Source: Hoeflea sp. (lineage in GTDB: Bacteria; Pseudomonadota; Alphaproteobacteria; Rhizobiales; Rhizobiaceae). From it: a stretch of DNA of 64,000 bases. The notes below the pieces were generated by a model, which was not told the origin of the DNA, made no database searches, and saw only the letters and a list, made by a program, of their open reading frames with translations. Position 1 is the stretch's first letter. Each line of letters opens with the position of its first letter. The position numbers and the translations under genes were made by a program. The stretch is taken from positions 124,001 to 188,000 of the forward strand of contig NZ_NVXQ01000003.1 in NCBI RefSeq assembly GCF_002733955.1. Reading direction: 5' to 3'. Shown here one piece after another: positions 1-64,000 of the stretch.

Positions 1-286
1 TGCGCAGCTGCCCGAAGGCGCGGTCATCGTCAACACCGCACGCGGCGCGCTGGTCGACGAAGCAGCCCTTCTCGATGCACTCGGCAGTGGCCGCCTTGCC
101 GCTGCGGGACTCGATTGCTTTGTCGCCGAGCCCGGCGGAAACCCCGCCTTCGCACCGCACCGGAACATCTTCATGCTGCCCCATATCGGCAGCGCCACGC
201 GGCGCACCCGCGACGCAATGGGCTTCCGGGCGCTCGACAATCTTGACGCTTTCTTCCGCGGCGACCGGCCCGGGGATCTGCTGTAG
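1..286 (+). CDS. D-2-hydroxyacid dehydrogenase, C-terminal fragment (5' end outside window)
   Basis: The frame is open from base 2 and gives 94 residues up to a TAG at 284. It carries the end of the NAD(P)-binding Rossmann domain with NTARGALVDE, whose Arg binds the substrate carboxylate. GLDCFVAEP carries the catalytic Glu and LPHIGSAT the catalytic His. This layout is typical of glyoxylate/hydroxypyruvate reductases and 2-ketogluconate reductases (GhrB-like), which reduce 2-keto acids with NAD(P)H in the cytoplasm. The exact substrate cannot be told from this fragment. No terminator is visible in the roughly 100 bases before the next gene. Confidence 0.85.
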   Translation, partial: AQLPEGAVIVNTARGALVDEAALLDALGSGRLAAAGLDCFVAEPGGNPAFAPHRNIFMLPHIGSATRRTRDAMGFRALDNLDAFFRGDRPGDLL

Positions 287-390
287 GCTCTTGCTCGGGG
301 ATGGAACCTTCAGCTGGATCCGGTGTTTGAAAGCCAGCCCCGATTGCAACCCGGCTTGCACCTGCAGCTTTTTCAAGGTCAAATCCGCTC

Positions 391-1563
391 ATGAGCTACC
401 GCCAACCCAGCTTTACCCTCGGCGTCGAAGAAGAATACCTGCTTGTTGACAGCGAGAGCCTCGACCTCGCCGCAGCACCGGAATCGCTGATGCGGGATTG
501 CGCAGCCGAGCTCGGAGACAAGGTCAGCCCTGAATTCCTGCAATGCCAGATCGAGATCGGCACCGGTATCTGCAGAACCGTCGCCGAGGCCGGCGCTGAC
601 CTGGCGCGTTTGCGCACAGTGATCTCAGAAGTCGCCGGCCGGCATGGCCTGGCGCCGCTTGCAGTGTCCTGCCATCCATTCGCCGACTGGCACAAACAGC
701 ACTTCACCGACAAGCCGCGATACCGTGCGCTGGAGCGTGATCTTGGCGGGGTTGCCCGCCGCATGCTGATCTGCGGAATGCATGTGCATGTCGGTATCGA
801 TGACGACGAGACCCGCATCGATCTTATGGCGCAGTTTCCCTATTTCCTGCCGCATCTTCTCGCCCTGTCGACCTCGTCGCCCTACTGGAAAGGCGACGAC
901 ACCGGGCTCAACGCCTACAGGCTGACCGTCTTCGACAACATGCCGAGAACAGGCTTGCCGCCGCGGTTCTCGTCCTGGTCCGAGTATGAACGCTCGGTCC
1001 AGGTCATCATCGACAGCGGCCTGATCGAGGACAGTTCCAAGATCTGGTGGGATCTGCGTCCGTCTTCCCGCTTCCCGACCCTGGAGTCGCGCATTTGCGA
1101 TGTCTCGCCGAGGCTGGACGATGCGCTTGCCATTGTAGCGCTGACCCAGTCCATCATGCACATGCTCTGGCGGCTGCGACTGAGCAACCAGCGCTGGCGC
1201 ATCTATGACCGGTTCCTGGTCGGCGAGAACCGCTGGCGCGCCCAGCGTTACGGTGTCTCGAAAGGAATGATCGATTTCGCGCGCGGCGAGGTGGTGGTCT
1301 TTGCCGATCTTCTCGAGGAGATCATCGGGATGGTGCGCGAGGACGCTGAGGCGCTTGGCTGCTGGGACGAGGTTCAGGCCACCCGGCGGATCGTAGAGCA
1401 TGGCACAAGCGCCGACCGGCAACGCACGGTCCACGAAACCGCTATTGCCGGCGGCGCCAGCACCCTGGAAGCCCACAAGGAAGTGGTCCGCTCCCTGATT
1501 GCGGAATTCACAGAGGGGCTCGAAAAACACGCCGTCCCTGCGGAGAGCCAGCCACCGGCCTGA
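391..1563 (+). CDS. ybdK: Carboxylate-amine ligase, YbdK / glutamate-cysteine ligase type 2 family
   Basis: 390 residues, the usual length for the YbdK branch of the GCS2 family. [11 protein letters not shown] near the N terminus (10-20) is the family's signature start, followed by HPFADW (96-101), GMHVHVG (129-135), [17 protein letters not shown] (172-188) and [16 protein letters not shown] (223-238). These segments form the ATP/Mg and substrate site of ATP-grasp-like glutamate-cysteine ligases. YbdK proteins join a carboxylate to an amine using ATP and show only weak glutamate-cysteine ligase activity, so the physiological substrate is open. It stands alone between the hydroxyacid dehydrogenase and the convergent efflux operon. 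Only a weak AAGG lies about 12 bases upstream of the ATG. Confidence 0.85.
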
Positions 1564-1652
1564 CTCTCACGTCATCAGCACACGGATGAAGTCTTGCATG
1601 TGTACGCCGCATCTCCGGTCGGAAGCGCGGCGCCGCAGGACTTGGACACGCA

Positions 1653-4600
1653 TCAGTGCGCCGCGCTTGCGCCGTCCGGCACGGGCTCGCTGGCATTGGG
1701 ATCGGGGTCGTCTTCGCGCTTGACCCGGAACACCGCCAGATAAAGAGCCGGCGCGAAGAACAGCGTGATGACCGTGCCCGCAATGATCCCGCCCATCATG
1801 GCGTAGGCCATCGGGCCCCAGAAGATCTGCCGCGAAATCGGGATCAGGGCCAAGCTGGCGGCGGCTGCCGTCAGCAGGATCGGACGCGCCCGCGCATCGG
1901 ATGCGTTGAACACGGCATCCCATGCCGACTGCCCCTTGCCGCGAAGCACCTCGATCTCGTCGATCAGGATGATCGAGTTGCGGATCAGGATCCCGATCAG
2001 CGCCAGCACCCCGAGGATCGCCACGAAGCCCAGCGGCGCGCCCGAGGGGACCAGCGCGGCGACAACGCCGATGAGCCCCAGCGGCGCCACGCAGATGACG
2101 ACGAATGCCAGCCTGAAACTCTGAACCTGGATCATGATCAGCATCAGCATGGCCAGGATCATGACTGGCGCAACCGCAACAATCGGCTCCTGGCTCTTGG
2201 CGCTTTCAGCCACAGAGCCACCGACCTCAACGGCATATCCAAGCGGAAGCGCGGCGTCGAACGCCTCGATCTTGTCATTGAGCGCCGCCACGATGGTCGC
2301 GGGCTGGTCCTTGGAAGCAATCGCAGCCTTTATGGTAACAGTTGGCGCCCGGCCGCGCTGATGGATCACCGGCGGCTCCGTCTCATAGCTGAAGGTTGCA
2401 ACCGCACGCAGCGGAATGGTGACGGACCCTGCCGCCGACAGCTGAAGATCCGCAAGCGCCTCGACCGATTGACGCGAGGCGGCATCGCCTCGTGCAACGA
2501 TATCCACGAGGTAGGCCGCATCGCGCAGTTGCGTCACCGACGCACCGTCATAGATCGCGTTCAGGGCGGAGGCGATATCGCGTGGCGTGATCCCCAGCTG
2601 GCGCGCCTTGTCCTGCAGAATGTCGACCCGCACCACGCGCACGGGTTCATTCCAGTCCATCACGATCCCTTCAAGCCTGTCGTCGGTTGCCACCACCGCG
2701 GTCAGATCGCGGGCGTAATCGCGCAAGGTTTCGATGTCCGGCCCGGAGATACGGTACTGCACCGGGCGGCCGACCGGAGGTCCGATTTCCAGCAGCTTGA
2801 CGAAGATATCGACGCCGGGAAATTCATCGGCAGCAACCTGCTTCAGCTCGGCCCGCAACGCGTCGCGCGCTTCCACGGAAGGCGTCTGGATCACGATCTG
2901 CCCGATATTGGGACCGGGCGTTGTCACGTCATAGGCAAGCAGGAAGCGCGGCGCGCCCTGTCCGACATAGGTCGACCAGAACAACACCTTGTCATTGTCC
3001 GCCAGTATGTCTTCCATCCGCGCCATCTCGCCGGATGTCTGCGAGATCGAGGCATTCTGCGGCAGGGTGAAGTCGAGGATCAGCTCCGGCCGGTCGGAAT
3101 TCGGGAAGAACTGCTGCTCGACGAACCGCATGCTGAAGACCGAAAAGGCAAAGACAGCCAGCGTCAGCCCGATGGTGATCCAGCGATGGTTCATGCTGGC
3201 CCTGAGCACGACATGGAAGGCCCGCGAGACGCGCCCTGGCTCGCCGCTGTGATGCTTCAGCTTGGCAGGCAGGAACGTTACGCCCAGAAGCGGCGCAAAC
3301 AGCACGGCGACAACCCAGGAAACCGTCAGCGAGACCGCGATCACCACGAACAGCGAGAACGTGAATTCGCCGGCCGCCGAAGTGTTGAGCCCGATCGGAA
3401 TGAAGCCTGCCACCGTCACCAGTGTCCCCGTCAGCATCGGAAACGCAATGGAGGTCCAGGCGTAGGAGGCCGACTTTGTCAGCGATTCTCCCCGCTCCAG
3501 CCGCGTGATCATGGTTTCGATCGCGATCATCGCATCATCGACGAGAAGCCCGAGCGCAATGATCAGCGCGCCCAAGGAGATCCGTTGCAAGGTGAACCCG
3601 GTATAGGCCATCACCACGAAGGTGATCGCCAGCACCAGCGGGATCGTCATCGCAACAACCAGTCCGGCGCGCAACCCGAGCGAAATGAAGCTGACTGCCA
3701 GAACGATTATGATCGCTTCCACCAGCGCCTGCAGAAAATGCCCGACGGCTTCCTCCACCACATGCGGTTGATCCGCCACCTGGTGAATATCGACCCCGAT
3801 CGGCAGCTCTGCCTGCGCCTTGGCAATGACGGTATCGAGCTCTTCGCCGAAATCGATGATGTTGGCGCCCTTGCGCATCCCCACGGCCAGGCCAATCGCC
3901 TCCTGCCCCTTGTAGCGGAACAGCGCCGTCGCCGGATCCTCGTAGGATCGGCGGATGTCGGCGACATCGGTCAGGCGGAAGAACCGGTCCCCGACACGCA
4001 GGTTGATGTCTTCAAGGCTTTCGGCGCCGGAGAACTGGCCGCCGATCCGCACCAGCACCCGTTCCGGCCCGGCATCGATCACGCCTGACGGCAGGATCGC
4101 GTTCTGCGCGGACAGCGTCGCCTGAACCGCCTCCTGGTTCAGGCCCATCGCGGCAAGACGCTCTGTCGAGAACTCGATATAGATCACCTCATCGCGGGTG
4201 CCGAAGAGTTCCACCTTGCCGGCATCGGGCAGGGCCTGCACCGAGCGGCGAACGATCTCGGCATAATCGCGCACTTCCCGGGGCGAAAAGCCGTCATAGG
4301 TGAAGGCATACAGGTTGCCGAACACATCGCCGAAGCTGTCATTGAAACTGAAGCCCGCAAATTCGGCCGGAAACTCGCCGCGAATATCCGACATCATGTT
4401 GCGCACGCGCTGCCAGATTTCCGGCAGGTCCTTTGCCGATGTGCTTGCCAGGAGCTCGACATAGACGATGCTCTGCCCCGGTCGCGTGACCGATCGGGTG
4501 AAGTCGAGCTCGTCCAGATCCTCGAGCTTCTTCTCGATCCGGTCCGTCACCTGGGTCAGGGTTTCCCGCGTGTCGGCGCCGGGCAGTGCCGCCGATATGA

Positions 4601-4745
4601 TCATCGTCTTGATCGCGAAATCCGGGTCTTCCTCGCGCCCGATCGACATGTAGGAGATGATCCCTGCGACCACCGAAACGATCATCAGGAACCAGACAAA
4701 CGAACGGTGCTGCAGCGCCCAGTCGGAGAGGTTGAATTTTTTCAT
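1653..4745 (-). CDS. RND family efflux pump, inner-membrane permease
   Basis: 1030 residues, full length for an AcrB/MexB-superfamily proton antiporter that exports toxic compounds through a tripartite complex. The first membrane helix spans about residues 15-35. A porter-domain loop follows to about 335, then a block of helices containing LGLLVDDAMIAIE; D403 and D404 are the paired aspartates of the proton relay. A second periplasmic loop and C-terminal helix block complete the duplicated fold. Its short, little-conserved C-terminal tail and sequence match the pumps encoded with HlyD-like adaptors in rhizobia rather than AcrB itself. It is the last gene of an operon and overlaps the upstream adaptor by four bases. 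No outer-membrane factor gene is in the window, so it probably borrows a TolC encoded elsewhere. Substrate unknown. Confidence 0.93.
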   Translation of the reverse strand: MKKFNLSDWALQHRSFVWFLMIVSVVAGIISYMSIGREEDPDFAIKTMIISAALPGADTRETLTQVTDRIEKKLEDLDELDFTRSVTRPGQSIVYVELLASTSAKDLPEIWQRVRNMMSDIRGEFPAEFAGFSFNDSFGDVFGNLYAFTYDGFSPREVRDYAEIVRRSVQALPDAGKVELFGTRDEVIYIEFSTERLAAMGLNQEAVQATLSAQNAILPSGVIDAGPERVLVRIGGQFSGAESLEDINLRVGDRFFRLTDVADIRRSYEDPATALFRYKGQEAIGLAVGMRKGANIIDFGEELDTVIAKAQAELPIGVDIHQVADQPHVVEEAVGHFLQALVEAIIIVLAVSFISLGLRAGLVVAMTIPLVLAITFVVMAYTGFTLQRISLGALIIALGLLVDDAMIAIETMITRLERGESLTKSASYAWTSIAFPMLTGTLVTVAGFIPIGLNTSAAGEFTFSLFVVIAVSLTVSWVVAVLFAPLLGVTFLPAKLKHHSGEPGRVSRAFHVVLRASMNHRWITIGLTLAVFAFSVFSMRFVEQQFFPNSDRPELILDFTLPQNASISQTSGEMARMEDILADNDKVLFWSTYVGQGAPRFLLAYDVTTPGPNIGQIVIQTPSVEARDALRAELKQVAADEFPGVDIFVKLLEIGPPVGRPVQYRISGPDIETLRDYARDLTAVVATDDRLEGIVMDWNEPVRVVRVDILQDKARQLGITPRDIASALNAIYDGASVTQLRDAAYLVDIVARGDAASRQSVEALADLQLSAAGSVTIPLRAVATFSYETEPPVIHQRGRAPTVTIKAAIASKDQPATIVAALNDKIEAFDAALPLGYAVEVGGSVAESAKSQEPIVAVAPVMILAMLMLIMIQVQSFRLAFVVICVAPLGLIGVVAALVPSGAPLGFVAILGVLALIGILIRNSIILIDEIEVLRGKGQSAWDAVFNASDARARPILLTAAAASLALIPISRQIFWGPMAYAMMGGIIAGTVITLFFAPALYLAVFRVKREDDPDPNASEPVPDGASAAH

Positions 4746-5800
4746 TCCGACACACGCGGGCCGACGGCCTGCCCTTCTTCAAGTGAATGGATACCTTTGA
4801 CGACAACTTCATCTCCGGCGGAAAGACCGGAACTGACGATGATGAAATCACCAGATGCGCCCGAGACCTCCACCGGCCTCAAGGAAACCGCACTGCTGGT
4901 GCGGTCTACCACCCAGACGCCGGGCGGTTCCAGCAAGGCCGAGCGGGGAAGGATGATATCCGCCTGCTTGCCCATGGCGGGCGAGACCTTGACCAGCGAA
5001 CCGAGCCGGAATGCCTGCGGCGCATCCTCGATGCTCAGATGCAGCCGGTAAGTCCGGGTGGCTTTTTCAGCCACCGGGTCCACGCGGGTCAGCACTGCGT
5101 CTGTTTTTATGGTTTCGCTCACCAGCAGGCTGGCAACAAACTGGTCACCACGCTTTTGCAGCCCAGCCTCCGCCTCGGAGACATCGATGACGATTTCGCG
5201 CTTGCCGATCGCAGCAAGTTGCAAGACCGTCTGGCCTTCAGACAGCGCCGCTCCGGGTTCTGCATACGTGTTGGTGACAACGCCGTCATAGGGAGCAGTC
5301 AGAATGGCAAGGTTCTTCACATCCTGCGCCCGGGCCTGCGAGGCCTTGGCCTGATCCAGCCGCGCCTGCGCCGAAATCAGGGCCCGCTCGGCGTCCTCAA
5401 GCCGCGTCGCACTGTCAACGCCGCGTTCGGCCAGTGTCCTGGCCCGTTCGCGCGCATCGGTGGCGGGACGCAACTGCGCCTCGGCCACGGATACGCCGGC
5501 GTCCGCTGTGCGCAGGTCGGAATCGAGATCCGTCGTATCGAGAGCTGCAAGCACGTCGCCCTTGCTGACCAGATCACCGGTGCTGACAGGACGGGTGGCA
5601 ACCGTGCCGCTCATCGGAAAACCAAGCGCGGTTTCGGTCTTCGCCACGACCGTGCCGGTGTAGCTGAGCGAAATGCCGGCTTGCGGGTCGACGATCAGCG
5701 AGACCACGGGACGCGCTTGCTGTTCGGTCTGAAGAGCCGCGTCTTCGGCGCTGGCCGGCAAGCTTAGCGCGAGGCTGAGAAGAAGGATCGGAAATCTCAT
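4742..5800 (-). CDS. RND efflux periplasmic adaptor (membrane fusion protein), second of two
   Basis: 352 residues. An N-terminal signal peptide (about 1-18, ending PASA) is followed by the half-motif of a lipoyl-like barrel, SGTVATRPVSTGDLVSKG. A long alpha-helical hairpin rich in Ala, Glu and Arg (about 80-145) comes next, then the second barrel half (LTAPYDGVVTNTY) and the beta-barrel and membrane-proximal domains. Such adaptors bridge the RND pump and the outer-membrane channel. The gene overlaps both neighbours by four bases, so translation of the three genes is probably coupled. A second adaptor gene directly upstream suggests a mixed adaptor ring. Confidence 0.9.
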   Translation of the reverse strand: MRFPILLLSLALSLPASAEDAALQTEQQARPVVSLIVDPQAGISLSYTGTVVAKTETALGFPMSGTVATRPVSTGDLVSKGDVLAALDTTDLDSDLRTADAGVSVAEAQLRPATDARERARTLAERGVDSATRLEDAERALISAQARLDQAKASQARAQDVKNLAILTAPYDGVVTNTYAEPGAALSEGQTVLQLAAIGKREIVIDVSEAEAGLQKRGDQFVASLLVSETIKTDAVLTRVDPVAEKATRTYRLHLSIEDAPQAFRLGSLVKVSPAMGKQADIILPRSALLEPPGVWVVDRTSSAVSLRPVEVSGASGDFIIVSSGLSAGDEVVVKGIHSLEEGQAVGPRVSE

Positions 5801-6858
5801 TGGCTGTCTCCCGCGCGGCGGACGAGACGGCCCGGATAAAGCAATTGCGCGCCCTTGCCGACGATCCAGTCGCCGTCTTCGACGCCGTCCCGGATCAGGA
5901 TGCGGCCCGTCTCATACCGGTCGATTGTAACCGGATGCAGCGACACCTGCATGGTTTCCCTGTCGACCTGCCAAACCGCCGGGCCGTCCGCCGTGGCGCT
6001 GATGACCGAAAACGGGAGACTGATCTGCTCAGGTGACGTCTCGGTAACCGACCCCCGCACCGGGTCGCCGTAGCCGAGGCCGGCCGGCGGGTTGATGACA
6101 TCCACAGTCGCGGCAACCGTTCCGGTCCGCTCATCGATCAGCGGCGAAATCTCGCCAATCCGGCCTTCAAACTCCTCTTGCGGCCTGGAAAGCCGAGACA
6201 GGATGATGTTGGAGTTCGGCGCCTCACGGATCATCATCACTTCGGGAACCTCGAAGACCGCTTCGAATCCCTTGTCCAGCGCCAGTTCCATGGCCGTCTG
6301 GGCGGGCGCGATAATCTGGCCCGGTTCGATGTTCCGGGCGGTGACTGTGGAGGCGAAAGGAGCACGCAGCACCGTATCTGAAAGCGCTTTGGTTGCACGC
6401 TCCAGATCCGCCTCCGCCTGTTCAAGCGTACCTTCTGCAGTCCGCAAGGCATCATACGCTGCATCGCGGGCGGCCCGTGTCGTGGCGCCGCTGGTCAGAA
6501 GCTGTTCGGCGCGTTCGAGATCTTCAACCGCCTGCCGATGATCGGCTTTTGCGGTGGTCAGGCCGGCTTCCGCGGTCCGGACCGCCAGTTCCTGTTGAAT
6601 CGAATCGAGCCGTGCCAGGGGAGCGTCCTTTTCAACCTTGGCACCGAGTTCGACCATGACCTCGGTGACCCGGCCACCGATGGGAAACGCCGCCATGAGC
6701 GTTTCCTTGGCCCGGATTTCACCGGTCAGCGAAAGCGTCTGCTGTTCCGCTTTCCGTTCGGCGACCACGATCTCCACCGTTAGGGGAGTCTCGCCATGCA
6801 CCTGTGCGATGCTGAGGGCGCTCAGAATGGCAGCCCATACGATAATTGATCGTTTCAA
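5797..6858 (-). CDS. RND efflux periplasmic adaptor (membrane fusion protein), first of two
   Basis: HlyD/AcrA-type adaptor, 353 residues from the TTG at 6858. I prefer this start because KRSIIVWAAILSALSIAQVHG directly after it is a good signal peptide and GGA lies 7-9 bases upstream. The frame stays open to a GTG at 6981, but that extension would put 41 charged residues before the signal and runs through a strong hairpin. Domains are a split lipoyl barrel (GGRVTEVMVELGAKVEKDAPL; then LRAPFASTVTARNIEPGQII), a helical hairpin of about 75 residues between them, and a beta-barrel part. It is the first gene of the three-gene pump operon. No regulator gene is adjacent. Confidence 0.85.
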   Translation of the reverse strand: MKRSIIVWAAILSALSIAQVHGETPLTVEIVVAERKAEQQTLSLTGEIRAKETLMAAFPIGGRVTEVMVELGAKVEKDAPLARLDSIQQELAVRTAEAGLTTAKADHRQAVEDLERAEQLLTSGATTRAARDAAYDALRTAEGTLEQAEADLERATKALSDTVLRAPFASTVTARNIEPGQIIAPAQTAMELALDKGFEAVFEVPEVMMIREAPNSNIILSRLSRPQEEFEGRIGEISPLIDERTGTVAATVDVINPPAGLGYGDPVRGSVTETSPEQISLPFSVISATADGPAVWQVDRETMQVSLHPVTIDRYETGRILIRDGVEDGDWIVGKGAQLLYPGRLVRRAGDSQ

Positions 6859-7269
6859 GACGTGATCCAGTCTTTCAAGGAAACCAAGGTTGGTCAGACA
6901 AGGCATTTTGGAAAATCGATGCCAGACAAAACCCCGGTTTGCAACGAAACCAGGGCGTTTTGAGCCTGCATCAGCGTTCACATTTTCTTGTGCATCGCGT
7001 CATCGCCCCCACCAAATTGTTGACGATGCAGAACCTTTGCTCGCCAGCACCGGCCAAGGTTGCGTGAACAAATTCCATTCACTTCAGCGAATAAGGGAGC
7101 AGGACTGGAGATCTGATTAACAACTTCCCCGCAGGATTGCATTGGTTTCAAATAGCCTGCGCTTCTATTAACATCAGATAATATTCGACGTGGTCCGTGT
7201 GGATCAAGACCGGAGCACTGGCCCACCATGAACCTGGATAGCCTATCCAAAGCAAGCCGGAGTCTACCC
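6859..7269. promoter_or_regulatory. Divergent intergenic region between the efflux operon and the orphan binding protein
   Basis: About 410 bases between divergent genes. The only clear structure is the hairpin at 6927-6962 (listed separately). The part from about 7100 to 7200 is AT-richer than its surroundings and would fit promoters, but I could not find a convincing -35/-10 pair on either strand. No RNA gene is recognisable. Confidence 0.4.
6927..6962 (-). terminator. Strong hairpin with U-rich 3' arm in the efflux operon leader (attenuator candidate)
   Basis: Bases 6927-6940 pair with 6947-6962 to give a 14-bp stem with two single-base bulges and the six-base loop at 6941-6946. The outer stem is CAAAAC/GTTTTG, so read on the minus strand the 3' arm ends GGGGTTTTG. 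This resembles an intrinsic terminator. It lies about 70-100 bases upstream of the likely TTG start of the first adaptor and has no complete gene upstream to terminate on either strand. An attenuator in the efflux leader is an inference. Confidence 0.5.
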
Positions 7270-8577
7270 ATGAAATTCGCAAGGTTGTTTCTGATCACTC
7301 TGGCAATGTCGGTTGGAGCGACCGCTGCTGCTCTGGCCGACAGGCTCACGATCGCCACAGTCAACAATGGCGACATGATCCGGATGCAGAAACTCTCCAC
7401 CTATTTCACCGCGGAAAATCCGGAGATCGAGTTGCAATGGGTAACCCTTGATGAGAACGCGCTACGGCGGCAGGTTACCAACGACATTGCCACGGGAAGC
7501 GGCCATTACGACATCATGACCATCGGCACCTACGAAGTTCCGATCTGGGGCCGGCGGGGCTGGCTGGCGCCGCTTGACGATCTTCCGGCCTCCTACGATG
7601 CCGAAGATCTTCTTCCCGCAATCCGTGATGGTTTGAGCGTGGATGGCAAGCTCTACGCCGCACCGTTCTACGGTGAATCATCGATGGTGATGTACCGCAC
7701 CGACTTGATAGAAAAGGCCGGCCTGATCATGCCGGAAGCGCCAGACTGGCAGTTCATTCGCAAGGCCGCCCTCGCCCTGACTGACCGGGACGCCGGCATC
7801 AACGGAATATGTCTTCGAGGCAAGGCTGGCTGGGGCGAGAACGTGGCGTTCCTGACCGCGGCCTCCAATTCGTTTGGCGCAAAATGGTTCGACATGGCCT
7901 GGCGGCCACAGTTCGACAGCCCGGAATGGAAGGAGACGCTTTCGTACTACATTGAATTGCTCAATGAATCCGGCCCCCCGGATGCAGCACAGAACGGTTT
8001 CAATGAAAATCTGGCCTTGTTTCAAAGTGGCAAGTGCGGAATCTGGATCGACGCAACCGTCGCTGCATCCTTTGTCACCAATCCAGCGACGTCCCAGGTC
8101 GCCGGCAAGGTTGGCTTCGCTCTTGCGCCCGACCATGGCTTGGGCAAACGCAGCAACTGGTTGTGGGCATGGGCCTTGGCCATACCGATCAGCACGCCGA
8201 ACACCGACGCCGCCAAGAAGTTCATAGAATGGGCCACCTCGAAGGACTACCAGGCGCTTGTCGCAGAGAAGGAGGGGTGGGCCAACGTCCCGCCAGGAAC
8301 ACGCACTTCGCTTTATGAAAACGCTGAATACGCCAAGCTTGCCTTTGCCAAGATGACCCTCGACAGCATCACCGGGGCCGATCCGCTTGACCCCACGATA
8401 GACGAGGTCCCGTATGTCGGCATCCAGTTTGTCTCCATTCCCGAGTTTCAGCGCATCGCCACCGCCGTCGGCCAGCAATTCTCGGCAGCCCTTGCCGGCC
8501 GGATATCGATTGACGACGCATTGGGAAATGCCCAGGCCCTGACAACCAGAGAGATGAAGCGAACCGGCTACAACTGA
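7270..8577 (+). CDS. Orphan ABC-type extracellular binding protein, sugar/polyol family
   Basis: 435 residues from the ATG at 7270, which has GGAG eight bases upstream and opens directly onto a signal peptide (1-23, ending AALA). An ATG at 7228 is in frame but would bury the signal. The mature part begins DRLTIATVNNGDM and contains YDIMTIGTYEVPIWGRRGWL, GESSMVMYRTDL and GKCGIWIDATVAASF. These resemble family-1 periplasmic binding proteins of the mannitol/sorbitol importers (MtlE/SmoE). No permease or ATPase of that class is adjacent; the next ABC genes, after a 370-base gap, are polyamine-type and encode their own binding protein. It may serve a transporter encoded elsewhere. Ligand unknown. 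Confidence 0.85.
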   Translation: MKFARLFLITLAMSVGATAAALADRLTIATVNNGDMIRMQKLSTYFTAENPEIELQWVTLDENALRRQVTNDIATGSGHYDIMTIGTYEVPIWGRRGWLAPLDDLPASYDAEDLLPAIRDGLSVDGKLYAAPFYGESSMVMYRTDLIEKAGLIMPEAPDWQFIRKAALALTDRDAGINGICLRGKAGWGENVAFLTAASNSFGAKWFDMAWRPQFDSPEWKETLSYYIELLNESGPPDAAQNGFNENLALFQSGKCGIWIDATVAASFVTNPATSQVAGKVGFALAPDHGLGKRSNWLWAWALAIPISTPNTDAAKKFIEWATSKDYQALVAEKEGWANVPPGTRTSLYENAEYAKLAFAKMTLDSITGADPLDPTIDEVPYVGIQFVSIPEFQRIATAVGQQFSAALAGRISIDDALGNAQALTTREMKRTGYN

Positions 8578-8825
8578 CAGATCGCAGCCGTCAAACCTTC
8601 ACTGGTCCAACCGGACTCTGGCCGAGCGCGCAGGCTGGTCAGTCAGAGGCAAAGGCTTGCATGCGCATGCGCCATTCGCCGCATGGAAACCGCAACCCGT
8701 CTCCGTCGGCTTTCGCAGTTGCAACGTCCTTCCTGCACCCGGAAAAGCAGCTGTTTAGCCTGGGCGTGGATGGCTATTCGCATGCGCCAGATTCATATGC
8801 TCAGTGCGGGTAGACAGCTGCGCCA

Positions 8826-8846
8826 GTATCTGCAAACATCAGATAC
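8826..8846. promoter_or_regulatory. Perfect inverted repeat, operator candidate
   Basis: GTATCTG (8826-8832) and CAGATAC (8840-8846) are exact reverse complements around a seven-base spacer, so the centres of the arms lie 14 bases apart. It sits just upstream of TTGACG at 8848, about 100 bases before the ABC operon. The dyad and position fit a regulator site; which protein binds is unknown. Confidence 0.4.
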
Positions 8847-8877
8847 GTTGACGTGACGACACGAAAACAATCGGCAA

Positions 8878-8896
8878 CCGGCAAATCAATTGCCGG
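8878..8896. promoter_or_regulatory. Perfect inverted repeat close to the ABC operon start
   Basis: CCGGCAA (8878-8884) and TTGCCGG (8890-8896) are exact reverse complements around five bases. The repeat lies five bases upstream of a -10-like TCTATAAG and about 50 bases before the TTG start codon. It could be an operator overlapping the -35 region or a short leader hairpin. Confidence 0.4.
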
Positions 8897-8947
8897 ACCG
8901 TCTATAAGGGGAAGGGCGCAACAGCCCGCAGCAATTAGGAGCGTGTT

Positions 8948-10048
8948 TTGGTATCAACCAACACGGATGACGGCTTCGTCGTGTTCGACGGCGTCCAGAA
9001 GAGCTATGACGGTGAAAACCTCGTTGTAAAAGACCTCAATCTTTCCATTGCCCGGGGCGAGTTCCTCACGATGCTGGGCCCGTCGGGATCCGGCAAGACC
9101 ACCTGCCTGATGATGCTGGCGGGCTTCGAGACCGCCACCAACGGCGCCATCAGGCTTGGCGGCAAGGAGATCAACAACATCCCTCCGCACAAGCGCGGCA
9201 TCGGCATGGTGTTCCAGAATTACGCCCTGTTCCCGCACATGACGGTGGCAGAAAACCTCTCCTTCCCGCTGGAAGTGCGCAAGATCGGCAAAGCCGAGCG
9301 CGAGGCCAAGGTTCAGCGCGCGCTAGACATGGTGCAGATGGGTGATTTCGGCGGCCGCCGGCCGGCGCAATTGTCCGGCGGACAGCAGCAGCGCATCGCC
9401 CTGGCACGCGCATTGGTCTTCGAAGCCGAGCTGGTCTTGATGGACGAACCTCTTGGCGCGCTCGACAAGCAATTGCGCGAGCACATGCAGTTCGAGATCA
9501 AGCACATTGCCGACAATCTCGGCATTACCGTGGTCTATGTCACCCATGACCAGACCGAAGCGCTGACCATGTCGGACCGCGTTGCCGTGTTTGAAGATGG
9601 CCGCATCCAGCAGCTCGCCCCGCCTGACGAGCTCTACGAGCAGCCCAAGAACAGTTTCGTTGCCCAGTTCATCGGTGAGAACAACACGCTGATGGGCAAG
9701 GTCGAGAAGATTGACAAGGACCTCGCTGTCGTTCGTCTCGACAATGGCGACCTGATCGACACCGTTCCTGTCAATGTCAGCAGTGTCGGCGACAGAACCC
9801 TCGTTTCAATTCGGCCCGAACGGGTCGAGTTCAACCGTGAACGTCTGCTACCGGACGCTCACACGCTCAAGGCCGAAGTGCTGGAGTTCATCTATATGGG
9901 TGACATCTACCGCACGCGGCTGCGGGTCGCGGGTAAGGACGATTTTATCGTCAAGACCCGTAATGCACCCGACCAGCGCCGGCTCAAGCCCGGCGAAGTG
10001 ATCGAGATCGGCTGGCGTCCCCAGGACTGCCGGGCACTCGACGCCTAA
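8948..10048 (+). CDS. potA: Polyamine/spermidine-putrescine-type ABC transporter, ATP-binding protein
   Basis: 366 residues starting at a TTG at 8948; AGGAG lies six bases upstream at 8937-8941 and no better in-frame start is present. Walker A is GPSGSGKTT (44-52), the signature LSGGQQQRIALARAL, Walker B VLMDEPLGALD, and the switch His sits in YVTHDQTEAL. A TOBE/OB-fold domain follows (about 280-360). This is the architecture of PotA/CysA-type importer ATPases, which drive uptake of polyamines and related small cationic or amine solutes. It is the first gene of a four-gene importer operon (ATPase, binding protein, two permeases) that lies directly upstream of creatinase, so a guanidino or amine substrate is possible. 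Confidence 0.9.
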   Translation: MVSTNTDDGFVVFDGVQKSYDGENLVVKDLNLSIARGEFLTMLGPSGSGKTTCLMMLAGFETATNGAIRLGGKEINNIPPHKRGIGMVFQNYALFPHMTVAENLSFPLEVRKIGKAEREAKVQRALDMVQMGDFGGRRPAQLSGGQQQRIALARALVFEAELVLMDEPLGALDKQLREHMQFEIKHIADNLGITVVYVTHDQTEALTMSDRVAVFEDGRIQQLAPPDELYEQPKNSFVAQFIGENNTLMGKVEKIDKDLAVVRLDNGDLIDTVPVNVSSVGDRTLVSIRPERVEFNRERLLPDAHTLKAEVLEFIYMGDIYRTRLRVAGKDDFIVKTRNAPDQRRLKPGEVIEIGWRPQDCRALDA

Positions 10049-10125
10049 ACACTAGACCATACCCCCAGCGATGGCCCGATCCATGGGGGGAACCATAAAC
10101 GGGTATCCTAACAAGGAGAACAGAC

Positions 10126-11235
10126 ATGAAATCCAAACTCGCAACACTGATGTGCGGAGCCGCACTTGCGGTGACCGGCGTCCATGCCCAGGCAGCCGAC
10201 ATGGCGGATTCGATGACCATCGTCAGCTGGGGCGGTGCCTACCAGAAGAGCCAGATCAATGCCTATGCCGAGCCCTACAAGGCAGAGCATCCCGACGTTG
10301 AAGTGATCTGGGACGAGAGCTCCAACGAGGCCGTGGCCAAGCTGCGCGCCATGAACGAAGCAGGCAACATCACCTGGGACCTGGTCGATGTTGTTGCCGC
10401 TGACGCCATTCGCCTTTGCGATGAAGGCCTGGCCATGGAATACGATCCCGACGAGCTGCTGGCCGCCGGCGATGACGGCTCCTCGGCATCCGATGACTTC
10501 GGCGATCTGATCGTCAGCGACTGCTTCATTCCGCAGATCGTCTATTCCACAACCTTCGGCTATCGCACCGACATGGTAGGCGACACACCGCCCACCAATA
10601 TCTGCGATGTCTTCGACCTTGAGGCCTATCCCGGCAAGCGTTCGCTCGAAAAGCGTCCGATCAACAACATGGAATGGGCTCTGCTTTGCGACGGTGTCGC
10701 CAAGGAAGACGTCTATGACGTTCTCGAAACCGAAGAAGGCCAGGCCCAGGCACTCGCCAAGCTCGATACCATCAAGGACCAGGTTGTCTGGTGGTCTGCA
10801 GGCGCTGATACGCCGCAGCTGCTCGCCGACGGCGAAGTCGTCATGGGCTCGACCTACAACGGCCGACTCTTCAGCCTGATCGAAGAACAGGATCAGCCGG
10901 TCGCCATGCTCTGGGACGCCCAGGTGTTCGACCTTGACGGCTGGATCATCCCGGCCGGTCTTCCCCAAGACCGCCTCGCTCGGGTCAAGGACTTCGTGAA
11001 GTTCGCCACCGACACGCAGCGTCTTGCCGACCAGGCCAAGTACATCTCCTACGGTCCGGCACGCAAGTCGTCGGCTCCGCTGGTTGGCCAGCATGCCGAC
11101 CTCGGCATCGACATGGCTCCGCATATGCCGACGGATCCGAACAACTCGAAGAACACCTTCCTGTACAACTACACATGGTGGGCTGATTACCGCGATGACC
11201 TGGATGCAAAATTCCAGGCCTGGCTCGCACAGTAA
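10126..11235 (+). CDS. potD: Polyamine-type ABC transporter, periplasmic binding protein
   Basis: 369 residues with a signal peptide (about 1-24, ending HAQAAD) and a strong AAGGAG before the ATG. The mature start SMTIVSWGGAYQKSQ and the segments WDLVDVVAADAIRLCDEGL and STTFGYRTDM are typical of the PotD/PotF group of the family-1 solute-binding proteins. It captures the substrate in the periplasm and delivers it to the two permeases that follow. Several paired cysteines (for example CDEGL, DCFIP, TNICDVF) suggest disulfides. It is second in the operon and is followed by a strong hairpin in a 92-base gap. Ligand uncertain: polyamine by family, guanidino compound by context. Confidence 0.88.
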   Translation: MKSKLATLMCGAALAVTGVHAQAADMADSMTIVSWGGAYQKSQINAYAEPYKAEHPDVEVIWDESSNEAVAKLRAMNEAGNITWDLVDVVAADAIRLCDEGLAMEYDPDELLAAGDDGSSASDDFGDLIVSDCFIPQIVYSTTFGYRTDMVGDTPPTNICDVFDLEAYPGKRSLEKRPINNMEWALLCDGVAKEDVYDVLETEEGQAQALAKLDTIKDQVVWWSAGADTPQLLADGEVVMGSTYNGRLFSLIEEQDQPVAMLWDAQVFDLDGWIIPAGLPQDRLARVKDFVKFATDTQRLADQAKYISYGPARKSSAPLVGQHADLGIDMAPHMPTDPNNSKNTFLYNYTWWADYRDDLDAKFQAWLAQ

Positions 11236-11250
11236 TCGACGAGAAAGATC

Positions 11251-11277
11251 GGAAGGGGCCGCCAGCCGGCCCCTTCC
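11251..11277 (+). promoter_or_regulatory. Post-binding-protein hairpin (no U-tract)
   Basis: GGAAGGGGCCG (11251-11261) pairs perfectly with CGGCCCCTTCC (11267-11277) over a five-base loop, and the sequence after it is GCACC, not a run of T. It sits between the binding-protein gene and the first permease gene. It probably stabilises or partly attenuates the mRNA so that binding protein exceeds permease. Confidence 0.6.
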
Positions 11278-11327
11278 GCACCAAGCATGCAGCATGATTT
11301 GACGCGATAGCAGGACGGAGCCGGCCC

Positions 11328-12911
11328 ATGACCGATGCCACCAACAGCCCTTCAACTGGCCCCATGCTTTCCGCTGACGGCACCCCGTTGAAGAAAAGCC
11401 TGCAGATCGCGCTTCGCCGCCAGAAACTGCGGGCCCTGATGCTGGTCGCGCCCCTCCTGCTGTTCGTTCTGATAAGTTTCATTGCGCCGATCGCGGACAT
11501 GCTGTTCCGCTCGGTCGAAAACGACATCGTCTCGGAAACCATTCCACGCACCGTCATCGCCCTCGAGCAGTGGGACTATGAGGACGGAGGCGCCAGCGCG
11601 CCAGGCGACGACGTTTATGCCGCGCTCTATGTGGACCTGTCCGAGGCGGAAGAGTTCAAGACCCACACACGTCTCGGATCCCGGCTCAATTACGAGACCA
11701 CCGGCATGTCGTCCCTGCTGCGCAAGACCGGACGCGGCATCGGCCGGATGGACACAGACGAATATACCAAGCAGTTCGAGGCTCTCGACCCGACATGGGA
11801 AGACCCAGCCGCCTGGGTGGCAATGATGCAGGCCCCGGGGGTGGCCGAGATTCTGCCCGAGACCGCCTCCGCCTGGCAGTCCTGGCAGCGTATCGTCGCC
11901 AACAAGAACGATGTGCTGTCGGAAGAACAGCCCGAAGATTTCATCTACACAATGCTCTATCGCGACCTGATCGCGCAGCCCGCCTCCGCCGTCGCCGCCT
12001 ATTCCGGTCCCGGTGCTGCGATGCTGCAGGCGGCGGACAGCGCGGTCGACGGATTCGAGCCCATTTCGCTGCGCGAACAGTTTCTCGACATCGACAAGGA
12101 CTGGGCCGACGCGCAGATCTGGGGCACCATAAAGGCGTTCTCCTCACCCTATACCGCGGGCTACTTCCTCTCCTCCGTCGATCTGCAGCTGACGCCGGCA
12201 GGCATCGAGCAGCAACCCGAAAACCAGCAGATCTACATGATGCTGTTCGGCCGCACCATGTTCATGAGCATGGTCATCATGGGCTCGTGTATCCTGCTCG
12301 GCTATCCGATCGCCTATCTTCTGTCCAACCTGCCGCTGAGGACTTCCAACCTGCTGCTTATCCTCGTGCTGCTGCCGTTCTGGACGTCACTGCTGGTGCG
12401 GACTTCAGCCTGGAAGGTGCTACTGCAGCAACAGGGCGTCATCAATGACATCCTGGTCTGGCTCGGCCTCGTCGCCGACGGGGACCGGCTGGTAATGATC
12501 AACAACCAGTTCGGCACCATCGTCGCCATGACGCATATCCTGCTGCCATTCATGATCCTGCCGCTCTATTCGGTGATGAAAACCATTCCGCCGAGCTATG
12601 TGCGGGCGGCAAAATCCCTCGGCGCCACCAACTGGACCGCATTCTGGCGGGTATATTTCCCGCAATCCGTGCCCGGCATCGGCGCCGGATCGATCCTCGT
12701 CTTCATCCTGTCCATCGGTTACTACATCACGCCTGAGCTGGTGGGTGGCACGACGGGCACCTTCATTTCCAACCGGATCGCCTACCACATTTCGTCTTCG
12801 CTCAACTGGGGCCTCGCGGCTGCGCTGGGGACGATCCTGTTGGCGGTCGTGCTGGTGCTCTACTGGGTCTACGACCGGATCGTGGGCATCGACAATGTGA
12901 GCCTGGGATAG
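11328..12911 (+). CDS. potB: Polyamine-type ABC transporter permease with large periplasmic insertion (PotB-like)
   Basis: 527 residues against about 280-310 for ordinary PotB proteins. The first membrane helix is at about 36-56. The usual transmembrane block only resumes near 305, with helices to about 515 and the cytoplasmic EAA loop RAAKSLGATNWTAFWRVYF (426-444) that contacts the ATPase. Residues 62-300 form an acidic, soluble-looking segment placed between helices 1 and 2, therefore expected in the periplasm. I do not recognise a named domain there. It is followed after four bases by the second permease gene. Enlarged first loops occur in some marine alphaproteobacterial Pot-type permeases, but their role is not known to me. 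Confidence 0.88.
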   Translation: MTDATNSPSTGPMLSADGTPLKKSLQIALRRQKLRALMLVAPLLLFVLISFIAPIADMLFRSVENDIVSETIPRTVIALEQWDYEDGGASAPGDDVYAALYVDLSEAEEFKTHTRLGSRLNYETTGMSSLLRKTGRGIGRMDTDEYTKQFEALDPTWEDPAAWVAMMQAPGVAEILPETASAWQSWQRIVANKNDVLSEEQPEDFIYTMLYRDLIAQPASAVAAYSGPGAAMLQAADSAVDGFEPISLREQFLDIDKDWADAQIWGTIKAFSSPYTAGYFLSSVDLQLTPAGIEQQPENQQIYMMLFGRTMFMSMVIMGSCILLGYPIAYLLSNLPLRTSNLLLILVLLPFWTSLLVRTSAWKVLLQQQGVINDILVWLGLVADGDRLVMINNQFGTIVAMTHILLPFMILPLYSVMKTIPPSYVRAAKSLGATNWTAFWRVYFPQSVPGIGAGSILVFILSIGYYITPELVGGTTGTFISNRIAYHISSSLNWGLAAALGTILLAVVLVLYWVYDRIVGIDNVSLG

Positions 12912-12915
12912 AACA

Positions 12916-14094
12916 ATGAGCAAATACACCAAGCCTGCAGTCGATCTTGTCCGCTTCGTCCTGCCGCTGATGGCGCTCGCCGGCGCCATCATGGGTTTTC
13001 TCGTCGGCACGGCCAATGGCACCGCGCTTCTGGGTACCGTGCTCGGGGCTGTCTGCGGCGTAGCCCTTGCCTGGGTTCTCGCAAGCTTCATCCCGTCCAA
13101 ACGCGCCGGCATCCTGGCCGCCACCGTGGTCTTTGCGCTCGGTGGCCTGCTCATCGCAGGCCCCGCCGGGATCGTCGGCGGCGTGATCGTCGGCTTCGTT
13201 CTGTCCTGGCTGTCCTACTGGCTCTCCACCGGCGGCTACCGCTCCGGAACGCCAATCTACGCCACCCCGGGTCAGGTGCTCTGGCACAACACTTTCAAGT
13301 TCATCTGCGGGGCGATCTTCTTTTTCCTCATCGCGCCCATTCTCACGATCATTCCGCTGAGCTTCAACGCCGAGAACTTCTTCACCTTCACCCCGGCGAT
13401 GCTGTCATTCGATCCGGAAGGCTATTCGTTCAAGCATTATCGGGATTTCTTCACCAATCCGGACTGGCAGCAGGCGCTGAAGAACTCGGTGCAGATTGCG
13501 CCCGCCGCGACGCTGCTTTCGGTTTCGCTGGGTACGCTGGCTGCAATCGGCCTGTCGCAACCGCATGTGCCGTTCCGGCGGGCAATCATGGCGATCCTGA
13601 TCTCGCCGATGATCGTGCCGCTGATCATCTCCGCGGCCGGCATGTATTTCTTCTATTCCCGCATCGGCCTGCAGGGGACTTATGTCGGCGTTGTGCTTGC
13701 GCACGCAGCCCTTGGCATCCCCTTTGTCATCATCACCGTGACGGCAACGCTCGTGGGTTTCGACAAGTCACTGACCCGGGCAGCGGCCAATATGGGCGCC
13801 AACCCCGTCACGACATTTTTCCGAGTGCAGATGCCTCTGATCCTGCCCGGCGTGATTTCCGGCGGCCTGTTTGCCTTCATCACCTCGTTTGACGAGGTGG
13901 TGGTTGTTCTCTTCGTCGGCTCGGCAGGCCAGAAAACTCTGCCCTGGCAGATGTTCACCGGGCTTCGCGAACAGATCAGCCCGACCATCCTGGCTGTCGC
14001 AACGCTTCTTGTCGGCGTGTCGATGCTGCTTCTGACCACGCTCGAATTGCTGCGTCGCCGTTCCGAGCGCTTGCGGGGCATGTCGCCAGGCTGA
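12916..14094 (+). CDS. potC: Polyamine-type ABC transporter permease with extra N-terminal membrane segments (PotC-like)
   Basis: 392 residues, over 100 longer than typical PotC. Residues 8-30, 35-55, 60-80 and 82-100 are hydrophobic, Gly/Ala-rich helices that precede the usual core. The core starts near LWHNTFKFICGAIFFFLIAPIL (about 115) and contains the EAA loop with TRAAANMGANPVTTFFRVQM. It partners the enlarged PotB-like permease to form the channel. It is the last gene of the importer operon; creatinase follows after 180 bases. The added helices are unlike a cleavable leader and are not part of the ABC fold, so both permeases of this importer are enlarged. Confidence 0.87.
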   Translation: MSKYTKPAVDLVRFVLPLMALAGAIMGFLVGTANGTALLGTVLGAVCGVALAWVLASFIPSKRAGILAATVVFALGGLLIAGPAGIVGGVIVGFVLSWLSYWLSTGGYRSGTPIYATPGQVLWHNTFKFICGAIFFFLIAPILTIIPLSFNAENFFTFTPAMLSFDPEGYSFKHYRDFFTNPDWQQALKNSVQIAPAATLLSVSLGTLAAIGLSQPHVPFRRAIMAILISPMIVPLIISAAGMYFFYSRIGLQGTYVGVVLAHAALGIPFVIITVTATLVGFDKSLTRAAANMGANPVTTFFRVQMPLILPGVISGGLFAFITSFDEVVVVLFVGSAGQKTLPWQMFTGLREQISPTILAVATLLVGVSMLLLTTLELLRRRSERLRGMSPG

Positions 14095-14274
14095 TGGCGA
14101 ACGGCTCCCCGGCCTAAAACGGACGTCGCGAACCGACAAACCCATGTCAATTCCAGCTTCGGCTTCGGCGCCTCTATCGACTATACAGTAAGAGCCGGTT
14201 TCACTTCCCGGCCAGGCCAACGTCCGCGGCAATAGGGTCGCGGGCCATCAGGCCCAATTGAAGCGATCCTCACA

Positions 14275-15507
14275 ATGACAAATCTCACCAGCACCGACGA
14301 CATGCTGCACGTCTTCCAATGGAAGAACGGAGACAAGGAATACTCGCCATTCTCGGCGTCAGAAATGGACCGGCGCCAGAATGCCATGCGCGCCCATCTC
14401 GCAGCCCAACAGATAGATGCGGCGGTTTTCACCTCCTATCACGGCATCTGCTACTACTCGGGCTTTCTCTACTGCTATTTCGGTCGCAAATATGGCTTCG
14501 TGCTCACCCAGGACAACGCCACAACCGTTTCTGCCGGAATCGATGGCGGCCAGCCCTGGCGGCGTAGCCACGGTGACAACATCATCTATTCCGACTGGCG
14601 CCGCGACAATTTCTTCACCGCGCTGAAATCGCTCATCCCGGCAGGCGCCCGCCGCGTCGGCATCGAGTTCGACCATGTCTCGCTCGAGTTTCGCAACCTG
14701 CTCGGCGAGGCCTTCCCGGGCATTGACTTCGTCGATGTCGCCGAAGCTTCCATGTGGATGCGGACGATGAAATCCGCCGAGGAGCATGCGCTGATCCGCG
14801 AAGGCACCCGCATCTGCAATGTCGGCGCCCGTGCGGTGATGGAAGCGATTGGAGAAGGCGTGCCGGAATACGAAGTTTCACTTGCGTCGACCCAGGCCAT
14901 GGTGCGCGAAATCAGCAAGAGCTTCCCCTTTGTCGAACTGATGGACACCTGGACCTGGTTCCAGTCAGGCATCATGACCGACGGGGCGCACAACCCGGTC
15001 ACCAACAAGAAGATCGCCCGTGGCGATATTCTCTCACTCAACTGCTTCCCGATGATCTTCGGCTACTACACCGCCATCGAGCGCACCCTGTTCTGCGAAG
15101 AAGCCACCGATGCCCATCTCGACCTGTGGCAGAAAAACTGCGCCGTGATGAAGGCCGGCTCCGACATGATCGGCCCGGGCAAGAAATGCTCGGACATCGC
15201 GCTGGCGCTCAACGACATGTATCGCGGCTGGGACCTTCTGAAATACCGGTCCTTCGGCTACGGCCACTCCTTCGGCGTTCTCTCGCATTACTACGGCCGG
15301 GAAGCTGGCGTGGAATTGCGCGAGGATGTCGACACGGTGCTTGAGCCGGGCATGGTCGTCTCGATGGAGCCGATGATCATGATCCCCGAAGGCATGCCGG
15401 GCGCCGGCGGATACCGCGAGCATGACATCTTCATCGTCACCGAGACCGGGGCCGAAAACATCACCAACTTCCCGTATGGCCCGGAAGAAATGATCATCCG
15501 GCGCTAA
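14275..15507 (+). CDS. Creatinase (creatine amidinohydrolase)
   Basis: 410 residues. It matches the remembered Pseudomonas putida creatinase closely over its length, for example FTSYHGICYYSGFLYCYFGR, DGGQPWRR, ELMDTWTWFQSGI, GAHNPVT, YGHSFGVLSHYYGREAG and LEPGMVVSMEPMIM. With an offset of seven, the catalytic His232 corresponds to H239, and Glu262 and Glu358 to E269 and E365. The enzyme hydrolyses creatine to sarcosine and urea in the cytoplasm. It has the pita-bread fold of M24 peptidases without needing metal. It sits between two ABC importer operons, upstream of a sarcosine/dimethylglycine dehydrogenase-like gene that could use the product. No creatininase gene is visible. The ribosome-binding site is weak. 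Confidence 0.93.
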   Translation: MTNLTSTDDMLHVFQWKNGDKEYSPFSASEMDRRQNAMRAHLAAQQIDAAVFTSYHGICYYSGFLYCYFGRKYGFVLTQDNATTVSAGIDGGQPWRRSHGDNIIYSDWRRDNFFTALKSLIPAGARRVGIEFDHVSLEFRNLLGEAFPGIDFVDVAEASMWMRTMKSAEEHALIREGTRICNVGARAVMEAIGEGVPEYEVSLASTQAMVREISKSFPFVELMDTWTWFQSGIMTDGAHNPVTNKKIARGDILSLNCFPMIFGYYTAIERTLFCEEATDAHLDLWQKNCAVMKAGSDMIGPGKKCSDIALALNDMYRGWDLLKYRSFGYGHSFGVLSHYYGREAGVELREDVDTVLEPGMVVSMEPMIMIPEGMPGAGGYREHDIFIVTETGAENITNFPYGPEEMIIRR

Positions 15508-15524
15508 CCACCCAAGCCGACACA

Positions 15525-15549
15525 TGAAGCCACCCCCGGGGTGGCTTCA
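15525..15549. terminator. Bidirectional terminator-like inverted repeat between creatinase and the DeoR gene
   Basis: TGAAGCCACCCC (15525-15536) is the exact reverse complement of GGGGTGGCTTCA (15538-15549) with a single centre base. Only short, imperfect T-runs follow on either side. The right arm includes the stop codon of the convergent DeoR gene (15547-15549), so the structure can end or stabilise both transcripts. Confidence 0.55.
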
Positions 15550-16341
15550 TTCACCCGTTTCAGGTTCGTCTGCTGTCGCCGCAGATCCGCCGATGATCAG
15601 GCGTGTGCCCGCCTCCTCCAGCATTGCTGCGATTTCGGGCCAGACGGCTTCATCCGTCACCACGTGACCGATGGCCTCAAACTCCGCCACCTGCACCAGC
15701 CCGCGGCGACCGAACTTGGTGTGATCCGTCACCACATAACTCTGAGCGCCGCGCGACAGCATCATCCGGGCAAACTCGGCTTCCTCCAGATCGAAATCCA
15801 TCACCCCTGCCCCGGCATCGATGGCACCGGCGGAAATGATCGCGTGGGTGACCGAGAACTTGGCGATGAACTCGATCGCCGACACCCCGAAAGCAGCCCC
15901 TGAATCGCTTCTGAGCTCGCCACCAGCCATGTAGACCTTGTTGCCGTTCACCGTCGCCAGTGTCCGGGCAATGTCGGAGGAATTGGTCACCACCGTGAGC
16001 CGGCGATGGCCAAGCAGCTCGCGCGCCACGAAGCTGGTTGTGGTGCCCGTGTCGAGCATCACGGAATCGCCATCATGGATCAGCTGTGCCATCTCCCGCG
16101 CGATCCGTCGCTTGGCCTCGGCATTCTCGCGCATGCGGCGCTGGAACGGCGCTTCCCCCACCTGGCCGGCGAGCCCCACCGCGCCGTGGATCTTGAGCAC
16201 CGACCCGTTTTCCGTCAGCGGCCGGACATCACGCCGCACGGTCTCAAGCGAAACTCCAAGCCGGGCCGCGAGTCCTGAAATCGTCACTGTGCCTTCATCA
16301 GCCAGTATCCGCATGATTTCCGTATGACGTTTGGACAGCAT
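15547..16341 (-). CDS. DeoR-family transcriptional regulator
   Basis: 264 residues from the ATG at 16341, with AAGG eight bases upstream. A TTG at 16390-16392 is in frame but lies inside an inverted repeat that looks like an operator. The N-terminal helix-turn-helix reads VTISGLAARLGVSLETVRRDV. The sensor domain has the sugar-phosphate-isomerase-like motifs DTGTTTSF, VVTNSSDIA and VTDHTKFGRRG. DeoR regulators usually repress catabolic operons and release on binding a phosphorylated intermediate. It is divergent from the betaine-type importer and convergent with creatinase, so control of the importer (16581-24090) is likely. The choline-kinase-like proteins nearby could make a phosphorylated effector; that is speculation. 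Confidence 0.88.
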   Translation of the reverse strand: MLSKRHTEIMRILADEGTVTISGLAARLGVSLETVRRDVRPLTENGSVLKIHGAVGLAGQVGEAPFQRRMRENAEAKRRIAREMAQLIHDGDSVMLDTGTTTSFVARELLGHRRLTVVTNSSDIARTLATVNGNKVYMAGGELRSDSGAAFGVSAIEFIAKFSVTHAIISAGAIDAGAGVMDFDLEEAEFARMMLSRGAQSYVVTDHTKFGRRGLVQVAEFEAIGHVVTDEAVWPEIAAMLEEAGTRLIIGGSAATADEPETGE

Positions 16342-16389
16342 CGAAAGCGCCTTGTTGCTCTGCTTCTTTTTTATGCGATCACCGCCTGC

Positions 16390-16449
16390 CAATCAATCAA
16401 AACCAAACTATCCGGGCATCAAAGCAATAAAATACCACAGAATTGATTG
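16390..16449. promoter_or_regulatory. Operator candidate pair in the deoR/proX divergent promoter
   Basis: CAATCAAT (16390-16397) and ATTGATTG (16442-16449) are perfect inverted copies separated by 44 AT-rich bases. The right copy overlaps a -35-like TTGACA at 16447-16452 facing the proX-like gene. The spacing suits a repressor that loops or binds at two sites. The obvious candidate is the divergent DeoR protein (inference). Confidence 0.45.
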
Positions 16450-16580
16450 ACAAGGTCGGAACCGTGGTGTGGGATCAAGAGGTTAACAAGTCGCGCACGG
16501 GTGCGCTGCCGACTGGCCTTTCGGGCTGTCTGTGAAAGCGCCGGAATGTGGGACACAACAGGGTGAACAGGAGGCTCGAC

Positions 16581-17567
16581 ATGCATTCAGCCAATCTCTT
16601 TTCCGGCCGCACTTTCAGGCAATTGACCGCAGCACTCGTCATTTCGAGCGCTTCGTGCATGGCGCTGACAGCTCCGGCGGCAGCACAGGAATCGACAGAC
16701 CCGATCAAACTGACGCTCCACGACTGGACCGGTCAGCTGATCACCACCGAGATCATGGGCGAAGTGCTCAAAAAGGCCGGCTACTCGATCGAATATGTCC
16801 AGGCCGATTACCTGGCCCAGTTCGCAGGACTTGAATCCGGCGATCTCCATGTCGCCATGGAAATGTGGGAAACCACCGGCCGCGAAGCCATGGACGCAGC
16901 CACGGCAACCGGCAAGGTCGAGAATTTCGGCCCCACCGGCATGAAGGCCAAGGAAGAGTGGTGGTACCCCTCCTACATGACCGAGCAATGCCCGGGCCTG
17001 CCGAACTGGGAAGCGCTCAAGGACGAAGCCTGCGCCGAAGCCTTCTCGACAGCGGAAACCGCACCCAAGGGCCGCTATCTCGGTGGCCCGGTGACCTGGG
17101 GCGGTTTTGATGACGAACGCGTCGAAGCGCTCGACCTGCCGTTCGAAGTTATCCACGCCGGCACCGATGCAGCCCTCTTCGCCGAACTTGAAAGCGCCTA
17201 TCAGCGCAAGGCGCCAATCATGCTGTGGATCTACGCCCCGCACTGGGCCCCGGCCAAATATGACGGCGCCTGGGTCGAATTCCCGGAATATTCTTCAGAT
17301 TGCTACAATGACGCTTCAACCGGCATCAATCCGGACATGGCCTATGACTGCGGCAAGCCCTTCGGCGAAATCTGGAAAGTCGGCTGGGCCGGCGTCAAGG
17401 ACAAGTGGCCCGGCGCCTATGACGCGATCAAGGCTTTCACCATCGACAATGACGAGATGGGCAAGATGATCACCGAGGTCGATCTCGACGGCAAGACCGT
17501 CTCCGCCGTTGTCGCCGACTGGATGGCTGCCAACGAAGACCGCTGGTCCGGCTGGATCAAGAAGTAA
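16581..17567 (+). CDS. proX: Glycine-betaine-type ABC importer, periplasmic binding protein (ProX/OpuAC family)
   Basis: 328 residues from the ATG at 16581, which has a perfect AGGAGG six bases upstream; the ATG at 16548 lacks one. The signal peptide runs to about residue 37 (APAAAQE). The mature protein has many aromatic residues in ligand-pocket-like contexts: LTLHDWTGQ, VAMEMWETTG, EEWWYPSY, GGPVTWGGFDD and YAPHWAPAKYD. Such tryptophans box the quaternary or guanidinium group of betaine-like ligands in OpuAC proteins. First gene of the proX-proV-proW operon. Given creatinase next door and a dimethylglycine/sarcosine oxidiser downstream, glycine betaine, creatine or a related methylated glycine are the likely ligands. 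Confidence 0.88.
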   Translation: MHSANLFSGRTFRQLTAALVISSASCMALTAPAAAQESTDPIKLTLHDWTGQLITTEIMGEVLKKAGYSIEYVQADYLAQFAGLESGDLHVAMEMWETTGREAMDAATATGKVENFGPTGMKAKEEWWYPSYMTEQCPGLPNWEALKDEACAEAFSTAETAPKGRYLGGPVTWGGFDDERVEALDLPFEVIHAGTDAALFAELESAYQRKAPIMLWIYAPHWAPAKYDGAWVEFPEYSSDCYNDASTGINPDMAYDCGKPFGEIWKVGWAGVKDKWPGAYDAIKAFTIDNDEMGKMITEVDLDGKTVSAVVADWMAANEDRWSGWIKK

Positions 17568-17577
17568 TCCAGCCACC

Positions 17578-17630
17578 GACAGGCTCCCTGTCTGTGAAAA
17601 CATCGCAACCGGGTCTTCGGGCCCGGTTGC
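17578..17630 (+). promoter_or_regulatory. Two hairpins after the binding-protein gene (no U-tract)
   Basis: A small stem GACAGG/CCTGTC (17578-17583 with 17587-17592) is followed by a stronger one, GCAACCGGG (17605-17613) with CCCGGTTGC (17622-17630). The sequence after the second is AGGATCG, so neither is a normal terminator. They fill most of the 135-base gap between the binding-protein and ATPase genes and probably raise binding-protein mRNA over the rest. Confidence 0.6.
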
Positions 17631-17702
17631 AGGATCGAGGACCGAGTTCCTGAACTGCCCTCCATCCCGAAAGACCTTCACGCAGTCCCGACCGAGTTAT
17701 CC

Positions 17703-18725
17703 ATGACCACTCCCGAAGCCAAGCTCGTCTGCCGCAATGTCTGGAAGCTGTTCGGCGCCGAGGCCGAAGAATTTCTGGCCAGCCACGACCGGCACCCGGA
17801 CCCGGATGCCATCGCCGAGGCCGGGCTTGTCGGCGCCGTACGGCAGGTCGATCTCGATGTGCACGAGGGCGAGATCTTCGTCATCATGGGGCTTTCAGGG
17901 TCGGGCAAATCCACCCTTGTCCGGCTGATGTCCCGGCTCATCGAACCCACTGGCGGCGACGTGTTGTTCAAGGGCGAAAACCTGCTCAAGGCTTCGCAAT
18001 CGCGGATGATCGAAATCCGCCGTCACCAGATGGGCATGGTGTTCCAGCATTTTGCGCTGTTGCCGCATCTCACCGTACTCGACAACGTCGCCTTTCCGCT
18101 TGATATCCAGGGCATGGACCGCGCCGCGCGCGAGGCCCGGGCGCGCGAGATGATCGAGCTCGTCGGCCTGGCTGGCAAGGAAAGCGCCTTTCCGCGCCAG
18201 CTCTCCGGCGGCCAGCAGCAGCGCGTCGGCATCGCCCGTTCGCTCGCAGTCGAACCCGAAATCTGGTTCCTCGACGAACCCTTCTCGGCGCTCGACCCGC
18301 TGATCCGTCGGGAAATGCAGGACGAGTTCATGCGGCTGCAGACCAAGCTGCACAAGACCATCGTCTTCATCACCCATGATTTCGACGAGGCCATTCGTCT
18401 CGCCGACAGGATCGCCATCATGAAGGATGGAGAGATCGTCCAGGCCGGAACGCCCGAAGACATCGTGCTGACGCCCGCCACTCCCTATGTGGCCGAATTC
18501 ACCAAGAACGTCGCCCGCGCCAAGGTGATCCGCACCCGCAGCCTGATGACCGCCGTCGCAGGCGGTGAAGAGGACGGCGCCCGCATTTCCGCCAGATCCA
18601 ACATCGCCGAAGCAGCACCGCTGTTTCTCGATGGCGCGACCCATCTCGGTGTGACCGATGACGACGGCCGGATCATTGGCCGGTTGGATCGTGAAGCGGT
18701 CGTTTCCCTGATGTTGCAGGGCTGA
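17703..18725 (+). CDS. proV: Glycine-betaine-type ABC importer, ATP-binding protein (ProV/OpuAA)
   Basis: 340 residues. An N-terminal stretch of about 45 residues precedes the ATPase core, as in ProV. Walker A is GLSGSGKSTL, the signature LSGGQQQRVGIARSLAVEP, Walker B IWFLDEPFSALDPLIR, and the switch His lies in ITHDFDEAIRLADR. VAEFTKNVARAKVI near 265 is the ProV link into a CBS-type regulatory region, which here is short (to 340, versus about 400 in ProV). The protein drives the permease directly downstream, which starts two bases after this stop codon. A shortened CBS part may mean weaker ionic-strength gating; this is inference. Confidence 0.9.
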   Translation: MTTPEAKLVCRNVWKLFGAEAEEFLASHDRHPDPDAIAEAGLVGAVRQVDLDVHEGEIFVIMGLSGSGKSTLVRLMSRLIEPTGGDVLFKGENLLKASQSRMIEIRRHQMGMVFQHFALLPHLTVLDNVAFPLDIQGMDRAAREARAREMIELVGLAGKESAFPRQLSGGQQQRVGIARSLAVEPEIWFLDEPFSALDPLIRREMQDEFMRLQTKLHKTIVFITHDFDEAIRLADRIAIMKDGEIVQAGTPEDIVLTPATPYVAEFTKNVARAKVIRTRSLMTAVAGGEEDGARISARSNIAEAAPLFLDGATHLGVTDDDGRIIGRLDREAVVSLMLQG

Positions 18726-18727
18726 TC

Positions 18728-20752
18728 ATGGCGATGTCCGGCACTCCATTGTTGGAACCCGACACGGCTCAGGCGTCCCGCTCACCCTTCCGGCTGCCTC
18801 TTGCCTGGCTGATTGCCATAGCCGTGTTTGTCATGTTCTGGCTCTACGCCAAACCCTGGTTTCCCGCGGCTTTCGACTACCCCAAAGCCTATGTGATCAA
18901 GCTCGCCAAGTGGATCAGTTCGGCCATGAAATGGCTGATCAATGAAGCCAGTTTCGGCCTGTTCAGCTTTACCGATCTGACCCGCTTCATCTCTGCCGTG
19001 CTCGATGTGCCTTACACGCTGGCTGCCAGCCTGTTGTCCACCGGCTTCCTCGAAGGCAGCGGTTCCTCGGCGATCCAGATTGTGCCGCCTCTGCCCTGGG
19101 TTGCCGTCATCGGTCTGGTGATGCTGCTTGGCCACTGGCTCGGCGGCCGGTCCCTGGCGCTGCTGGCGGGCGGCTGTTTCCTGTTCCTGGCCGTGTTCGG
19201 ACAATGGACCAGCGCCATGATCACGCTGGCCTCGATCCTGGTCGCCGCCCCGCTCGGTGTGCTCTTCGGCCTGCTGTTCGGTGTCGCCGCCTGGCGCTGG
19301 CGCTGGGTCGAGCGGATGGTGATGCCGCTACTGGACCTGATGCAGACCATTCCCGTCTTTGCCTATCTGGTGCCGGTTCTGTTCCTGTTCGGCTTCGGCC
19401 CGACCGCTGCCGTGATCGCCACGCTGATCTTTGCCACCCCGCCGATGACCCGCATCGCCATTCTGGCCTTGCGCGGTGTCCCCGGCGAAATCATCGATCT
19501 CGGTCACATGGTCGGCTGCACCGAACGGCAAATGACCTGGCGGGTGATGGTGCCCGCCGCGCGCGAAAGCCTGATGGTCGGCATGAACCAGGTCATCATG
19601 CTGTCGCTCAACATGGTGATCATCGCCTCGATGATCGGCGCCGGCGGCCTGGGCTTCGATGTGCTGGCCGCCCTGCGCCGGCTCGATTTCGGCGCCGGTC
19701 TCGAAGCCGGTTTCGCCATCGTGGCACTCGCCATTGCCATGGACCGGCTAAGCCAGGCTGCGGCCGAAAAGCTGTCCGCCCCATCGCCCGAAGCGAAGTC
19801 CTCCGGCTTTCTTGCCCGCCACCCCTACCTGGTGGCAGCATTGGGGCTCCTCATTGCCACCACGGCGCTGGGATCCGTGATCCCGGGCATCCATACCTAT
19901 CCGGAGGCGTTGCAGCTCTCCACCGGCACTTTCTGGTCCGAGGTCGTGGCCTGGATCAACATCAACTATTTCGACACGCTGGAAGCCATCAAGAACGCCA
20001 TGCTGATCAATGTGCTGATCCCGTTCAAGCGCTTCCTTGGCGATCTGCCATGGTTTGGCGTGACTGCATTTCTGGGTTTTGCCGGCTACAGGCTTGGCGG
20101 CTGGCGGCTGGCCCTGCTCACGTTCTGCCTTCCGCTGTTCATCGCCGTCACCGGCCAGTGGGAGAAGGCGATGATCACCGTCTATCTCTGCGGCATCTCG
20201 GCACTGTTCGCTTCACTGATCGGCATCCCCATCGGAATTTTCGCCGCCACCCGCGACCGGGTCTGGTCCTGGGTCCAGGTCGCCATCGACATGCTGCAGA
20301 CCTTGCCGAGTTTCGTCTACCTGATGCCCGCCGTGATGCTGTTCCGGGTTGGCGATTTCACCGCCATGATCGCCGTTGTCGCCTTCGCCATTGCCCCCGC
20401 CATCCGTTACACCGCGCTCGGCATCCGCAAGGTCGATCCGAAACTGATCGAGGCCAGCCGTGCAATGGGCTGCACCGAGTGGCAGATCCTCACCCGGGTG
20501 CGCCTCAAGCTGGCGCTGCCCGAAATCCTGCTCGGGCTCAATCAGACCATCATGTTCGCCCTGTCGATGCTGGTCATCACGGCGCTGGTCGGCACCCGCG
20601 ATCTCGGTCAGGAAGTCTACATCGCCCTGACTAAGGCCGACACCGGACGCGGCCTGGTCGCAGGCCTGTCGATCGCCGCCATCGCCATCATTGCCGACCG
20701 GCTGATTTCCGCCGGCGCCAGTCGCGCCCATCATCGCCTGGGTCTGGAGTAA
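18728..20752 (+). CDS. proW: Glycine-betaine-type ABC importer permease, tandem double-length (ProW-like)
   Basis: 674 residues, about twice a normal ProW (354 in E. coli). It contains two complete permease domains. The first, roughly 90-350, has an EAA-type loop GEIIDLGHMVGCTERQMTWRV. The second, roughly 400-665, has PKLIEASRAMGCTEWQILTRV. The halves are clearly related but diverged, as expected for an old internal duplication and fusion; the channel would be a single-chain pseudo-dimer. It lies between proV and the choline-kinase-like gene (starting four bases downstream), in one operon. Double permeases of this type are known for some proteobacterial betaine/choline importers. Confidence 0.9.
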   Translation: MAMSGTPLLEPDTAQASRSPFRLPLAWLIAIAVFVMFWLYAKPWFPAAFDYPKAYVIKLAKWISSAMKWLINEASFGLFSFTDLTRFISAVLDVPYTLAASLLSTGFLEGSGSSAIQIVPPLPWVAVIGLVMLLGHWLGGRSLALLAGGCFLFLAVFGQWTSAMITLASILVAAPLGVLFGLLFGVAAWRWRWVERMVMPLLDLMQTIPVFAYLVPVLFLFGFGPTAAVIATLIFATPPMTRIAILALRGVPGEIIDLGHMVGCTERQMTWRVMVPAARESLMVGMNQVIMLSLNMVIIASMIGAGGLGFDVLAALRRLDFGAGLEAGFAIVALAIAMDRLSQAAAEKLSAPSPEAKSSGFLARHPYLVAALGLLIATTALGSVIPGIHTYPEALQLSTGTFWSEVVAWININYFDTLEAIKNAMLINVLIPFKRFLGDLPWFGVTAFLGFAGYRLGGWRLALLTFCLPLFIAVTGQWEKAMITVYLCGISALFASLIGIPIGIFAATRDRVWSWVQVAIDMLQTLPSFVYLMPAVMLFRVGDFTAMIAVVAFAIAPAIRYTALGIRKVDPKLIEASRAMGCTEWQILTRVRLKLALPEILLGLNQTIMFALSMLVITALVGTRDLGQEVYIALTKADTGRGLVAGLSIAAIAIIADRLISAGASRAHHRLGLE

Positions 20753-20755
20753 GCC

Positions 20756-21652
20756 ATGACTGACCTTGCTACCCTTGATCACATCCGCGCCCTGCCCTGC
20801 TTCTCGGGCAGGATCGACATCGAGCCGCTGACCGGCGGTCTGAGCAATGAAAGCTGGCTCGTCTCCGACGCCACCGGCCGCCACGTGGTCCGGCTCGGCC
20901 GCGATTTCCCGTTTCACCATGTCGACCGCAAGCGCGAGATCATGACCGCCTGCGCCGCCCATGAAGCAGGCTTCGCCCCGCGGGTCGAGTATTTCGAACC
21001 CGGCATCATGGTCTCGGCTTTTCTCGATGCAAAGACTTTCGAGCCGGGCGATGTCCGTGCCAATCCCGAGCGGATCGGCCGCCTTATCCGCGATTTCCAC
21101 ACCCAGATGCCACGCCACATCGAAGGTCCGGGCTTCATGTTCTGGGTGTTTCACGTCATCCGCGATTATGCCCGCACTCTGAAGGCTGGAAACTCGCGGA
21201 TGGCTGACCGGCTGCCGGTCTGGCTCGAGCTTTCCGATCATCTTGAGGCCGCACAAAAACCGTTGCCGATCATCTTCGGCCACAATGACCTGCTGCCCGC
21301 CAATGTCCTCGATGATGGCCACAAGCTCTGGCTGATCGATTTCGAATATGCCGGATTCTCCACCGCCATGTTCGACATTGCAGGCGCCGCATCCAATGCC
21401 GAAATGAACGAGGCAGAAGCCGCCATATTGCTCGAGGCCGCACTCGGCGCTGCCCCGGATGCGGCGCTCACCCGCTCCTTCCACGCCATGCAATGCGCCT
21501 CGCTGCTGCGCGAAACGCTGTGGAGCCTCGTCTCCGAACTCCACCTTGATGCGCCGGGCGCCGACTACCAGGCCTACACCACTGAGAATCTCGAGCGCCT
21601 GGACGCAGCGCTCGACCAGTACCATTCGACCTACGGAAAGACATCGCAATGA
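20756..21652 (+). CDS. Choline-kinase-like phosphotransferase (APH/LicA superfamily)
   Basis: 298 residues. N-terminal LTGGLSNESWLV (about 22-33) is the nucleotide-binding loop of the choline/aminoglycoside kinase fold. The catalytic loop is GHNDLLPANVL (Brenner motif with the base Asp and Mg-binding Asn), and LIDFEYAG supplies the second metal-binding Asp. FEY after that Asp is characteristic of choline/ethanolamine kinases rather than aminoglycoside kinases. It transfers phosphate from ATP to a hydroxyl, probably of a choline-like compound. It is translationally linked to its neighbours: it starts four bases after the permease and overlaps the flavoenzyme gene by four. Its role in an import and demethylation operon is unclear. 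Confidence 0.82.
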   Translation: MTDLATLDHIRALPCFSGRIDIEPLTGGLSNESWLVSDATGRHVVRLGRDFPFHHVDRKREIMTACAAHEAGFAPRVEYFEPGIMVSAFLDAKTFEPGDVRANPERIGRLIRDFHTQMPRHIEGPGFMFWVFHVIRDYARTLKAGNSRMADRLPVWLELSDHLEAAQKPLPIIFGHNDLLPANVLDDGHKLWLIDFEYAGFSTAMFDIAGAASNAEMNEAEAAILLEAALGAAPDAALTRSFHAMQCASLLRETLWSLVSELHLDAPGADYQAYTTENLERLDAALDQYHSTYGKTSQ

Positions 21653-24090
21653 CCCTTCCAGACAGAGCACAAATCGTCGTCATCGGTGGCGGCATTATCG
21701 GTTGTTCGACCGCCTACCATCTGGCGCGCGACCACAAGGCCGATGTCATACTGCTTGAGCAGGGTCAGCTGACTTCGGGCTCGACCTGGCATGCGGCAGG
21801 TCTTGTCGGGCAGCTTCGCTCCTCCGCATCAATCACCAAGGTGCTCAAATATTCGGTCGATCTCTACAAGCGGCTCGATCAGGAAACAGGCCTTGAGACG
21901 GGCTGGAAGATGTCCGGCTGCCTGCGCCTTGCCACCAACCAGGACCGCTGGATCGAGTACCGGCGGCTGGCGACGACGGCCCAGAGCTTCGGCATGGACA
22001 TGGAATTGCTGTCGCCGCAGGAGGCAAAGGCCAAGTTCCCGCTGATGCAGGTCGATGATCTCGTCGGCGCCAGCTGGCTGCCGACCGATGGCCAGGCCAG
22101 CCCATCCGATATTACCCAGTCGCTCGCAAAGGGTGCGCGCATGCATGGCGCGAAAATCTTCGAGAACGTGCGGGTCACCGGCTTCGACATGCAGGATGGC
22201 CGCATTCTTGCGGTCAAGACCAACAAGGGCGACATCGCCTGCGAAAAGGTCGTCAATTGCGCCGGGCAATGGGCCCGCCAGATCGGCGTCATGGCCGGCA
22301 TCAACGTTCCGCTGCAACCGGTCAAGCATCAATATGTCATCACCGAGAAGCTCGACGGGCTGTCGAGCGACGCGCCGACCATCCGCGATCCCGACCGCCG
22401 CACCTATTTCAAGGAAGAGGTCGGCGGACTGTCCTTTGGCGGTTACGAACCGAACCCGCAAGGCTGGACCACCGGCGGCGTGCCTAACGAGTTCGAGTTC
22501 CAGCTTTTTGACGACGATTACGATCATTTCGAACAGCACATGATGCAGGCCATCGAGCGCGTCCCATCGCTCGCCAATGTCGGCGTCAGGCAGATGATAA
22601 ACGGCCCGGAAAGCTTCACCCCGGACGGCAACTTCATTCTTGGCCCCGCGCCGGAATGCGTCAATATGTTTGTCGGCGCGGGCTTCAACGCCTTTGGCAT
22701 CGCCGCCGGTGGCGGCGCCGGCTGGGTGCTGGCGCAATGGGTGATCGATGGCGAAGCCCCGCTCGATCTCTGGGTCGTCGACATCCGCCGCTTTTCCGAC
22801 ATGCACAGGGACCGGCAATGGGTCAACGACCGCACGCTCGAAGCCTATGGCAAGCACTACGCCATCGGCTTCCCCCACGTTGAATACGAGTCCGGACGTC
22901 CCCGCATCGTCTCTCCGCTCTATGACCGGCTCAAGGCCCATCGCGCCGTCTTCGGCTCCAAGCTCGGCTGGGAGCGTCCCAACTGGTTCGCGCCCGAAGG
23001 CATGGAGCCGGCTGACATTCCGACAATGGGCCGCCAGAACTGGTTTGACGCGGTCGGCGAGGAGCACAAGCACGTCCGCGAAAAAGTCGGTGTTTTCGAC
23101 CAGTCCTCATTTGCCAAATACGAGATCAGCGGCTCGGGCGCACTCGCAGCACTGAGCCATATCTGCGCCAATGACGTGACCAAGCCGGTCGGGCGTCTGA
23201 CCTACACCCAGCTTCTTAATACCCGCGGCGGCATCGAGGCGGACCTCACCGTGGCGCGGATCGCCGATGACAGGTTCTACGTCGTCACCGGCACCGGTTT
23301 CCGTACACATGACCTGGCCTGGATCCGGGAGCATGTGCCCGAGGGCGCGGATGTGCAGATTGAGGACATCACCGAGGCCTACGGCACCCTGTCGTTGATG
23401 GGCCCGCATGCCCGCGACGTGCTGGAGAAGGTGACCCAAGCTGATGTTTCCAACGAGGCCTTCCCCTTCGGCCATGTCCGCGAGATCGGCATCGCCGGCA
23501 GCACCGTGCGCGCGTTGCGCGTCACCTATGTCGGCGAACTCGGCTGGGAACTCCATATCCCGATCGAAGCCATCGGCGAGGTCTTTGACGCCCTGATGCA
23601 GGCCGGCAAGACCTGGGACATCCGTCCCATCGGCTACCGCGCCCTGGAATCGCTGCGTCTGGAAAAGGGCTATCGCGCCTGGGGCTCCGACATCACCCCC
23701 AACGACACGCCGCAGGAAGCCGGTCTTGGCTGGGCGGTGCGCAAGAATTCCAACACCGGTTTCATCGGCGAAGCAGCTCTCAAGGCGATCGCCGACAAGT
23801 CTCTGACCAAACGCTTCGCCGGCTTTGTCATCGATGATCCCGATGCGGTTCTGGTCGGCCGCGAAACCATTTTGCGCAATGGCGAACCGGTTGGCTATCT
23901 GACATCGGGCGGCTACGGCTACACCATCGGCAAGAGCATTGGTTACGGCTATGTCCGCAACGAGGCAGGTGTCTCGAAGGAATTCCTCGAAGACGGGGCT
24001 TACGAACTTGTCATCGCGCTCGACCGGGTCCCGGCCAAAATCGGCCTGAAACCGTTTTACGATCCGGCAAACACCAAGGTGAAAGCCTGA
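21649..24090 (+). CDS. Dimethylglycine/sarcosine dehydrogenase-like flavoenzyme (FAD + aminomethyltransferase domains)
   Basis: 813 residues. The N-terminal DAO-type FAD domain starts IVVIGGGIIGCSTAYHLA (GGGIIG at 13-18). STWHAAGL places H48 where dimethylglycine and sarcosine dehydrogenases bind FAD covalently. The C-terminal half (from about 430, starting FDQSSFAKYEISG) is a GcvT-like tetrahydrofolate domain, with RALESLRLEKGYRAWGSDI near the end. Enzymes of this build oxidatively demethylate dimethylglycine or sarcosine and pass the one-carbon unit to tetrahydrofolate. With creatinase making sarcosine nearby and a betaine-type importer in the same operon, this is the likely next step towards glycine. 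Which of the two substrates it prefers cannot be read from sequence. Confidence 0.88.
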   Translation: MTLPDRAQIVVIGGGIIGCSTAYHLARDHKADVILLEQGQLTSGSTWHAAGLVGQLRSSASITKVLKYSVDLYKRLDQETGLETGWKMSGCLRLATNQDRWIEYRRLATTAQSFGMDMELLSPQEAKAKFPLMQVDDLVGASWLPTDGQASPSDITQSLAKGARMHGAKIFENVRVTGFDMQDGRILAVKTNKGDIACEKVVNCAGQWARQIGVMAGINVPLQPVKHQYVITEKLDGLSSDAPTIRDPDRRTYFKEEVGGLSFGGYEPNPQGWTTGGVPNEFEFQLFDDDYDHFEQHMMQAIERVPSLANVGVRQMINGPESFTPDGNFILGPAPECVNMFVGAGFNAFGIAAGGGAGWVLAQWVIDGEAPLDLWVVDIRRFSDMHRDRQWVNDRTLEAYGKHYAIGFPHVEYESGRPRIVSPLYDRLKAHRAVFGSKLGWERPNWFAPEGMEPADIPTMGRQNWFDAVGEEHKHVREKVGVFDQSSFAKYEISGSGALAALSHICANDVTKPVGRLTYTQLLNTRGGIEADLTVARIADDRFYVVTGTGFRTHDLAWIREHVPEGADVQIEDITEAYGTLSLMGPHARDVLEKVTQADVSNEAFPFGHVREIGIAGSTVRALRVTYVGELGWELHIPIEAIGEVFDALMQAGKTWDIRPIGYRALESLRLEKGYRAWGSDITPNDTPQEAGLGWAVRKNSNTGFIGEAALKAIADKSLTKRFAGFVIDDPDAVLVGRETILRNGEPVGYLTSGGYGYTIGKSIGYGYVRNEAGVSKEFLEDGAYELVIALDRVPAKIGLKPFYDPANTKVKA

Positions 24091-24097
24091 ACCGGAT

Positions 24098-24730
24098 TCA
24101 GCTTACCTTCAGCGCAATGCAGCGGCTCGGTGTGGTTCCCTCCTCGCCGGGCATCGAGACATAGGGACCGGTGTCGTCCACCAACGCGAGCCTGCCTTCC
24201 GCCTCCAGCTCGGCAATCCGCGCGCTGAAACTTGATTGCCAGAGCACATCCTTGACGGTCAGCACAATCGTGCCGCCCGGCGCACAGATCCGCAGCAGAT
24301 CATCAAGCCCCTCGACCCCGACATGGCCGGAGGTAAAGACGCCGGCTGAAATGATGGCGGCGAACTGGTTGTCGCTGAACGGCAACGTCCCGCCGAGGGC
24401 TGCCTTGTGCAGGCCCTTGTAGATGCCTTTCCGTTCCGCCACCGCCAGCATGCCCGAGGAAATGTCGAGCGCTTCGACAGTCTCAAAACCGGTGATTGCC
24501 AACCATTCGCCAATCAGCCCTGTGCCGGCTCCGGCGTCGAGCAGCGGCCCTGCGCCTTTCGGAACATGCCGTGCAAGGATCGCCAGCGAAATGGCCGGAT
24601 GCCGGTAGCCGGCAAGCGACATGTCCTCATCATATTTCTCGGCCCAGGAATCATACACCCGCGCCACATCATCGGCACTCTCGGCCTGGTACACGGCACC
24701 CAGCCGGGCCGTCTTGTCTTCAACATTCAT
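24098..24730 (-). CDS. Class I SAM-dependent methyltransferase
   Basis: 210 residues from the ATG at 24730 (GGAG six bases upstream). The frame stays open far upstream but that part is antisense to the next gene. LLDAGAGTGLIGEWL is motif I (SAM binding), VEALDISSGMLAVAE motif II, and LRICAPGGTIVLTVK motif III/IV. The N terminus with YDSWAEKYDEDM resembles the METTL27 (WBSCR27)-like and UbiE-like small-molecule methyltransferases. It is divergent from the second choline-kinase-like gene and convergent with the flavoenzyme, 7 bases past that stop codon. The substrate is not known; a methylated amine would fit the context. Confidence 0.82.
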   Translation of the reverse strand: MNVEDKTARLGAVYQAESADDVARVYDSWAEKYDEDMSLAGYRHPAISLAILARHVPKGAGPLLDAGAGTGLIGEWLAITGFETVEALDISSGMLAVAERKGIYKGLHKAALGGTLPFSDNQFAAIISAGVFTSGHVGVEGLDDLLRICAPGGTIVLTVKDVLWQSSFSARIAELEAEGRLALVDDTGPYVSMPGEEGTTPSRCIALKVS

Positions 24731-24830
24731 GTCCAGCTCCGCTGTTGATCCGTTGACCGTTACCATAGCCTTTTCAACGACTTTGTGGAACTGTGTCAGC
24801 ACTGAAATAGCAAAGAGGAAGCGCTCCGCC

Positions 24831-25742
24831 ATGCCAGATGAAACAGAAAACCAGCTGCGCGCCAGTCTCAAGTCCATCCCCTCGCTCGCCGCATACACCG
24901 GACCTGTAGAGCGCCTTGGCGGCCTCACCAATCTGGTCTTCCGCGTCGGAGATGCCTGTGTCCGCCTACCCGGCGCAGGCACCGAGGAATATATCAACCG
25001 GGCGCATGAGGCGGTTGCTGCCCGTGCGGCGGCTGAAGCCGGCGTCAGCCCCGAAGTCATCCATGCAGACCCCGAGACCGGCGTCATGGCGACCCGCTTT
25101 GTCGACGGTGCTGCGACCATGACCCCCGAGGGTTTCCGCGGTGATATCGGCGCCGTCCGCCGCGCCGGCGAAGCCTTCCGCCGCCTGCATACGTCCGGAG
25201 CCGAATTCCCGTTCACCTTCGAGCTGTTCTCGATGATCGATGAGTACCTGGCAATTCTGTCGACCAAGGACGTGGCATTGCCCGACGGCTATCACGATGT
25301 TGTTCGCGAAGCCGAAACCGTAAGGACTGCACTGGCGAAAAATCCCGCACCCCTGGTGGCCTGTCATTGTGATCCGCTGTGCGAAAATTTTCTCGACACC
25401 GGCGACCGCATCTTCATCGTCGACTGGGAGTATTCCGGCATGAACGATCCGATGTGGGATCTAGGCGATCTTTCGGTCGAGGGCGAATTCGATGCTGCAC
25501 AGGACCAGGCCTTGCTCGAAGCCTATTTCGGTGGCGAACCGGTCGCCTCCGATCGGGCGCGGATGGTGATCTACAAGGCCATGTGCGATCTGCTCTGGAC
25601 GCTGTGGGGGCTGATCCAGCTGGCCAACGACAACTCGGCCGAAGATTTCCGAGCCTATGCCGATGGCCGCTTTGCCCGCTGCCGGAAGCTGATGGCGACC
25701 GAGGAATTCGCAGGCTGCCTGGAAACATTGCAGTCCGCCTGA
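24831..25742 (+). CDS. Choline-kinase-like phosphotransferase (APH/LicA superfamily), second copy
   Basis: 303 residues from the ATG at 24831, with GAGGA 11 bases upstream. LGGLTNLVFRVG is the nucleotide-binding loop, CHCDPLCENFL the catalytic loop (Asp and Asn), and IVDWEYSGMNDPMWDLGDLS the second metal site. DWEYSGMND and the following acidic run are typical of LicA-type choline kinases. It shares the fold with the gene at 20756-21652, but the two differ clearly in sequence, so they are not a recent duplication. It diverges from the methyltransferase across a 100-base gap. Activity on choline or a related amino alcohol is likely but the true substrate is not known. Confidence 0.82.
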   Translation: MPDETENQLRASLKSIPSLAAYTGPVERLGGLTNLVFRVGDACVRLPGAGTEEYINRAHEAVAARAAAEAGVSPEVIHADPETGVMATRFVDGAATMTPEGFRGDIGAVRRAGEAFRRLHTSGAEFPFTFELFSMIDEYLAILSTKDVALPDGYHDVVREAETVRTALAKNPAPLVACHCDPLCENFLDTGDRIFIVDWEYSGMNDPMWDLGDLSVEGEFDAAQDQALLEAYFGGEPVASDRARMVIYKAMCDLLWTLWGLIQLANDNSAEDFRAYADGRFARCRKLMATEEFAGCLETLQSA

Positions 25743-25880
25743 CCGGGACGCGCTGACAGGCCAGCGACACAACGTTTCACGTTTCAAATCCGATCACGGG
25801 AACTTTACCGGGGGATCCTCGTTGTGGCTGCATGGGGCCATCGCATGGTGCTGGCCTGAAAATGCCCAAGGAGATTTCAA

Positions 25881-25955
25881 ATGCACGGTATCATTTATCT
25901 GGTCGGCCTCGTGGTCGTTGTCATGTTCATCCTTTCGCTTCTTGGTCTCCGGTAA
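25881..25955 (+). CDS. 24-residue single-helix membrane peptide
   Basis: ATG at 25881 preceded at seven bases by a perfect AAGGAG (25868-25873); stop TAA at 25953. The predicted peptide starts MHGIIYLVGLVVVVM and ends LSLLGLR. It is almost all hydrophobic with a terminal Arg, so a single membrane-spanning helix. The stop lies four bases before the ATG of the next membrane protein gene, which itself has no good ribosome-binding site. Translation of that gene may therefore be coupled to this one. I recall similar short peptides in Rhizobiales but no function for them. Confidence 0.72.
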   Translation: MHGIIYLVGLVVVVMFILSLLGLR

Positions 25956-25959
25956 GAAC

Positions 25960-26571
25960 ATGGAACCGGCAGGCGTAAAAACTGCATCGGTCCATCCGGA
26001 TAATCTGCCACAGGGGCAGTCCTATCTCGAATGGGGTGCAGTATGGGGAGGTAGCGTCATCGCTATCGCCACATCCACCGTTCTCGGACAATTTGGCGGA
26101 ACAGCCGGACTGGCGCTCGGAGATCCGATGCTGGCCAATGGCGAGCCGTCCTGGCAGGTTCTTGTCGCAAGTCTGTGGCTTTTCCTGACGGCCCTCGCAA
26201 GCTCTGCCGCCGGCGGCTACATTGCCGGTCGCATGCGCAGCCGCTGGAATGATGCAGCCAAGAGCGAAGTCGAGTTTCGCGACGGCGTCCATGGCCTTTC
26301 GGTCTGGGCCGTATCAACCGTTGCCGTCGCAGCCGTCGCTGCCTTTGGCGCAGCCCTCGCAGGCTTGGGCGTGGAGACAGGCACCGGCGAGGAAGTCCCC
26401 GCCAACGTCGTCGAATACACCCGGACGCTGACCGTCGTTTACGGCTTTGCCACAGGCGCAGCCGCTGCCCTCGGCGCCGGCGCCGCATGGTGGTTCGCAA
26501 GCCTTGGCGGCAGCCACCGCGACGAGGCAACCGACGTCAATCTGTTGACGCCGCGCTTCCTGCGCCGCTAG
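25960..26571 (+). CDS. Four-helix membrane protein of unknown function
   Basis: 203 residues. Four hydrophobic helices: YLEWGAVWGGSVIAIATSTV (about 22-42), a second near 70-95 (VLVASLWLFLTALASSAAGG), a third near 115-140, and a fourth near 155-180. The opening LEWGAV and the charged loop GRMRSRWNDAAKSEVEFRDG after helix 2 are the most distinctive features. Proteins of this look are common and uncharacterised in Rhizobiales, sometimes labelled PhnA-like without evidence. I chose the ATG at 25960 because upstream codons belong to the small peptide in another frame. A strong terminator follows. Confidence 0.75.
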   Translation: MEPAGVKTASVHPDNLPQGQSYLEWGAVWGGSVIAIATSTVLGQFGGTAGLALGDPMLANGEPSWQVLVASLWLFLTALASSAAGGYIAGRMRSRWNDAAKSEVEFRDGVHGLSVWAVSTVAVAAVAAFGAALAGLGVETGTGEEVPANVVEYTRTLTVVYGFATGAAAALGAGAAWWFASLGGSHRDEATDVNLLTPRFLRR

Positions 26572-26590
26572 GCAAATGCACTGAACCAGA

Positions 26591-26620
26591 AAGGGGCGCC
26601 GAAACCGGCGCCCCTTTTTT
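26591..26620. terminator. Rho-independent terminator
   Basis: GGGGCGCC (26593-26600) pairs perfectly with GGCGCCCC (26607-26614) across GAAACC, followed by six T and ATTT. It closes the membrane protein gene on the plus strand. It may also serve the convergent binding-protein gene, although the A-run on that side is short. Confidence 0.9.
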
Positions 26621-26654
26621 ATTTAACCTCAGCAGACTGATGGTCTGTCTTATT

Positions 26655-27905
26655 TCATCGAGCTTTCACGTCAGCCACGTCGGCGGCCGTCATCTGGCCA
26701 TTGGTGACAACTTCGCCATCCTTGATCTGCCAGAGGCGGAACGGACCGGAGATGTCGCCATACTGGTCGAACGACACATTGCCGATCACGCCCTGGTAGT
26801 TGATCGCCTTGCCTTCATTGATCAGCGCCAGCGCCTTCTTGAACTCTTCCGGTCCGGCATAGATCACCTCGCCTTCCGGGTCGACAACCGAGCGGATGGC
26901 GTCGCGGATCGCTGCAGACTCGGCCTTGCCAGCCTTGGCGACCGCCAGCCCGACAATCGCACCCGCATCATAGGACCGGTCGGCCGCAGGCGCCGATGGC
27001 GCAATGCCGCCGGAGAACTCTTCGTAATTGGCGTAGAAATACTTGGTCGAGTCCGTCTCGGTGGTACCCGAAGACGTACCAAAGGCGCCTTCAAGATATT
27101 GTGCGCCGACAGCCTCGATGAAGTCGGTCGAGTTCATGCCATCATTGAGCAGGAACTTCTGCGGCCCGCCCTGGCTGATCCAGGCCCGCGCAACGGTTGC
27201 GCCGTCGACAGGATAGCTGATCAGGTAGAGCGCTTCCGGTTCACCCTCCATCGCCGCGGTCACTTCGGCGCTGTAGTTGGGCTGGTTCTCGTTATACGGC
27301 GTCGCCGAGGTAATTTCGCCACCCAGAGCCACGTAGGAGGCTGAGAATTCGCGCATCAGGTTGAGGCCGAAATCATTGTTGACGTGAATGATGGCCAGTT
27401 TCTTGAGCCCGGAGTCGATGGCGTATTTCGCCGCCGCGATTCCCTGCAGCGCATCCGAGGTGATGGTGCGGAAGAAGTAACCGCCGGTCTTGCCGTCGCG
27501 GCTGAGCTGCGTCAGCGTCGGGCTCGAAGAAGCCGGCGAAACCTGAACCACTTCGGCCGCGGCCGTCACCGATGTCAGGATCGGGATCGAGACCGACGAG
27601 ATGATGCCGCCGATGACGACGGGAACCTGCTTGACATTGACGAGCTGCGTCGCTTGGTCGACGGCCACATTGCCCTGGCTCTGGCTGTCGCGGGTATCGG
27701 TCACAAGATCGCAGCCCAGCACACCGCCGGCCTCGTTGATGTCGCGGAAGGCCATTTCCACCGATTTCGCCCCGGCCTGGCCATAGGCGCCAGCCGGTCC
27801 GGTCAGTTCCATCACCATGCCGATGGTGATGTCGCAAGCTTGCGAGCTCAGCGCCGAAGCGCACAACATGGCCATGGCAAGGCCCGATTTTCTGATCATG
27901 TTCAT
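26655..27905 (-). CDS. Branched-chain-amino-acid-type ABC importer, periplasmic binding protein
   Basis: 416 residues with a signal peptide (about 1-23) and AAGGAG before the ATG. The mature N terminus CDITIGMVMELTGPAGAYGQ is the LivJ-like opening. VPVVIGGIISSVSIPIL, VVQVSPASSSPTLTQL and YDAGAIVGLAVAKAG are the following Peripla_BP_6 segments. It belongs to the HAAT importers, which take amino acids, amides, urea and aromatic or cyclic acids. It is the last gene of the minus-strand operon that starts with the GntR regulator, while its ATPases and permeases are on the opposite strand from 30568. Ligand unknown. Confidence 0.88.
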   Translation of the reverse strand: MNMIRKSGLAMAMLCASALSSQACDITIGMVMELTGPAGAYGQAGAKSVEMAFRDINEAGGVLGCDLVTDTRDSQSQGNVAVDQATQLVNVKQVPVVIGGIISSVSIPILTSVTAAAEVVQVSPASSSPTLTQLSRDGKTGGYFFRTITSDALQGIAAAKYAIDSGLKKLAIIHVNNDFGLNLMREFSASYVALGGEITSATPYNENQPNYSAEVTAAMEGEPEALYLISYPVDGATVARAWISQGGPQKFLLNDGMNSTDFIEAVGAQYLEGAFGTSSGTTETDSTKYFYANYEEFSGGIAPSAPAADRSYDAGAIVGLAVAKAGKAESAAIRDAIRSVVDPEGEVIYAGPEEFKKALALINEGKAINYQGVIGNVSFDQYGDISGPFRLWQIKDGEVVTNGQMTAADVADVKAR

Positions 27906-27945
27906 TCGCGTTCTCCTTGTTATGGGGCCTCTCTCGCCCGCTTCG

Positions 27946-28350
27946 TTATGCCAAAATCCACGTCTCCTGCAGCTGCCGCCAGACCACCCCCTCAGGTGCC
28001 TCCGGGTCGGCGCTGAACACGGCAGAGGAGCGGCGCGCAGACTTTTGCCCGTCGATCACCTGGTGTTCGTCGTAGACCACAAGCACGATGCCCTCACCGA
28101 GCTCATGTGCTACGATCAAGTCCACTCTGATCTCGAAATCCGCCGGGCGCTTGCCGCGCGCCGCCTTGATCATGGCGGCAATCTCCGCCGTGCCGATGGT
28201 GTTGGCATCGGGCTCGATCATCATCATGTCGGACGCAAACGCCCGCAGCGACACCGACAGATCCGCATCCGTTGCACGCCCGGTGAACCACTCGACAAAG
28301 AATTTGTGCCGGTTGACGACTTCAGCCTGGGCGCGCGCGATCAGATCCAC
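27946..28350 (-). CDS. NTF2-like / SnoaL-like small protein
   Basis: 134 residues. The N-terminal helix (VNRHKFFVEWFTG) precedes SLRAFASDMMMIEPDANTIG. The C-terminal strands (RVDLIVAHELGEGIVLVVYDEHQV, then VVWRQLQETWIL) have the alternating pattern of the cone-shaped NTF2 fold used by SnoaL-type cyclases, ketosteroid isomerases and many binding proteins. It lies between the aldo/keto reductase (four bases) and the binding-protein gene in the GntR-led operon, so it probably acts on an intermediate of the same pathway. I see no catalytic residue set that fixes its reaction. Confidence 0.65.
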   Translation of the reverse strand: MDLIARAQAEVVNRHKFFVEWFTGRATDADLSVSLRAFASDMMMIEPDANTIGTAEIAAMIKAARGKRPADFEIRVDLIVAHELGEGIVLVVYDEHQVIDGQKSARRSSAVFSADPEAPEGVVWRQLQETWILA

Positions 28351-28354
28351 GAGA

Positions 28355-29410
28355 TCAGTGCCCTTCCTTGTTGAGATTGTATTTCATCACCGAACCATGC
28401 TTGCCGTTGCGGTCCCGCTCCAGCGTGTAGACATCGCCCGGCACCGGGTTGGCCCGCGCCAGCACGGCATCAATCGCAGCGAAATCCTGGGCAGTAAGCT
28501 TGATCCCCGGAATGGCCAGATTGCGCGCAAGGTGATTTCGGTTGCGCGCGCCGACGATCACGGCGGCAACTCCCGGGCGCTCGAGCACGGCGCGGCTGGC
28601 AATCGAGGCGATGTCGCTGTCATGGCGCGCGGCGATCGCAGACAGCACCTCAAGAAGCTCCTGGAACAGGTCCCAACCGCCGAACTCGTCGACGATCAGC
28701 TTGTACTTGATCAACGAACGGTTCTCGAAGGGAGACTGCAGTTCCGGCACGCCCAGCATGCGCTCGGAAAACAGCCCGCCACCGACCGAACCATAGCACA
28801 GCAGATTGACTCCATGGACTTGAGCCGCTTCGACCATCGACCGAGACGGTCGGTCATCGATCAGCGAATACTGCACCTGCATCGAGACCAGCGGCACCCC
28901 GGCCTTGACGATCCGCAGCATCTGCTCGGTGTTGAAATTGGTACCGCCGATATTGGCGATTTTGCCTTCCTGGCGGAGCTCCGCCAGCCAGCCGGCCACC
29001 TCGACCTGGCGGTCGATCTCGTAGTCCCACCAGTGGAACTGCACCAGGTTGAGCTGTTCCATCCCGAGGCGCTTGAGGGAGGTGTCGATTCCTTCGACAA
29101 CATCTGCCCGCGTCAGCGTGGCGAGATTGCCCAGATCCGGCACGAATTTGGTATGCACCTTGATCCGGCTCAGCGCCTCAGTGCCCCTCACCCGTTCATA
29201 CTCCTTGCGAAAATCGCCGATCAGCGCTTCCACGCCGGTGTAGATGTCCGCGCAATCGAATGTCGTGATCCCCGCATCGGCAAAGGCAATCATGTCCTCG
29301 ATGCCGGCCTGCCGGTCGACCTCGCCGTGGCCGCCGGCCAGCTGCCAGCCGCCCTTGATAACACGCGAGATCCGGTGTCCGGGCGCGAGGTCAAATGTCT
29401 GCATTGTCAT
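28355..29410 (-). CDS. Aldo/keto reductase
   Basis: 351 residues, (beta/alpha)8 barrel. The catalytic tetrad is in place: Asp and Tyr in FDCADIYTG, Lys in KVHTKFVP, His in LVQFHWWDYE. C-terminal VIVGARNRNHLARNL is the NADPH-binding segment. It shares unusual motifs with the reductase domain of the fusion at 33953 (LAPGxxISR near the start, QFHWW, GVPLVSxQV, SLIDxR), so the two are paralogues in one cluster. Its start overlaps the end of the TIGR04076 gene by 20 bases. It probably reduces an aldehyde or ketone intermediate, or runs the reverse oxidation. Confidence 0.88.
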   Translation of the reverse strand: MTMQTFDLAPGHRISRVIKGGWQLAGGHGEVDRQAGIEDMIAFADAGITTFDCADIYTGVEALIGDFRKEYERVRGTEALSRIKVHTKFVPDLGNLATLTRADVVEGIDTSLKRLGMEQLNLVQFHWWDYEIDRQVEVAGWLAELRQEGKIANIGGTNFNTEQMLRIVKAGVPLVSMQVQYSLIDDRPSRSMVEAAQVHGVNLLCYGSVGGGLFSERMLGVPELQSPFENRSLIKYKLIVDEFGGWDLFQELLEVLSAIAARHDSDIASIASRAVLERPGVAAVIVGARNRNHLARNLAIPGIKLTAQDFAAIDAVLARANPVPGDVYTLERDRNGKHGSVMKYNLNKEGH

Positions 29411-29747
29411 CTCCCAGCGGCACCGCTGTCGTCTCTGAATGGTTGAAGCGCCTGAGCTTCGTGCGGGTAATTCTCAGCCGCGACGGGCAATGCGGGTCCG
29501 GACAGGCAATTTCCGCGTCCGTTGACATCCAGTCATTGGGATCGGTCTGGCGCTGTTTCGCCGCCAGCAGCGGCAGCACCGAAGCCAGAGAGTAGATCGA
29601 CATGCCCTGTCCCGGCGGCAAATGCAGCATCTCGCCGCGCAGCTCGAAATAGTCGCCGACCTTGGCCCCGCACCAGATCTTCGCACCTTCCGGGGCCACC
29701 ACCTCTACCTTCAGGTCCCAAAGCTCAAACCCTTCATCGGCACTCAT
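29391..29747 (-). CDS. TIGR04076-like protein of unknown function
   Basis: 118 residues. LWDLKVEVVAPEGAKIWCGAKVGDYFELRG, PPGQGMSIYSLASVLPLL and MSTDAEIACPDPHCPSRLRI follow the pattern I remember for TIGR04076. That pattern is a strand pair, a Cys-Gly-x-Lys-x-Gly-Asp turn, a helix over SIY..LxPLL, and a final CPDP strand. No reaction is known for this family. It overlaps the GntR gene by four bases and the reductase gene by 20, so it is part of the operon. The three cysteines (WCG, ACPDPHC) could bind a metal; that is a guess. Confidence 0.65.
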   Translation of the reverse strand: MSADEGFELWDLKVEVVAPEGAKIWCGAKVGDYFELRGEMLHLPPGQGMSIYSLASVLPLLAAKQRQTDPNDWMSTDAEIACPDPHCPSRLRITRTKLRRFNHSETTAVPLGDDNADI

Positions 29748-30469
29748 GACGCGGCTCCGTTTTCAGCAACCCAGAACTCTGGCCCGGCCCGTTCGAGAAT
29801 GGCAAAGGACTGGCTGATATCGGCAGTCAGCTCGGCCGAAACCTGCGCCTTGTCACCAGCCCTGATCGCCGCGAGAATGCCGCGGTGATGCAACGTGGCC
29901 GCCGTATCGGTGAGCGGGCTGTGCAGCTTTGCCGCCGCTCGCACATAGGGCCCAGCCTGCATCCACAGGCTTTCGACGATCGGCATGAACACCGACGACC
30001 CGGCGGCCTCGTAGAGCTTGAAATGGAAAGCGTGGTTGAGCGTGGCGACATCCTGCGCCTCGCCTGTGTCCTCATACTCGGATGTCAGAATTTCCAGCCG
30101 CTTGATATCCGCATGGGTCAGATTGGCAATCGCCCGGGCTGCGAGTTCACCTTCGATCAGGGTGCGCGCCTGGGCGATATCGCGCGCCCGCTCCAGCGTC
30201 AGAAGGGGAACCCGCACCCGCCGGTTTGCCATCGCCTCGAGCGCGCGCTCCGAAACCAGCCGGGCCAGCGCTTCGCGCACCGGCATCGAACTCACCGACA
30301 TCCGCTGCGCCACATCACCGGCCAGAAAGATCTCGCCGGCATCAAACCGGCCCTGGATCAGGGCATCGCGAAGCTGCCGGTAAATCCGGTCCTGAACCGT
30401 TTCCCGGCCAACCGGCGCGAGATGATCAAGCCCGGGTCCGTCAAACTTTGAGCTGGTCTGAATGTTCAT
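29744..30469 (-). CDS. GntR-family transcriptional regulator (FCD/VanR-type)
   Basis: 241 residues from the ATG at 30469. An in-frame start at 30553 would run through the palindrome in the divergent promoter and is less likely. The winged helix spans about 25-90 (VQDRIYRQLRDALIQGRFDAGE, then SVSSMPVREALARLVSERALE). The C-terminal all-helical FCD ligand domain has the metal-ligand pattern with LNHAFHFKLYEAA and a later HHRGILAAI. FCD regulators usually repress neighbouring catabolic genes until an organic acid binds. It is the first gene of the minus operon and is divergent from the livG-like gene. Confidence 0.88.
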   Translation of the reverse strand: MNIQTSSKFDGPGLDHLAPVGRETVQDRIYRQLRDALIQGRFDAGEIFLAGDVAQRMSVSSMPVREALARLVSERALEAMANRRVRVPLLTLERARDIAQARTLIEGELAARAIANLTHADIKRLEILTSEYEDTGEAQDVATLNHAFHFKLYEAAGSSVFMPIVESLWMQAGPYVRAAAKLHSPLTDTAATLHHRGILAAIRAGDKAQVSAELTADISQSFAILERAGPEFWVAENGAAS

Positions 30470-30544
30470 TCTGACAATGCCGCCTTCTTCCGTTTGCAGC
30501 TTTACTTTAGGCCTCAAACATGATCCTGTAAATGATAAATGATA

Positions 30545-30554
30545 GTTGATCAAC
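30545..30554. promoter_or_regulatory. Perfect palindrome in the GntR/livG divergent promoter
   Basis: GTTGATCAAC is a perfect 10-base palindrome, 14 bases before the livG-like ATG, preceded by a short direct repeat ATGATAA-ATGATA (about 30532-30544). FCD-type GntR regulators bind short palindromes of about this size, so this is the probable autoregulatory operator. Its position would also block the importer transcript. Confidence 0.45.
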
Positions 30555-30567
30555 TTTGGTTGAGTGA

Positions 30568-31350
30568 ATGACAGACCCCAGTCAGCCCTCCATCCTCGAG
30601 GCCCGCGGCATCACCAAATCCTTCGGTGGTTTCTGCGTCGTCAATGATATTTCCCTGGACCTTGCGGCCTCCGAGATACTTGGCGTCATTGGTCCCAACG
30701 GCGCCGGCAAGTCGACATTGTTCAATCTGCTCGCCGGCGCCTTGCCGGTTGACGCGGGCAGCATTCGCCTGGCCGGCAAGGACTTGACGCGGGCCCGTCC
30801 GGAAGCCCGCATTCAGTCCGGTCTCGGGCGCACCTTCCAGATCCCGCGGCCCTTCCCGCGCATGACGGTGCTGGAAAATGTCATGACCGCGGCGCAGAAC
30901 CAGCGCGGCGAAAGCCTGTTTTCCGCCCTTGCCGCACCGCGCCTCGTTGCCCAGCAGGAACGCGCCAATGCTGCGCGCGCCCGCGACATTCTCGACTTCG
31001 TCTCACTCTCCCATCTCGAGGACCAGCCTGCGGCGGTCCTCTCTGGCGGGCAGAGAAAACTGCTCGAGCTGGCGCGCGTACTGATGGCCGAACCGCGCGT
31101 CATTCTGCTTGATGAGCCGGCCGCCGGGGTCAATCCGGCGCTTCTGGATCTGATCATCGACCGGATTGTCGCGATCAACGAGCTGGGAATTGCAGTGCTG
31201 CTGATTGAACACAACATGGAGATGATCGCCCGTCTTTGCCCCCGCGTCATGGTGATGGCCGCGGGCAAGGCGCTGGCCGAGGGCACGCCTGCCGAGGTCA
31301 CCAAGCGCGCTGACGTGATCGATGTCTATCTCGAGGGCATGCCGACATGA
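30568..31350 (+). CDS. livG: Branched-chain-amino-acid-type ABC importer, ATP-binding protein (LivG-like)
   Basis: 260 residues, typical LivG length. Walker A GPNGAGKST (about 38-46), signature LSGGQRKLLELARVL, Walker B VILLDEPAAGVNP, switch His in IEHNMEMIARLC. The family-specific RTFQIPRPFPRMTVLENV loop is present. It energises the HAAT importer together with the LivF-like protein. First gene of the plus-strand operon and divergent from the GntR regulator. The next gene overlaps by four bases (ATGA). Confidence 0.93.
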   Translation: MTDPSQPSILEARGITKSFGGFCVVNDISLDLAASEILGVIGPNGAGKSTLFNLLAGALPVDAGSIRLAGKDLTRARPEARIQSGLGRTFQIPRPFPRMTVLENVMTAAQNQRGESLFSALAAPRLVAQQERANAARARDILDFVSLSHLEDQPAAVLSGGQRKLLELARVLMAEPRVILLDEPAAGVNPALLDLIIDRIVAINELGIAVLLIEHNMEMIARLCPRVMVMAAGKALAEGTPAEVTKRADVIDVYLEGMPT

Positions 31351-32078
31351 CCGCGCTGTCGCTATCGCAACTGCAGGCCGGGTACGATCCCGACCTGCCC
31401 ATCGTCAAGGGCGTGAGCTTCACCGTCAAAAAGGGCGAAGCCGTCTGCATTCTCGGCCCCAACGGGGCCGGAAAATCCACCATGATCAAGGCCATCGCCG
31501 GGCTGGTTCCCTGTTTCGGCGGCCAGGTGCGGCTCGGCGAAACGGATGTCACCGGCCTGCCTTCGCACCTTCTGGCGCGCAACGGCATGGGCTTCGTGCC
31601 CCAGACCGAAAACATCTTCACCCGTCTTTCCATCATCGAGAACCTGCAGATCGCCGCGCAATTGCTGCCCAAGCACGAGCGCCCCGGCCGGATCGAGGCG
31701 ATGCTCGATATGTTTCCCGACCTCGCCGCCCGCCCGCGCGAACTGGCTGGCGCACTGTCCGGTGGCCAACGCCAGATGCTTGCCGCAGCACGGGCGCTTC
31801 TTACCGAGCCGGAGGTGCTGATGCTCGATGAACCTTCCGCCGGCCTTTCGCCCAAGCTCGTCGGCCAGGTGTTTGAAACCCTGCGCAGGATCTCCGAAAC
31901 CGGCGTGACGCTGGTGCTGGTGGAACAGAATGTTCGCGCAGCCCTGACACTCACCGAACGTGCTCTGGTGCTCGTCGACGGCAAGCTGGCCCATGACGGA
32001 CCGACCGACGTGCTTCACGACGGCAAGTTTCTGGGCGAACTGTTTCTCGGCCATCGCGCAGCGGAGGCAGGCCAATGA
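31347..32078 (+). CDS. livF: Branched-chain-amino-acid-type ABC importer, ATP-binding protein (LivF-like)
   Basis: 243 residues. Walker A GPNGAGKST, signature ALSGGQRQMLAAARALL, Walker B VLMLDEPSAGLSPKLV. The LivF-type Q-loop region GMGFVPQTENIFTRLSIIENL is clear. It forms the second nucleotide-binding subunit with the LivG-like protein. Both ends overlap neighbours by four bases, so the operon is tightly coupled. Confidence 0.93.
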   Translation: MTALSLSQLQAGYDPDLPIVKGVSFTVKKGEAVCILGPNGAGKSTMIKAIAGLVPCFGGQVRLGETDVTGLPSHLLARNGMGFVPQTENIFTRLSIIENLQIAAQLLPKHERPGRIEAMLDMFPDLAARPRELAGALSGGQRQMLAAARALLTEPEVLMLDEPSAGLSPKLVGQVFETLRRISETGVTLVLVEQNVRAALTLTERALVLVDGKLAHDGPTDVLHDGKFLGELFLGHRAAEAGQ

Positions 32079-32989
32079 ACCCGCAAGCCATCATCGACGG
32101 ATTGATTGCCGGCTCCACCATCGGGCTGGGGGCGATCGGCCTGACGCTCACCTATTCCATTCTCCGCTTTGCCAATTTCACCCATGGCGATTTTCTCGCC
32201 TGGGGCGCCTATCTTACCCTCACCGTCGCAGGCGTTCTCGGCGGTCTTGCAGCCGGTCTCGGCGCCCCGGTCTATCCCTTCAGCTTCGGCTGGGGCCTGC
32301 CGCTTGCCATGCTCGGCGGCGTGGCGCTGACGGTGGCCCTGACCCTCGGGCTCGACCGGGTCCTGTTCGGAAAACTGCGGGCCAGGGGCGCTGATGCGAT
32401 CATCATCGTCATGGCAAGCTTTGGCGCGTCCATGGCGCTGCGCTCGCTGCTCGAGTTCATTTTCACCGCCAAGCCCGTCTATTTCACCAAGGCGCTGCAG
32501 ATCGCCAAGCCGCTGGGTCTTGGAATGCGCGCGACGCCGGACCAGCTTCTTGTGATCGGGCTCACCGCGCTGCTGGTTCTCGCGCTGCATCTGCTGGTCA
32601 CATACAGCGCCACCGGCCGCGCCATGCGGGCGGTTTCCGAAGATCCGGGCCTTGCAGGCGTCTACGGGATCGATGTCGCCAAGGTGGTGCGTGTGACCTG
32701 GATCATCGGCGCCGGCATGGCTTGCATCGCCGGCGTCATGGCAGGCCTGCTGGTGCAGATCCGCCCCTATATGGGCTTTGACCTGCTGCTACCGCTGTTC
32801 TCCGCGGCCATTCTAGGCGGCATCGGCTCCATCCCCGGCGCCATGCTCGGCGGATTAATCATCGGGCTCAGCGAAGCCTTTGCGGTGCAGATCATCGGTG
32901 CGGAATGGCGCGCAGCCATTTCCTTTGTCATCCTCGTCATCGTGCTGATGCTGCGCCCGCAGGGCCTCTTCGGTCAGAAGGAGGCCTGA
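32075..32989 (+). CDS. livH: Branched-chain-amino-acid-type ABC importer permease (LivH-like)
   Basis: 304 residues, with about eight hydrophobic helices. N-terminal IIDGLIAGSTIGLGAIGLTL and LRFANFTHGDFLAWGAYLTL are the LivH signatures. VSEDPGLAGVYGIDVAKVVRVTW is the cytoplasmic coupling region and ILGGIGSIPGAMLGGLIIG the conserved late loop. It pairs with the LivM-like permease two bases downstream. Confidence 0.92.
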   Translation: MNPQAIIDGLIAGSTIGLGAIGLTLTYSILRFANFTHGDFLAWGAYLTLTVAGVLGGLAAGLGAPVYPFSFGWGLPLAMLGGVALTVALTLGLDRVLFGKLRARGADAIIIVMASFGASMALRSLLEFIFTAKPVYFTKALQIAKPLGLGMRATPDQLLVIGLTALLVLALHLLVTYSATGRAMRAVSEDPGLAGVYGIDVAKVVRVTWIIGAGMACIAGVMAGLLVQIRPYMGFDLLLPLFSAAILGGIGSIPGAMLGGLIIGLSEAFAVQIIGAEWRAAISFVILVIVLMLRPQGLFGQKEA

Positions 32990-32991
32990 GA

Positions 32992-33951
32992 ATGGAAATC
33001 CTTGCTTACGCCGCCTTCTTCCTCACCATTGCCCTGACCTATGCCATCATCTGTCTGGGCCTGAACGTGCAATGGGGCCAGACCGGCCTGTTCAATGTCG
33101 GCATCGCCGGCTTCGTCGGCCTCGGCGCCTATGTCTCTGCCGCTCTGACGACGCCCGATGCGGTCGAGCGGATTGGCGGCTTCGATCTGCCCATCGTGCT
33201 GGGCTGGCTGGCAGCCATGGTGGCCGGCGGAGTGCTGGCGCTTGCCGTAGGTCTGCTGACCCTGAGGATGCGGTCCGACTACCTGGCAATCACCACATTC
33301 GGCATCGCCGTGGCGCTGCAGCTTGTGTTCCAGAACACCGAAAGCCTCACCGGCGGCGCCTTCGGCATGGCCTTCATCCCGCGACCGTTTTCCGGCCTGC
33401 AGAGCGAGCCTTTTGCTTTCAACGTGCTCAACCTGGCGCTCACGGCGCTCGTCGTGCTGGTGCTTTATTTCCTGCTCGAGCACCTCTTGCGCAGCCCCTG
33501 GGGCCGGGCGCTCAGAGCCGTGCGCGAGGATGAGGTTGCGGCACAGGCGCTAGGCAAGAACCCTATCCTGCTGCGCATTCAGGCCTTCGCGCTCGGCGGC
33601 GCCATCATGGCGCTGGCCGGTGCGGTGCAGGCCCATTTCATCGGCTTCATCGCCCCGGGCAATTACCTGCCGATGATGACCTTCCAGGTCTGGGCCATGC
33701 TGATCGTCGGCGGCTCCGGCAACAACCGTGGCGCCATTCTGGGTGCCGTGCTGGTCTGGGCCATCTGGGCGCTCTCCGGTGCGCTGATTTCCGAAATCTT
33801 CCCGGCCGACCAACAGGCCCGCGCCGCGTCACTGCAGATCGTCATCATCGGCGTCATGCTCTGCGCCATCCTGCTCTGGCGGCCTCAGGGAATTTTGCCG
33901 GAAGTGCGCTCCGTCTCCCGTCATCTTGGGCTTCGAAACAAGGACAACTGA
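32992..33951 (+). CDS. livM: Branched-chain-amino-acid-type ABC importer permease (LivM-like)
   Basis: 319 residues from the ATG at 32992, which has AAGGAGG six bases upstream; an in-frame start at 32905 lies inside livH. NVQWGQTGLFNVGIAGFVGLGAY is the LivM signature, REDEVAAQALGKNPILLRIQAF the coupling loop, and GGSGNNRGAILGAVLVW the late conserved loop. It completes the channel. The aldo/keto reductase-RidA gene starts directly after this stop codon, so the enzyme is expressed with the importer. Confidence 0.92.
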   Translation: MEILAYAAFFLTIALTYAIICLGLNVQWGQTGLFNVGIAGFVGLGAYVSAALTTPDAVERIGGFDLPIVLGWLAAMVAGGVLALAVGLLTLRMRSDYLAITTFGIAVALQLVFQNTESLTGGAFGMAFIPRPFSGLQSEPFAFNVLNLALTALVVLVLYFLLEHLLRSPWGRALRAVREDEVAAQALGKNPILLRIQAFALGGAIMALAGAVQAHFIGFIAPGNYLPMMTFQVWAMLIVGGSGNNRGAILGAVLVWAIWALSGALISEIFPADQQARAASLQIVIIGVMLCAILLWRPQGILPEVRSVSRHLGLRNKDN

Positions 33952-33952
33952 T

Positions 33953-35425
33953 ATGAAACCTGACCGCACCGACCTTGCTCCGGGCCTCACCATCAGCCGT
34001 ATCCTCACCGGTCTCTGGCAGGTCGCCGACCAGGAAAAGGATGGCAGCACGCTTGATCCCGTGGCCGGCGCAAAGGCCTTGTCTGAGTATGCCGCTGCCG
34101 GTTTCGATACATTCGACATGGCCGATCACTATGGCAGCGCCGAGCTGATCACCGGCGAATTGCTGCGCAGCTGGAACGGGGAAACCCGGCCAAAGGCCTT
34201 CACCAAATGGTGCCCGGAACCCGGGCCGATGACACCGGAAGTCGTGCGCGCCGGGATTCAGGATCGGCTTGACCGTCTCGGTGTGAAGACGGTCGATCTG
34301 CTCCAGTTCCACTGGTGGACCTTCGAGCACCCGGCCTGGCTTGATGCGCTGCATGAGCTCAAACGGCTCAAGGACGAAGGTCTGATCGGGCAGATCGGCG
34401 TCACCAATTTCGACGCCGCCCATCTCGCCTTGGCCCTGGCCGAAGGCATTCCGCTGGTCTCGAACCAGGTCTCATTCTCGCTGATCGACCGCCGCGCCGC
34501 GGGCCACCTCGCCGAAACCTGCAAGAAACACGGCGTCCGGCTTCTCGGCTATGGCACCCTGTGCGGCGGCTTCCTGTCCGAACGCTGGCTTGGCAAGCCT
34601 GAGCCCGAAGCGGTTGAGGACTGGAGCGGCTCGAAATATCTCCGTTTCATCCAGACCGCCGGCGGCTGGGACGGCTATCAGGGGATTCTCAAAGCTGCCG
34701 ATACCATCGCCAAAAAGCATGGCGTCTCGATTTCCAACGTGGCCACCCGCTGGGTGCTGGAGCACGCCCATGTCGCAGGCGTCATCGTTGGCGCGCGGCT
34801 TGGCGAAAACCAGCACCGGAACGACAATCTGCGGCTGTTCCAGTTCGAACTCGATGCGGATGACCATGCCCTGCTGGATCAGGCCTTCGCAGCCACCAAA
34901 ATGATCCCGGGCGATTGCGGCGACGAATACCGCCAGCCGCCCTTCCTCACGGCCTCCGGAGACCTGAGCCATCATCTCGCGGCCATGCCCAGCGCTCTAA
35001 CCGCCGTCACCGATCCGGACAATCCGGACCGGGCGCGGGTGTTCTCAGGCTCACTCTGGGAGCCGATTGCGGGCTATTGCCGCGCGTTGCGGGACGGCGA
35101 CCGTATTGTCGTGTCCGGCACCACCGCCACCCATGGCGTCGACCGCACCGTCGCGATCAACGACGCAGGCGGGCAGACCACCTACATTCTCGACAAGATC
35201 GCAGCTTCCGTCCGCGCTCTCGGTGGCGACCCGAAAGACATCCTGCGCACCCGCATGTATCTGCGCGGTGACGAGGATATCGAGGCAGCCGCCCGCGCCC
35301 ACGGGCTGCGTTTCACCACCAATCCACCGGCCAACACCACGTTTCTTGTCGGCAATCTGATCGGTGATTTCCGCGTCGAGATCGAGGCCGAGGCCGTGGT
35401 CAGCAAGAAGCCGCAGGAAGGCTGA
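33953..35425 (+). CDS. Aldo/keto reductase fused to a RidA-like (YjgF) domain
   Basis: 490 residues from the ATG at 33953 (AAGGA eight bases upstream, one base after the livM stop). Residues 1 to about 330 are an aldo/keto reductase with Asp and Tyr in FDMADHYGSAE, Lys in FTKWCPEPG and His in LLQFHWWTFE. Residues about 345-485 are RidA-like (RDGDRIVVSGTTATHG, AASVRALGGDPKDILRTRMY, FRVEIEAEAV). The arginine that RidA uses to bind the substrate carboxylate, in the PARS motif, is replaced: the motif here reads PPANTT. The domain is therefore probably not a 2-aminoacrylate deaminase, though it may still bind an imine or enamine. A separate RidA fused to a reductase suggests channelling of a reactive intermediate. 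Confidence 0.85.
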   Translation: MKPDRTDLAPGLTISRILTGLWQVADQEKDGSTLDPVAGAKALSEYAAAGFDTFDMADHYGSAELITGELLRSWNGETRPKAFTKWCPEPGPMTPEVVRAGIQDRLDRLGVKTVDLLQFHWWTFEHPAWLDALHELKRLKDEGLIGQIGVTNFDAAHLALALAEGIPLVSNQVSFSLIDRRAAGHLAETCKKHGVRLLGYGTLCGGFLSERWLGKPEPEAVEDWSGSKYLRFIQTAGGWDGYQGILKAADTIAKKHGVSISNVATRWVLEHAHVAGVIVGARLGENQHRNDNLRLFQFELDADDHALLDQAFAATKMIPGDCGDEYRQPPFLTASGDLSHHLAAMPSALTAVTDPDNPDRARVFSGSLWEPIAGYCRALRDGDRIVVSGTTATHGVDRTVAINDAGGQTTYILDKIAASVRALGGDPKDILRTRMYLRGDEDIEAAARAHGLRFTTNPPANTTFLVGNLIGDFRVEIEAEAVVSKKPQEG

Positions 35426-35431
35426 GGATCT

Positions 35432-36736
35432 TCAGATCCCCAGCCTGTCCCGCAACCGGTAAGCCGCCACCGACGGCGCCAGGAACCACGGATTGCCCGT
35501 GTAGAAGGGGCGCGTCCTGAACGGAATTTCACTGAAGGCCCCGAGATCCGTGTCCACGCCTGCGGCCGCCCTGCCGAGTTTCGCGCCGAGATACCCGGCC
35601 ATGCCGACGCCCGAGCCGCAATAGCCCATGCCGTAGAAGAGATTGTTGTCTTCGCCGCAATGCATCAGCGTGTCGAAGGTAAACGCCACGATGCCGGCCC
35701 AGGAATGGCTGATCCGGGTGCCCTTGAGGTCGGGAAACAACCGCACCAGTTCGGCCAGCAGTTTTGGTCCGCTCTTGCGCGGATCGGTCTCCTGCAGCGA
35801 CACCCGCCCACCGAACAGAATACGCTTCCGGTCCGGTGACGGGCGGTAGTAATAGACCAGCTTCCTGGTGTCGGAGAGAATGCGGTTGGTCGGAAACAAC
35901 CGGTCCATGGTCTCGGCCGGAATTTCTTCGGTGGCAATCACGTAGGACCCGATCGGGATCACCCGACGCTGCTGCCACGGCGACAGCGGGCCGGTATAGC
36001 CATTGGTGGCGATGATCACCTTGCCCGCGCGAATCCGGCCCTTGTCGGTGGAAAGCTCGAAGCCCTGTGGCCCGCGCTCGAGATCATTGACCCGGCACTG
36101 GCTGACAACAGCTGCACCAGCAGCCCTTGCCACGCCAAGCAGGCCCGCATGGTACTTGCCCGGATCGATGCTCGAATGCCGCGGAAACACGATCCCGCCA
36201 TAATAGGCATCGGTGCCCAGTTCGTTGTGCTGCTTGTCGCGCGACACCATGAAGGCCCCGGTCTCAAAGCCGGGGTGCCGGTGTTCCGCCTCGCGCGCCA
36301 GCTTGTCATACTGGCGCGCGGTGTGGGCGCCGTGAAACCGGCCCACCTCGTCGAAACTGCAATCGATCCCCTCGTCAGAGACAAAGTCCCGCACATGATG
36401 CAGCGATGCCTGGCCTTCCTTGAGAATCCGGACGGCCAGCGCCTCGCCGTAGCGTTCGCAAAGCGTGGAATAGGACGGCTTGACGCTGGTCGAGATTTGC
36501 CCGCCATTGCGGGTGGAGCAGCCGAAACCGGCGGCCTCCGCGTCGACGACAACCGTATCGAGCCCGGCGCGCGCAGTCTGCACCGCTGCATGCAAACCGG
36601 TATAGCCCGACCCGATGATCACCACATCCGCGGTTGCGGGCAGCTTGCTCAGATCGTCGGGCTGTCGCGGGCTTGCATCCCACCAGTAGGGCGCCGGCTT
36701 GAAGTCCGCGCTGAAGCACTCGCTTTCTTGTGTCAT
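35432..36736 (-). CDS. FAD-dependent amine/amino acid oxidase (DadA / PuuB-like)
   Basis: 434 residues. The N-terminal [11 protein letters not shown] tail and [20 protein letters not shown] (dinucleotide fold, about 32-51), then [13 protein letters not shown], match the gamma-glutamylputrescine-oxidase-like branch of the DAO superfamily. IIATNGYTG and [16 protein letters not shown] are later FAD-contact segments. Such enzymes oxidise a secondary or primary amine to an imine, giving aldehyde and ammonia after hydrolysis. It is the last gene of a six-gene minus operon with a Pot-type importer and a GMC oxidoreductase, and converges with the reductase-RidA fusion (six bases between stops). Confidence 0.85.
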
Positions 36737-36737
36737 C

Positions 36738-38372
36738 TCAGGCTCCCGCGTGGTCGGAGAGGATCATGTCTGCCCCCTTTTCCGCCACCATGATTGTCGG
36801 TGCATTGGTGTTTCCCGATGTCACAGTCGGAAAGACGGAGGCATCGATCACGCGCAGCCCTTCCAGGCCGTGCGCCTGCAGCCGCGAATTGACAACCGAG
36901 TTGGTCGCGCTCTCGCCCATGCGGCAGGTGCTGACCGGATGAAACACCGTCCCCGCCCTTGCGCGGATATCGGCGATCATCTCCTCATCCGTTTCCACCT
37001 GCCGGCCCGGACGGATTTCCTCGTCCAGAATCTCGGCGAATGCCGGCGCCTGGGCGAGTCTGCGCAGGAACCGCGCGCCCTCGAGCTGCTCGGCTACATC
37101 ATGATTTGTCGAGAGATAATTCGGATGGATCGCAGGTGCATCAAACGGATCGGCAGACTTGAGGTCAAGATGGCCACGGCTTGTCGGCCGCGTCGGCTGG
37201 GTGCCCATGATCACGCCGGAAAACGGGTCCGGGCTCATCAGCGGCCGCTTTCCGGGCGGCGCCTTGGTGTAACTCACCGGCGAGAAATAGAGCTGCATGT
37301 TGGGCCGCTCAAGCTCCGGCCGGGTTTTGATGAAGCCGCCAGCCTGGTTGACGCCGAGCGACAGGGGACCGCGACGCCTGAGCACATAATTCAGTCCATG
37401 CAACAGTTTGCCATGCAGCGGTCGCAGATCATCATTGAGCGTTCTGACCTTGGCCTTGTAGGTGTGGTCGATACATAAATGGTCCTGCAGATGCCGGCCC
37501 ACATTGGCCTGCTCATGAACAATCTCGATACCGTGCCGCTTGAGCGTTTCCGCCGGGCCGACGCCCGACAGCATCAGCAGTTGCGGCGAGTTCACAGCTC
37601 CGCCCGAGACGATCACCTCCCGGCCCGCGTGAACCTGGTGTGTACGGCCGTTACGGACATACTCGACGCCCGTGGCGCGCGTTCCGTCGAAGAGAATCCG
37701 CGTTGCATGGGCGCGCGAAATCACCCGAAGATTGGACCGCTTTCTTGCCGGATGAAGGTATGCCCGGGCGGCCGACATGCGGAAGCCGCCCTTGGCCGTG
37801 TTCTGGTAGAGCCCGATGCCCTCATTGCTGGCAGCATTGAAATCCGCAGTGTAGCTGAGCCCGCATTCCTCACCGGCACGAATGAAGTTCTGGCAGGTCG
37901 GGTGCAGATCCCTGTCCATGGTCGAGACATGCAGCGGTCCGCTGTCGCCGCGCCATTCGCTGCCACCCTGGTCGCTGGTTTCGCTTTTCCTGAAATAGGG
38001 CAGCACGCCGTTCCAGCCCCAGCCGGGATTCCCCATAGCCTCCCAGTCGTCAAAATCGCCGGAATGGCCGCGGATATAGACCATGGCATTGATCGAGGAG
38101 GACCCGCCAATCACCTTGCCGCGCGGCCAGTAGCTAACGCGGTTCCCCGTGCCCGGATCAGGCTCGGATGTGTACATCCAGTTGATGCGCTTGTCGTAAA
38201 ACGCCATTCCGTAGCCGATCGGCATCCAGATCTTGAAGTTGCGGTCATGACCGCCGGCCTCCAGCAGCAGCACGGAGTACTTGCCGTTTTCGGTCAACCG
38301 GTTGGCCAGCACGCAACCGGCAGACCCTGCGCCAACAATAACGAAGTCATAGCTTTGCACGGGGTGCACCAC
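36738..38372 (-). CDS. GMC-family oxidoreductase (choline/alcohol dehydrogenase-like)
   Basis: 544 residues. [19 protein letters not shown] (about 11-29) binds the ADP part of [25 protein letters not shown] is GMC signature 1 and [17 protein letters not shown] signature 2. [10 protein letters not shown] carries the catalytic His and [12 protein letters not shown] the second polar residue near the C terminus. GMC enzymes of this length oxidise choline, polyethylene glycol or other alcohols to aldehydes. Start is a GTG-GTG pair at 38372/38369; AGGAG is about 13 bases upstream. It follows the PotC-like permease gene in the operon and precedes the oxidase gene by one base. Confidence 0.88.
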
Positions 38373-38397
38373 TCTCGGGTTTGGCTCCTCGTGGAGC

Positions 38398-39255
38398 TCA
38401 GGTCTGCGGCTTGTCGCGTTGCACCAGGATCGACACCAGGGCCAGCAGCGCCGAGCCGATCATCAGGAAGAACGACACCGCATTGAGCACCGGCGTTGAG
38501 CCGACCTTGACCATCCGGTCATACATGGTGATCGTCAACGGCGCTTCGGAACCGACCAGAAACAGCGTCGTGTTGAAGTTTTCGAACGAGACCAGAAACG
38601 CCACGATGCCGGCCGCAGCCATCGCCGGAAACAGGAACGGCAGGGTGATCGTCCGAAGTACCCGCACCCGGCTTGCGCCGAGATTGAACGCCGCTTCCTC
38701 CATCGATTCATCGAATTTCTTCAACCGCGCGATGATCACCAGCGAAGTGATGGTGGTGATGAAGGAGAACTGCCCCAGAACCACCAGGATGATGCCGGGC
38801 CGCAGGAAATCCAGATCCAGCGACAGTGCCTCTTCTGCGCCATTGGCGATATTGCTGGCCAGAAGCAGGATCGAGATACCGAGGATGACGCCGGGAATGA
38901 CCAGCGGCAGCACCATCATGATGTAGAAGAAATCCTTGGCCGGAAACTTGCAGCGCACGAACAGGAACGCGTTGCAGGTGCCGACGAAGACTGACAGCAA
39001 CGACACGAAGCTGGCGATGACGAAGGAATAATAGAGCCCCCTCAGCAGTCTGCGGTCATGAAACATGCCGAGTTTCGGCTCGGTATCATTGAAGAACCAG
39101 TCCAGCGTGAAGCCCTGCCATGGCAGCGACGGGAACACGGAGTCGTTGAAGGCGAACATGCCCGCGGCCACCAGCGGCGCCGCAAGGAAGACGAAGAACG
39201 CGGCCACATAGATACGGTAGCTGGTCAGGAACGCGGTGTTGGGTTTGATAGCCAT
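38398..39255 (-). CDS. potC: Polyamine-type ABC importer permease (PotC-like)
   Basis: 285 residues, standard length, about six helices. [22 protein letters not shown] is helix 1, and the EAA loop reads [20 protein letters not shown]. It forms the channel with the PotB-like protein, whose gene overlaps it by one base. Unlike the first Pot-type importer in this window, it has no additional N-terminal helices. It is followed by the GMC oxidoreductase gene after 25 bases. Confidence 0.9.
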
Positions 39256-40124
39256 CAGCTTTTCGCCACCGTGGAGTTGAGTGTCTGACCCGAGAGCTTC
39301 AGTCCGCCCCAGACCACCAGCGATGTGAAGGCCAGCAGCAGGAAGCCGAATGCCGCGCCCGATTCCCAGTTGTAGCGGGTGATGAACTGGTCGTAGATCT
39401 GCTCGGTGAACCAGCTCGAGTTTTTCCCGCCCAGCAGGATCGGCGTCAGGTAACTGCCGGCGGTCAGCATGAACACCACGATGCAGCCCGAGACGATCCC
39501 CGGCATGGCATAGGGAATGATGATCCGCCTGAGCACGGTCGGGCCATTGCCGCCGAGATTGTAGCCGGCCTCGATCATCGCATTGTCCATGCCGTCCAGC
39601 GTCGAGACCAGCGGCACGATCATGAACAGGATCACGGTGTAGACCAGCCCCATGATCACCGCTGCGTCATTGTAGAGAAACTCGATCGGCGTGTTGATCA
39701 CGCCCGCCCATTGCAGGCTGCTGGAGATGATGCCGGTTTCACGCAGCAGCAGGATCCAGCCGAACGCCCGGATCAGGTCACTGACCCACAGCGGGATCAG
39801 GCACATCAGGAACAGCGCCCCGCGGGTCCGGTTGCCGGCGATCTTGGCGATGTAATAGGCAATCGGAAACCCGAGCAGCAGCGCCAGTGCAGTGACCAGC
39901 AGCGACATCGATCCTGTCCGGATCAGCGTGTTCCAGTAGATCGGCTCGGTGAAGAAATTGATGTAGTTGCCCAGCCCGAATTCGTACATCCGCGGCCCGA
40001 CCTTCTCGCGCACCGAGATGTAGAACATCCCCAGATGCGGCAGCACGATCAAGAGGAAGATCCACAGCGCGAAGGGTGCGAACAGCAGAATGAGCGACAG
40101 CCGCTTGATATCCTTCTGCATCAT
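39255..40124 (-). CDS. potB: Polyamine-type ABC importer permease (PotB-like)
   Basis: 289 residues, standard length. LILLFAPFALWIFLLIVLPHLGM is helix 1, RTGSMSLLVTALALLLGFPIAYYIA and ALFLMCLIPLWVSDLIRAFGWILLL follow. The EAA loop is IEAGYNLGGNGPTVLRRIII. It lies ten bases downstream of the ATPase gene and overlaps the second permease gene by one base. Confidence 0.9.
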   Translation of the reverse strand: MMQKDIKRLSLILLFAPFALWIFLLIVLPHLGMFYISVREKVGPRMYEFGLGNYINFFTEPIYWNTLIRTGSMSLLVTALALLLGFPIAYYIAKIAGNRTRGALFLMCLIPLWVSDLIRAFGWILLLRETGIISSSLQWAGVINTPIEFLYNDAAVIMGLVYTVILFMIVPLVSTLDGMDNAMIEAGYNLGGNGPTVLRRIIIPYAMPGIVSGCIVVFMLTAGSYLTPILLGGKNSSWFTEQIYDQFITRYNWESGAAFGFLLLAFTSLVVWGGLKLSGQTLNSTVAKS

Positions 40125-40134
40125 CGGATCGCCC

Positions 40135-41268
40135 TCACGCCTTGAAGCTCATGGTCTGCTCCGGCGACCATGAAAGCGTGACGTCATCCTTTGGCTTCAG
40201 GTCCTGGGTGCCGCCCGTCAGCACCACATCGGCCTCGATCAGCTCGCCGGCGCCATCGCGAACCAGAATGCGGCTGTTGGCACCGTTGAACAGGATGCTG
40301 TCGACCTTGCCGTTGATCACATTGTGCGCCGGATCGACGGGTTTGGCCGAGACGCCGGACTTTTCCGCCGAGATGAATTCCGGCCGGACAAAGGCGCTCA
40401 CGGTATCCCCCACTCCGGGGGTTCCAGCGCCGCGCACCGAACCGCGCATGGTCAAACCGGCTTCGGTGACCACTTCGACCGCGCCGCTTTCAACACGGGT
40501 CACCTTACCGGCCCAGCGGTTGGTATCGCCGACAAAGCCAGCCACGAAGGCCGCTGACGGGTTGTGATAGAGCTCCTGCGGCGTTCCGATCTGGACAAAC
40601 TTGCCCTCGTTCATGATCGCCACATTGTCCGACATCACCAGTGCCTCGGACTGGTCATGGGTGATGTAGACGAAGGTCGTGTCGAACTGGTGCTGCAGCA
40701 GCTTGAGCTCGATCTTCATGGCTTCGCGCAGCTTCAGGTCCAGCGCGCCAAGCGGTTCGTCGAGCAGCAGCACGTCGGGGTCGAGGACCATGCAGCGGGC
40801 AATGGCGATACGCTGCTTCTGGCCGCCCGACAGCTGGCTGATCTCGCGGTTGGCGACGTCCGGCAGCGAAATGCGTTCGAGAACATCATGCACCTTGGTG
40901 CGGATCACGTCTTTCGAAGCGCCGGCACAGCGCAGGCCGTAGGCAATGTTTTCATAGACATTCATCATCGGGAACAGCGCCAGGTGCTGGAACACCATCT
41001 TCACGTTGCGCCGGTTCGGCGGGGTGCCGATCACCGATTTGCCCTTGATCCGGATATCGCCGGCAGTCGGCGATTCAAATCCCGCGATCATCCGCATCAG
41101 CGTGGTCTTGCCGCAGCCCGACGGGCCGAGAATGGAAAAGAACGATCCCTTGGGGATCTCGAAGGAGACGTCATCAACAGCTCGGACCGAGCCAAAATGC
41201 TTCCTGACCTGGACACATTCCAGATCGTTCTCGGTGGCGGCCAAATCGTTCTCGGTCATGGATTGCAT
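40135..41268 (-). CDS. potA: Polyamine-type ABC importer, ATP-binding protein (PotA-like)
   Basis: 377 residues. Walker A GPSGCGKTT (about 48-56), signature QLSGGQKQRIAIARCMV, Walker B VLLLDEPLGALDLKLREAM, switch His in YITHDQSEALVMSD. A TOBE/OB-fold region occupies about 270-375 as in PotA. The gene is separated from the upstream binding-protein gene by 108 bases that carry a hairpin, and from the next permease by ten bases. Confidence 0.92.
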   Translation of the reverse strand: MQSMTENDLAATENDLECVQVRKHFGSVRAVDDVSFEIPKGSFFSILGPSGCGKTTLMRMIAGFESPTAGDIRIKGKSVIGTPPNRRNVKMVFQHLALFPMMNVYENIAYGLRCAGASKDVIRTKVHDVLERISLPDVANREISQLSGGQKQRIAIARCMVLDPDVLLLDEPLGALDLKLREAMKIELKLLQHQFDTTFVYITHDQSEALVMSDNVAIMNEGKFVQIGTPQELYHNPSAAFVAGFVGDTNRWAGKVTRVESGAVEVVTEAGLTMRGSVRGAGTPGVGDTVSAFVRPEFISAEKSGVSAKPVDPAHNVINGKVDSILFNGANSRILVRDGAGELIEADVVLTGGTQDLKPKDDVTLSWSPEQTMSFKA

Positions 41269-41312
41269 CGAGTGCCCAGTGCAGTGTCGTCAGGTGTCTT
41301 TGAAGGTTTCAG

Positions 41313-41343
41313 TGCGGCTGCCCAGGATGGACGGGCAGCCGCA
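41313..41343 (-). promoter_or_regulatory. Post-binding-protein hairpin (no U-tract)
   Basis: TGCGGCTGCCC (41313-41323) and GGGCAGCCGCA (41333-41343) pair perfectly over a nine-base loop. Read on the minus strand, the sequence after the hairpin is CTGAAACC, with no run of T. It sits in the gap between the binding-protein and ATPase genes, in the same position as the hairpins of the other importer operons here. Confidence 0.6.
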
Positions 41344-41376
41344 TCATCTCACGAAAAGATAGTCGTGGGGCCTGGC

Positions 41377-42453
41377 TTATTCAGAGCCGGTGGCAGCCTT
41401 GATCTTTTCAAGCGTCTTGCCTTCCATGTCCTCGACACCGGCCGGGATGTTGGCGAAGAACTTCAGATTGTCGATGTCCGCATCGGTGAAGGCGGCATTG
41501 ACGGCAGCCTTCTTGTCATCCGGAAGCAGGTCTTTGCCACCTTCCACAGCCGCAATCGCGCCGGTGCTGGCCGACATGATCTTCACGTTCTCGGGCTCGA
41601 GCACGAAGTTGATCCACTTGTAGGCGGCATCGTCGGCTTCGCCCTTGCGCGGAATGGCAAAGGTGTCGATCCAGGCCAGCGCGCCGGTCTTCGGCGGCAC
41701 GAACACGATGTCCTTGTTCTCGCCGTAGAGCTTGTAGGCGGTCGAATCCCAGGTCTCGGACGCAACGATCTCGCCCGACATCATCATCGCCGAAAGGTCG
41801 TCGCCGCCCTTCCAGTAGGCCTTGAGGTTGTCCTTGCAGTCGATCAGCTTGTCGGCGACCTTGTCCAGAATAGACTGGTACTTGTCGAGATCGGCATAGG
41901 CCGCAAACGGATCTTCACCCATGTCGAACGCCATGCCGAGCAGGATGGTGCGCTTCAGGCGCATCGAAGTCTTGCCCTTGTACTGCGGATCGCAGAGATC
42001 GCCCCAGGCCTTGACGTCCGGCGCAACTGACTTGTTGGCCATCAGGCCGGATGTGCCCCACTGGTGGGGCACCGCATAGACTTCGCCGTCGATCGTGGTG
42101 TTGGCCTTGACGCCATCAAGCAGCTTGGCCTGCATTGCATCCGTGTTGATCTTCGACAGATCGAGCGGCTTGTAGATGTTGTATTCCTGCTGCACCGCAA
42201 AGATGCGGTCATGGCTCGGCTGGGCCAGATCGAAGCCGGCACCACCGGTGGCGCGCAGCTTTGCAATCATTTCTTCGTTGTTCGAGAACGTCACTTCGAC
42301 GGTGATATCAGGATATTTCTCTTCGAACTTCTTCACCAGTTCGTCAGGAGCATAGGAGCCCCATGTCAAGAGACGCAGCGTCTCTGCCTGTGCCGGCACG
42401 ACGGCCATCACTGTGGTGGCCAAAAGCCCGGCCATTGCTAGTTTCATGATCAT
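41377..42453 (-). CDS. potD: Polyamine-type ABC importer, periplasmic binding protein (PotD-like)
   Basis: 358 residues with a signal peptide (about 1-23, ending PAQA) and GGGAG six bases before the ATG. The mature start ETLRLLTWGSYAPDELVKKF and the segments DLAQPSHDRIFAVQQE, PHQWGTSGLMANK and GEIVASETWDSTAYKL are characteristic of PotD/PotF-like proteins. WGS and SHD supply the positions that contact the amine in PotD. First gene of the six-gene operon that ends with GMC and DadA-like oxidoreductases, so the ligand is probably an amine or amino alcohol oxidised by those enzymes. Confidence 0.88.
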   Translation of the reverse strand: MIMKLAMAGLLATTVMAVVPAQAETLRLLTWGSYAPDELVKKFEEKYPDITVEVTFSNNEEMIAKLRATGGAGFDLAQPSHDRIFAVQQEYNIYKPLDLSKINTDAMQAKLLDGVKANTTIDGEVYAVPHQWGTSGLMANKSVAPDVKAWGDLCDPQYKGKTSMRLKRTILLGMAFDMGEDPFAAYADLDKYQSILDKVADKLIDCKDNLKAYWKGGDDLSAMMMSGEIVASETWDSTAYKLYGENKDIVFVPPKTGALAWIDTFAIPRKGEADDAAYKWINFVLEPENVKIMSASTGAIAAVEGGKDLLPDDKKAAVNAAFTDADIDNLKFFANIPAGVEDMEGKTLEKIKAATGSE

Positions 42454-42533
42454 GTCAAACTCCCTTTGAACCCTCTGAATATCAGCGCATTATTGTTTGT
42501 AACCCGCGCAGATGACAAGAAGCGTAGCCCCTC

Positions 42534-42610
42534 ATTGGACTGCACCGCATATCCATTATAGATATTTTTGCATACCAATTTGTGACGACAGGTCACCCGA
42601 GTCCAGACCA
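42534..42610 (-). promoter_or_regulatory. Promoter region of the Pot/GMC/oxidase operon with MocR-like motifs
   Basis: The minus strand has a perfect -10 TATAAT at 42560-42555, about 100 bases before the potD-like start, but no consensus -35. It is flanked by ATTGGAC (42534-42540) and GTCCAGACCA (42601-42610). These are the elements found again in the MocR/enolase divergent promoter at 44188-44253 (ATTGGAC, GTCCAAT, CAGACCAA). I infer binding by the MocR protein encoded at 42690-44159. Confidence 0.45.
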
Positions 42611-42689
42611 TTGCACCTGAGGCAAATCTCGGCAACCACGGCAAGCGAGCGAGGCGGGGATACGCACCAACTTTCGCGGGAATAGCGCT

Positions 42690-44159
42690 TTAAACAAACA
42701 GTTGGGCCATCACATCCAGCCCCTGTTTGATATCGCTGTCACTTGCCGCGCCGTAGCCGATGACGACGCCCTTTCGCTCGATCGGCGTCAGGCAGTAGCG
42801 GCCGATCCCGGACAGGGTGAGGCCCGCAGCCGTTGCCGCCTCGATGAAGCCCTTCTCGTCCCGCGCCGGGTCCTTGAAATAGCCCACCGTATGAAAACCG
42901 GCTGAGGCGCGCTGAATCTGCATGTGCGGTTCGAGCTGCCGCGCATGTTCGTGCAGGATCTCGTGGCGGCGCTTGTAGTGCTGCCGCATGGTCCGGATAT
43001 GGGTGGCGAAATGGCCTTCGTCGATGAAATCGGCCACAATCGCCTGCGGCCAGGTCGGCACACCGCTGAGCGCCGCCGAAAAGATGTTCGACATTGCATC
43101 GACCATGCTCGCAGGCGCCACCATGAAGCCAAGCCGCAGTGAGGGGAACAGCGTCTTGGAGAACGTGCCGACATAGATCACTCGGCCATTGGTATCGATA
43201 CTTTTCAAGGTTGGAAGCGGCTGATCGCCGAAATAGAAGTCACCGTCATAATCATCCTCGACGATAAAGGCGTCAGCCTGATCGGCCGCGTCCAGCAGCG
43301 CCAGCCGCCGCGCCAGGCTGAGGATCTTGCTCAGTGGCTGCTGATGCGAGGGTGTCACGAAGGCCAGCCGGAAATCCGGTGCCTTTGCAAGCCCCTCCTC
43401 GACGATGATTCCCTCGTCATCCACCCCGACGGGAATCAGGTCGGCGCCTTGCGAGATGAAGGCGTTGCGCGCACCGATGGCGCCGGGATTCTCGAACCAG
43501 ACCTTCTCGCCCCGGTCGAGCAGCATGCCGCCGATCAGCGAAAACGCCTGCTGCGCCCCGCCAACAACAAAGACCTGTTCCGGATCGCACTGGATGCCCC
43601 GGCTGGCATTGAGATGCGTGGCAATCGCCGCCCGCAGCCGCGGCAGGCCGTAAGGATTGCCATAGCCCATCACCGCGTCGCGGTCCGAGCGTAGATGCCG
43701 CGCCGAAAGCCGCGCCCATTGCGCCATCGGAAAGGCATTCAGCGCCGGGAGCGCCGTGACGAAAGCCTGAGACTTGTGCGGCAGCCGCCGCCGCTCGGCA
43801 AACAGCTTGCGCGCCTGGATGGTCGAGGGCGACAGCCGTGGTTGCCGCTCGCTCTCCGCCCCCACCGCCTTCGGCTTGACCGGCGTTCGGCCCGTCATGG
43901 TGTGGCTGACGAAGGTGCCCGCGCCGATCCGCGATTCCAGCAGGCCTTCAGAGATCAGTCGACTGACCGCGTCAAGCGCCGTGGTGCGCGACACGCCGAC
44001 CTCGCTGGCCAGCGTCCGCGTCGCCGGCAGTCGCTCGCCACCGTTGAGACCACCGGACAGGATGATTTCGCGCAACCCCATATAGAGTTGCACGCTGATT
44101 TTCCGGTCCAGCGTTCTGTCAATCCGGATCGAGGAAAGAATGGCTCCGGCCTTGGTTTT
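42690..44159 (-). CDS. MocR-family regulator (GntR winged helix + aminotransferase-like domain)
   Basis: 489 residues from the ATG at 44159. The winged helix covers about 15-85 ([46 protein letters not shown]). After a linker, a fold-type-I aminotransferase domain follows, with [29 protein letters not shown] (the PLP-ring Asp) and [17 protein letters not shown], where the Lys of FSK would bind PLP. MocR proteins sense PLP adducts of amino compounds and usually activate a divergent operon. It diverges from the enolase-superfamily gene across a region of nested inverted repeats, and shares motifs with the upstream Pot operon promoter. Confidence 0.9.
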
Positions 44160-44187
44160 CATGAGCTGTGACCCTTGTCTGCCAAAA

Positions 44188-44253
44188 TTGGTCTGCAAGC
44201 TTTGCGAGATTGGACCTTATCGTAAGTCCAATCGAGCCGTTAGGACAGACCAA
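44188..44253. promoter_or_regulatory. Nested inverted repeats in the MocR/enolase divergent promoter
   Basis: The outer pair is TTGGTCTG (44188-44195) with CAGACCAA (44246-44253). The inner pair is ATTGGAC (44209-44215) with GTCCAAT (44226-44232), extending to ATTGGACCTTA/TAAGTCCAAT if one base is skipped. All four arms share the core TTGG(T/A)C. MocR dimers are known to bind paired repeats next to their own promoter, so this is very probably the operator. Confidence 0.6.
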
Positions 44254-44277
44254 AATGTCGGCACGGGTTTGAATCAC

Positions 44278-45393
44278 ATGAAAATCGCTCACATCGAAAC
44301 ATTCACCAACGAGTTCGTCTGCTTCGTCAAGGTCACTACCGACACGGGCGATATTGGCTGGGGCCAGGTGGCTCCGTATTATGCCGACATCACCGCGCAG
44401 ATCGTGCACCGGCAGGTGGCCCCCTATGCACTCGGCCAATCTGCGCTCGACATCGATTATCTCGTCGATCTGATCCCCGAGAAGGAGCACAAGTTCCCCG
44501 GCTCCTACCTCAAGCGCGCACTTGGCGGGCTCGACACCGCCCTTTGGGATCTGCGCGGGCGGCTTGAAGGCAAGCCGGTCTGCGAGCTGATTGGCGGCAC
44601 GCCGGGCACCATCCGCGCCTATGGCTCCTCGATGAAGCGCGACATCACGCCGAAGGACGAAGCAGCACGGCTGAGCCGCCTGCGCGACGAGTTTGGCTTT
44701 GATGCCTTCAAGTTCCGCATCGGCGCCGAATGTGGCCGCGGCCAGGATGAATGGCCCGGCCGCACCGAAGAGATCGTGCCCACCATGCGCAAGGCCATGG
44801 ACGACAGCGTGGCGCTGCTGGTCGACGCCAATTCCTGCTACGCCCCGGCTCAGGCCATCGAGGTCTCAAAACTGCTGATCGACAACGGCATCAGCCATTT
44901 CGAGGAGCCCTGCCCCTACTGGGAATACGAGCAGACCAAACAGGTGACCGAAGCGCTCTCGGCACTGCCCATTGATGTCACCGGCGGCGAACAGGATTGC
45001 GAACTGCCAAACTGGCGCTGGATGATCGACATGAAGGCTGTCGACATCGTGCAGCCCGACATCTGCTATCTCGGCGGCCTGACCCGCACCTTGCGGGTAG
45101 CCGACATGGCGGCAAAGGCCGGCCTGCCTTGCACGCCGCACTGCGCCAACTGGTCGATGGTGACGCTGTTCACCATGCACATGCTGCGCGCCATCCCCAA
45201 TGCCGGCAAGTACCTCGAATTCTCCATCGAGGGCGAGGATTACTACCCCTGGCAGGACGATCTCTTCGTTCAATCGCCTTACGCGATTGTCGACGGCAAG
45301 GCGACGGTCACCGATGCCCCCGGCTGGGGTGTCGAAGTCAGCCCGGCCTGGCTCGAACAGTCAAAACACCAGATCAGCTCGATGGGAGCCTGA
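44278..45393 (+). CDS. Enolase-superfamily enzyme, mandelate racemase subgroup (specificity unknown)
   Basis: 371 residues from the ATG at 44278; the frame stays open upstream but crosses the operator. Metal ligands are D183 (LLVDANS), E209 (HFEEP) and E238 (TGGEQD), and the general base pair is D261 ([10 protein letters not shown]) with H288 (TPHCAN). The usual KxK of mandelate racemase reads FKFRIG, K145 and R147, so one catalytic lysine is replaced by arginine. Members with His/Asp chemistry often dehydrate acid sugars; others epimerise betaines. Paired with an aldehyde dehydrogenase and a MocR regulator, a role in degrading a hydroxy- or amino-acid is likely. I do not assign a substrate. 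Confidence 0.82.
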
Positions 45394-45396
45394 ACC

Positions 45397-46887
45397 ATGC
45401 TCACACAACCCGACAGCCTGCTCAAATATCTCACTGACGCGGGCGACCTTCGCCTTCCCGATGGCCATTTCATCGACGGCGCCTACCAGGCCGCCCGCGC
45501 CGGACGCACAATGCACAGCGAAGACCCCGGCCGCGGTGAAACCTTCGCCGAATTCGCCCGCGGCGATGCCGATGATATCGCCGACGCTGTTTCCAGTTCC
45601 CGCAAGGCATTTGCCGTCTGGCGCAAGACGCCGCCCGCCGAACGCGGACGCATCCTGGCCCGGACCGCTGAACTGATCCGCCGCAATGCTGAGCGCCTGG
45701 CCATCACCGAATGCCTCGACAGCGGCAAGCCGATTGCCGAAGCCCGGGGCGACGTTTCCGGTGCAGCCCGAACATTTGAGTATTACGCAGGCGCTTGCGA
45801 CAAACTGGAGGGCAGCAGCTTCCCGCTGCCCGCAAATTATGTCGGCTTCAGCCAGTTCGAACCCGTCGGCGTCACCGCTCACATCATCCCGTGGAACTTC
45901 CCGATCTCGACCGCGGCCCGCGGCATGGCCCCGGCGCTTGCAGCCGGTTGCACGGTGGTCGCAAAGCCTGCCGAGCAGACCCCATTCACCGCACTTCTGC
46001 TCGCGGAGCTTCTGACCGAGGCCGGATTGCCCGCAGGCGTCTGCAATGTTGTGACCGGAACCGGTACAGAAGCCGGAGCCCCGCTGGTGGCTCATGCCGG
46101 CATCGACCACGTCACCTTCACCGGCTCGGTCGCCACCGGCGGCCACGTCATGCGCGCCTGTGCCGACAATGTTACTCGCTCGGTGATGGAGCTTGGCGGC
46201 AAGTCGCCCGTCGTGGTCCTTAACGACTGCAATTTCGACAGCACAATCGCCAATGTCGCCGGCGCCATTTTCGAGCATGCCGGACAGATCTGCTCCGCCG
46301 GGTCGCGACTTGTGATCGAAGCCGGCATTCACGACCGTTTTGTCGAAGCGCTCGGCACCAAGGCAAAGGCAATCTCGCTGGGCCACGGACTACGTTCGCC
46401 AGATATGGGGCCTGTCAGCTCCGCCGCCCATCGCGACAAGGTTCTAGGCTTTCTCGACCGGGCGCGCGAACGCGGTGCCGAGTTCATCAGCGGCGGCAAG
46501 ACCTCGCCTGGCACCGAATCCGGCAAGGGCTATTTCATTGAACCGACAATCGTCGCCCACCGCCCGGAAGACGATGAACTGGTGCAGGAGGAAATCTTCG
46601 GCCCGGTTCTCACCGTCCAGAAGGCCGACGATGCAGACCATGCGCTGCATCTGGCAAATTGCACCCGCTTCGGCCTTGTCGCCGGTGTCTTCACCAGCGA
46701 CTTCGCCAAAGCGCATCAGCTTGCCCGCGACATCGACGCCGGCCAGGTCTACATCAACGAGTATTTCGCCGGCGGCATCGAAGTCCCCTTCGGCGGCAAC
46801 AAGCAATCCGGTTTTGGCCGCGAAAAGGGCATCGAGGGGCTCAAGAGCTACTGCAAGGTCAAGAGCATCGCCGCCCGCATCGGCTGA
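45397..46887 (+). CDS. NAD(P)-dependent aldehyde dehydrogenase
   Basis: 496 residues, typical of the ALDH superfamily. The active-site residues are N167 in PWNF, K190 in VVAKPAE, E265 in MELGGKSP and C299 in GQICSAG. The C-terminal NEYFAGGIEVPFGGNKQSGFGREKG block is complete. The overall pattern is that of betaine-aldehyde and amino-aldehyde dehydrogenases. It starts three bases after the enolase-superfamily gene, so the two are co-translated. It would oxidise an aldehyde formed by the GMC dehydrogenase or the DadA-like oxidase of the neighbouring operon (inference). A strong terminator follows. Confidence 0.9.
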   Translation: MLTQPDSLLKYLTDAGDLRLPDGHFIDGAYQAARAGRTMHSEDPGRGETFAEFARGDADDIADAVSSSRKAFAVWRKTPPAERGRILARTAELIRRNAERLAITECLDSGKPIAEARGDVSGAARTFEYYAGACDKLEGSSFPLPANYVGFSQFEPVGVTAHIIPWNFPISTAARGMAPALAAGCTVVAKPAEQTPFTALLLAELLTEAGLPAGVCNVVTGTGTEAGAPLVAHAGIDHVTFTGSVATGGHVMRACADNVTRSVMELGGKSPVVVLNDCNFDSTIANVAGAIFEHAGQICSAGSRLVIEAGIHDRFVEALGTKAKAISLGHGLRSPDMGPVSSAAHRDKVLGFLDRARERGAEFISGGKTSPGTESGKGYFIEPTIVAHRPEDDELVQEEIFGPVLTVQKADDADHALHLANCTRFGLVAGVFTSDFAKAHQLARDIDAGQVYINEYFAGGIEVPFGGNKQSGFGREKGIEGLKSYCKVKSIAARIG

Positions 46888-46927
46888 CTCTGAAACTTCT
46901 GTACCAAGGGACCTCGTCCAATATCTG

Positions 46928-46964
46928 AAACGCCCCGACCGATAATCCGTCGGGGCGTTTTACT
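46928..46964. terminator. Bidirectional rho-independent terminator
   Basis: AAACGCCCCGAC (46928-46939) pairs perfectly with GTCGGGGCGTTT (46949-46960) over a nine-base loop and continues TACTTTT. It separates the plus-strand aldehyde dehydrogenase from the convergent end of the ectoine operon at 46991 and can serve both. Confidence 0.9.
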
Positions 46965-46990
46965 TTTGCCTGCCGGTGGGCACTGAAGGT

Positions 46991-47980
46991 CTAGACCTTC
47001 ACCGCCACCACGGCCATGCAGTCTCCCGCCTTGACCAGGCCGGGAAAATGCCGCGACGCGACGACACCCGAGCGCCTGGCACGGTAATCGACAGGCGTCC
47101 GTCCGGTCCGGTCGGCTGGCCAGACGCGGGCGACAATGTCGCCTTTTTCCACCTCGTCGCCGAGATCCTTCACCGCCTCGATCATGCCGTCATCCTGAGA
47201 GAACACGAAACAATCATCATCGGGCATGTCGAGCATCACCGAGGGACCGATTTCCAGCTCGCCCTTCATGATACCGGCATGCTTGAGCACATTGCGAACG
47301 CCTTTCTTGGCAATCATGTTCGAATAGGCCGTCGAGGTGCCGCCGCCGCCAAGTTCCGTGGTGACGAAGGTCTTGCCCTGGTCCTCGACACTGGTGTCAT
47401 ACATGCCGACATTGTCGATCTCGAGCATGATCATCGAGTAGGGCGCATTGAACGCCTCGACCGCCGCCACGCAGGCTGCCTGCTGTTCCTTGTTTTCCAG
47501 GACGTGAGCCGATGCGAAGGGGATGAAATCCAGCGTCTTGCCGCCTGAGTGGAAGTCGAGCACGATGCTGGCCTCCGGCAGCAGAACCGTCTGGACATAG
47601 TCCGCGATCTTTTCGGTGACCGTGCCACTTGGCGAGCCGGGGAAGGAGCGGTTCATGTTGCCCCGGTCGATCGGCGACGTGCGTGTGCCCGCCCTGAAAG
47701 CCGGATAGTTCATCGCCGGCAGGATGATCACCCGCCCCTCGATATCCTCGGGCTTCAGCGACACCGCCAGGTCCATCAGCGCGACCGGGCCTTCATATTC
47801 ATCGCCATGATTGCCGCCGGTCAGAAGCGCACAGGGCCCTATCCCGTTCTTGATCACGGTGATGGGGATCATCACCGATCCCCAGGCGGAATCATCGCGG
47901 CTGTAAGGCAGACGCAGGAAGCCGTGATGCACACCGTCTTCGTTGAGCGGAATCGTTGGTGTAATTGGATTGCCTGGCAT
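46991..47980 (-). CDS. doeB: N-alpha-acetyl-L-2,4-diaminobutyrate deacetylase (ectoine catabolism, DoeB/EutE)
   Basis: 329 residues, aspartoacylase/succinylglutamate-desuccinylase family. The zinc ligands lie in GGNHGDEYEGP (His and Glu) and LDFHSGG (second His). The N-terminal motif NEDGVHHGFLRLPYSRDDSAWG is one I associate with DoeB. It removes the acetyl group from N-alpha-acetyl-2,4-diaminobutyrate, the product of ectoine hydrolase, giving diaminobutyrate. It is the last gene of the nine-gene minus operon, six bases after doeA. Confidence 0.9.
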   Translation of the reverse strand: MPGNPITPTIPLNEDGVHHGFLRLPYSRDDSAWGSVMIPITVIKNGIGPCALLTGGNHGDEYEGPVALMDLAVSLKPEDIEGRVIILPAMNYPAFRAGTRTSPIDRGNMNRSFPGSPSGTVTEKIADYVQTVLLPEASIVLDFHSGGKTLDFIPFASAHVLENKEQQAACVAAVEAFNAPYSMIMLEIDNVGMYDTSVEDQGKTFVTTELGGGGTSTAYSNMIAKKGVRNVLKHAGIMKGELEIGPSVMLDMPDDDCFVFSQDDGMIEAVKDLGDEVEKGDIVARVWPADRTGRTPVDYRARRSGVVASRHFPGLVKAGDCMAVVAVKV

Positions 47981-47986
47981 GAGCGA

Positions 47987-49174
47987 TCAATCCTTCACAT
48001 GGAGGCGGCGCGGCACATTGGCCAGGCACTCCGGCCCGTTGGCGCCGATGACGATGCTCTCGGTGATCTCGAAACCCCAGTCATCCATCCAAAGCCCGGT
48101 CATGAAGTGAAACGTCATGTTCTCTTCCAACACGGTCTTGTCGCCCGGGCGCAGCGACATGGTGCGCTCGCCCCAGTCCGGCGGATAGGACAGACCGATC
48201 GGGTAGCCGGTGCGGTTGTCCTTGGTGATCCCGTATTTGTTCAGCACCGCAAAGAACGCGTTGGCGATGTCCTCGCACAGATTGCCGGCTTTCGCCGCTT
48301 CAAGCCCGGCGTCCATGCCTTCCAGCACTGCCTTCTCGGCATCGATGAAGGTCTGCGTCGGCTTGCCCAGAAACACCGTCCGCGACAGCGGGCAGTGGTA
48401 ACGCTTGTAGACGCCGGCAATCTCGAAGAAGGTCCCTTCACCGCTTTTCATCGGCTTGTCGTCCCAGGTCAGATGCGGTGCCGAAGCATCCGCGCCCGAG
48501 GGCAGCAGCGGCACGATGGCCGGATAGTCACCCCCGAAACCAAGGCCATCATCATAGCGCAGACCTGCTTCGTAGATGTCGGCAACCAGGTCGCACTTGC
48601 GGTAGCCCACCTCGCATTTGTCGAAGATCGTCTCGTGCATCCGCTCGACAAGCCGCGCCGCCTTGCGCATGTAATCGAGCTCCTGGCTCGACTTGACGGC
48701 GCGCTGCCAGTTCACCAGCGCGGTGACGTCGGAAAATTTCGCATTCGGCAGATGCTTCTGCAACGACGCATAGGCGGCCGCCGAGAACCAGTAATTGTCC
48801 ATCTCGACGCCGATACGCTTGGCTGCCCAGTCGCGCTCTTCCAGCTTGGCCGAGAGATAATCCATCGGATGCCGCTCTGTCGACTGCACGTAGTGATCCG
48901 CGTAGCCGATGATGTCGTTCTCGCCGAGATAGGCGGTGCGCCGTGCGCCGTTCGCGTCCTGTCCGCGGCCGAACCAGACCGGGTCACCATCCGGGCCGAC
49001 GACAACGCACTGATGCACGTAGAACGACCAGCCATCATAGCCGGTCAGCCAGGCCATGTTGGACGGGTCGCTTACGATGATGACATCAACACCTGCAGCA
49101 GCCATGGCGGCACGCGTCTTGGCGACACGCTGAGAATATTCGTCCCGGCTGAAATTGAGAACTGGCGCGGACAT
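47987..49174 (-). CDS. doeA: Ectoine hydrolase (M24 family, DoeA/EutD)
   Basis: 395 residues, M24/creatinase fold. N-terminal VDVIIVSDPSNMAWLTGYDGWSFY and the central GGDYPAIVPLLPSGADASAP, KSGEGTFFEIAGVYKRYHCP and RTGYPIGLSYPPDWGE are as I remember in DoeA proteins. The enzyme opens the ring of ectoine to N-acetyl-diaminobutyrate. A second pita-bread enzyme, creatinase, lies at 14275; both open a C-N bond and neither needs a peptide. Its gene lies 30 bases from eutC, somewhat wider than the other gaps of the operon. Confidence 0.9.
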   Translation of the reverse strand: MSAPVLNFSRDEYSQRVAKTRAAMAAAGVDVIIVSDPSNMAWLTGYDGWSFYVHQCVVVGPDGDPVWFGRGQDANGARRTAYLGENDIIGYADHYVQSTERHPMDYLSAKLEERDWAAKRIGVEMDNYWFSAAAYASLQKHLPNAKFSDVTALVNWQRAVKSSQELDYMRKAARLVERMHETIFDKCEVGYRKCDLVADIYEAGLRYDDGLGFGGDYPAIVPLLPSGADASAPHLTWDDKPMKSGEGTFFEIAGVYKRYHCPLSRTVFLGKPTQTFIDAEKAVLEGMDAGLEAAKAGNLCEDIANAFFAVLNKYGITKDNRTGYPIGLSYPPDWGERTMSLRPGDKTVLEENMTFHFMTGLWMDDWGFEITESIVIGANGPECLANVPRRLHVKD

Positions 49175-49204
49175 TCGGGGGGATTTTCCTTTCTGGGTGG
49201 AACT

Positions 49205-50197
49205 TCAGTTTGAAAAGTCGGTGCCGGCATCGGCCGCAAGCGCGCGGCTGCTGGCAAATGTGGCGATTGCCGTATCCTGAACACCGGTACCGGTCAGGTC
49301 GGCAATGGTGATCGCGTCATCGGACCTGCGGCCTTGGCCGTTGCCGGCAACGATCATCCCGAGTTCGGCAAATTCCGCGTCAGAAGCCACGATGCCTGCT
49401 GCCACGGCAGATCGCAGCTCGCCCAGCAGGCGTGTTTGCGTCAGCCGGTCAGGCACATAGAGGTCAGCCTTGCGGAAGCACGCCGGATCGAGCTCGTTCT
49501 TGTGGTCCTGATCCGACCCCATCGCGGTGACGTGCTGTCCAGGGCGCAGCCATTCCGCCTGCAGGATCGGTGTTGCCGAGGGGGTGGTGGTGACAACCAC
49601 ATCCGCTGCTGACACCGCACTGGCGAGATCACTCGCAGCAGTCACCTCTATTCCGAGTTCCTGCGTCATCTGTATCGCCGCAGCGGCCGCCTTGTCCGGA
49701 TCCCGCGCCCAGATCGTGGCGCTCACGATCGGGCGAACCAGGCACAGCGCCTTGAGCTGCAGCTTGCCCTGAGCGCCTGCGCCAAGAATGCACGCCGTCG
49801 ATGCATCCGCGCGCGCGAGATGCCGTGCGGCAACCGCGCCGGCGGCAGCGGTCCGCACGTCTGTGAGATAGCCATTGTCGAGAAGCAGCGCCTCGAGCAT
49901 GCCGGTCCGGGCCGAAAACAGCACCATCAGTCCCGATGTGCTCGGTAGCCCGATTTTCGGATTGTCGAAGAAGCCCGGAGAAATCTTGATCGCGAAACTG
50001 TCGATGCCCGGAACGAAGGCGGTCTTGACGTCGACCTCGCCATTGAACGGCGCAATCGCCATCGACAGGATCGGCGGCATCACCACATCGCCCGTCGCAA
50101 GCGCGGCGAACGCCCTTTCGATGCACTCGATAGCATCAAGATCCAGCGTCACCAGGCTGCGCAAATCCGCCTCGGTCAGGATCTTGATGTTGGTCAT
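49205..50197 (-). CDS. eutC: Ectoine/hydroxyectoine utilisation protein EutC (ornithine cyclodeaminase family)
   Basis: 330 residues, ornithine-cyclodeaminase/mu-crystallin fold. KISPGFFDNPKIGLPSTSG carries the substrate-lysine region, and STACILGAGAQGKLQLKALCLVR is the NAD(H)-binding loop (GAGAQG). In marine bacteria EutA, EutB and EutC are thought to convert 5-hydroxyectoine into ectoine so that it can enter the DoeA route. The gene is one base from eutB. Confidence 0.88.
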   Translation of the reverse strand: MTNIKILTEADLRSLVTLDLDAIECIERAFAALATGDVVMPPILSMAIAPFNGEVDVKTAFVPGIDSFAIKISPGFFDNPKIGLPSTSGLMVLFSARTGMLEALLLDNGYLTDVRTAAAGAVAARHLARADASTACILGAGAQGKLQLKALCLVRPIVSATIWARDPDKAAAAAIQMTQELGIEVTAASDLASAVSAADVVVTTTPSATPILQAEWLRPGQHVTAMGSDQDHKNELDPACFRKADLYVPDRLTQTRLLGELRSAVAAGIVASDAEFAELGMIVAGNGQGRRSDDAITIADLTGTGVQDTAIATFASSRALAADAGTDFSN

Positions 50198-50198
50198 G

Positions 50199-51197
50199 TT
50201 ATGCCGCCTCTTGGGTTACATCGACATCTTCGCCGGAGATGATGCGATGGTGCTGTTTCATGTCGATATTGCCGCCGCTCAGAAGGGCGACGATCGGACC
50301 GGTGCTTTCGATCTTGCGCGCCCGAAGCGCCGCAACGCCGACGGATCCCGAGCCCTCGATGATCTGGCGTTCCTGCCAATAAACGTGCCTGATGGCGGCG
50401 GCGATCTCCGCCTCGCTGACCAGAATGATGTCGTCGACGAGGTCTCGCGTCATGGCGAATGTCAGCTGGTTTTCGAGACCGATTCCGCCTCCGAGCGAGT
50501 CAGCCAGCGTGGCGAGTTCCTCAACGAGGATCGGTTTTCCGGCCTGCAGGCAGGCGTGCATCGCAGCCCCCCGCTCCATCGAGAGTCCGATGATCCTGAC
50601 ATCCGGACGCTTCGCCTTCAGCGCCGCGGCGACGCCCGAAATCAGGCCACCGCCCGACAGCGGCACCAGCACGGTGGCCATGTCCGGCACCTGCTCGATC
50701 AGTTCGAGACCGAGCGTGCCCTGCCCGGCAATGACCTTGCGGTGATCGAAGGGCGGGATCATTGTCATCCCCTCTTCCGACACCAGCCGGTCGACTTCCA
50801 CCTGCGCCTCGTCTTGCGAACTGCCGACTATGCGGACCTCGGCGCCTTGCGCCTTGATCCCGTCGATCTTGGCCTGCGGCACCAGCCGCGACATGCAGAT
50901 GATGCATTTCACCCCCGCAGCCTTTGCCGCAAAGGCAAGCCCGCGCCCGTGATTGCCGGTCGACACGCCGACGACGCCACGGTTTTTCTCGGCATCATTC
51001 AACGAGAGCACTGCATTGGTCGCGCCGCGCAGCTTGAAACTGCCGGTGAGCTGCGTGTGCTCCAGTTTCAGATGCACCGGCACGCCTGCAAGATCGGACA
51101 GCGAGGGCGAGATATTCACCGGCGTCATCCGCACGGTGCCAGAGATCGCCGCGCGGGCGCGCTCGATTTCACTCAGGTCAACAAAAGGCTGGGTCAT
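50199..51197 (-). CDS. eutB: Hydroxyectoine utilisation dehydratase EutB (PLP-dependent threonine dehydratase-like)
   Basis: 332 residues, fold-type-II PLP enzyme. LTGSFKLRGATNAV has the PLP lysine, VSTGNHGRGLAFAAKAAG the phosphate-side Asn loop, and VPLSGGGLISGVAAALK the glycine-rich phosphate clamp. It lacks the C-terminal ACT domains of biosynthetic threonine deaminase. Its place between eutA and eutC identifies it as EutB, thought to remove the hydroxyl as water during hydroxyectoine conversion. Confidence 0.9.
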   Translation of the reverse strand: MTQPFVDLSEIERARAAISGTVRMTPVNISPSLSDLAGVPVHLKLEHTQLTGSFKLRGATNAVLSLNDAEKNRGVVGVSTGNHGRGLAFAAKAAGVKCIICMSRLVPQAKIDGIKAQGAEVRIVGSSQDEAQVEVDRLVSEEGMTMIPPFDHRKVIAGQGTLGLELIEQVPDMATVLVPLSGGGLISGVAAALKAKRPDVRIIGLSMERGAAMHACLQAGKPILVEELATLADSLGGGIGLENQLTFAMTRDLVDDIILVSEAEIAAAIRHVYWQERQIIEGSGSVGVAALRARKIESTGPIVALLSGGNIDMKQHHRIISGEDVDVTQEAA

Positions 51198-51199
51198 GA

Positions 51200-51997
51200 T
51201 CAGGCAGCCTCGCCAAATGTATCATCTGGCAAGGCGCAACCAAACAGCTGGCCGTATTGCACGGGCCGGTGATCGGCAAACCCGCCAAGCCGGGCCATCG
51301 CCCAGGCACTGGCCTGGTTGGAGGTCACCACCGGCTTGCCGATACGGTCTTCAAGCTCGGCGATGACATTGATCGCCGGCAATCCGGTGCAGGACAGGAA
51401 CAGCGCTTCCGTATCCGCAGTATCAACGCTCAGCGCGGCATTGAGGATCGACTGGTCGCTGACCCGCGCCATATCCCGGTCGTCCTCGAGGCCGAGGCAT
51501 TGCACATTGGAAAGCTCCATCCCGTGCCGGGAGAAATAGGCCGTCATCGGTTCGGTGGTTTCCACCGTATAGGGCGTGAGAATAGCGATGCGCCGGACCC
51601 CGAGCGCAGCAAACGCCATCCGCGCAGCCCCCGATGGCGTCACCACGGGAACGTCACCGAAACCTGCCTGGATCGATGCCCTGATGGGGCCGTCGCCGAT
51701 TGCGACGGACGCGGCGGTGCAGCTGTAGCAGATTGCCTTGAGCGGCTGCAGCGGCGCCAGCAATTGCGCTGCTTCCGTCAGCCGCGGCGCCATCTTGCGC
51801 AGGTTTTCAGGCGTTGTCGGATTTTCAAACGCAACCCGCGTGACATGGATCGACACATGCTGCTGCGGCAACTGCCGATAAAGGTCGCGCTCGCTGGTCA
51901 GGTCGGTGGCAAGCGCAATCAGGCCGAACCGTGCGGTCGCGCCGGGATCGTTGAAACGAACCGGCTCGCCTGACCGTGAAACACTGATGTTGTTCAT
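51200..51997 (-). CDS. eutA: Ectoine/hydroxyectoine utilisation protein EutA (Asp/Glu racemase superfamily)
   Basis: 265 residues from the ATG at 51997, with GGAGGGAG seven bases upstream; a further start at 52024 has no such site. Two cysteines in the right places for the racemase/maleate-isomerase fold are ICYSCTAAS and LFLSCTGLPA. FGDVPVVTPSGAARMAF and RRIAILTPYTVE also fit this superfamily. It acts with EutB and EutC on 5-hydroxyectoine, perhaps as an epimerase. It follows the universal stress protein gene after about 55 bases. Confidence 0.87.
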   Translation of the reverse strand: MNNISVSRSGEPVRFNDPGATARFGLIALATDLTSERDLYRQLPQQHVSIHVTRVAFENPTTPENLRKMAPRLTEAAQLLAPLQPLKAICYSCTAASVAIGDGPIRASIQAGFGDVPVVTPSGAARMAFAALGVRRIAILTPYTVETTEPMTAYFSRHGMELSNVQCLGLEDDRDMARVSDQSILNAALSVDTADTEALFLSCTGLPAINVIAELEDRIGKPVVTSNQASAWAMARLGGFADHRPVQYGQLFGCALPDDTFGEAA

Positions 51998-52053
51998 CCG
52001 CCAACTCCCTCCCTGTCTTGGCACGCTGTCGCGTCCCTGATTGCTGAAAACTG

Positions 52054-52491
52054 TTAGACCACCATAACCGGGATCGAGGCCAGGCTTGTGACCTTGTGCG
52101 ACACGCTGCCCAGAAGAAAGCCCTGCACATCACCCTGGCCGCGGCTGCCGACAATGATCAAATCGGCCTTGTGCTCTTCGCCGAACTTGACGATGGTCCG
52201 CGCCGGTTGCCCGGCCTTGACGAAAGCGCGCACCTTGCTGGCGCCAACCTCGGCCGCGATCGCCTTGGCTTCTTCGGCCACTTCCTTGGCATAGCCGCGC
52301 ATCGAATCATCGAGGCTCTCCGGATCGTCCGGACGCACCATCGACATCGATGCCTCAAGCAGGGAGTGGTGCCGAAACACCGTCAGGATCAGCAATTCGC
52401 TGCCGCAGGTCTGTTGCAGATTCGACGCCAGCCGTAGGGCCTTCTTGGAGCCCTCGGAGCCGTCGACTGCGACGAGAATTCGTTCGAACAT
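52054..52491 (-). CDS. teaD: Universal stress protein associated with the ectoine TRAP transporter (TeaD-like)
   Basis: 145 residues, single UspA domain. ILVAVDGSEGSKKAL at the N terminus, and IIVGSRGQGDVQGFLLGSVSH with the G-x2-G-x9-G(S) ATP-binding pattern. In Halomonas the homologous TeaD binds ATP and down-regulates the ectoine transporter TeaABC. The gene sits ten bases after the large permease, as in other ueh/tea operons. Confidence 0.88.
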   Translation of the reverse strand: MFERILVAVDGSEGSKKALRLASNLQQTCGSELLILTVFRHHSLLEASMSMVRPDDPESLDDSMRGYAKEVAEEAKAIAAEVGASKVRAFVKAGQPARTIVKFGEEHKADLIIVGSRGQGDVQGFLLGSVSHKVTSLASIPVMVV

Positions 52492-52501
52492 CGATTACTC
52501 C

Positions 52502-53785
52502 TTACCGGAATGCCAGATCGCGCAGGAACAGGGCGATCTGCGGGAAATAAATCAGGGCGACGGAGACACACAGCAGCATCACCGTGAACGGGAAGATGCC
52601 GCGGATGACCTCGATATAGGGCCGCTTGAAGATGGCGATCGCCGTGAAGATGTCACAGCCGAAGGGCGGCGTCGCCGACCCTATCGCCACCTGCAGCGTG
52701 ATGATGGTGCCCACAAGCACCGGGTCGAGCCCCACCGACTTGACCACCGGTGCGAAGATCGGAACCAGGATCAGAATGACCACGATCGGATCGACAAACA
52801 TGCAACCGATGAAAAAGGCGATGGAGATCACCGCCAGCACGCCTTTCGGCCCCATGTCGGCAATCCCCACCGCGGCCAGGATCGCCTGCGGCACCTGCGC
52901 AAACGAGATCACCCAGGAAAACGCCGCACCAGCCCCCACCAGGATGAAGACGACCGCCGTGATCAGGCCTGTCGACTTGGCGATGCGGTAGATGTCCGGA
53001 ATGTTCAGCGAGCGGAACACGACGAATTCGAGAATGATCGCGTAAAGCACGCAGGCTGCTGCCGCTTCGGTCGGACTGAAGATGCCGCCGTAGATTCCGC
53101 CGACGATGATCACCGGGAAACCGAGCGGCCAGATCGCACGCTTGACCGCCTGCCCCCGCTCGGCCCAGCTGGCCTTCGGCTCGGTCGGCACCTTGTTGAT
53201 GATGGCGTAGATCATGCTGTAGGCCGAAAACAGCACCAGCAGCAAAAGCCCCGGCCCGATACCGGCAATGAACAGCTCCGAAATCGAGGTGCTGGAAATC
53301 ACCCCGTAGATGATCATGCCGATCGATGGCGGGATCAGGAATGCGATATCCGACGCATTGATGATCAGCGCCAGCACGAATGAATCCTTGTAGCCCGCTT
53401 TCAGCATCCGCGGCCGCAGCGGCGATCCGACCGCAACCACGGTTGCCTGGGTCGAGCCGGATACCGCGCCGAACAAGGTGCAGGCAGCGGCCGTGCTGAC
53501 CGCCAGCCCGCCTTTGACGTGGCCGACGAACTTCATCACCATGTCGATCAACCGGTTGGCCGATTGCCCTCGCGTCATGATGTCGGCGGCGAGGATGAAC
53601 ATCGGCACCGCGATCAACGAAGCCGGCCGTATGCCGGCCATGATCTGCTGGATCATGAAATCCATCTTGCCGATGTCGCCGAACATGAACAGGAAGCCGA
53701 CAAAGGTCGCGACGAGCAGCGGGATCATCATCGGGAAGCCGAGCAGCAGCAGAACGATCATGATCAGGAAAATGGTCAGGGCCAT
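52502..53785 (-). CDS. uehC: Ectoine TRAP transporter, large permease (UehC/TeaC, DctM family)
   Basis: 427 residues with about 12 hydrophobic helices. LFGAVSGSTQATVVAVGSPL and IPPSIGMIIYGVISSTSISELFIAGIGPGL are the two DctM core motifs that form the substrate and sodium sites. VGTIITLQVAIGSATPPFGCDIF near the C terminus is the repeated second motif. It imports ectoine and hydroxyectoine with sodium, delivered by UehA. It lies 12 bases after the small permease gene. Confidence 0.92.
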   Translation of the reverse strand: MALTIFLIMIVLLLLGFPMMIPLLVATFVGFLFMFGDIGKMDFMIQQIMAGIRPASLIAVPMFILAADIMTRGQSANRLIDMVMKFVGHVKGGLAVSTAAACTLFGAVSGSTQATVVAVGSPLRPRMLKAGYKDSFVLALIINASDIAFLIPPSIGMIIYGVISSTSISELFIAGIGPGLLLLVLFSAYSMIYAIINKVPTEPKASWAERGQAVKRAIWPLGFPVIIVGGIYGGIFSPTEAAAACVLYAIILEFVVFRSLNIPDIYRIAKSTGLITAVVFILVGAGAAFSWVISFAQVPQAILAAVGIADMGPKGVLAVISIAFFIGCMFVDPIVVILILVPIFAPVVKSVGLDPVLVGTIITLQVAIGSATPPFGCDIFTAIAIFKRPYIEVIRGIFPFTVMLLCVSVALIYFPQIALFLRDLAFR

Positions 53786-53797
53786 GGATCGTCTTCC

Positions 53798-54376
53798 TCA
53801 AATCTCGAGTTCGTCTTTGTCGTAACCCTCAAGCACACGGGTCGACAGGTAGATGTCTTTTCCGGTCAGGTTCTTGACCGCGGTGAGCGCATACTGAAGG
53901 CCGGTCATGAAGAAGCCGACCGGCACCCAGAGAAAGATCCAGTAGACCGGCAGCTGCAGCGACGGCAGCACCCGGCCGGATGTCGCCACCTTGGTGATGT
54001 AGCCGATCGAGAAATAGCAAAGCGCGAACATGGCGAGCGCGGTGACCCCGGCGATCAGCACCATGAAGGCCTTTCGCGCCGGTGGCGGCAAAGCGTCATA
54101 TATCGCCGACATGCGAATATGCCGGCCCTGGCGGGCGGCATAGCTGATGCCCGCAAAGGTGATCAGGATGATCAGGATCCGGTTGAGTTCCTCGGAAAAG
54201 AACAGGCTGTACTGAAACACGAACCGGCCAACCACATTGGCGACCGTATTCAGTGCCATCAGCAGCACACCGGCGGCGAGCAGAACCGATTCCACCCGGC
54301 TGATGGTTGAATCGATCACACCCAGAACACCGGGCAATGAGGATTCGTGCGGGTTGTTTTCCTTCAAATCGTCCAA
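53798..54376 (-). CDS. uehB: Ectoine TRAP transporter, small permease (UehB/TeaB, DctQ family)
   Basis: 192 residues with four helices (about 20-45, 55-78, 95-118 and 138-160). The DctQ segment [28 protein letters not shown] is clear. Start is a TTG at 54376 with a very good GGGAGG five bases upstream. It pairs with UehC in the membrane. Between it and uehA lies a long perfect hairpin. Confidence 0.9.
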
Positions 54377-54406
54377 GATCGCCTCCCGGCTTGCTGGCTG
54401 CCCGGA

Positions 54407-54434
54407 CCGGAGGCCATCACCTGATGGCCTCCGG
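54407..54434 (-). promoter_or_regulatory. Post-binding-protein hairpin, 13-bp perfect stem (no U-tract in the operon direction)
   Basis: CCGGAGGCCATCA (54407-54419) and TGATGGCCTCCGG (54422-54434) are exact reverse complements with a two-base centre. Read on the minus strand the sequence after it is TCCGGGC. The T-run at 54437-54440 lies on the other side, so it would not terminate this operon. It lies between uehA and uehB and probably protects uehA mRNA. Confidence 0.65.
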
Positions 54435-54460
54435 AATTTTCAATCCTGCAAACCGCGGGA

Positions 54461-55480
54461 TCAGCCCTTGGTTGCTTCCAGGTCAGCCTTCAGCTGCTCG
54501 AGAATGGCCTTGCCGCTCTCGCCGGTCATCTCGATGAACTTGGCTTCGACCTCGGGCGCAGCCGCCTTGAAGCAGGCACGCTCTTCTTCCGAAAGCACCG
54601 TGATGGTCATGTCCGGCTTGGCTTCCTTGATCTTCTTCAGTTCACTGTCGGCCAGGCCCTTCTGGTACTCGACAATGTAGTCATAGGCCGATGCGGCGGC
54701 ATCCTCGATCACCTTCTTGTCGGCATCGCTGAGGCCATCGTAGAAATCCTTGTTTGCCATCACCGCGGTGGTGAAATTGTTGTGGCCGGTATAGGTGATG
54801 TGATCGGTGACTTCGTAGATACCGGTCGAGTACAGGAAGAAGGTCGGGTTTTCCTGGCCCTGGATGATGTTGGTCTGCAGACCGCCATAGACTTCGCCCC
54901 ACGGCAGCGGCGTCGGCGTGGCGCCGAAAGCCTTGTAGGATTCCACCAGCAGCGGGTTGGTCATGACCCGGAACTTGACCTCGTTGAGATCGGCACAGCT
55001 CTTGACCGGCTCCTTGGTGGTCATCGCCACCTCGCCTTCCGGGAACATCACCAGAAGTTCGAGACCCTGCTTGGCGTAAAGCTCCTGGAAGTCCTCGTTG
55101 ATCGCCTTGCTCTCCTTGTAGAACCGGGCGAGATGCGCCTGGTCCGTGGGCAGCAGGTAAGGCACGAAGAACACCTGGGCTTCCGGGATCAAAGCGCCGG
55201 TGAAACCGGGCGACTGGTCGACGAACTGCAAGATTCCGGCCTGTGCCTGCTCCATGATGTCAGCGGATTCACCCAGGGTGCCGTAGGGAAACAGCTGGAT
55301 GGTGTGGTCGGAATTGGCCTCGACGGCTTCCTTGAACTTGGTGGCATAGACACCCTGAACTTCGGTCAGAGATTCCTCGAAGGCATATTTCCAGTCGGCG
55401 GCCTGGGCAGCAAGCGTGCCGCCGGCCATCATTGCGACGGCGGCAACGCCGCCAAGAAAACTGCGGAATGTCGATGTCAT
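54461..55480 (-). CDS. uehA: Ectoine TRAP transporter, periplasmic binding protein (UehA/TeaA, DctP family)
   Basis: 339 residues from the ATG at 55480 (GAGAGGAA about eight bases upstream). Signal peptide about 1-27, ending AAQAAD. The mature start WKYAFEESLTEVQGVYATKF, the helix FPYGTLGESADIMEQAQAG, and VKFRVMTNPLLVESYKAFGATPTPLPWGEVYGGLQTN, with the substrate-binding Arg, are DctP features. The aromatic residues around FRVMTN and LPWGE fit the ectoine pocket of TeaA/UehA. First gene of the nine-gene ectoine operon. Confidence 0.9.
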   Translation of the reverse strand: MTSTFRSFLGGVAAVAMMAGGTLAAQAADWKYAFEESLTEVQGVYATKFKEAVEANSDHTIQLFPYGTLGESADIMEQAQAGILQFVDQSPGFTGALIPEAQVFFVPYLLPTDQAHLARFYKESKAINEDFQELYAKQGLELLVMFPEGEVAMTTKEPVKSCADLNEVKFRVMTNPLLVESYKAFGATPTPLPWGEVYGGLQTNIIQGQENPTFFLYSTGIYEVTDHITYTGHNNFTTAVMANKDFYDGLSDADKKVIEDAAASAYDYIVEYQKGLADSELKKIKEAKPDMTITVLSEEERACFKAAAPEVEAKFIEMTGESGKAILEQLKADLEATKG

Positions 55481-55815
55481 AGTCGGTTCCTCTCTTCTGA
55501 TTGTGTGGTCACATCTGTCGTCCGGCCATCTGGCCGGTGAATTTGCTGCGGTCGGGGTTGGACGAGAATTCCCTGGCGAGAATTCCAAATGATCTGCTCA
55601 AGCCCCCGAAAACGTCCATGTGAGCGGGTAAAGCATTGTCAAACCAATCCCCCGCCTCTTCATTGTTATGATTTGACGAGATTTCAACAAGGACAATAAA
55701 GAGTCAATGCGATTATTAAATCATGACAATTTTGTTGCGCGGATGCAACCCCGGCCAGTTGCGCATCTTCAGCAATGACCGACTGTCGTCATTTCGAATG
55801 GTGAGCGGCAGACGC
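55481..55815. promoter_or_regulatory. Intergenic region upstream of the ectoine operon
   Basis: About 335 bases between uehA and the end of enuR, AT-rich from 55640 to 55740. On the minus strand a TTGACA lies at 55642-55637, but there is no clear -10 at consensus distance, which would suit an activator-dependent promoter. A small dyad GTTGC/GCAAC lies at 55734-55749. No RNA gene or terminator with a T-tract is visible. Confidence 0.4.
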
Positions 55816-57204
55816 TTACAGTGTGAGCAGAGCCGGCTCCGGGTTGCTGCGGGCAAGCCGCGCGATCACATTGAGGCCGCGCTGCAGTGTCCTGCTTGTT
55901 TCAGCCCCCAGACAGATGCGGACACCCTGCTTGCGAACATTGTCTGACATGGCAAAGGCAGAGCCCGGCGCCACCGCAACACCATTGAGCCGGGCATGGG
56001 CCACAAATTCTTTCTCGGTCCAGGCACCCGGAGCAGGCAGCCACACATGCATGCCGTTGGGACTGGATTGAAACGGGATGCCCGAAAGCACCTTCGCAGC
56101 CACTTCATTGCGCTTGCCCAGCGCATCCTTCTGCCAGTTCAAAAGTCGCTCGGCGGTCCCGTCCTCGATCCAGCGGCATCCGATTTCAGCCATCAGCGGC
56201 GTGGCCATCCAGTTGGTTACCAGGTGCCGGTTGGCGGCAGCTGATTCAAACGCTTCCGGCATGGTCAGGAACCCGAATCTCAGGCCAGGCATGATGCATT
56301 TGGTCAGGCTGGTGAAATAGAACGTCCGCTCCGCTGCAATTGCCGCGACCGGAGCCGGCCTGTCCGGCTGCAGCGGCCCCCAGGCGTCATTTTCGATGAT
56401 CAGAACATCGTAACGCCGGGCCACAGCGACCAGCTCCGCGCGCCGCTCGGTCGACAGCATGACCGCGCGCGGGTTCAGCCCACTCGGCATCAGGTAGATC
56501 GCCTTGACCTGTGAGCGCTGGCACGCCGCTGCGAAGGCCGCGGGAACCACCCCTTCCGCGTCAGTCTCAAGCCCCTGGATCCGGAGCCCCAGATACCGTG
56601 AAAGCGCCTTCAGAGTATGATGCGCCAGCTCTTCCGTGACGATCAGGTCGCCGGAATTGGCAACCGTCATCAGCGCAATGGTCATCGCCGAGGTGTTGCC
56701 ATTGGTCATCAGCAAGCCCTGCGCCGAAGGATCAAGCCCGCAGCCTTCCAGCCATTTCGTGGCGGCGGATGTATATTTCTTCAGCGCCGTCGAGGGGCGG
56801 AAGGCCGAAATCGTCGAACTCGGCAGGTCAGCTCCAAGTTGCGTCAGGGCACGTTGCATCTCGGCAAGATGCATGGCCTCGAAGACGGGCATCAGGATCG
56901 AGAAATCGATGAATTTTTCATTCTGGCTGTCCGGCACGAAGGGCGTTTTCGTGTCGCTGCGGCCAGCACGAACGAATGTCCCGCGCCCGACTTCGCCAGC
57001 GATGACCCCGCGCCGGATCAGCTCGTCATAGGCCCGGCTGACCGTTTGCACGCTCAGGCCCAGATCATAGGCCAGATTTCGGTGGGTCGGCAGCCGGTCG
57101 CCGCTGCGCAGTTCACCTGCATCAACTGCTCTTACCAGGGTATCGGCCAGGGATTTGTAGGCGGGACGGCGGAGTTCGCCGGATTTCGGAGGCCAGATTG
57201 TCAT
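55816..57204 (-). CDS. enuR: Ectoine catabolism regulator EnuR (MocR family)
   Basis: 462 residues. The winged helix is at about 10-80 (YKSLADTLVRAVDAGELRSG, AYDLGLSVQTVSRAYDELI, GRGTFVRAG). The aminotransferase-like domain has MTNGNTSAMTIALMTV, IIENDAWGPL (PLP-ring Asp region) and FYFTSLTKCIMPGLRFGFLT, where the Lys of LTK would bind PLP. EnuR from marine Roseobacter uses PLP-linked diaminobutyrate derivatives as inducers of the ueh-eut genes. Here enuR is at the boundary: uehA follows downstream on the same strand and asnC-ssd-atf diverges from it. It has no good ribosome-binding site before the ATG at 57204. Confidence 0.9.
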   Translation of the reverse strand: MTIWPPKSGELRRPAYKSLADTLVRAVDAGELRSGDRLPTHRNLAYDLGLSVQTVSRAYDELIRRGVIAGEVGRGTFVRAGRSDTKTPFVPDSQNEKFIDFSILMPVFEAMHLAEMQRALTQLGADLPSSTISAFRPSTALKKYTSAATKWLEGCGLDPSAQGLLMTNGNTSAMTIALMTVANSGDLIVTEELAHHTLKALSRYLGLRIQGLETDAEGVVPAAFAAACQRSQVKAIYLMPSGLNPRAVMLSTERRAELVAVARRYDVLIIENDAWGPLQPDRPAPVAAIAAERTFYFTSLTKCIMPGLRFGFLTMPEAFESAAANRHLVTNWMATPLMAEIGCRWIEDGTAERLLNWQKDALGKRNEVAAKVLSGIPFQSSPNGMHVWLPAPGAWTEKEFVAHARLNGVAVAPGSAFAMSDNVRKQGVRICLGAETSRTLQRGLNVIARLARSNPEPALLTL

Positions 57205-57208
57205 GATT

Positions 57209-57234
57209 AATTGATGGACTCAATCACATCAATT
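57209..57234. promoter_or_regulatory. Perfect inverted repeat between enuR and the asnC/doeX gene
   Basis: AATTGATG (57209-57216) and CATCAATT (57227-57234) are exact reverse complements across ten bases, in a 63-base AT-rich gap between the two regulator genes. It is a likely operator for one or both regulators. Confidence 0.5.
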
Positions 57235-57267
57235 GACAACCCCCCGGCGCTCAATCAAAAGTCCCGC

Positions 57268-57768
57268 ATGGCTTCAATCAAACTCGATGACCGCGACATA
57301 AAGATCCTCGCGACCCTTTCGCGGGAAGGCCGGATTTCAAAGTCCGACCTCGCCAAACGGGTCAATCTCAGCCCGACACCGTGCTGGGAACGGCTGAGCC
57401 GTCTCGAAAAGGCGGGCGTCATTTCCGGCTACCACGCCGATATCGAGCTCAAGCATGTCGGACCGCAGGTTTCGGTCTTTGTCATGATCGAGCTGGAAAA
57501 TCATCGCTCGGCCACGTTCCAGGCCTTCGAGCAGGCGATCGCCGGCTATGACGAGATCATGTCCTGCTGGGCGCTTGGCGGCGGCTTCGACTATCTGCTG
57601 CATGTCATCACCCGCGACATCGACAGCTACCAGCGGCTGATCGACGATCTGCTGGCTCGGCGTGCAGGACTGGCCCGCTATTTCACCTATATCGTCACCA
57701 AGCCGGTCAAGCATTCGACGGTTCCGCCTTTCGACATCCTGACCGCGGCGGGCCCGGAGACGATTTAG
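57268..57768 (+). CDS. doeX: Lrp/AsnC-family regulator of ectoine catabolism (DoeX-like)
   Basis: 166 residues from the ATG at 57268, which gives the normal Lrp start SIKLDDRDIKILATL; upstream TTG and ATG starts at 57211 and 57214 overlap the inverted repeat. The helix-turn-helix is ISKSDLAKRVNLSPTPCWERLSRLEKAGVI. The RAM ligand domain follows (YHADIELKHVGPQVSVFVMIEL to about 155). Matching asnC genes occur in the eutABCDE-asnC-ssd-atf operons of Roseobacters, and DoeX of Halomonas is related. It is the first gene of the plus-strand branch. Confidence 0.88.
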   Translation: MASIKLDDRDIKILATLSREGRISKSDLAKRVNLSPTPCWERLSRLEKAGVISGYHADIELKHVGPQVSVFVMIELENHRSATFQAFEQAIAGYDEIMSCWALGGGFDYLLHVITRDIDSYQRLIDDLLARRAGLARYFTYIVTKPVKHSTVPPFDILTAAGPETI

Positions 57769-57884
57769 CCTGCCAAAAGCAAAACAATGGATGAAACCTC
57801 TGGCAGATACACCGCCATCAGAGAATTCATCTCCGCGGACACGGCTACCCTCGGGCAAGGCAACCCAACCCGGGAGCAACCGCA

Positions 57885-59369
57885 GTGTCCATTGTCCAGA
57901 CCAAATTCAAGACCACGCAGTTTGAGCTTTCCGACCCGGCCTTGTTCCGCGGTTTTTCCTATGTCGGAGGCCGCTGGACCGCCGGCGCCGCAGCCCAGAT
58001 GTTCGCGGTCTCCAATCCTGCCGACGGCAGCCACCTTGGCGATGTCGCAAGCCTCTCGGCAGACGACAGCGCTGCAGCCGTCGACGCCGCGCAAGAAGCA
58101 TTCGGGACCTGGGCCTCGATGCTGCCGCAACAGCGCTCCGCCATCCTGCGCCGCTGGTTCGAGCTGATGCTTGAGCACAGAGAAGATCTGGCCCACATCA
58201 TGACGCTCGAGCAGGGCAAGCCGATCTCCGAAGCCCGCGGCGAGATCGACTATGGCGCCTCCTTTGTCGAGTTCTTTGCCGAGGAAGCCAAGCGTCCCAA
58301 CATCGAAAGCGTCACCTCGCACCTGCCCGACGCCGAAGTCGAGATCTGGCGCGAACCCGTCGGTGTCGCAGCCCTGATCACACCGTGGAACTTCCCGTCC
58401 GCCATGCTCACCCGCAAGGCAGCCGCGGCGCTTGCCGCCGGATGCACCGTGGTTGCTCACCCTTCGGCCGAAACGCCCTTTTCGGCTCTCGCACTGGCCG
58501 AGCTCGCCGAGCGCGCGGGCTTTCCTGCAGGTGTCTTCAATGTCGTCACTGGCACCGCACCTGTGGTCGTCGAACCCTGGATGAAGGACAAGCGCGTTCG
58601 CGCCGTCTCCTTCACCGGCTCCACCGAAATCGGCAAGCTGCTCTACCGGCAGAGCGCTGACACGGTCAAACGGCTGGTGCTCGAGCTCGGCGGCCATGCA
58701 CCTTTCATCCTGTTTGCCGACGCGGATCTCGACCAGGCCGTCAGTGAGGCCATCAAGGCAAAATTCGCCACCTCCGGCCAGGATTGCCTCGGCGCCAACC
58801 GCTTCTTCGTCGAGCGCCCGATCTATAATGCGTTCTGCGCCAAGTTCTCCGACGCCGCGTCGAAGCTGTCCGTCGGCATCGGCATGGATGATCCGGACCT
58901 CGGACCGCTGATGAACGACAAGGCTGTCGCCAAGCAACAGGAACACGTCGCCGATGCGCTGGCCAAAGGCGCGCGCCTGCTCACCGGCGGCAAGACGCAC
59001 AAGGCCGGGCCTTTGTTCTTTGAACCGACGGTGCTCGCCGACGTCTCGGCCGACGCGCTGATCATGCACGAGGAGACTTTCGGACCGGTGGCAGCCATCG
59101 CGCCATTCGACAGCGAGGAAGAAGTTCTGCAAAAAGCCAATGACACCGAGTATGGTCTGGTTGCCTATCTGCACACCCAGGATCCGCGCCGGATCTATCG
59201 CGCCAGCCGGACACTTCAGTTCGGCATGGTGGCGGTCAACCGGACCAAGGTCACCGGCGCACCCATTCCCTTCGGCGGGATGAAGCAATCCGGCCTCGAA
59301 CGCGAAGGCTCCCGCCTTGGCATGGAGGCCTTCACCGAGGTCAAATACGTCTGCCGCGACTGGGCATGA
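57885..59369 (+). CDS. ssd: Aldehyde dehydrogenase of ectoine catabolism (Ssd / DoeC-like)
   Basis: 494 residues starting at a GTG at 57885 with GGGAG about eight bases upstream. Active-site residues N169 (TPWNF), E267 (VLELGG) and C301 (SGQDCLG) are present. In the NAD-binding strand the nearly invariant Lys of VVxKPAE is His: VVAHPSAETP, H192. The protein otherwise has the pattern of succinate-semialdehyde dehydrogenases. In this locus it should oxidise aspartate-semialdehyde to aspartate, after the aminotransferase encoded next. It overlaps or abuts the atf gene (ATGA at 59366). Confidence 0.88.
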   Translation: MSIVQTKFKTTQFELSDPALFRGFSYVGGRWTAGAAAQMFAVSNPADGSHLGDVASLSADDSAAAVDAAQEAFGTWASMLPQQRSAILRRWFELMLEHREDLAHIMTLEQGKPISEARGEIDYGASFVEFFAEEAKRPNIESVTSHLPDAEVEIWREPVGVAALITPWNFPSAMLTRKAAAALAAGCTVVAHPSAETPFSALALAELAERAGFPAGVFNVVTGTAPVVVEPWMKDKRVRAVSFTGSTEIGKLLYRQSADTVKRLVLELGGHAPFILFADADLDQAVSEAIKAKFATSGQDCLGANRFFVERPIYNAFCAKFSDAASKLSVGIGMDDPDLGPLMNDKAVAKQQEHVADALAKGARLLTGGKTHKAGPLFFEPTVLADVSADALIMHEETFGPVAAIAPFDSEEEVLQKANDTEYGLVAYLHTQDPRRIYRASRTLQFGMVAVNRTKVTGAPIPFGGMKQSGLEREGSRLGMEAFTEVKYVCRDWA

Positions 59370-59392
59370 CACACATCGAAAAGGACACGACA

Positions 59393-60763
59393 ATGCTGAC
59401 CAACGACCAACTGTCCCAGTGGGACCGGGAGAACTTCTTCCACCCGTCAACCCATCTCGCCCAGCACGCCCGTGGCGAAAGCCCGTCGCGCATCGTCACC
59501 GGCGGCGACGGCGTCTTCATCGAGGACCGTGATGGCAACCGCCTGCTCGACGGCTTTGCCGGTCTCTACTGCGTCAATGTCGGCTATGGCCGCACCGAGA
59601 TCCAGGACGCGATCGCAGCCCAGGCCAAGCAACTGGCCTATTACCATGCCTATGTCGGCCACGGCACCGAGGCCTCGATCACGCTGTCGAAAATGGTGCT
59701 CGACCGGGCGCCGTCGAACATGTCGAAGGTCTATTTCGGTCTCGGTGGCTCGGACGCCAACGAAACCAACATCAAGCTGGTCTGGTACTACAACAACATT
59801 CTCGGTCGGCCCGAGAAAAAGAAGATCATCTCGCGCTGGCGCGGCTATCACGGCTCCGGCCTGATGACCGGTTCGCTGACCGGGCTCGCAGGCTTTCACA
59901 AGAAGTTCGATCTGCCGCTGTCGCAGGTCAAGCACACCACGGCACCGGATTATTTCCGCCGCGATGATTTGAACCAGACCGAAGCCCAGTTCGTGGCCCA
60001 CTGCGTCAGCGAACTCGAGGCCATGATCGAGCGCGAAGGCGCCGACACCATCGCGGCCTTCATCGGCGAGCCAGTGCTCGGCACCGGTGGCCTGGTGCCG
60101 CCGCCAGCCGGTTACTGGGAAGCCATCCAGAAAGTGCTGAAGAAGCACGACATCCTGATGATCGCCGACGAAGTCGTCACCGGTTTCGGCCGTCTCGGCA
60201 CCATGTTCGGCTCCGATCACTACGGCATCGAATCCGACATCATCACCATCGCCAAGGGCCTGACCTCCGCCTATGCGCCGCTGTCAGGATCGATCATCTC
60301 CGACAAGGTCTGGAAGGTGCTCGAACAGGGCACCGACGAGAACGGACCTATCGGTCACGGCTGGACCTACTCCGCCCACCCGATCGGGGCTGCCGCGGGT
60401 GTGGCAAATCTCAATCTGATCGATTCCATGGGACTGGTCGACAATGCCGGCAAGATGGGCACCTATCTTAACAAGGCGATGACGGACGCCGTCGGCGATC
60501 ACACCCATGTCGGCGACGTGCGCGGCGAGGGCATGCTCTGCGCCGTCGAATTCGTTGAAGACAAGGCTGATCGCGCTTTCTACGATCCGTCGAAAAAGAT
60601 CGGCCCGCAGGTGGCCGCCGCCCTGCTCAAGCGCAACGTTATTGCCCGCGCCATGCCGCAGGGCGACATCATCGGCTTCGCGCCGCCGCTCTGCCTGTCA
60701 AAGACCGAGGCCGACACCCTTGTGGTGTCCATGGCCGACAGCATCAAGGAAGTGCTCGGCTGA
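59393..60763 (+). CDS. atf: Diaminobutyrate aminotransferase of ectoine catabolism (Atf / DoeD-like, class III)
   Basis: 456 residues from the ATG at 59393, preceded by AAAGGA; an ATG at 59366 overlapping the ssd stop is also possible. Class III aminotransferase: GLYCVNVGYGRTEI, YFGLGGSDANETNIKL, SRWRGYHGSGL, LMIADEVVTGFGRLG (Asp on the PLP ring) and ITIAKGLTSAYAPLSG (Lys that binds PLP). It would convert 2,4-diaminobutyrate to aspartate-semialdehyde for Ssd. Similar enzymes act on beta-alanine and other omega-amino acids, so the substrate rests on context. A strong terminator follows. Confidence 0.88.
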   Translation: MLTNDQLSQWDRENFFHPSTHLAQHARGESPSRIVTGGDGVFIEDRDGNRLLDGFAGLYCVNVGYGRTEIQDAIAAQAKQLAYYHAYVGHGTEASITLSKMVLDRAPSNMSKVYFGLGGSDANETNIKLVWYYNNILGRPEKKKIISRWRGYHGSGLMTGSLTGLAGFHKKFDLPLSQVKHTTAPDYFRRDDLNQTEAQFVAHCVSELEAMIEREGADTIAAFIGEPVLGTGGLVPPPAGYWEAIQKVLKKHDILMIADEVVTGFGRLGTMFGSDHYGIESDIITIAKGLTSAYAPLSGSIISDKVWKVLEQGTDENGPIGHGWTYSAHPIGAAAGVANLNLIDSMGLVDNAGKMGTYLNKAMTDAVGDHTHVGDVRGEGMLCAVEFVEDKADRAFYDPSKKIGPQVAAALLKRNVIARAMPQGDIIGFAPPLCLSKTEADTLVVSMADSIKEVLG

Positions 60764-60794
60764 TCTGCCCGGCCTCCTATGATTGTGACGATTG

Positions 60795-60823
60795 AACCAG
60801 CTCCCTCGGGGGCTGGTTTTTTT
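60795..60823 (+). terminator. Rho-independent terminator
   Basis: AACCAGC (60795-60801) pairs with GCTGGTT (60812-60818), extended inside by CCC/GGG around a short loop, and runs into seven T (60817-60823). It ends the asnC-ssd-atf transcript. Confidence 0.9.
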
Positions 60824-60979
60824 GTTGAGTGCGACTGGAACCCGCAATGACCACACGGGTTTGGAAGCACCCAGTCGATCGGCGTCCAAACCTTATGCTG
60901 ACAACGAACACAGGACACAAACCCGAAATTCGCCCATGCCGGCTTGCCAGCAAATCAAAAAAATGCATAAAAATTGGAC

Positions 60980-62764
60980 ATGGAAGTTTTTTATGCAGAT
61001 GCGCCAGATACGCCGACCACGCTCCCCAAGCCAATCCCGAAACGGTTGCGCGACGGATTGCAGATGCTGCTGCAGTCGATCTATCCCGACGCGGACCAGT
61101 CAATGTTGCTGGAGCAGGCCGTCGCCGCCTTCTGGCCGGAAGAAGAGCAGCCGAAGCGCCGTGGCCGGGCGCCTGCCAACACACTGTGGAACGAGCAGGA
61201 CAGCTACATCATCACCTATGGCAACACGTTCCTGAACGGCGAACACAAGCCGCTGGATCTGCTTTATGACTTTCTCCACACAAGGCTGAAGGACATCGCC
61301 ACCGGCGTGCACATCCTGCCCTATTTCCCCTACACCTCGGATGACGGCTTCGCCATCACCGACTATTACGCGGTCGACAGCGGCCTTGGCGCCTGGGAAG
61401 ATATCGGCCGCATCGCGCAGGATTTCCGGTTGATGTCGGATCTGGTGATCAATCACTGCTCGAGCCAGAGCACCTTTTTCAACGAGTATCTTCTCGGCCA
61501 CGAGCCTTACGACAAGTTCTTTTTCGAAGCCTCGCCGGATGATGATCTGTCGATGGTGGTCCGTCCCCGCGCCCATGCGCTGCTCCGGCCGGTGGAAACC
61601 GCCAATGGCACAAAGCATGTCTGGTGCACCTTCAGCCATGACCAGGTCGATTTCGATTTCTCCAATCCGGAAGTGCTGTTCGAGTTCCTGCGCATCCTCC
61701 GGTTCCACATCTCGAAGGGCGTGCAGACCCTGCGGCTGGATGCGATTGCCTTCCTCTGGAAGGAAGTCGGCTCGCCCTCGATCCATCTGCGCCAGACCCA
61801 CGAGATCGTCCGGCTGATCCGGCTGCTCGCCGATTACACCCGTGAGCCGCTGGTGCTGCTCACCGAGACCAACGTGCCCAACACCGAGAACCTGAGCTAT
61901 TTCGGCAATCGCAACGAAGCGCACATGGTCTACAATTTCTCGCTGCCGCCGCTGCTGCTGCATGCGCTGCTGCACGGCACATCGAAGCATCTCAACACCT
62001 GGCAGATGTCGATGCCGCCGGCGCAACTCGGATGTGCCTATTTCAATTTCACCGCCTCCCATGACGGCATCGGCATGCGCCCGGCCGAGGGCCTGTTGAG
62101 CGAGGACGACATAGAACGCGTCATCGAAACGGTTCAGCAATTCGGCGGCCTGCTGTCGATGCGCAAGATGCCCGATGGCACCACCCGGCCCTACGAGATC
62201 AACATCGCGCTGATCGACGCGCTGAAGGGCACCGTCGACGGCGTCGACGAGTGGACCATCGAACGCTTCCTGTGCAGCCAGATCATCGCCATGGGGTTGG
62301 AAGGCATCCCGGGCTTCTACATCCATTCGCTGCTGGGCACCGGCAATGACCATGACGGCGTCGAGAAGACCGGCCACAACCGGGCGATCAACCGCCACCG
62401 CTGGCATTACCCGGATCTGCTCGAACAGCTCGACGACCCCTCGACCACCCATGCCCGGGTTTTTACCGCATTGACGCAAACGCTCAAGACCCGGTCGAAA
62501 CAGGCGGCGTTTCATCCCAACGCAACCCAGTTCACATTGCAGCTCGGCGAGCAGTTCTTCGGCTTCTGGCGGCAGAGCATCGACCGGTCGCAAAGCATCT
62601 TTGCCATCCACAATATGACGAATGAAACAGTCTCGATCCCGGTGATGTCGCTCAACCTGATCGGCGGCGAGAGCTGGAGCGATCTCATTTCCGGCGAGGA
62701 CATCAGCGCCATCGGCGGCGAGATCGAGTTCACACCCTACCAGTGCCGCTGGATCACCAACTGA
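60980..62764 (+). CDS. GH13 sucrose-phosphorylase-like enzyme, probably glucosylglycerate phosphorylase
   Basis: 594 residues from the ATG at 60980; a TTG six bases earlier is also open, and neither has a clear ribosome-binding site. The (beta/alpha)8 barrel has the nucleophile D254 (LRLDAIAFLW), acid/base E296 (LLTETNVP) and the third Asp D363 (TASHDGIGM). It is the GH13 subfamily-18 type that includes sucrose phosphorylase, YcjM of E. coli and bacterial glucosylglycerate phosphorylases. The neighbouring phosphatase and glycosyltransferase genes fit glucosylglycerate rather than sucrose. It would release glucose-1-phosphate and glycerate when the osmolyte is no longer needed. Confidence 0.82.
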   Translation: MEVFYADAPDTPTTLPKPIPKRLRDGLQMLLQSIYPDADQSMLLEQAVAAFWPEEEQPKRRGRAPANTLWNEQDSYIITYGNTFLNGEHKPLDLLYDFLHTRLKDIATGVHILPYFPYTSDDGFAITDYYAVDSGLGAWEDIGRIAQDFRLMSDLVINHCSSQSTFFNEYLLGHEPYDKFFFEASPDDDLSMVVRPRAHALLRPVETANGTKHVWCTFSHDQVDFDFSNPEVLFEFLRILRFHISKGVQTLRLDAIAFLWKEVGSPSIHLRQTHEIVRLIRLLADYTREPLVLLTETNVPNTENLSYFGNRNEAHMVYNFSLPPLLLHALLHGTSKHLNTWQMSMPPAQLGCAYFNFTASHDGIGMRPAEGLLSEDDIERVIETVQQFGGLLSMRKMPDGTTRPYEINIALIDALKGTVDGVDEWTIERFLCSQIIAMGLEGIPGFYIHSLLGTGNDHDGVEKTGHNRAINRHRWHYPDLLEQLDDPSTTHARVFTALTQTLKTRSKQAAFHPNATQFTLQLGEQFFGFWRQSIDRSQSIFAIHNMTNETVSIPVMSLNLIGGESWSDLISGEDISAIGGEIEFTPYQCRWITN

Positions 62765-62775
62765 ATGATGGCTTC

Positions 62776-63579
62776 GTGACGGCCCCCCTCATCCAGAACC
62801 TGATCGTGTTCACCGACCTCGACGGCACGCTTCTGGATCATGCGACTTATTCCCACGCCGAAGCGGCTCCCGCGCTCATACAGTTACGCGACCTGAACAT
62901 TCCGCTGGTGCTCGCTTCGAGCAAGACGGCGGCTGAAATAGCGCCACTGCGCGAAAAGCTAGGGTTCTCGCACTGCGAGGCAATCGTCGAAAACGGGTCC
63001 GGCATCCTCGAACCGCATGATGACGGCAGCCAGTCCGGCGAAACCTATCAGCTTCTGCGGCAAACACGGGACCGGATCCCGGCCCAGCAGCGCAAGCAAT
63101 ACCAGGGATTTGCCGACTGGAGCTCAGAGGAAGTCTCACGCCGCACCGGGCTGCCGCTTGAAGACGCGGCCAATGCCAAGGTCCGCAATTTTTCCGAACC
63201 CGGACTGTGGCTGGGCAGTGAGCAGGACCGCGACGAGTTTGTCTCCGCCGCCCGGGCAGCAGGCCTGACTGTGCAACAGGGCGGGCGCTTCCTCACCTTG
63301 TCATTTGGCGGCAACAAGGCGGAGCGTATGATGGAGATCGCCGGCCGCTACGCCAGTGCCGGCAAAGATCCGTTTGCCGTAGCACTTGGCGATGCTGAAA
63401 ACGACGTGGCAATGATCGAGCAGGCGGATCTGGGCGTGATCATCCCCAACCCGGCGCACAAGGGACTGCCGCGGCTTGAGGGCGAAGCCACCGGCGAAAT
63501 CATCAGGGCGGCATCCGCCGGCCCCGCGGGATGGAATGAAGTCATCATGTCGCTGCTCGAACAAGCAGCGAGAAAATAG
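62776..63579 (+). CDS. HAD phosphatase, mannosyl/glucosyl-3-phosphoglycerate phosphatase-like
   Basis: 267 residues from a GTG at 62776 that yields MTAPLIQNLIVFTDLDGTLLD; an upstream GTG at 62743 overlaps the previous gene by 22 bases and cannot be excluded. VFTDLDGTLLD is the catalytic HAD motif 1, VLASSKTAAEI motif 2, and ALGDAENDVAMIEQAD the metal-binding motif 4. VENGSGI and the C2B cap resemble YedP / mannosyl-3-phosphoglycerate phosphatases. It would remove phosphate from glucosyl-3-phosphoglycerate to give glucosylglycerate, a solute of salt and nitrogen stress. The glycosyltransferase gene starts eight bases downstream. Confidence 0.83.
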   Translation: MTAPLIQNLIVFTDLDGTLLDHATYSHAEAAPALIQLRDLNIPLVLASSKTAAEIAPLREKLGFSHCEAIVENGSGILEPHDDGSQSGETYQLLRQTRDRIPAQQRKQYQGFADWSSEEVSRRTGLPLEDAANAKVRNFSEPGLWLGSEQDRDEFVSAARAAGLTVQQGGRFLTLSFGGNKAERMMEIAGRYASAGKDPFAVALGDAENDVAMIEQADLGVIIPNPAHKGLPRLEGEATGEIIRAASAGPAGWNEVIMSLLEQAARK

Positions 63580-63587
63580 GAGTTCAA

Positions 63588-64000
63588 ATGGCCGATTTTC
63601 ACCAGAATGGCAGCGTCGCAACTCTCCACAATCTCACCCGCATGCCCCTGGAGATGATGGAAGGCCAGCTCCGGCAGTTCTCGGCCAACCGCAAGATCAC
63701 GCTGATCCTGCCGTCGCTGTTTTCCGAACTTGGCCGCGATGCCCTGTCCAACATTCTCGATGAGCTGAGCGGCGCAACCTACATCAACCACATCATCATC
63801 GGTCTCGATCAGGCGACGGAAGAGCAATACCGCTTCGCCAAGCAGTATTTCTCCCGCCTGCCGCAAAAGCACGACATATTGTGGAATGACGGGCCGCGCC
63901 TGAAAGCAATCGACAACCAGCTGCAGGAAGCGGGCCTTGCACCCAAGGAGCTCGGGAAGGGCCGCAATGTCTGGTACTGCATCGGCTACGCGCTGGCGTC
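63588..64000 (+). CDS. Glucosyl-3-phosphoglycerate synthase-like glycosyltransferase, N-terminal part (3' end outside window)
   Basis: 137 complete codons in the window from the ATG at 63588, with AGGAG five bases upstream, overlapping the stop of the phosphatase gene region. SVATLHNL, ITLILPSLFSELGRDALSNILDEL, YINHIIIGLDQATEEQYRFAK and LGKGRNVWYCIGYALAS match what I remember of the N terminus of GT81 glucosyl-3-phosphoglycerate synthases from proteobacteria and cyanobacteria. This enzyme would join a nucleotide-activated sugar to 3-phosphoglycerate, feeding the phosphatase just upstream. The catalytic DxD is beyond the window end. Confidence 0.78.
   Translation, partial: MADFHQNGSVATLHNLTRMPLEMMEGQLRQFSANRKITLILPSLFSELGRDALSNILDELSGATYINHIIIGLDQATEEQYRFAKQYFSRLPQKHDILWNDGPRLKAIDNQLQEAGLAPKELGKGRNVWYCIGYALA

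Follow-up and report, generated by a model that had tools for sequence, protein, structure and literature searches.

An uninterrupted run of ten open reading frames (ORFs) at 26655-35425 of a 64,000-nucleotide stretch of Hoeflea sp. DNA (the window) contains nine core genes that recur as a group in many alphaproteobacteria of soil and sea, and we are highly confident that they represent a real, conserved and regulated unit. Judging from its sequence, we tentatively read this unit, at somewhat under an even chance, as a module under GntR/FCD control that would import and degrade a small amino compound, including an imine/carbonyl redox step. The ORF listing and Pfam/NCBIfam profile scans confirmed the ten genes, their positions and the families named for them in a preliminary description of this DNA (Table 1). 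An Rfam scan and a tRNA scan returned no match, while a promoter and terminator scan gave a result near that of shuffled sequence.

Table 1. Features of the divergent cluster, by position in the window
Feature	Position	Strand	Basis
Solute-binding protein, HAAT-type	26655..27905	-	Peripla_BP_6
NTF2/DUF4440-like small protein, optional part	27946..28350	-	PDB relative PA1314 (1tp6)
AKRm, stand-alone aldo/keto reductase	28355..29410	-	Aldo_ket_red
TIGR04076 family protein	29391..29747	-	NCBIfam, 62.6 bits against a cut-off of 33
GntR/FCD regulator	29744..30469 (longest ORF to 30553)	-	GntR HTH and FCD domains (Pfam)
Palindrome AGTTGATCAACT, predicted GntR operator	30544..30555	none	Motif counts in divergent gaps
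LivG-type ATPase	30568..31350	+	Pfam/NCBIfam ABC ATPase
LivF-type ATPase	31347..32078	+	Pfam/NCBIfam ABC ATPase
LivH-type permease	32075..32989	+	BPD_transp_2
LivM-type permease, true start probably later	32905..33951	+	BPD_transp_2
AKR-Rid fusion	33953..35425 (longest ORF from TTG 33926)	+	Aldo_ket_red and Ribonuc_L-PSP

Conservation and limits of the unit

We examined gene order around the best 80 of 154 AKR-Rid relatives, a sample in which distant relatives are under-represented and 5 of the 80 loci are cut by contig ends. The nine core genes were found in the same divergent order in 62 of these loci and were present but rearranged in 4 others. Single core proteins share 45-98% identity among the conserved loci, which, together with the constant order, argues that the grouping is not due to chance. 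The arrangement in which one importer is split across two operons, with GntR between them, thus holds well beyond the window. The two operons had also been described as overlapping: they are divergent, and neighbours within an operon either share 4 to 20 nt or are separated by 1 to 40 nt (with an uncertain start for LivM), but the operons themselves lie clear of each other, with 98 nt between the ATG codons of GntR and LivG. The likely starts are ATG 30469 for GntR and ATG 33953 for AKR-Rid.

The edges of the unit were assessed by counting ORFs of at least 90 aa around the 62 canonical loci, where the left flank had a median length of only 2.9 kb. The largest flank family, a generic ABC-ATPase group, occurred in 33 of 62 loci (its antisense shadow in 26), and all others in at most 12, compared with 62 for the largest core families. 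An earlier count over 80 loci had found no non-core family in more than 9 of 80, setting aside six groups of antisense ORFs (98 of their 100 members lay opposite core genes); it was too insensitive, because the gene caller recovered TIGR04076 in 27 loci and LivH in 36. A downstream DAO/GMC/Pot-type operon (35432-42453) was considered as part of the unit and rejected, since nine of the 80 loci have a close DAO relative, each of them Hoeflea-like, and the H. olei locus lacks the operon.

Plasmids carry the same association. With the best 40 or 60 matches listed, 17 plasmid records contained AKR-Rid at a coverage of at least 80%, and 16 of these had AKRm and TIGR04076 within 10 kb; of the 24 records with a close relative of AKRm among the matches listed, 22 had a TIGR04076 relative adjoining it. 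The AKR-Rid gene also occurs apart from the set, a point against the reading as one module: it was accompanied by liv genes only in five loci, stood without any of the set in three (L054, L072 and L078) and was separate from it in one plasmid locus (L085); in a further locus (L046), the binding-protein gene alone lies beside it before the contig ends.

The gene at 27946-28350 is the optional member. Its PDB relative (E = 1e-5) has a fold that we take to be NTF2-like; Pfam gave only a sub-threshold S6PP_C match, and some relatives match DUF4440/SnoaL_2. Present in 21 of 62 canonical clusters, it was rejected as an essential part and, for the same reason, is a weaker pointer to a reactive intermediate than the preliminary description had supposed. 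The preliminary description knew of no described pathway with this gene set; among the matches listed in searches of the open-licence PMC literature, we likewise saw no description of the set and found no published function for it, although every part of the cluster is of a known type.

Importer and regulator

The cluster encodes a complete HAAT-type importer, with one Peripla_BP_6 protein, two BPD_transp_2 permeases and two ABC ATPases, all scoring above the Pfam gathering thresholds. In having a binding protein, two permeases and two ATPases it resembles the Liv and Urt importers (LivJFGHM and UrtABCDE). It differs from them in that each of the five subunits falls well short of the curated NCBIfam cut-off for every Liv or Urt model listed (146.6 bits against 379 for LivH, and 196 against 286 for UrtE, for example), in that the binding protein is encoded by the opposite operon, and in its association with two aldo/keto reductases (AKRs) and TIGR04076.

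In the binding-protein alignment, from which a length filter removed 2 of the 62 type A sequences, S103 and D255 were invariant and S127 nearly invariant across type A. These residues align with those of amino-acid binders; D255 and S127 presumably correspond to the amino-acid-binding positions of the HAAT structures Atu2422 and LivJ. D255 is found in all 70 type A and B proteins, plasmid sequences of both types included, and is replaced by Asn in 6 of 6 proteins from type C, one of two groups of related clusters (B and C) considered below.

The regulator belongs to the FCD subfamily of the GntR family. The motif TTGATCAA occurs in the GntR–livG gap in 61 of 63 intergenic regions (28 of 30 after removal of similar gaps), compared with at most 2 in shuffled gaps (300 shuffles), and only 87 copies were counted across the 80 loci, which total 1.6 Mb. 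It was absent, with one mismatch allowed, from the canonical plasmid cluster L081, and was also absent from the gaps of type C and of two type B clusters (L086 and L091), while the gap of the third (L096) has a copy with one mismatch. The frequency of TTGATCAA in the GntR–livG gaps makes it a likely candidate for the GntR operator between the divergent operons; the absences speak against this.

Two reductases, a Rid domain and TIGR04076

The two reductases are indeed paralogous, as first proposed, with 38.6% identity over 332 aa. The catalytic tetrad of AKRm (D52, Y57, K88 and H126) is intact in the window and in 75 of 81 sequences; His126 is kept in all 75 sequences outside type C and is replaced by Phe or Tyr in 6 of 6 type C sequences. 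AKR-Rid is likewise a member of the AKR family by its PF00248 domain and D-Y-K-H tetrad (D64, Y69, K94 and H129, numbered from TTG 33926), found in 85 of 85 sequences; 4 of 80 locus sequences had been dropped from this alignment by a length filter. The NCBIfam model nearest to the AKRs is the methylglyoxal reductase YdjG, far below its cut-off. Both window AKRs share the fold and tetrad of the AKR superfamily (AKR11/IolS, DepB and YdjG-like enzymes) and differ from it in features known from these alignments alone: the C-terminal signature HG.(I/V)MKYNLN of AKRm, and the Rid domain and linker of AKR-Rid (PGDCGDEYR.PP.LTASGDLSHHL, within which GDCGDEYR..LTASGDLSHHL is nearly invariant). For the structure alignments, 34 of the 80 AKR-Rid sequences and 31 of the 66 for TIGR04076 were used. 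Among the 50 matches listed for the AKR-Rid model, the nearest folds were deoxynivalenol, tylosin and Tas/IolS-type AKRs; as all 50 were AKRs, the Rid part was judged from its sequence.

Alignment with PH0854 placed Asn470 of the Rid domain at the position of the RidA catalytic Arg (Arg105 of TdcF). This Asn, in a P-A-N-T motif, is present in all 85 sequences, including that of the window, and E485 and E487 of a VEIEAEA motif are invariant. Rid subfamilies without the catalytic Arg are thought, in a passage of the Rid family paper, not to hydrolyse imines (PMC4433059). For want of the Arg we rejected AKR-Rid as a member of the RidA-type imine deaminases, and on both grounds the Rid domain loses weight as the pointer to an imine that it had been taken for. 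The fusion shares its Ribonuc_L-PSP domain and the two Glu residues with RidA to Rid7 as presented in passages of that paper, and differs from them in placing the domain C-terminal to an AKR and in the invariant Asn; the word 'aldo' is absent from the paper's main text (PMC4433059).

The TIGR04076 protein scores above its family cut-off. Its predicted model (pLDDT 85) had no significant match among PDB folds (best E = 0.31), and the best hit of a profile search against the PDB, to designed TIM barrels (E = 0.003), was taken as chance. All 67 sequences aligned carry C26, C82 and C87. A three-Cys metal protein was nevertheless rejected as an account of TIGR04076, because two haloarchaeal relatives lack all three residues and a metal site is thus not general in the family.

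Sister clusters and the proposed function

Clusters of types B and C retain the importer, GntR, reductase and TIGR04076. All three type B clusters encode a pipecolate-oxidase-like DAO/FAD enzyme; in the two that were scanned, the best NCBIfam model was L-pipecolate oxidase (297 and 255 bits, against a cut-off of 600), and the remaining enzyme shares 93% identity with the second of these. AKR-Rid was absent from the type B region, as covered by about 21 kb and by plasmid searches. In five of the six type C clusters, the gene beside that of the binding protein encodes an Asp_DH_C-type (aspartate-dehydrogenase-like) protein. Relatives of the L-pipecolate oxidase AmaA/DAO oxidases and of NadX-type aspartate dehydrogenases are the extra redox enzymes of the sister clusters and lie outside the window cluster itself; the window DAO (35432-36736), which has 29% identity to the type B enzymes of L086 and L091, belongs to the neighbouring Hoeflea operon. 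The replacements of D255 and His126 both fall in type C, tying importer and reductase to one chemistry, although the six type C clusters may form one lineage and the changes may thus represent a single evolutionary event.

The carbonyl/imine intermediate of the preliminary description is accordingly left on different footing: a carbonyl fits the two AKRs, and an amine or imine is backed by the DAO and AspDH-like genes of the sister clusters, whereas the Rid and NTF2-like arguments are weakened. To an amino compound as such we give not quite an even chance. In the proposed scheme, whose order of steps is doubtful, GntR would repress both operons at TTGATCAA until the solute or its product binds, and the binding protein with LivGFHM would import the solute. 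AKR-Rid might then carry out a C-N redox step yielding an imine or carbonyl, a step that an AmaA-like FAD oxidase would perform in type B and that an AspDH-like enzyme would join or take over in type C. AKRm may reduce, or reversibly oxidise, the carbonyl to a product entering central metabolism, with TIGR04076 as its putative dedicated partner, and the role of the Rid domain would be to bind or release a ligand, not to deaminate as a classical RidA does. A bolder version, which we regard as quite improbable, has AKR-Rid act, within one polypeptide chain, as an NAD(P)-dependent deaminating dehydrogenase that would substitute functionally for the type B flavin amine oxidases: the AKR barrel would oxidise the C-N bond, the Arg-less P-A-N-T Rid domain and linker would receive and hydrolyse the imine, and TIGR04076 would be dedicated to the second AKR. 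To our knowledge, oxidation of C-N bonds by AKRs is not established.

The intact tetrads of both window AKRs, the distant YdjG match, the nearest folds and the missing Rid Arg would also suit a catabolic module whose substrate is a carbonyl or polyol lacking nitrogen (a ketose, aldehyde or lactone). The AKRs would there act one after the other as ordinary carbonyl reductases/alcohol dehydrogenases, with the Rid domain serving as a structural trimeriser and with an organic acid or sugar-like solute passing through the importer. The sister-cluster DAO and AspDH-like genes and the amino-acid-binder residues of the binding protein argue against this, and we consider it rather unlikely. Improbable in our view is a role in detoxification or metabolite repair, with AKR-Rid and AKRm clearing an endogenous reactive aldehyde, ketone or imine and the importer retrieving a precursor or being merely co-regulated: AKR-Rid does stand alone in three loci, and Rid proteins act in damage control according to a passage of PMC4433059, but a dedicated importer and FCD regulator co-occur tightly with the reductases, and the binding protein and AKRm active site change together. 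A plain importer of branched-chain amino acids, with the reductase genes as mere hitch-hikers, is very improbable, Liv-type though the transporter is, given the subunit scores and the retention of reductase and TIGR04076 genes in 66 of 80 loci while the flanks vary.

The proposed amino-compound module provides a defined and widespread test case for three orphans, namely the TIGR04076 family, a Rid domain that lacks the catalytic Arg and is joined to an AKR, and an FCD regulator whose operator is predicted. The three natural variants of the cluster limit the possible chemistry and open it to testing.

Conservation of the gene set

Ten contiguous open reading frames (ORFs) tile the cluster, as the preliminary description had it, and the family names it gave agree with Pfam and NCBIfam; the window contains no tRNA and, at gathering thresholds, no Rfam match. 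The two operons are indeed divergent, but they lie 98 nt apart rather than overlapping, while several genes inside the operons overlap their neighbours by 4 to 20 nt. The stand-alone aldo/keto reductase (AKRm) and the reductase fused to a Rid domain (AKR-Rid) share 38.6% identity over 332 amino acids, in line with the proposal that they are paralogues. The NTF2-like assignment draws on one PDB relative (PA1314/1tp6) and on DUF4440/SnoaL_2 matches in some relatives.

Using the fused reductase as query against genome contigs, we confirmed 154 relatives and compared the best 80 loci, among which the nearest relatives were from Hoeflea (93% in H. halophila), making a Hoeflea source for the window probable. 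Nine core genes keep the same order and strands in 62 of these 80 loci: binding protein, AKRm, TIGR04076 and GntR on one strand, and LivG, LivF, LivH, LivM and AKR-Rid on the other. The same 62 loci retain the importer split across both operons with GntR between them, as first remarked on in the window. Of the two neighbours proposed for a search around the fusion protein, TIGR04076 belongs to this conserved core, and the NTF2-like gene was detected in 21/62 canonical clusters; in the 41 clusters where it was not, binding protein and AKRm stand on average 86 bases apart. Four loci (L058, L061, L068 and L076) carry all nine core genes rearranged. The remaining 14 comprise 5 cut by contig ends (L002, L013, L041, L059, L079), 3 with AKR-Rid and no other core gene (L054, L072, L078), one in which the binding-protein gene is the sole core neighbour before the contig ends (L046), and 5 rhizobial loci (L021, L026, L027, L029, L031) with LivGFHM and AKR-Rid alone, GntR, AKRm, TIGR04076 and the binding protein being absent from the stretch searched. 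On gene content, we class these rhizobial loci as putative degenerate or differently wired clusters. The cluster is also present in a record titled 'Mycobacterium sp. KBS0706' (L052), whose GntR–LivG gap closely resembles that of Inquilinus limosus (L030), suggesting a mislabelled genome.

We surveyed every ORF of at least 90 amino acids outside the core in the 62 canonical loci, whose left flanks have a median length of just 2.9 kb. The biggest flank family was a generic ABC-ATPase group (33/62), with an antisense shadow of that group in 26/62; all others reached at most 12/62, compared with 62/62 for the largest core families.

Features of the cluster and its surroundings
Feature	Window position	Strand	Remark
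Choline/betaine-type ABC genes	16548-24090		OpuAC binding protein, ProV-like ATPase and a permease (674 aa) that resembles choline permeases in two stretches; then GntI-like phosphotransferase and an oxidase of 813 aa with DAO and GcvT domains; these may serve a pathway for a relative of choline that is phosphorylated or methylated
Second GntI-like phosphotransferase ORF	24621-25742		160 bits, cut-off 357; in Hoeflea loci, related ORFs lie close to the cluster
Cluster	26655-35425		
Binding protein	26655-27905	-	
AKRm	28355-29410	-	
GntR ATG start	30469	-	
AGTTGATCAACT	30544-30555		TTGATCAA at its centre
LivG ATG start	30568	+	
AKR-Rid	33953-35425	+	
FAD oxidase and GMC genes	35432-38372		Close relatives in 9/80 loci, all Hoeflea-like
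AstE/AspA-like, M24 peptidase, ornithine cyclodeaminase, PALP genes	46991-51197		In a row; similar in make-up to an ectoine degradation operon

Variant clusters and plasmid copies

The canonical form is denoted type A. Type B (Mesorhizobium B1-1-8 L086, Rhizobium 11515TR L091 and Rhizobium AB2/73 L096) retains GntR, TIGR04076, AKRm, NTF2-like, binding protein and LivGFHM, gains DUF3830 and, in the stretch read, ends one operon with a DAO-family FAD enzyme in place of AKR-Rid; for the two enzymes scanned, the top NCBIfam model was L-pipecolate oxidase, below cut-off. Type C (the four rearranged loci plus L089 and L090) has a single operon, TIGR04076-AKRm-LivGFHM-binding protein, followed by an aspartate-dehydrogenase-like gene in 5/6, with AKR-Rid divergent in 5/6. 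AKRm His126 is replaced by Phe or Tyr in all six (His in 75/75 other sequences), and binding-protein D255 by Asn (Asp in 70/70 type A and B sequences); L046 also has Asn at 255. Because type C may be one lineage, the two substitutions could go back to one evolutionary event.

Using tblastn against 72,556 plasmid records, we found AKR-Rid at ≥80% coverage in 17 records among the matches listed; in 16 of these, both AKRm and TIGR04076 lie no more than 10 kb away (all but Antarctobacter heliothermus). Microvirga L084 shows a further arrangement, with GntR absent from the stretch read. AKRm reached at least 49% identity in 24 of the best 60 records, two being the same plasmid from one strain. TIGR04076 adjoins it in 22 of these 24, lies 3.4 kb away in Natrinema and was not found in the Rhizobium jaguaris record. 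In the stretch read of two haloarchaeal plasmids, AKRm and TIGR04076 are present and the other cluster genes absent; this gene pair may therefore be the oldest part of the cluster. In Rhodococcus plasmids, TIGR04076 genes lie beside LLM flavin-dependent oxidoreductases (L092 7995-8315; L095 6682-7192), and the family may therefore be a general partner of oxidoreductases.

A conserved site in the GntR–LivG gap

Besides the gene set, a site is conserved. TTGATCAA occurs in 61 of 63 GntR–LivG intergenic regions (62 loci plus the window) and TGATCA in all 63; once regions sharing 8-mers were removed, TTGATCAA remained in 28/30 gaps. Across 300 base shuffles of the gaps, it reached a maximum of 2, and any 8-base palindrome a maximum of 4. 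All 80 loci combined (1.6 Mb) hold 87 copies. Canonical plasmid clusters carry it in 4/5 cases (L082, L083, L093, L094); as evidence against an operator, it is absent from L081 even with one mismatch allowed. It is likewise absent at the corresponding place in the LivGFHM and AKR-Rid-only loci, type C loci and type B L086 and L091; the one-mismatch copy in the L096 gap is no more than chance expectation. We infer that GntR binds TTGATCAA as a predicted operator.

Protein features and a proposed pathway

We compared 85 AKR-Rid sequences (the window, 76 of the 80 loci and 8 plasmid loci). The reductase part matches known AKR folds, with the tetrad intact in 85/85. In the Rid domain, all 85 have Asn-Thr (P-A-N-T) at the place taken by Pro-Ala-Arg in PH0854, a PDB relative. 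According to excerpts of PMC4433059, RidA activity requires this Arg, and Rid subfamilies without it appear unable to hydrolyse imines. With Asn in AKR-Rid where RidA needs Arg, the earlier imine argument from the RidA-like domain is weakened. The linker PGDCGDEYR.PP.LTASGDLSHHL is nearly invariant despite being uncertain in the structure model (pLDDT about 58-75), which suggests an interface or extra site. The TIGR04076 model (pLDDT 85) gave no significant match in a PDB fold search; in the open-licence literature searched, one paper names the family, listing it in a table of Bilophila wadsworthia genes.

Aligned with binding-protein residues S103, S127 and D255, the amino-acid binder 3ip5 has S, T and D, positions that we take to act in amino-acid binding. 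All 61 type A binding proteins compared have S103; position 127 is Ser in 60 of them and Thr in the other. The importer is of HAAT type, although it falls short of the curated cut-off for every Liv and Urt model listed.

The single parts are of known kinds. The preliminary description proposed the set as undescribed; no description of it turned up in searches of the open-licence PMC literature, and within that scope neither this combination of genes nor the domain arrangement of AKR-Rid appears to have been described. The strongest rival to an amine substrate is a non-nitrogenous carbonyl. We infer the amine part of the mechanism not from the Rid domain but from the DAO and aspartate-dehydrogenase-like enzymes in sister clusters and the binding-protein residues. 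On the amine reading, a small amino compound would be imported and turned by C-N redox into an imine or carbonyl, AKRm with TIGR04076 would then perform carbonyl redox, and GntR would control the import and redox steps.
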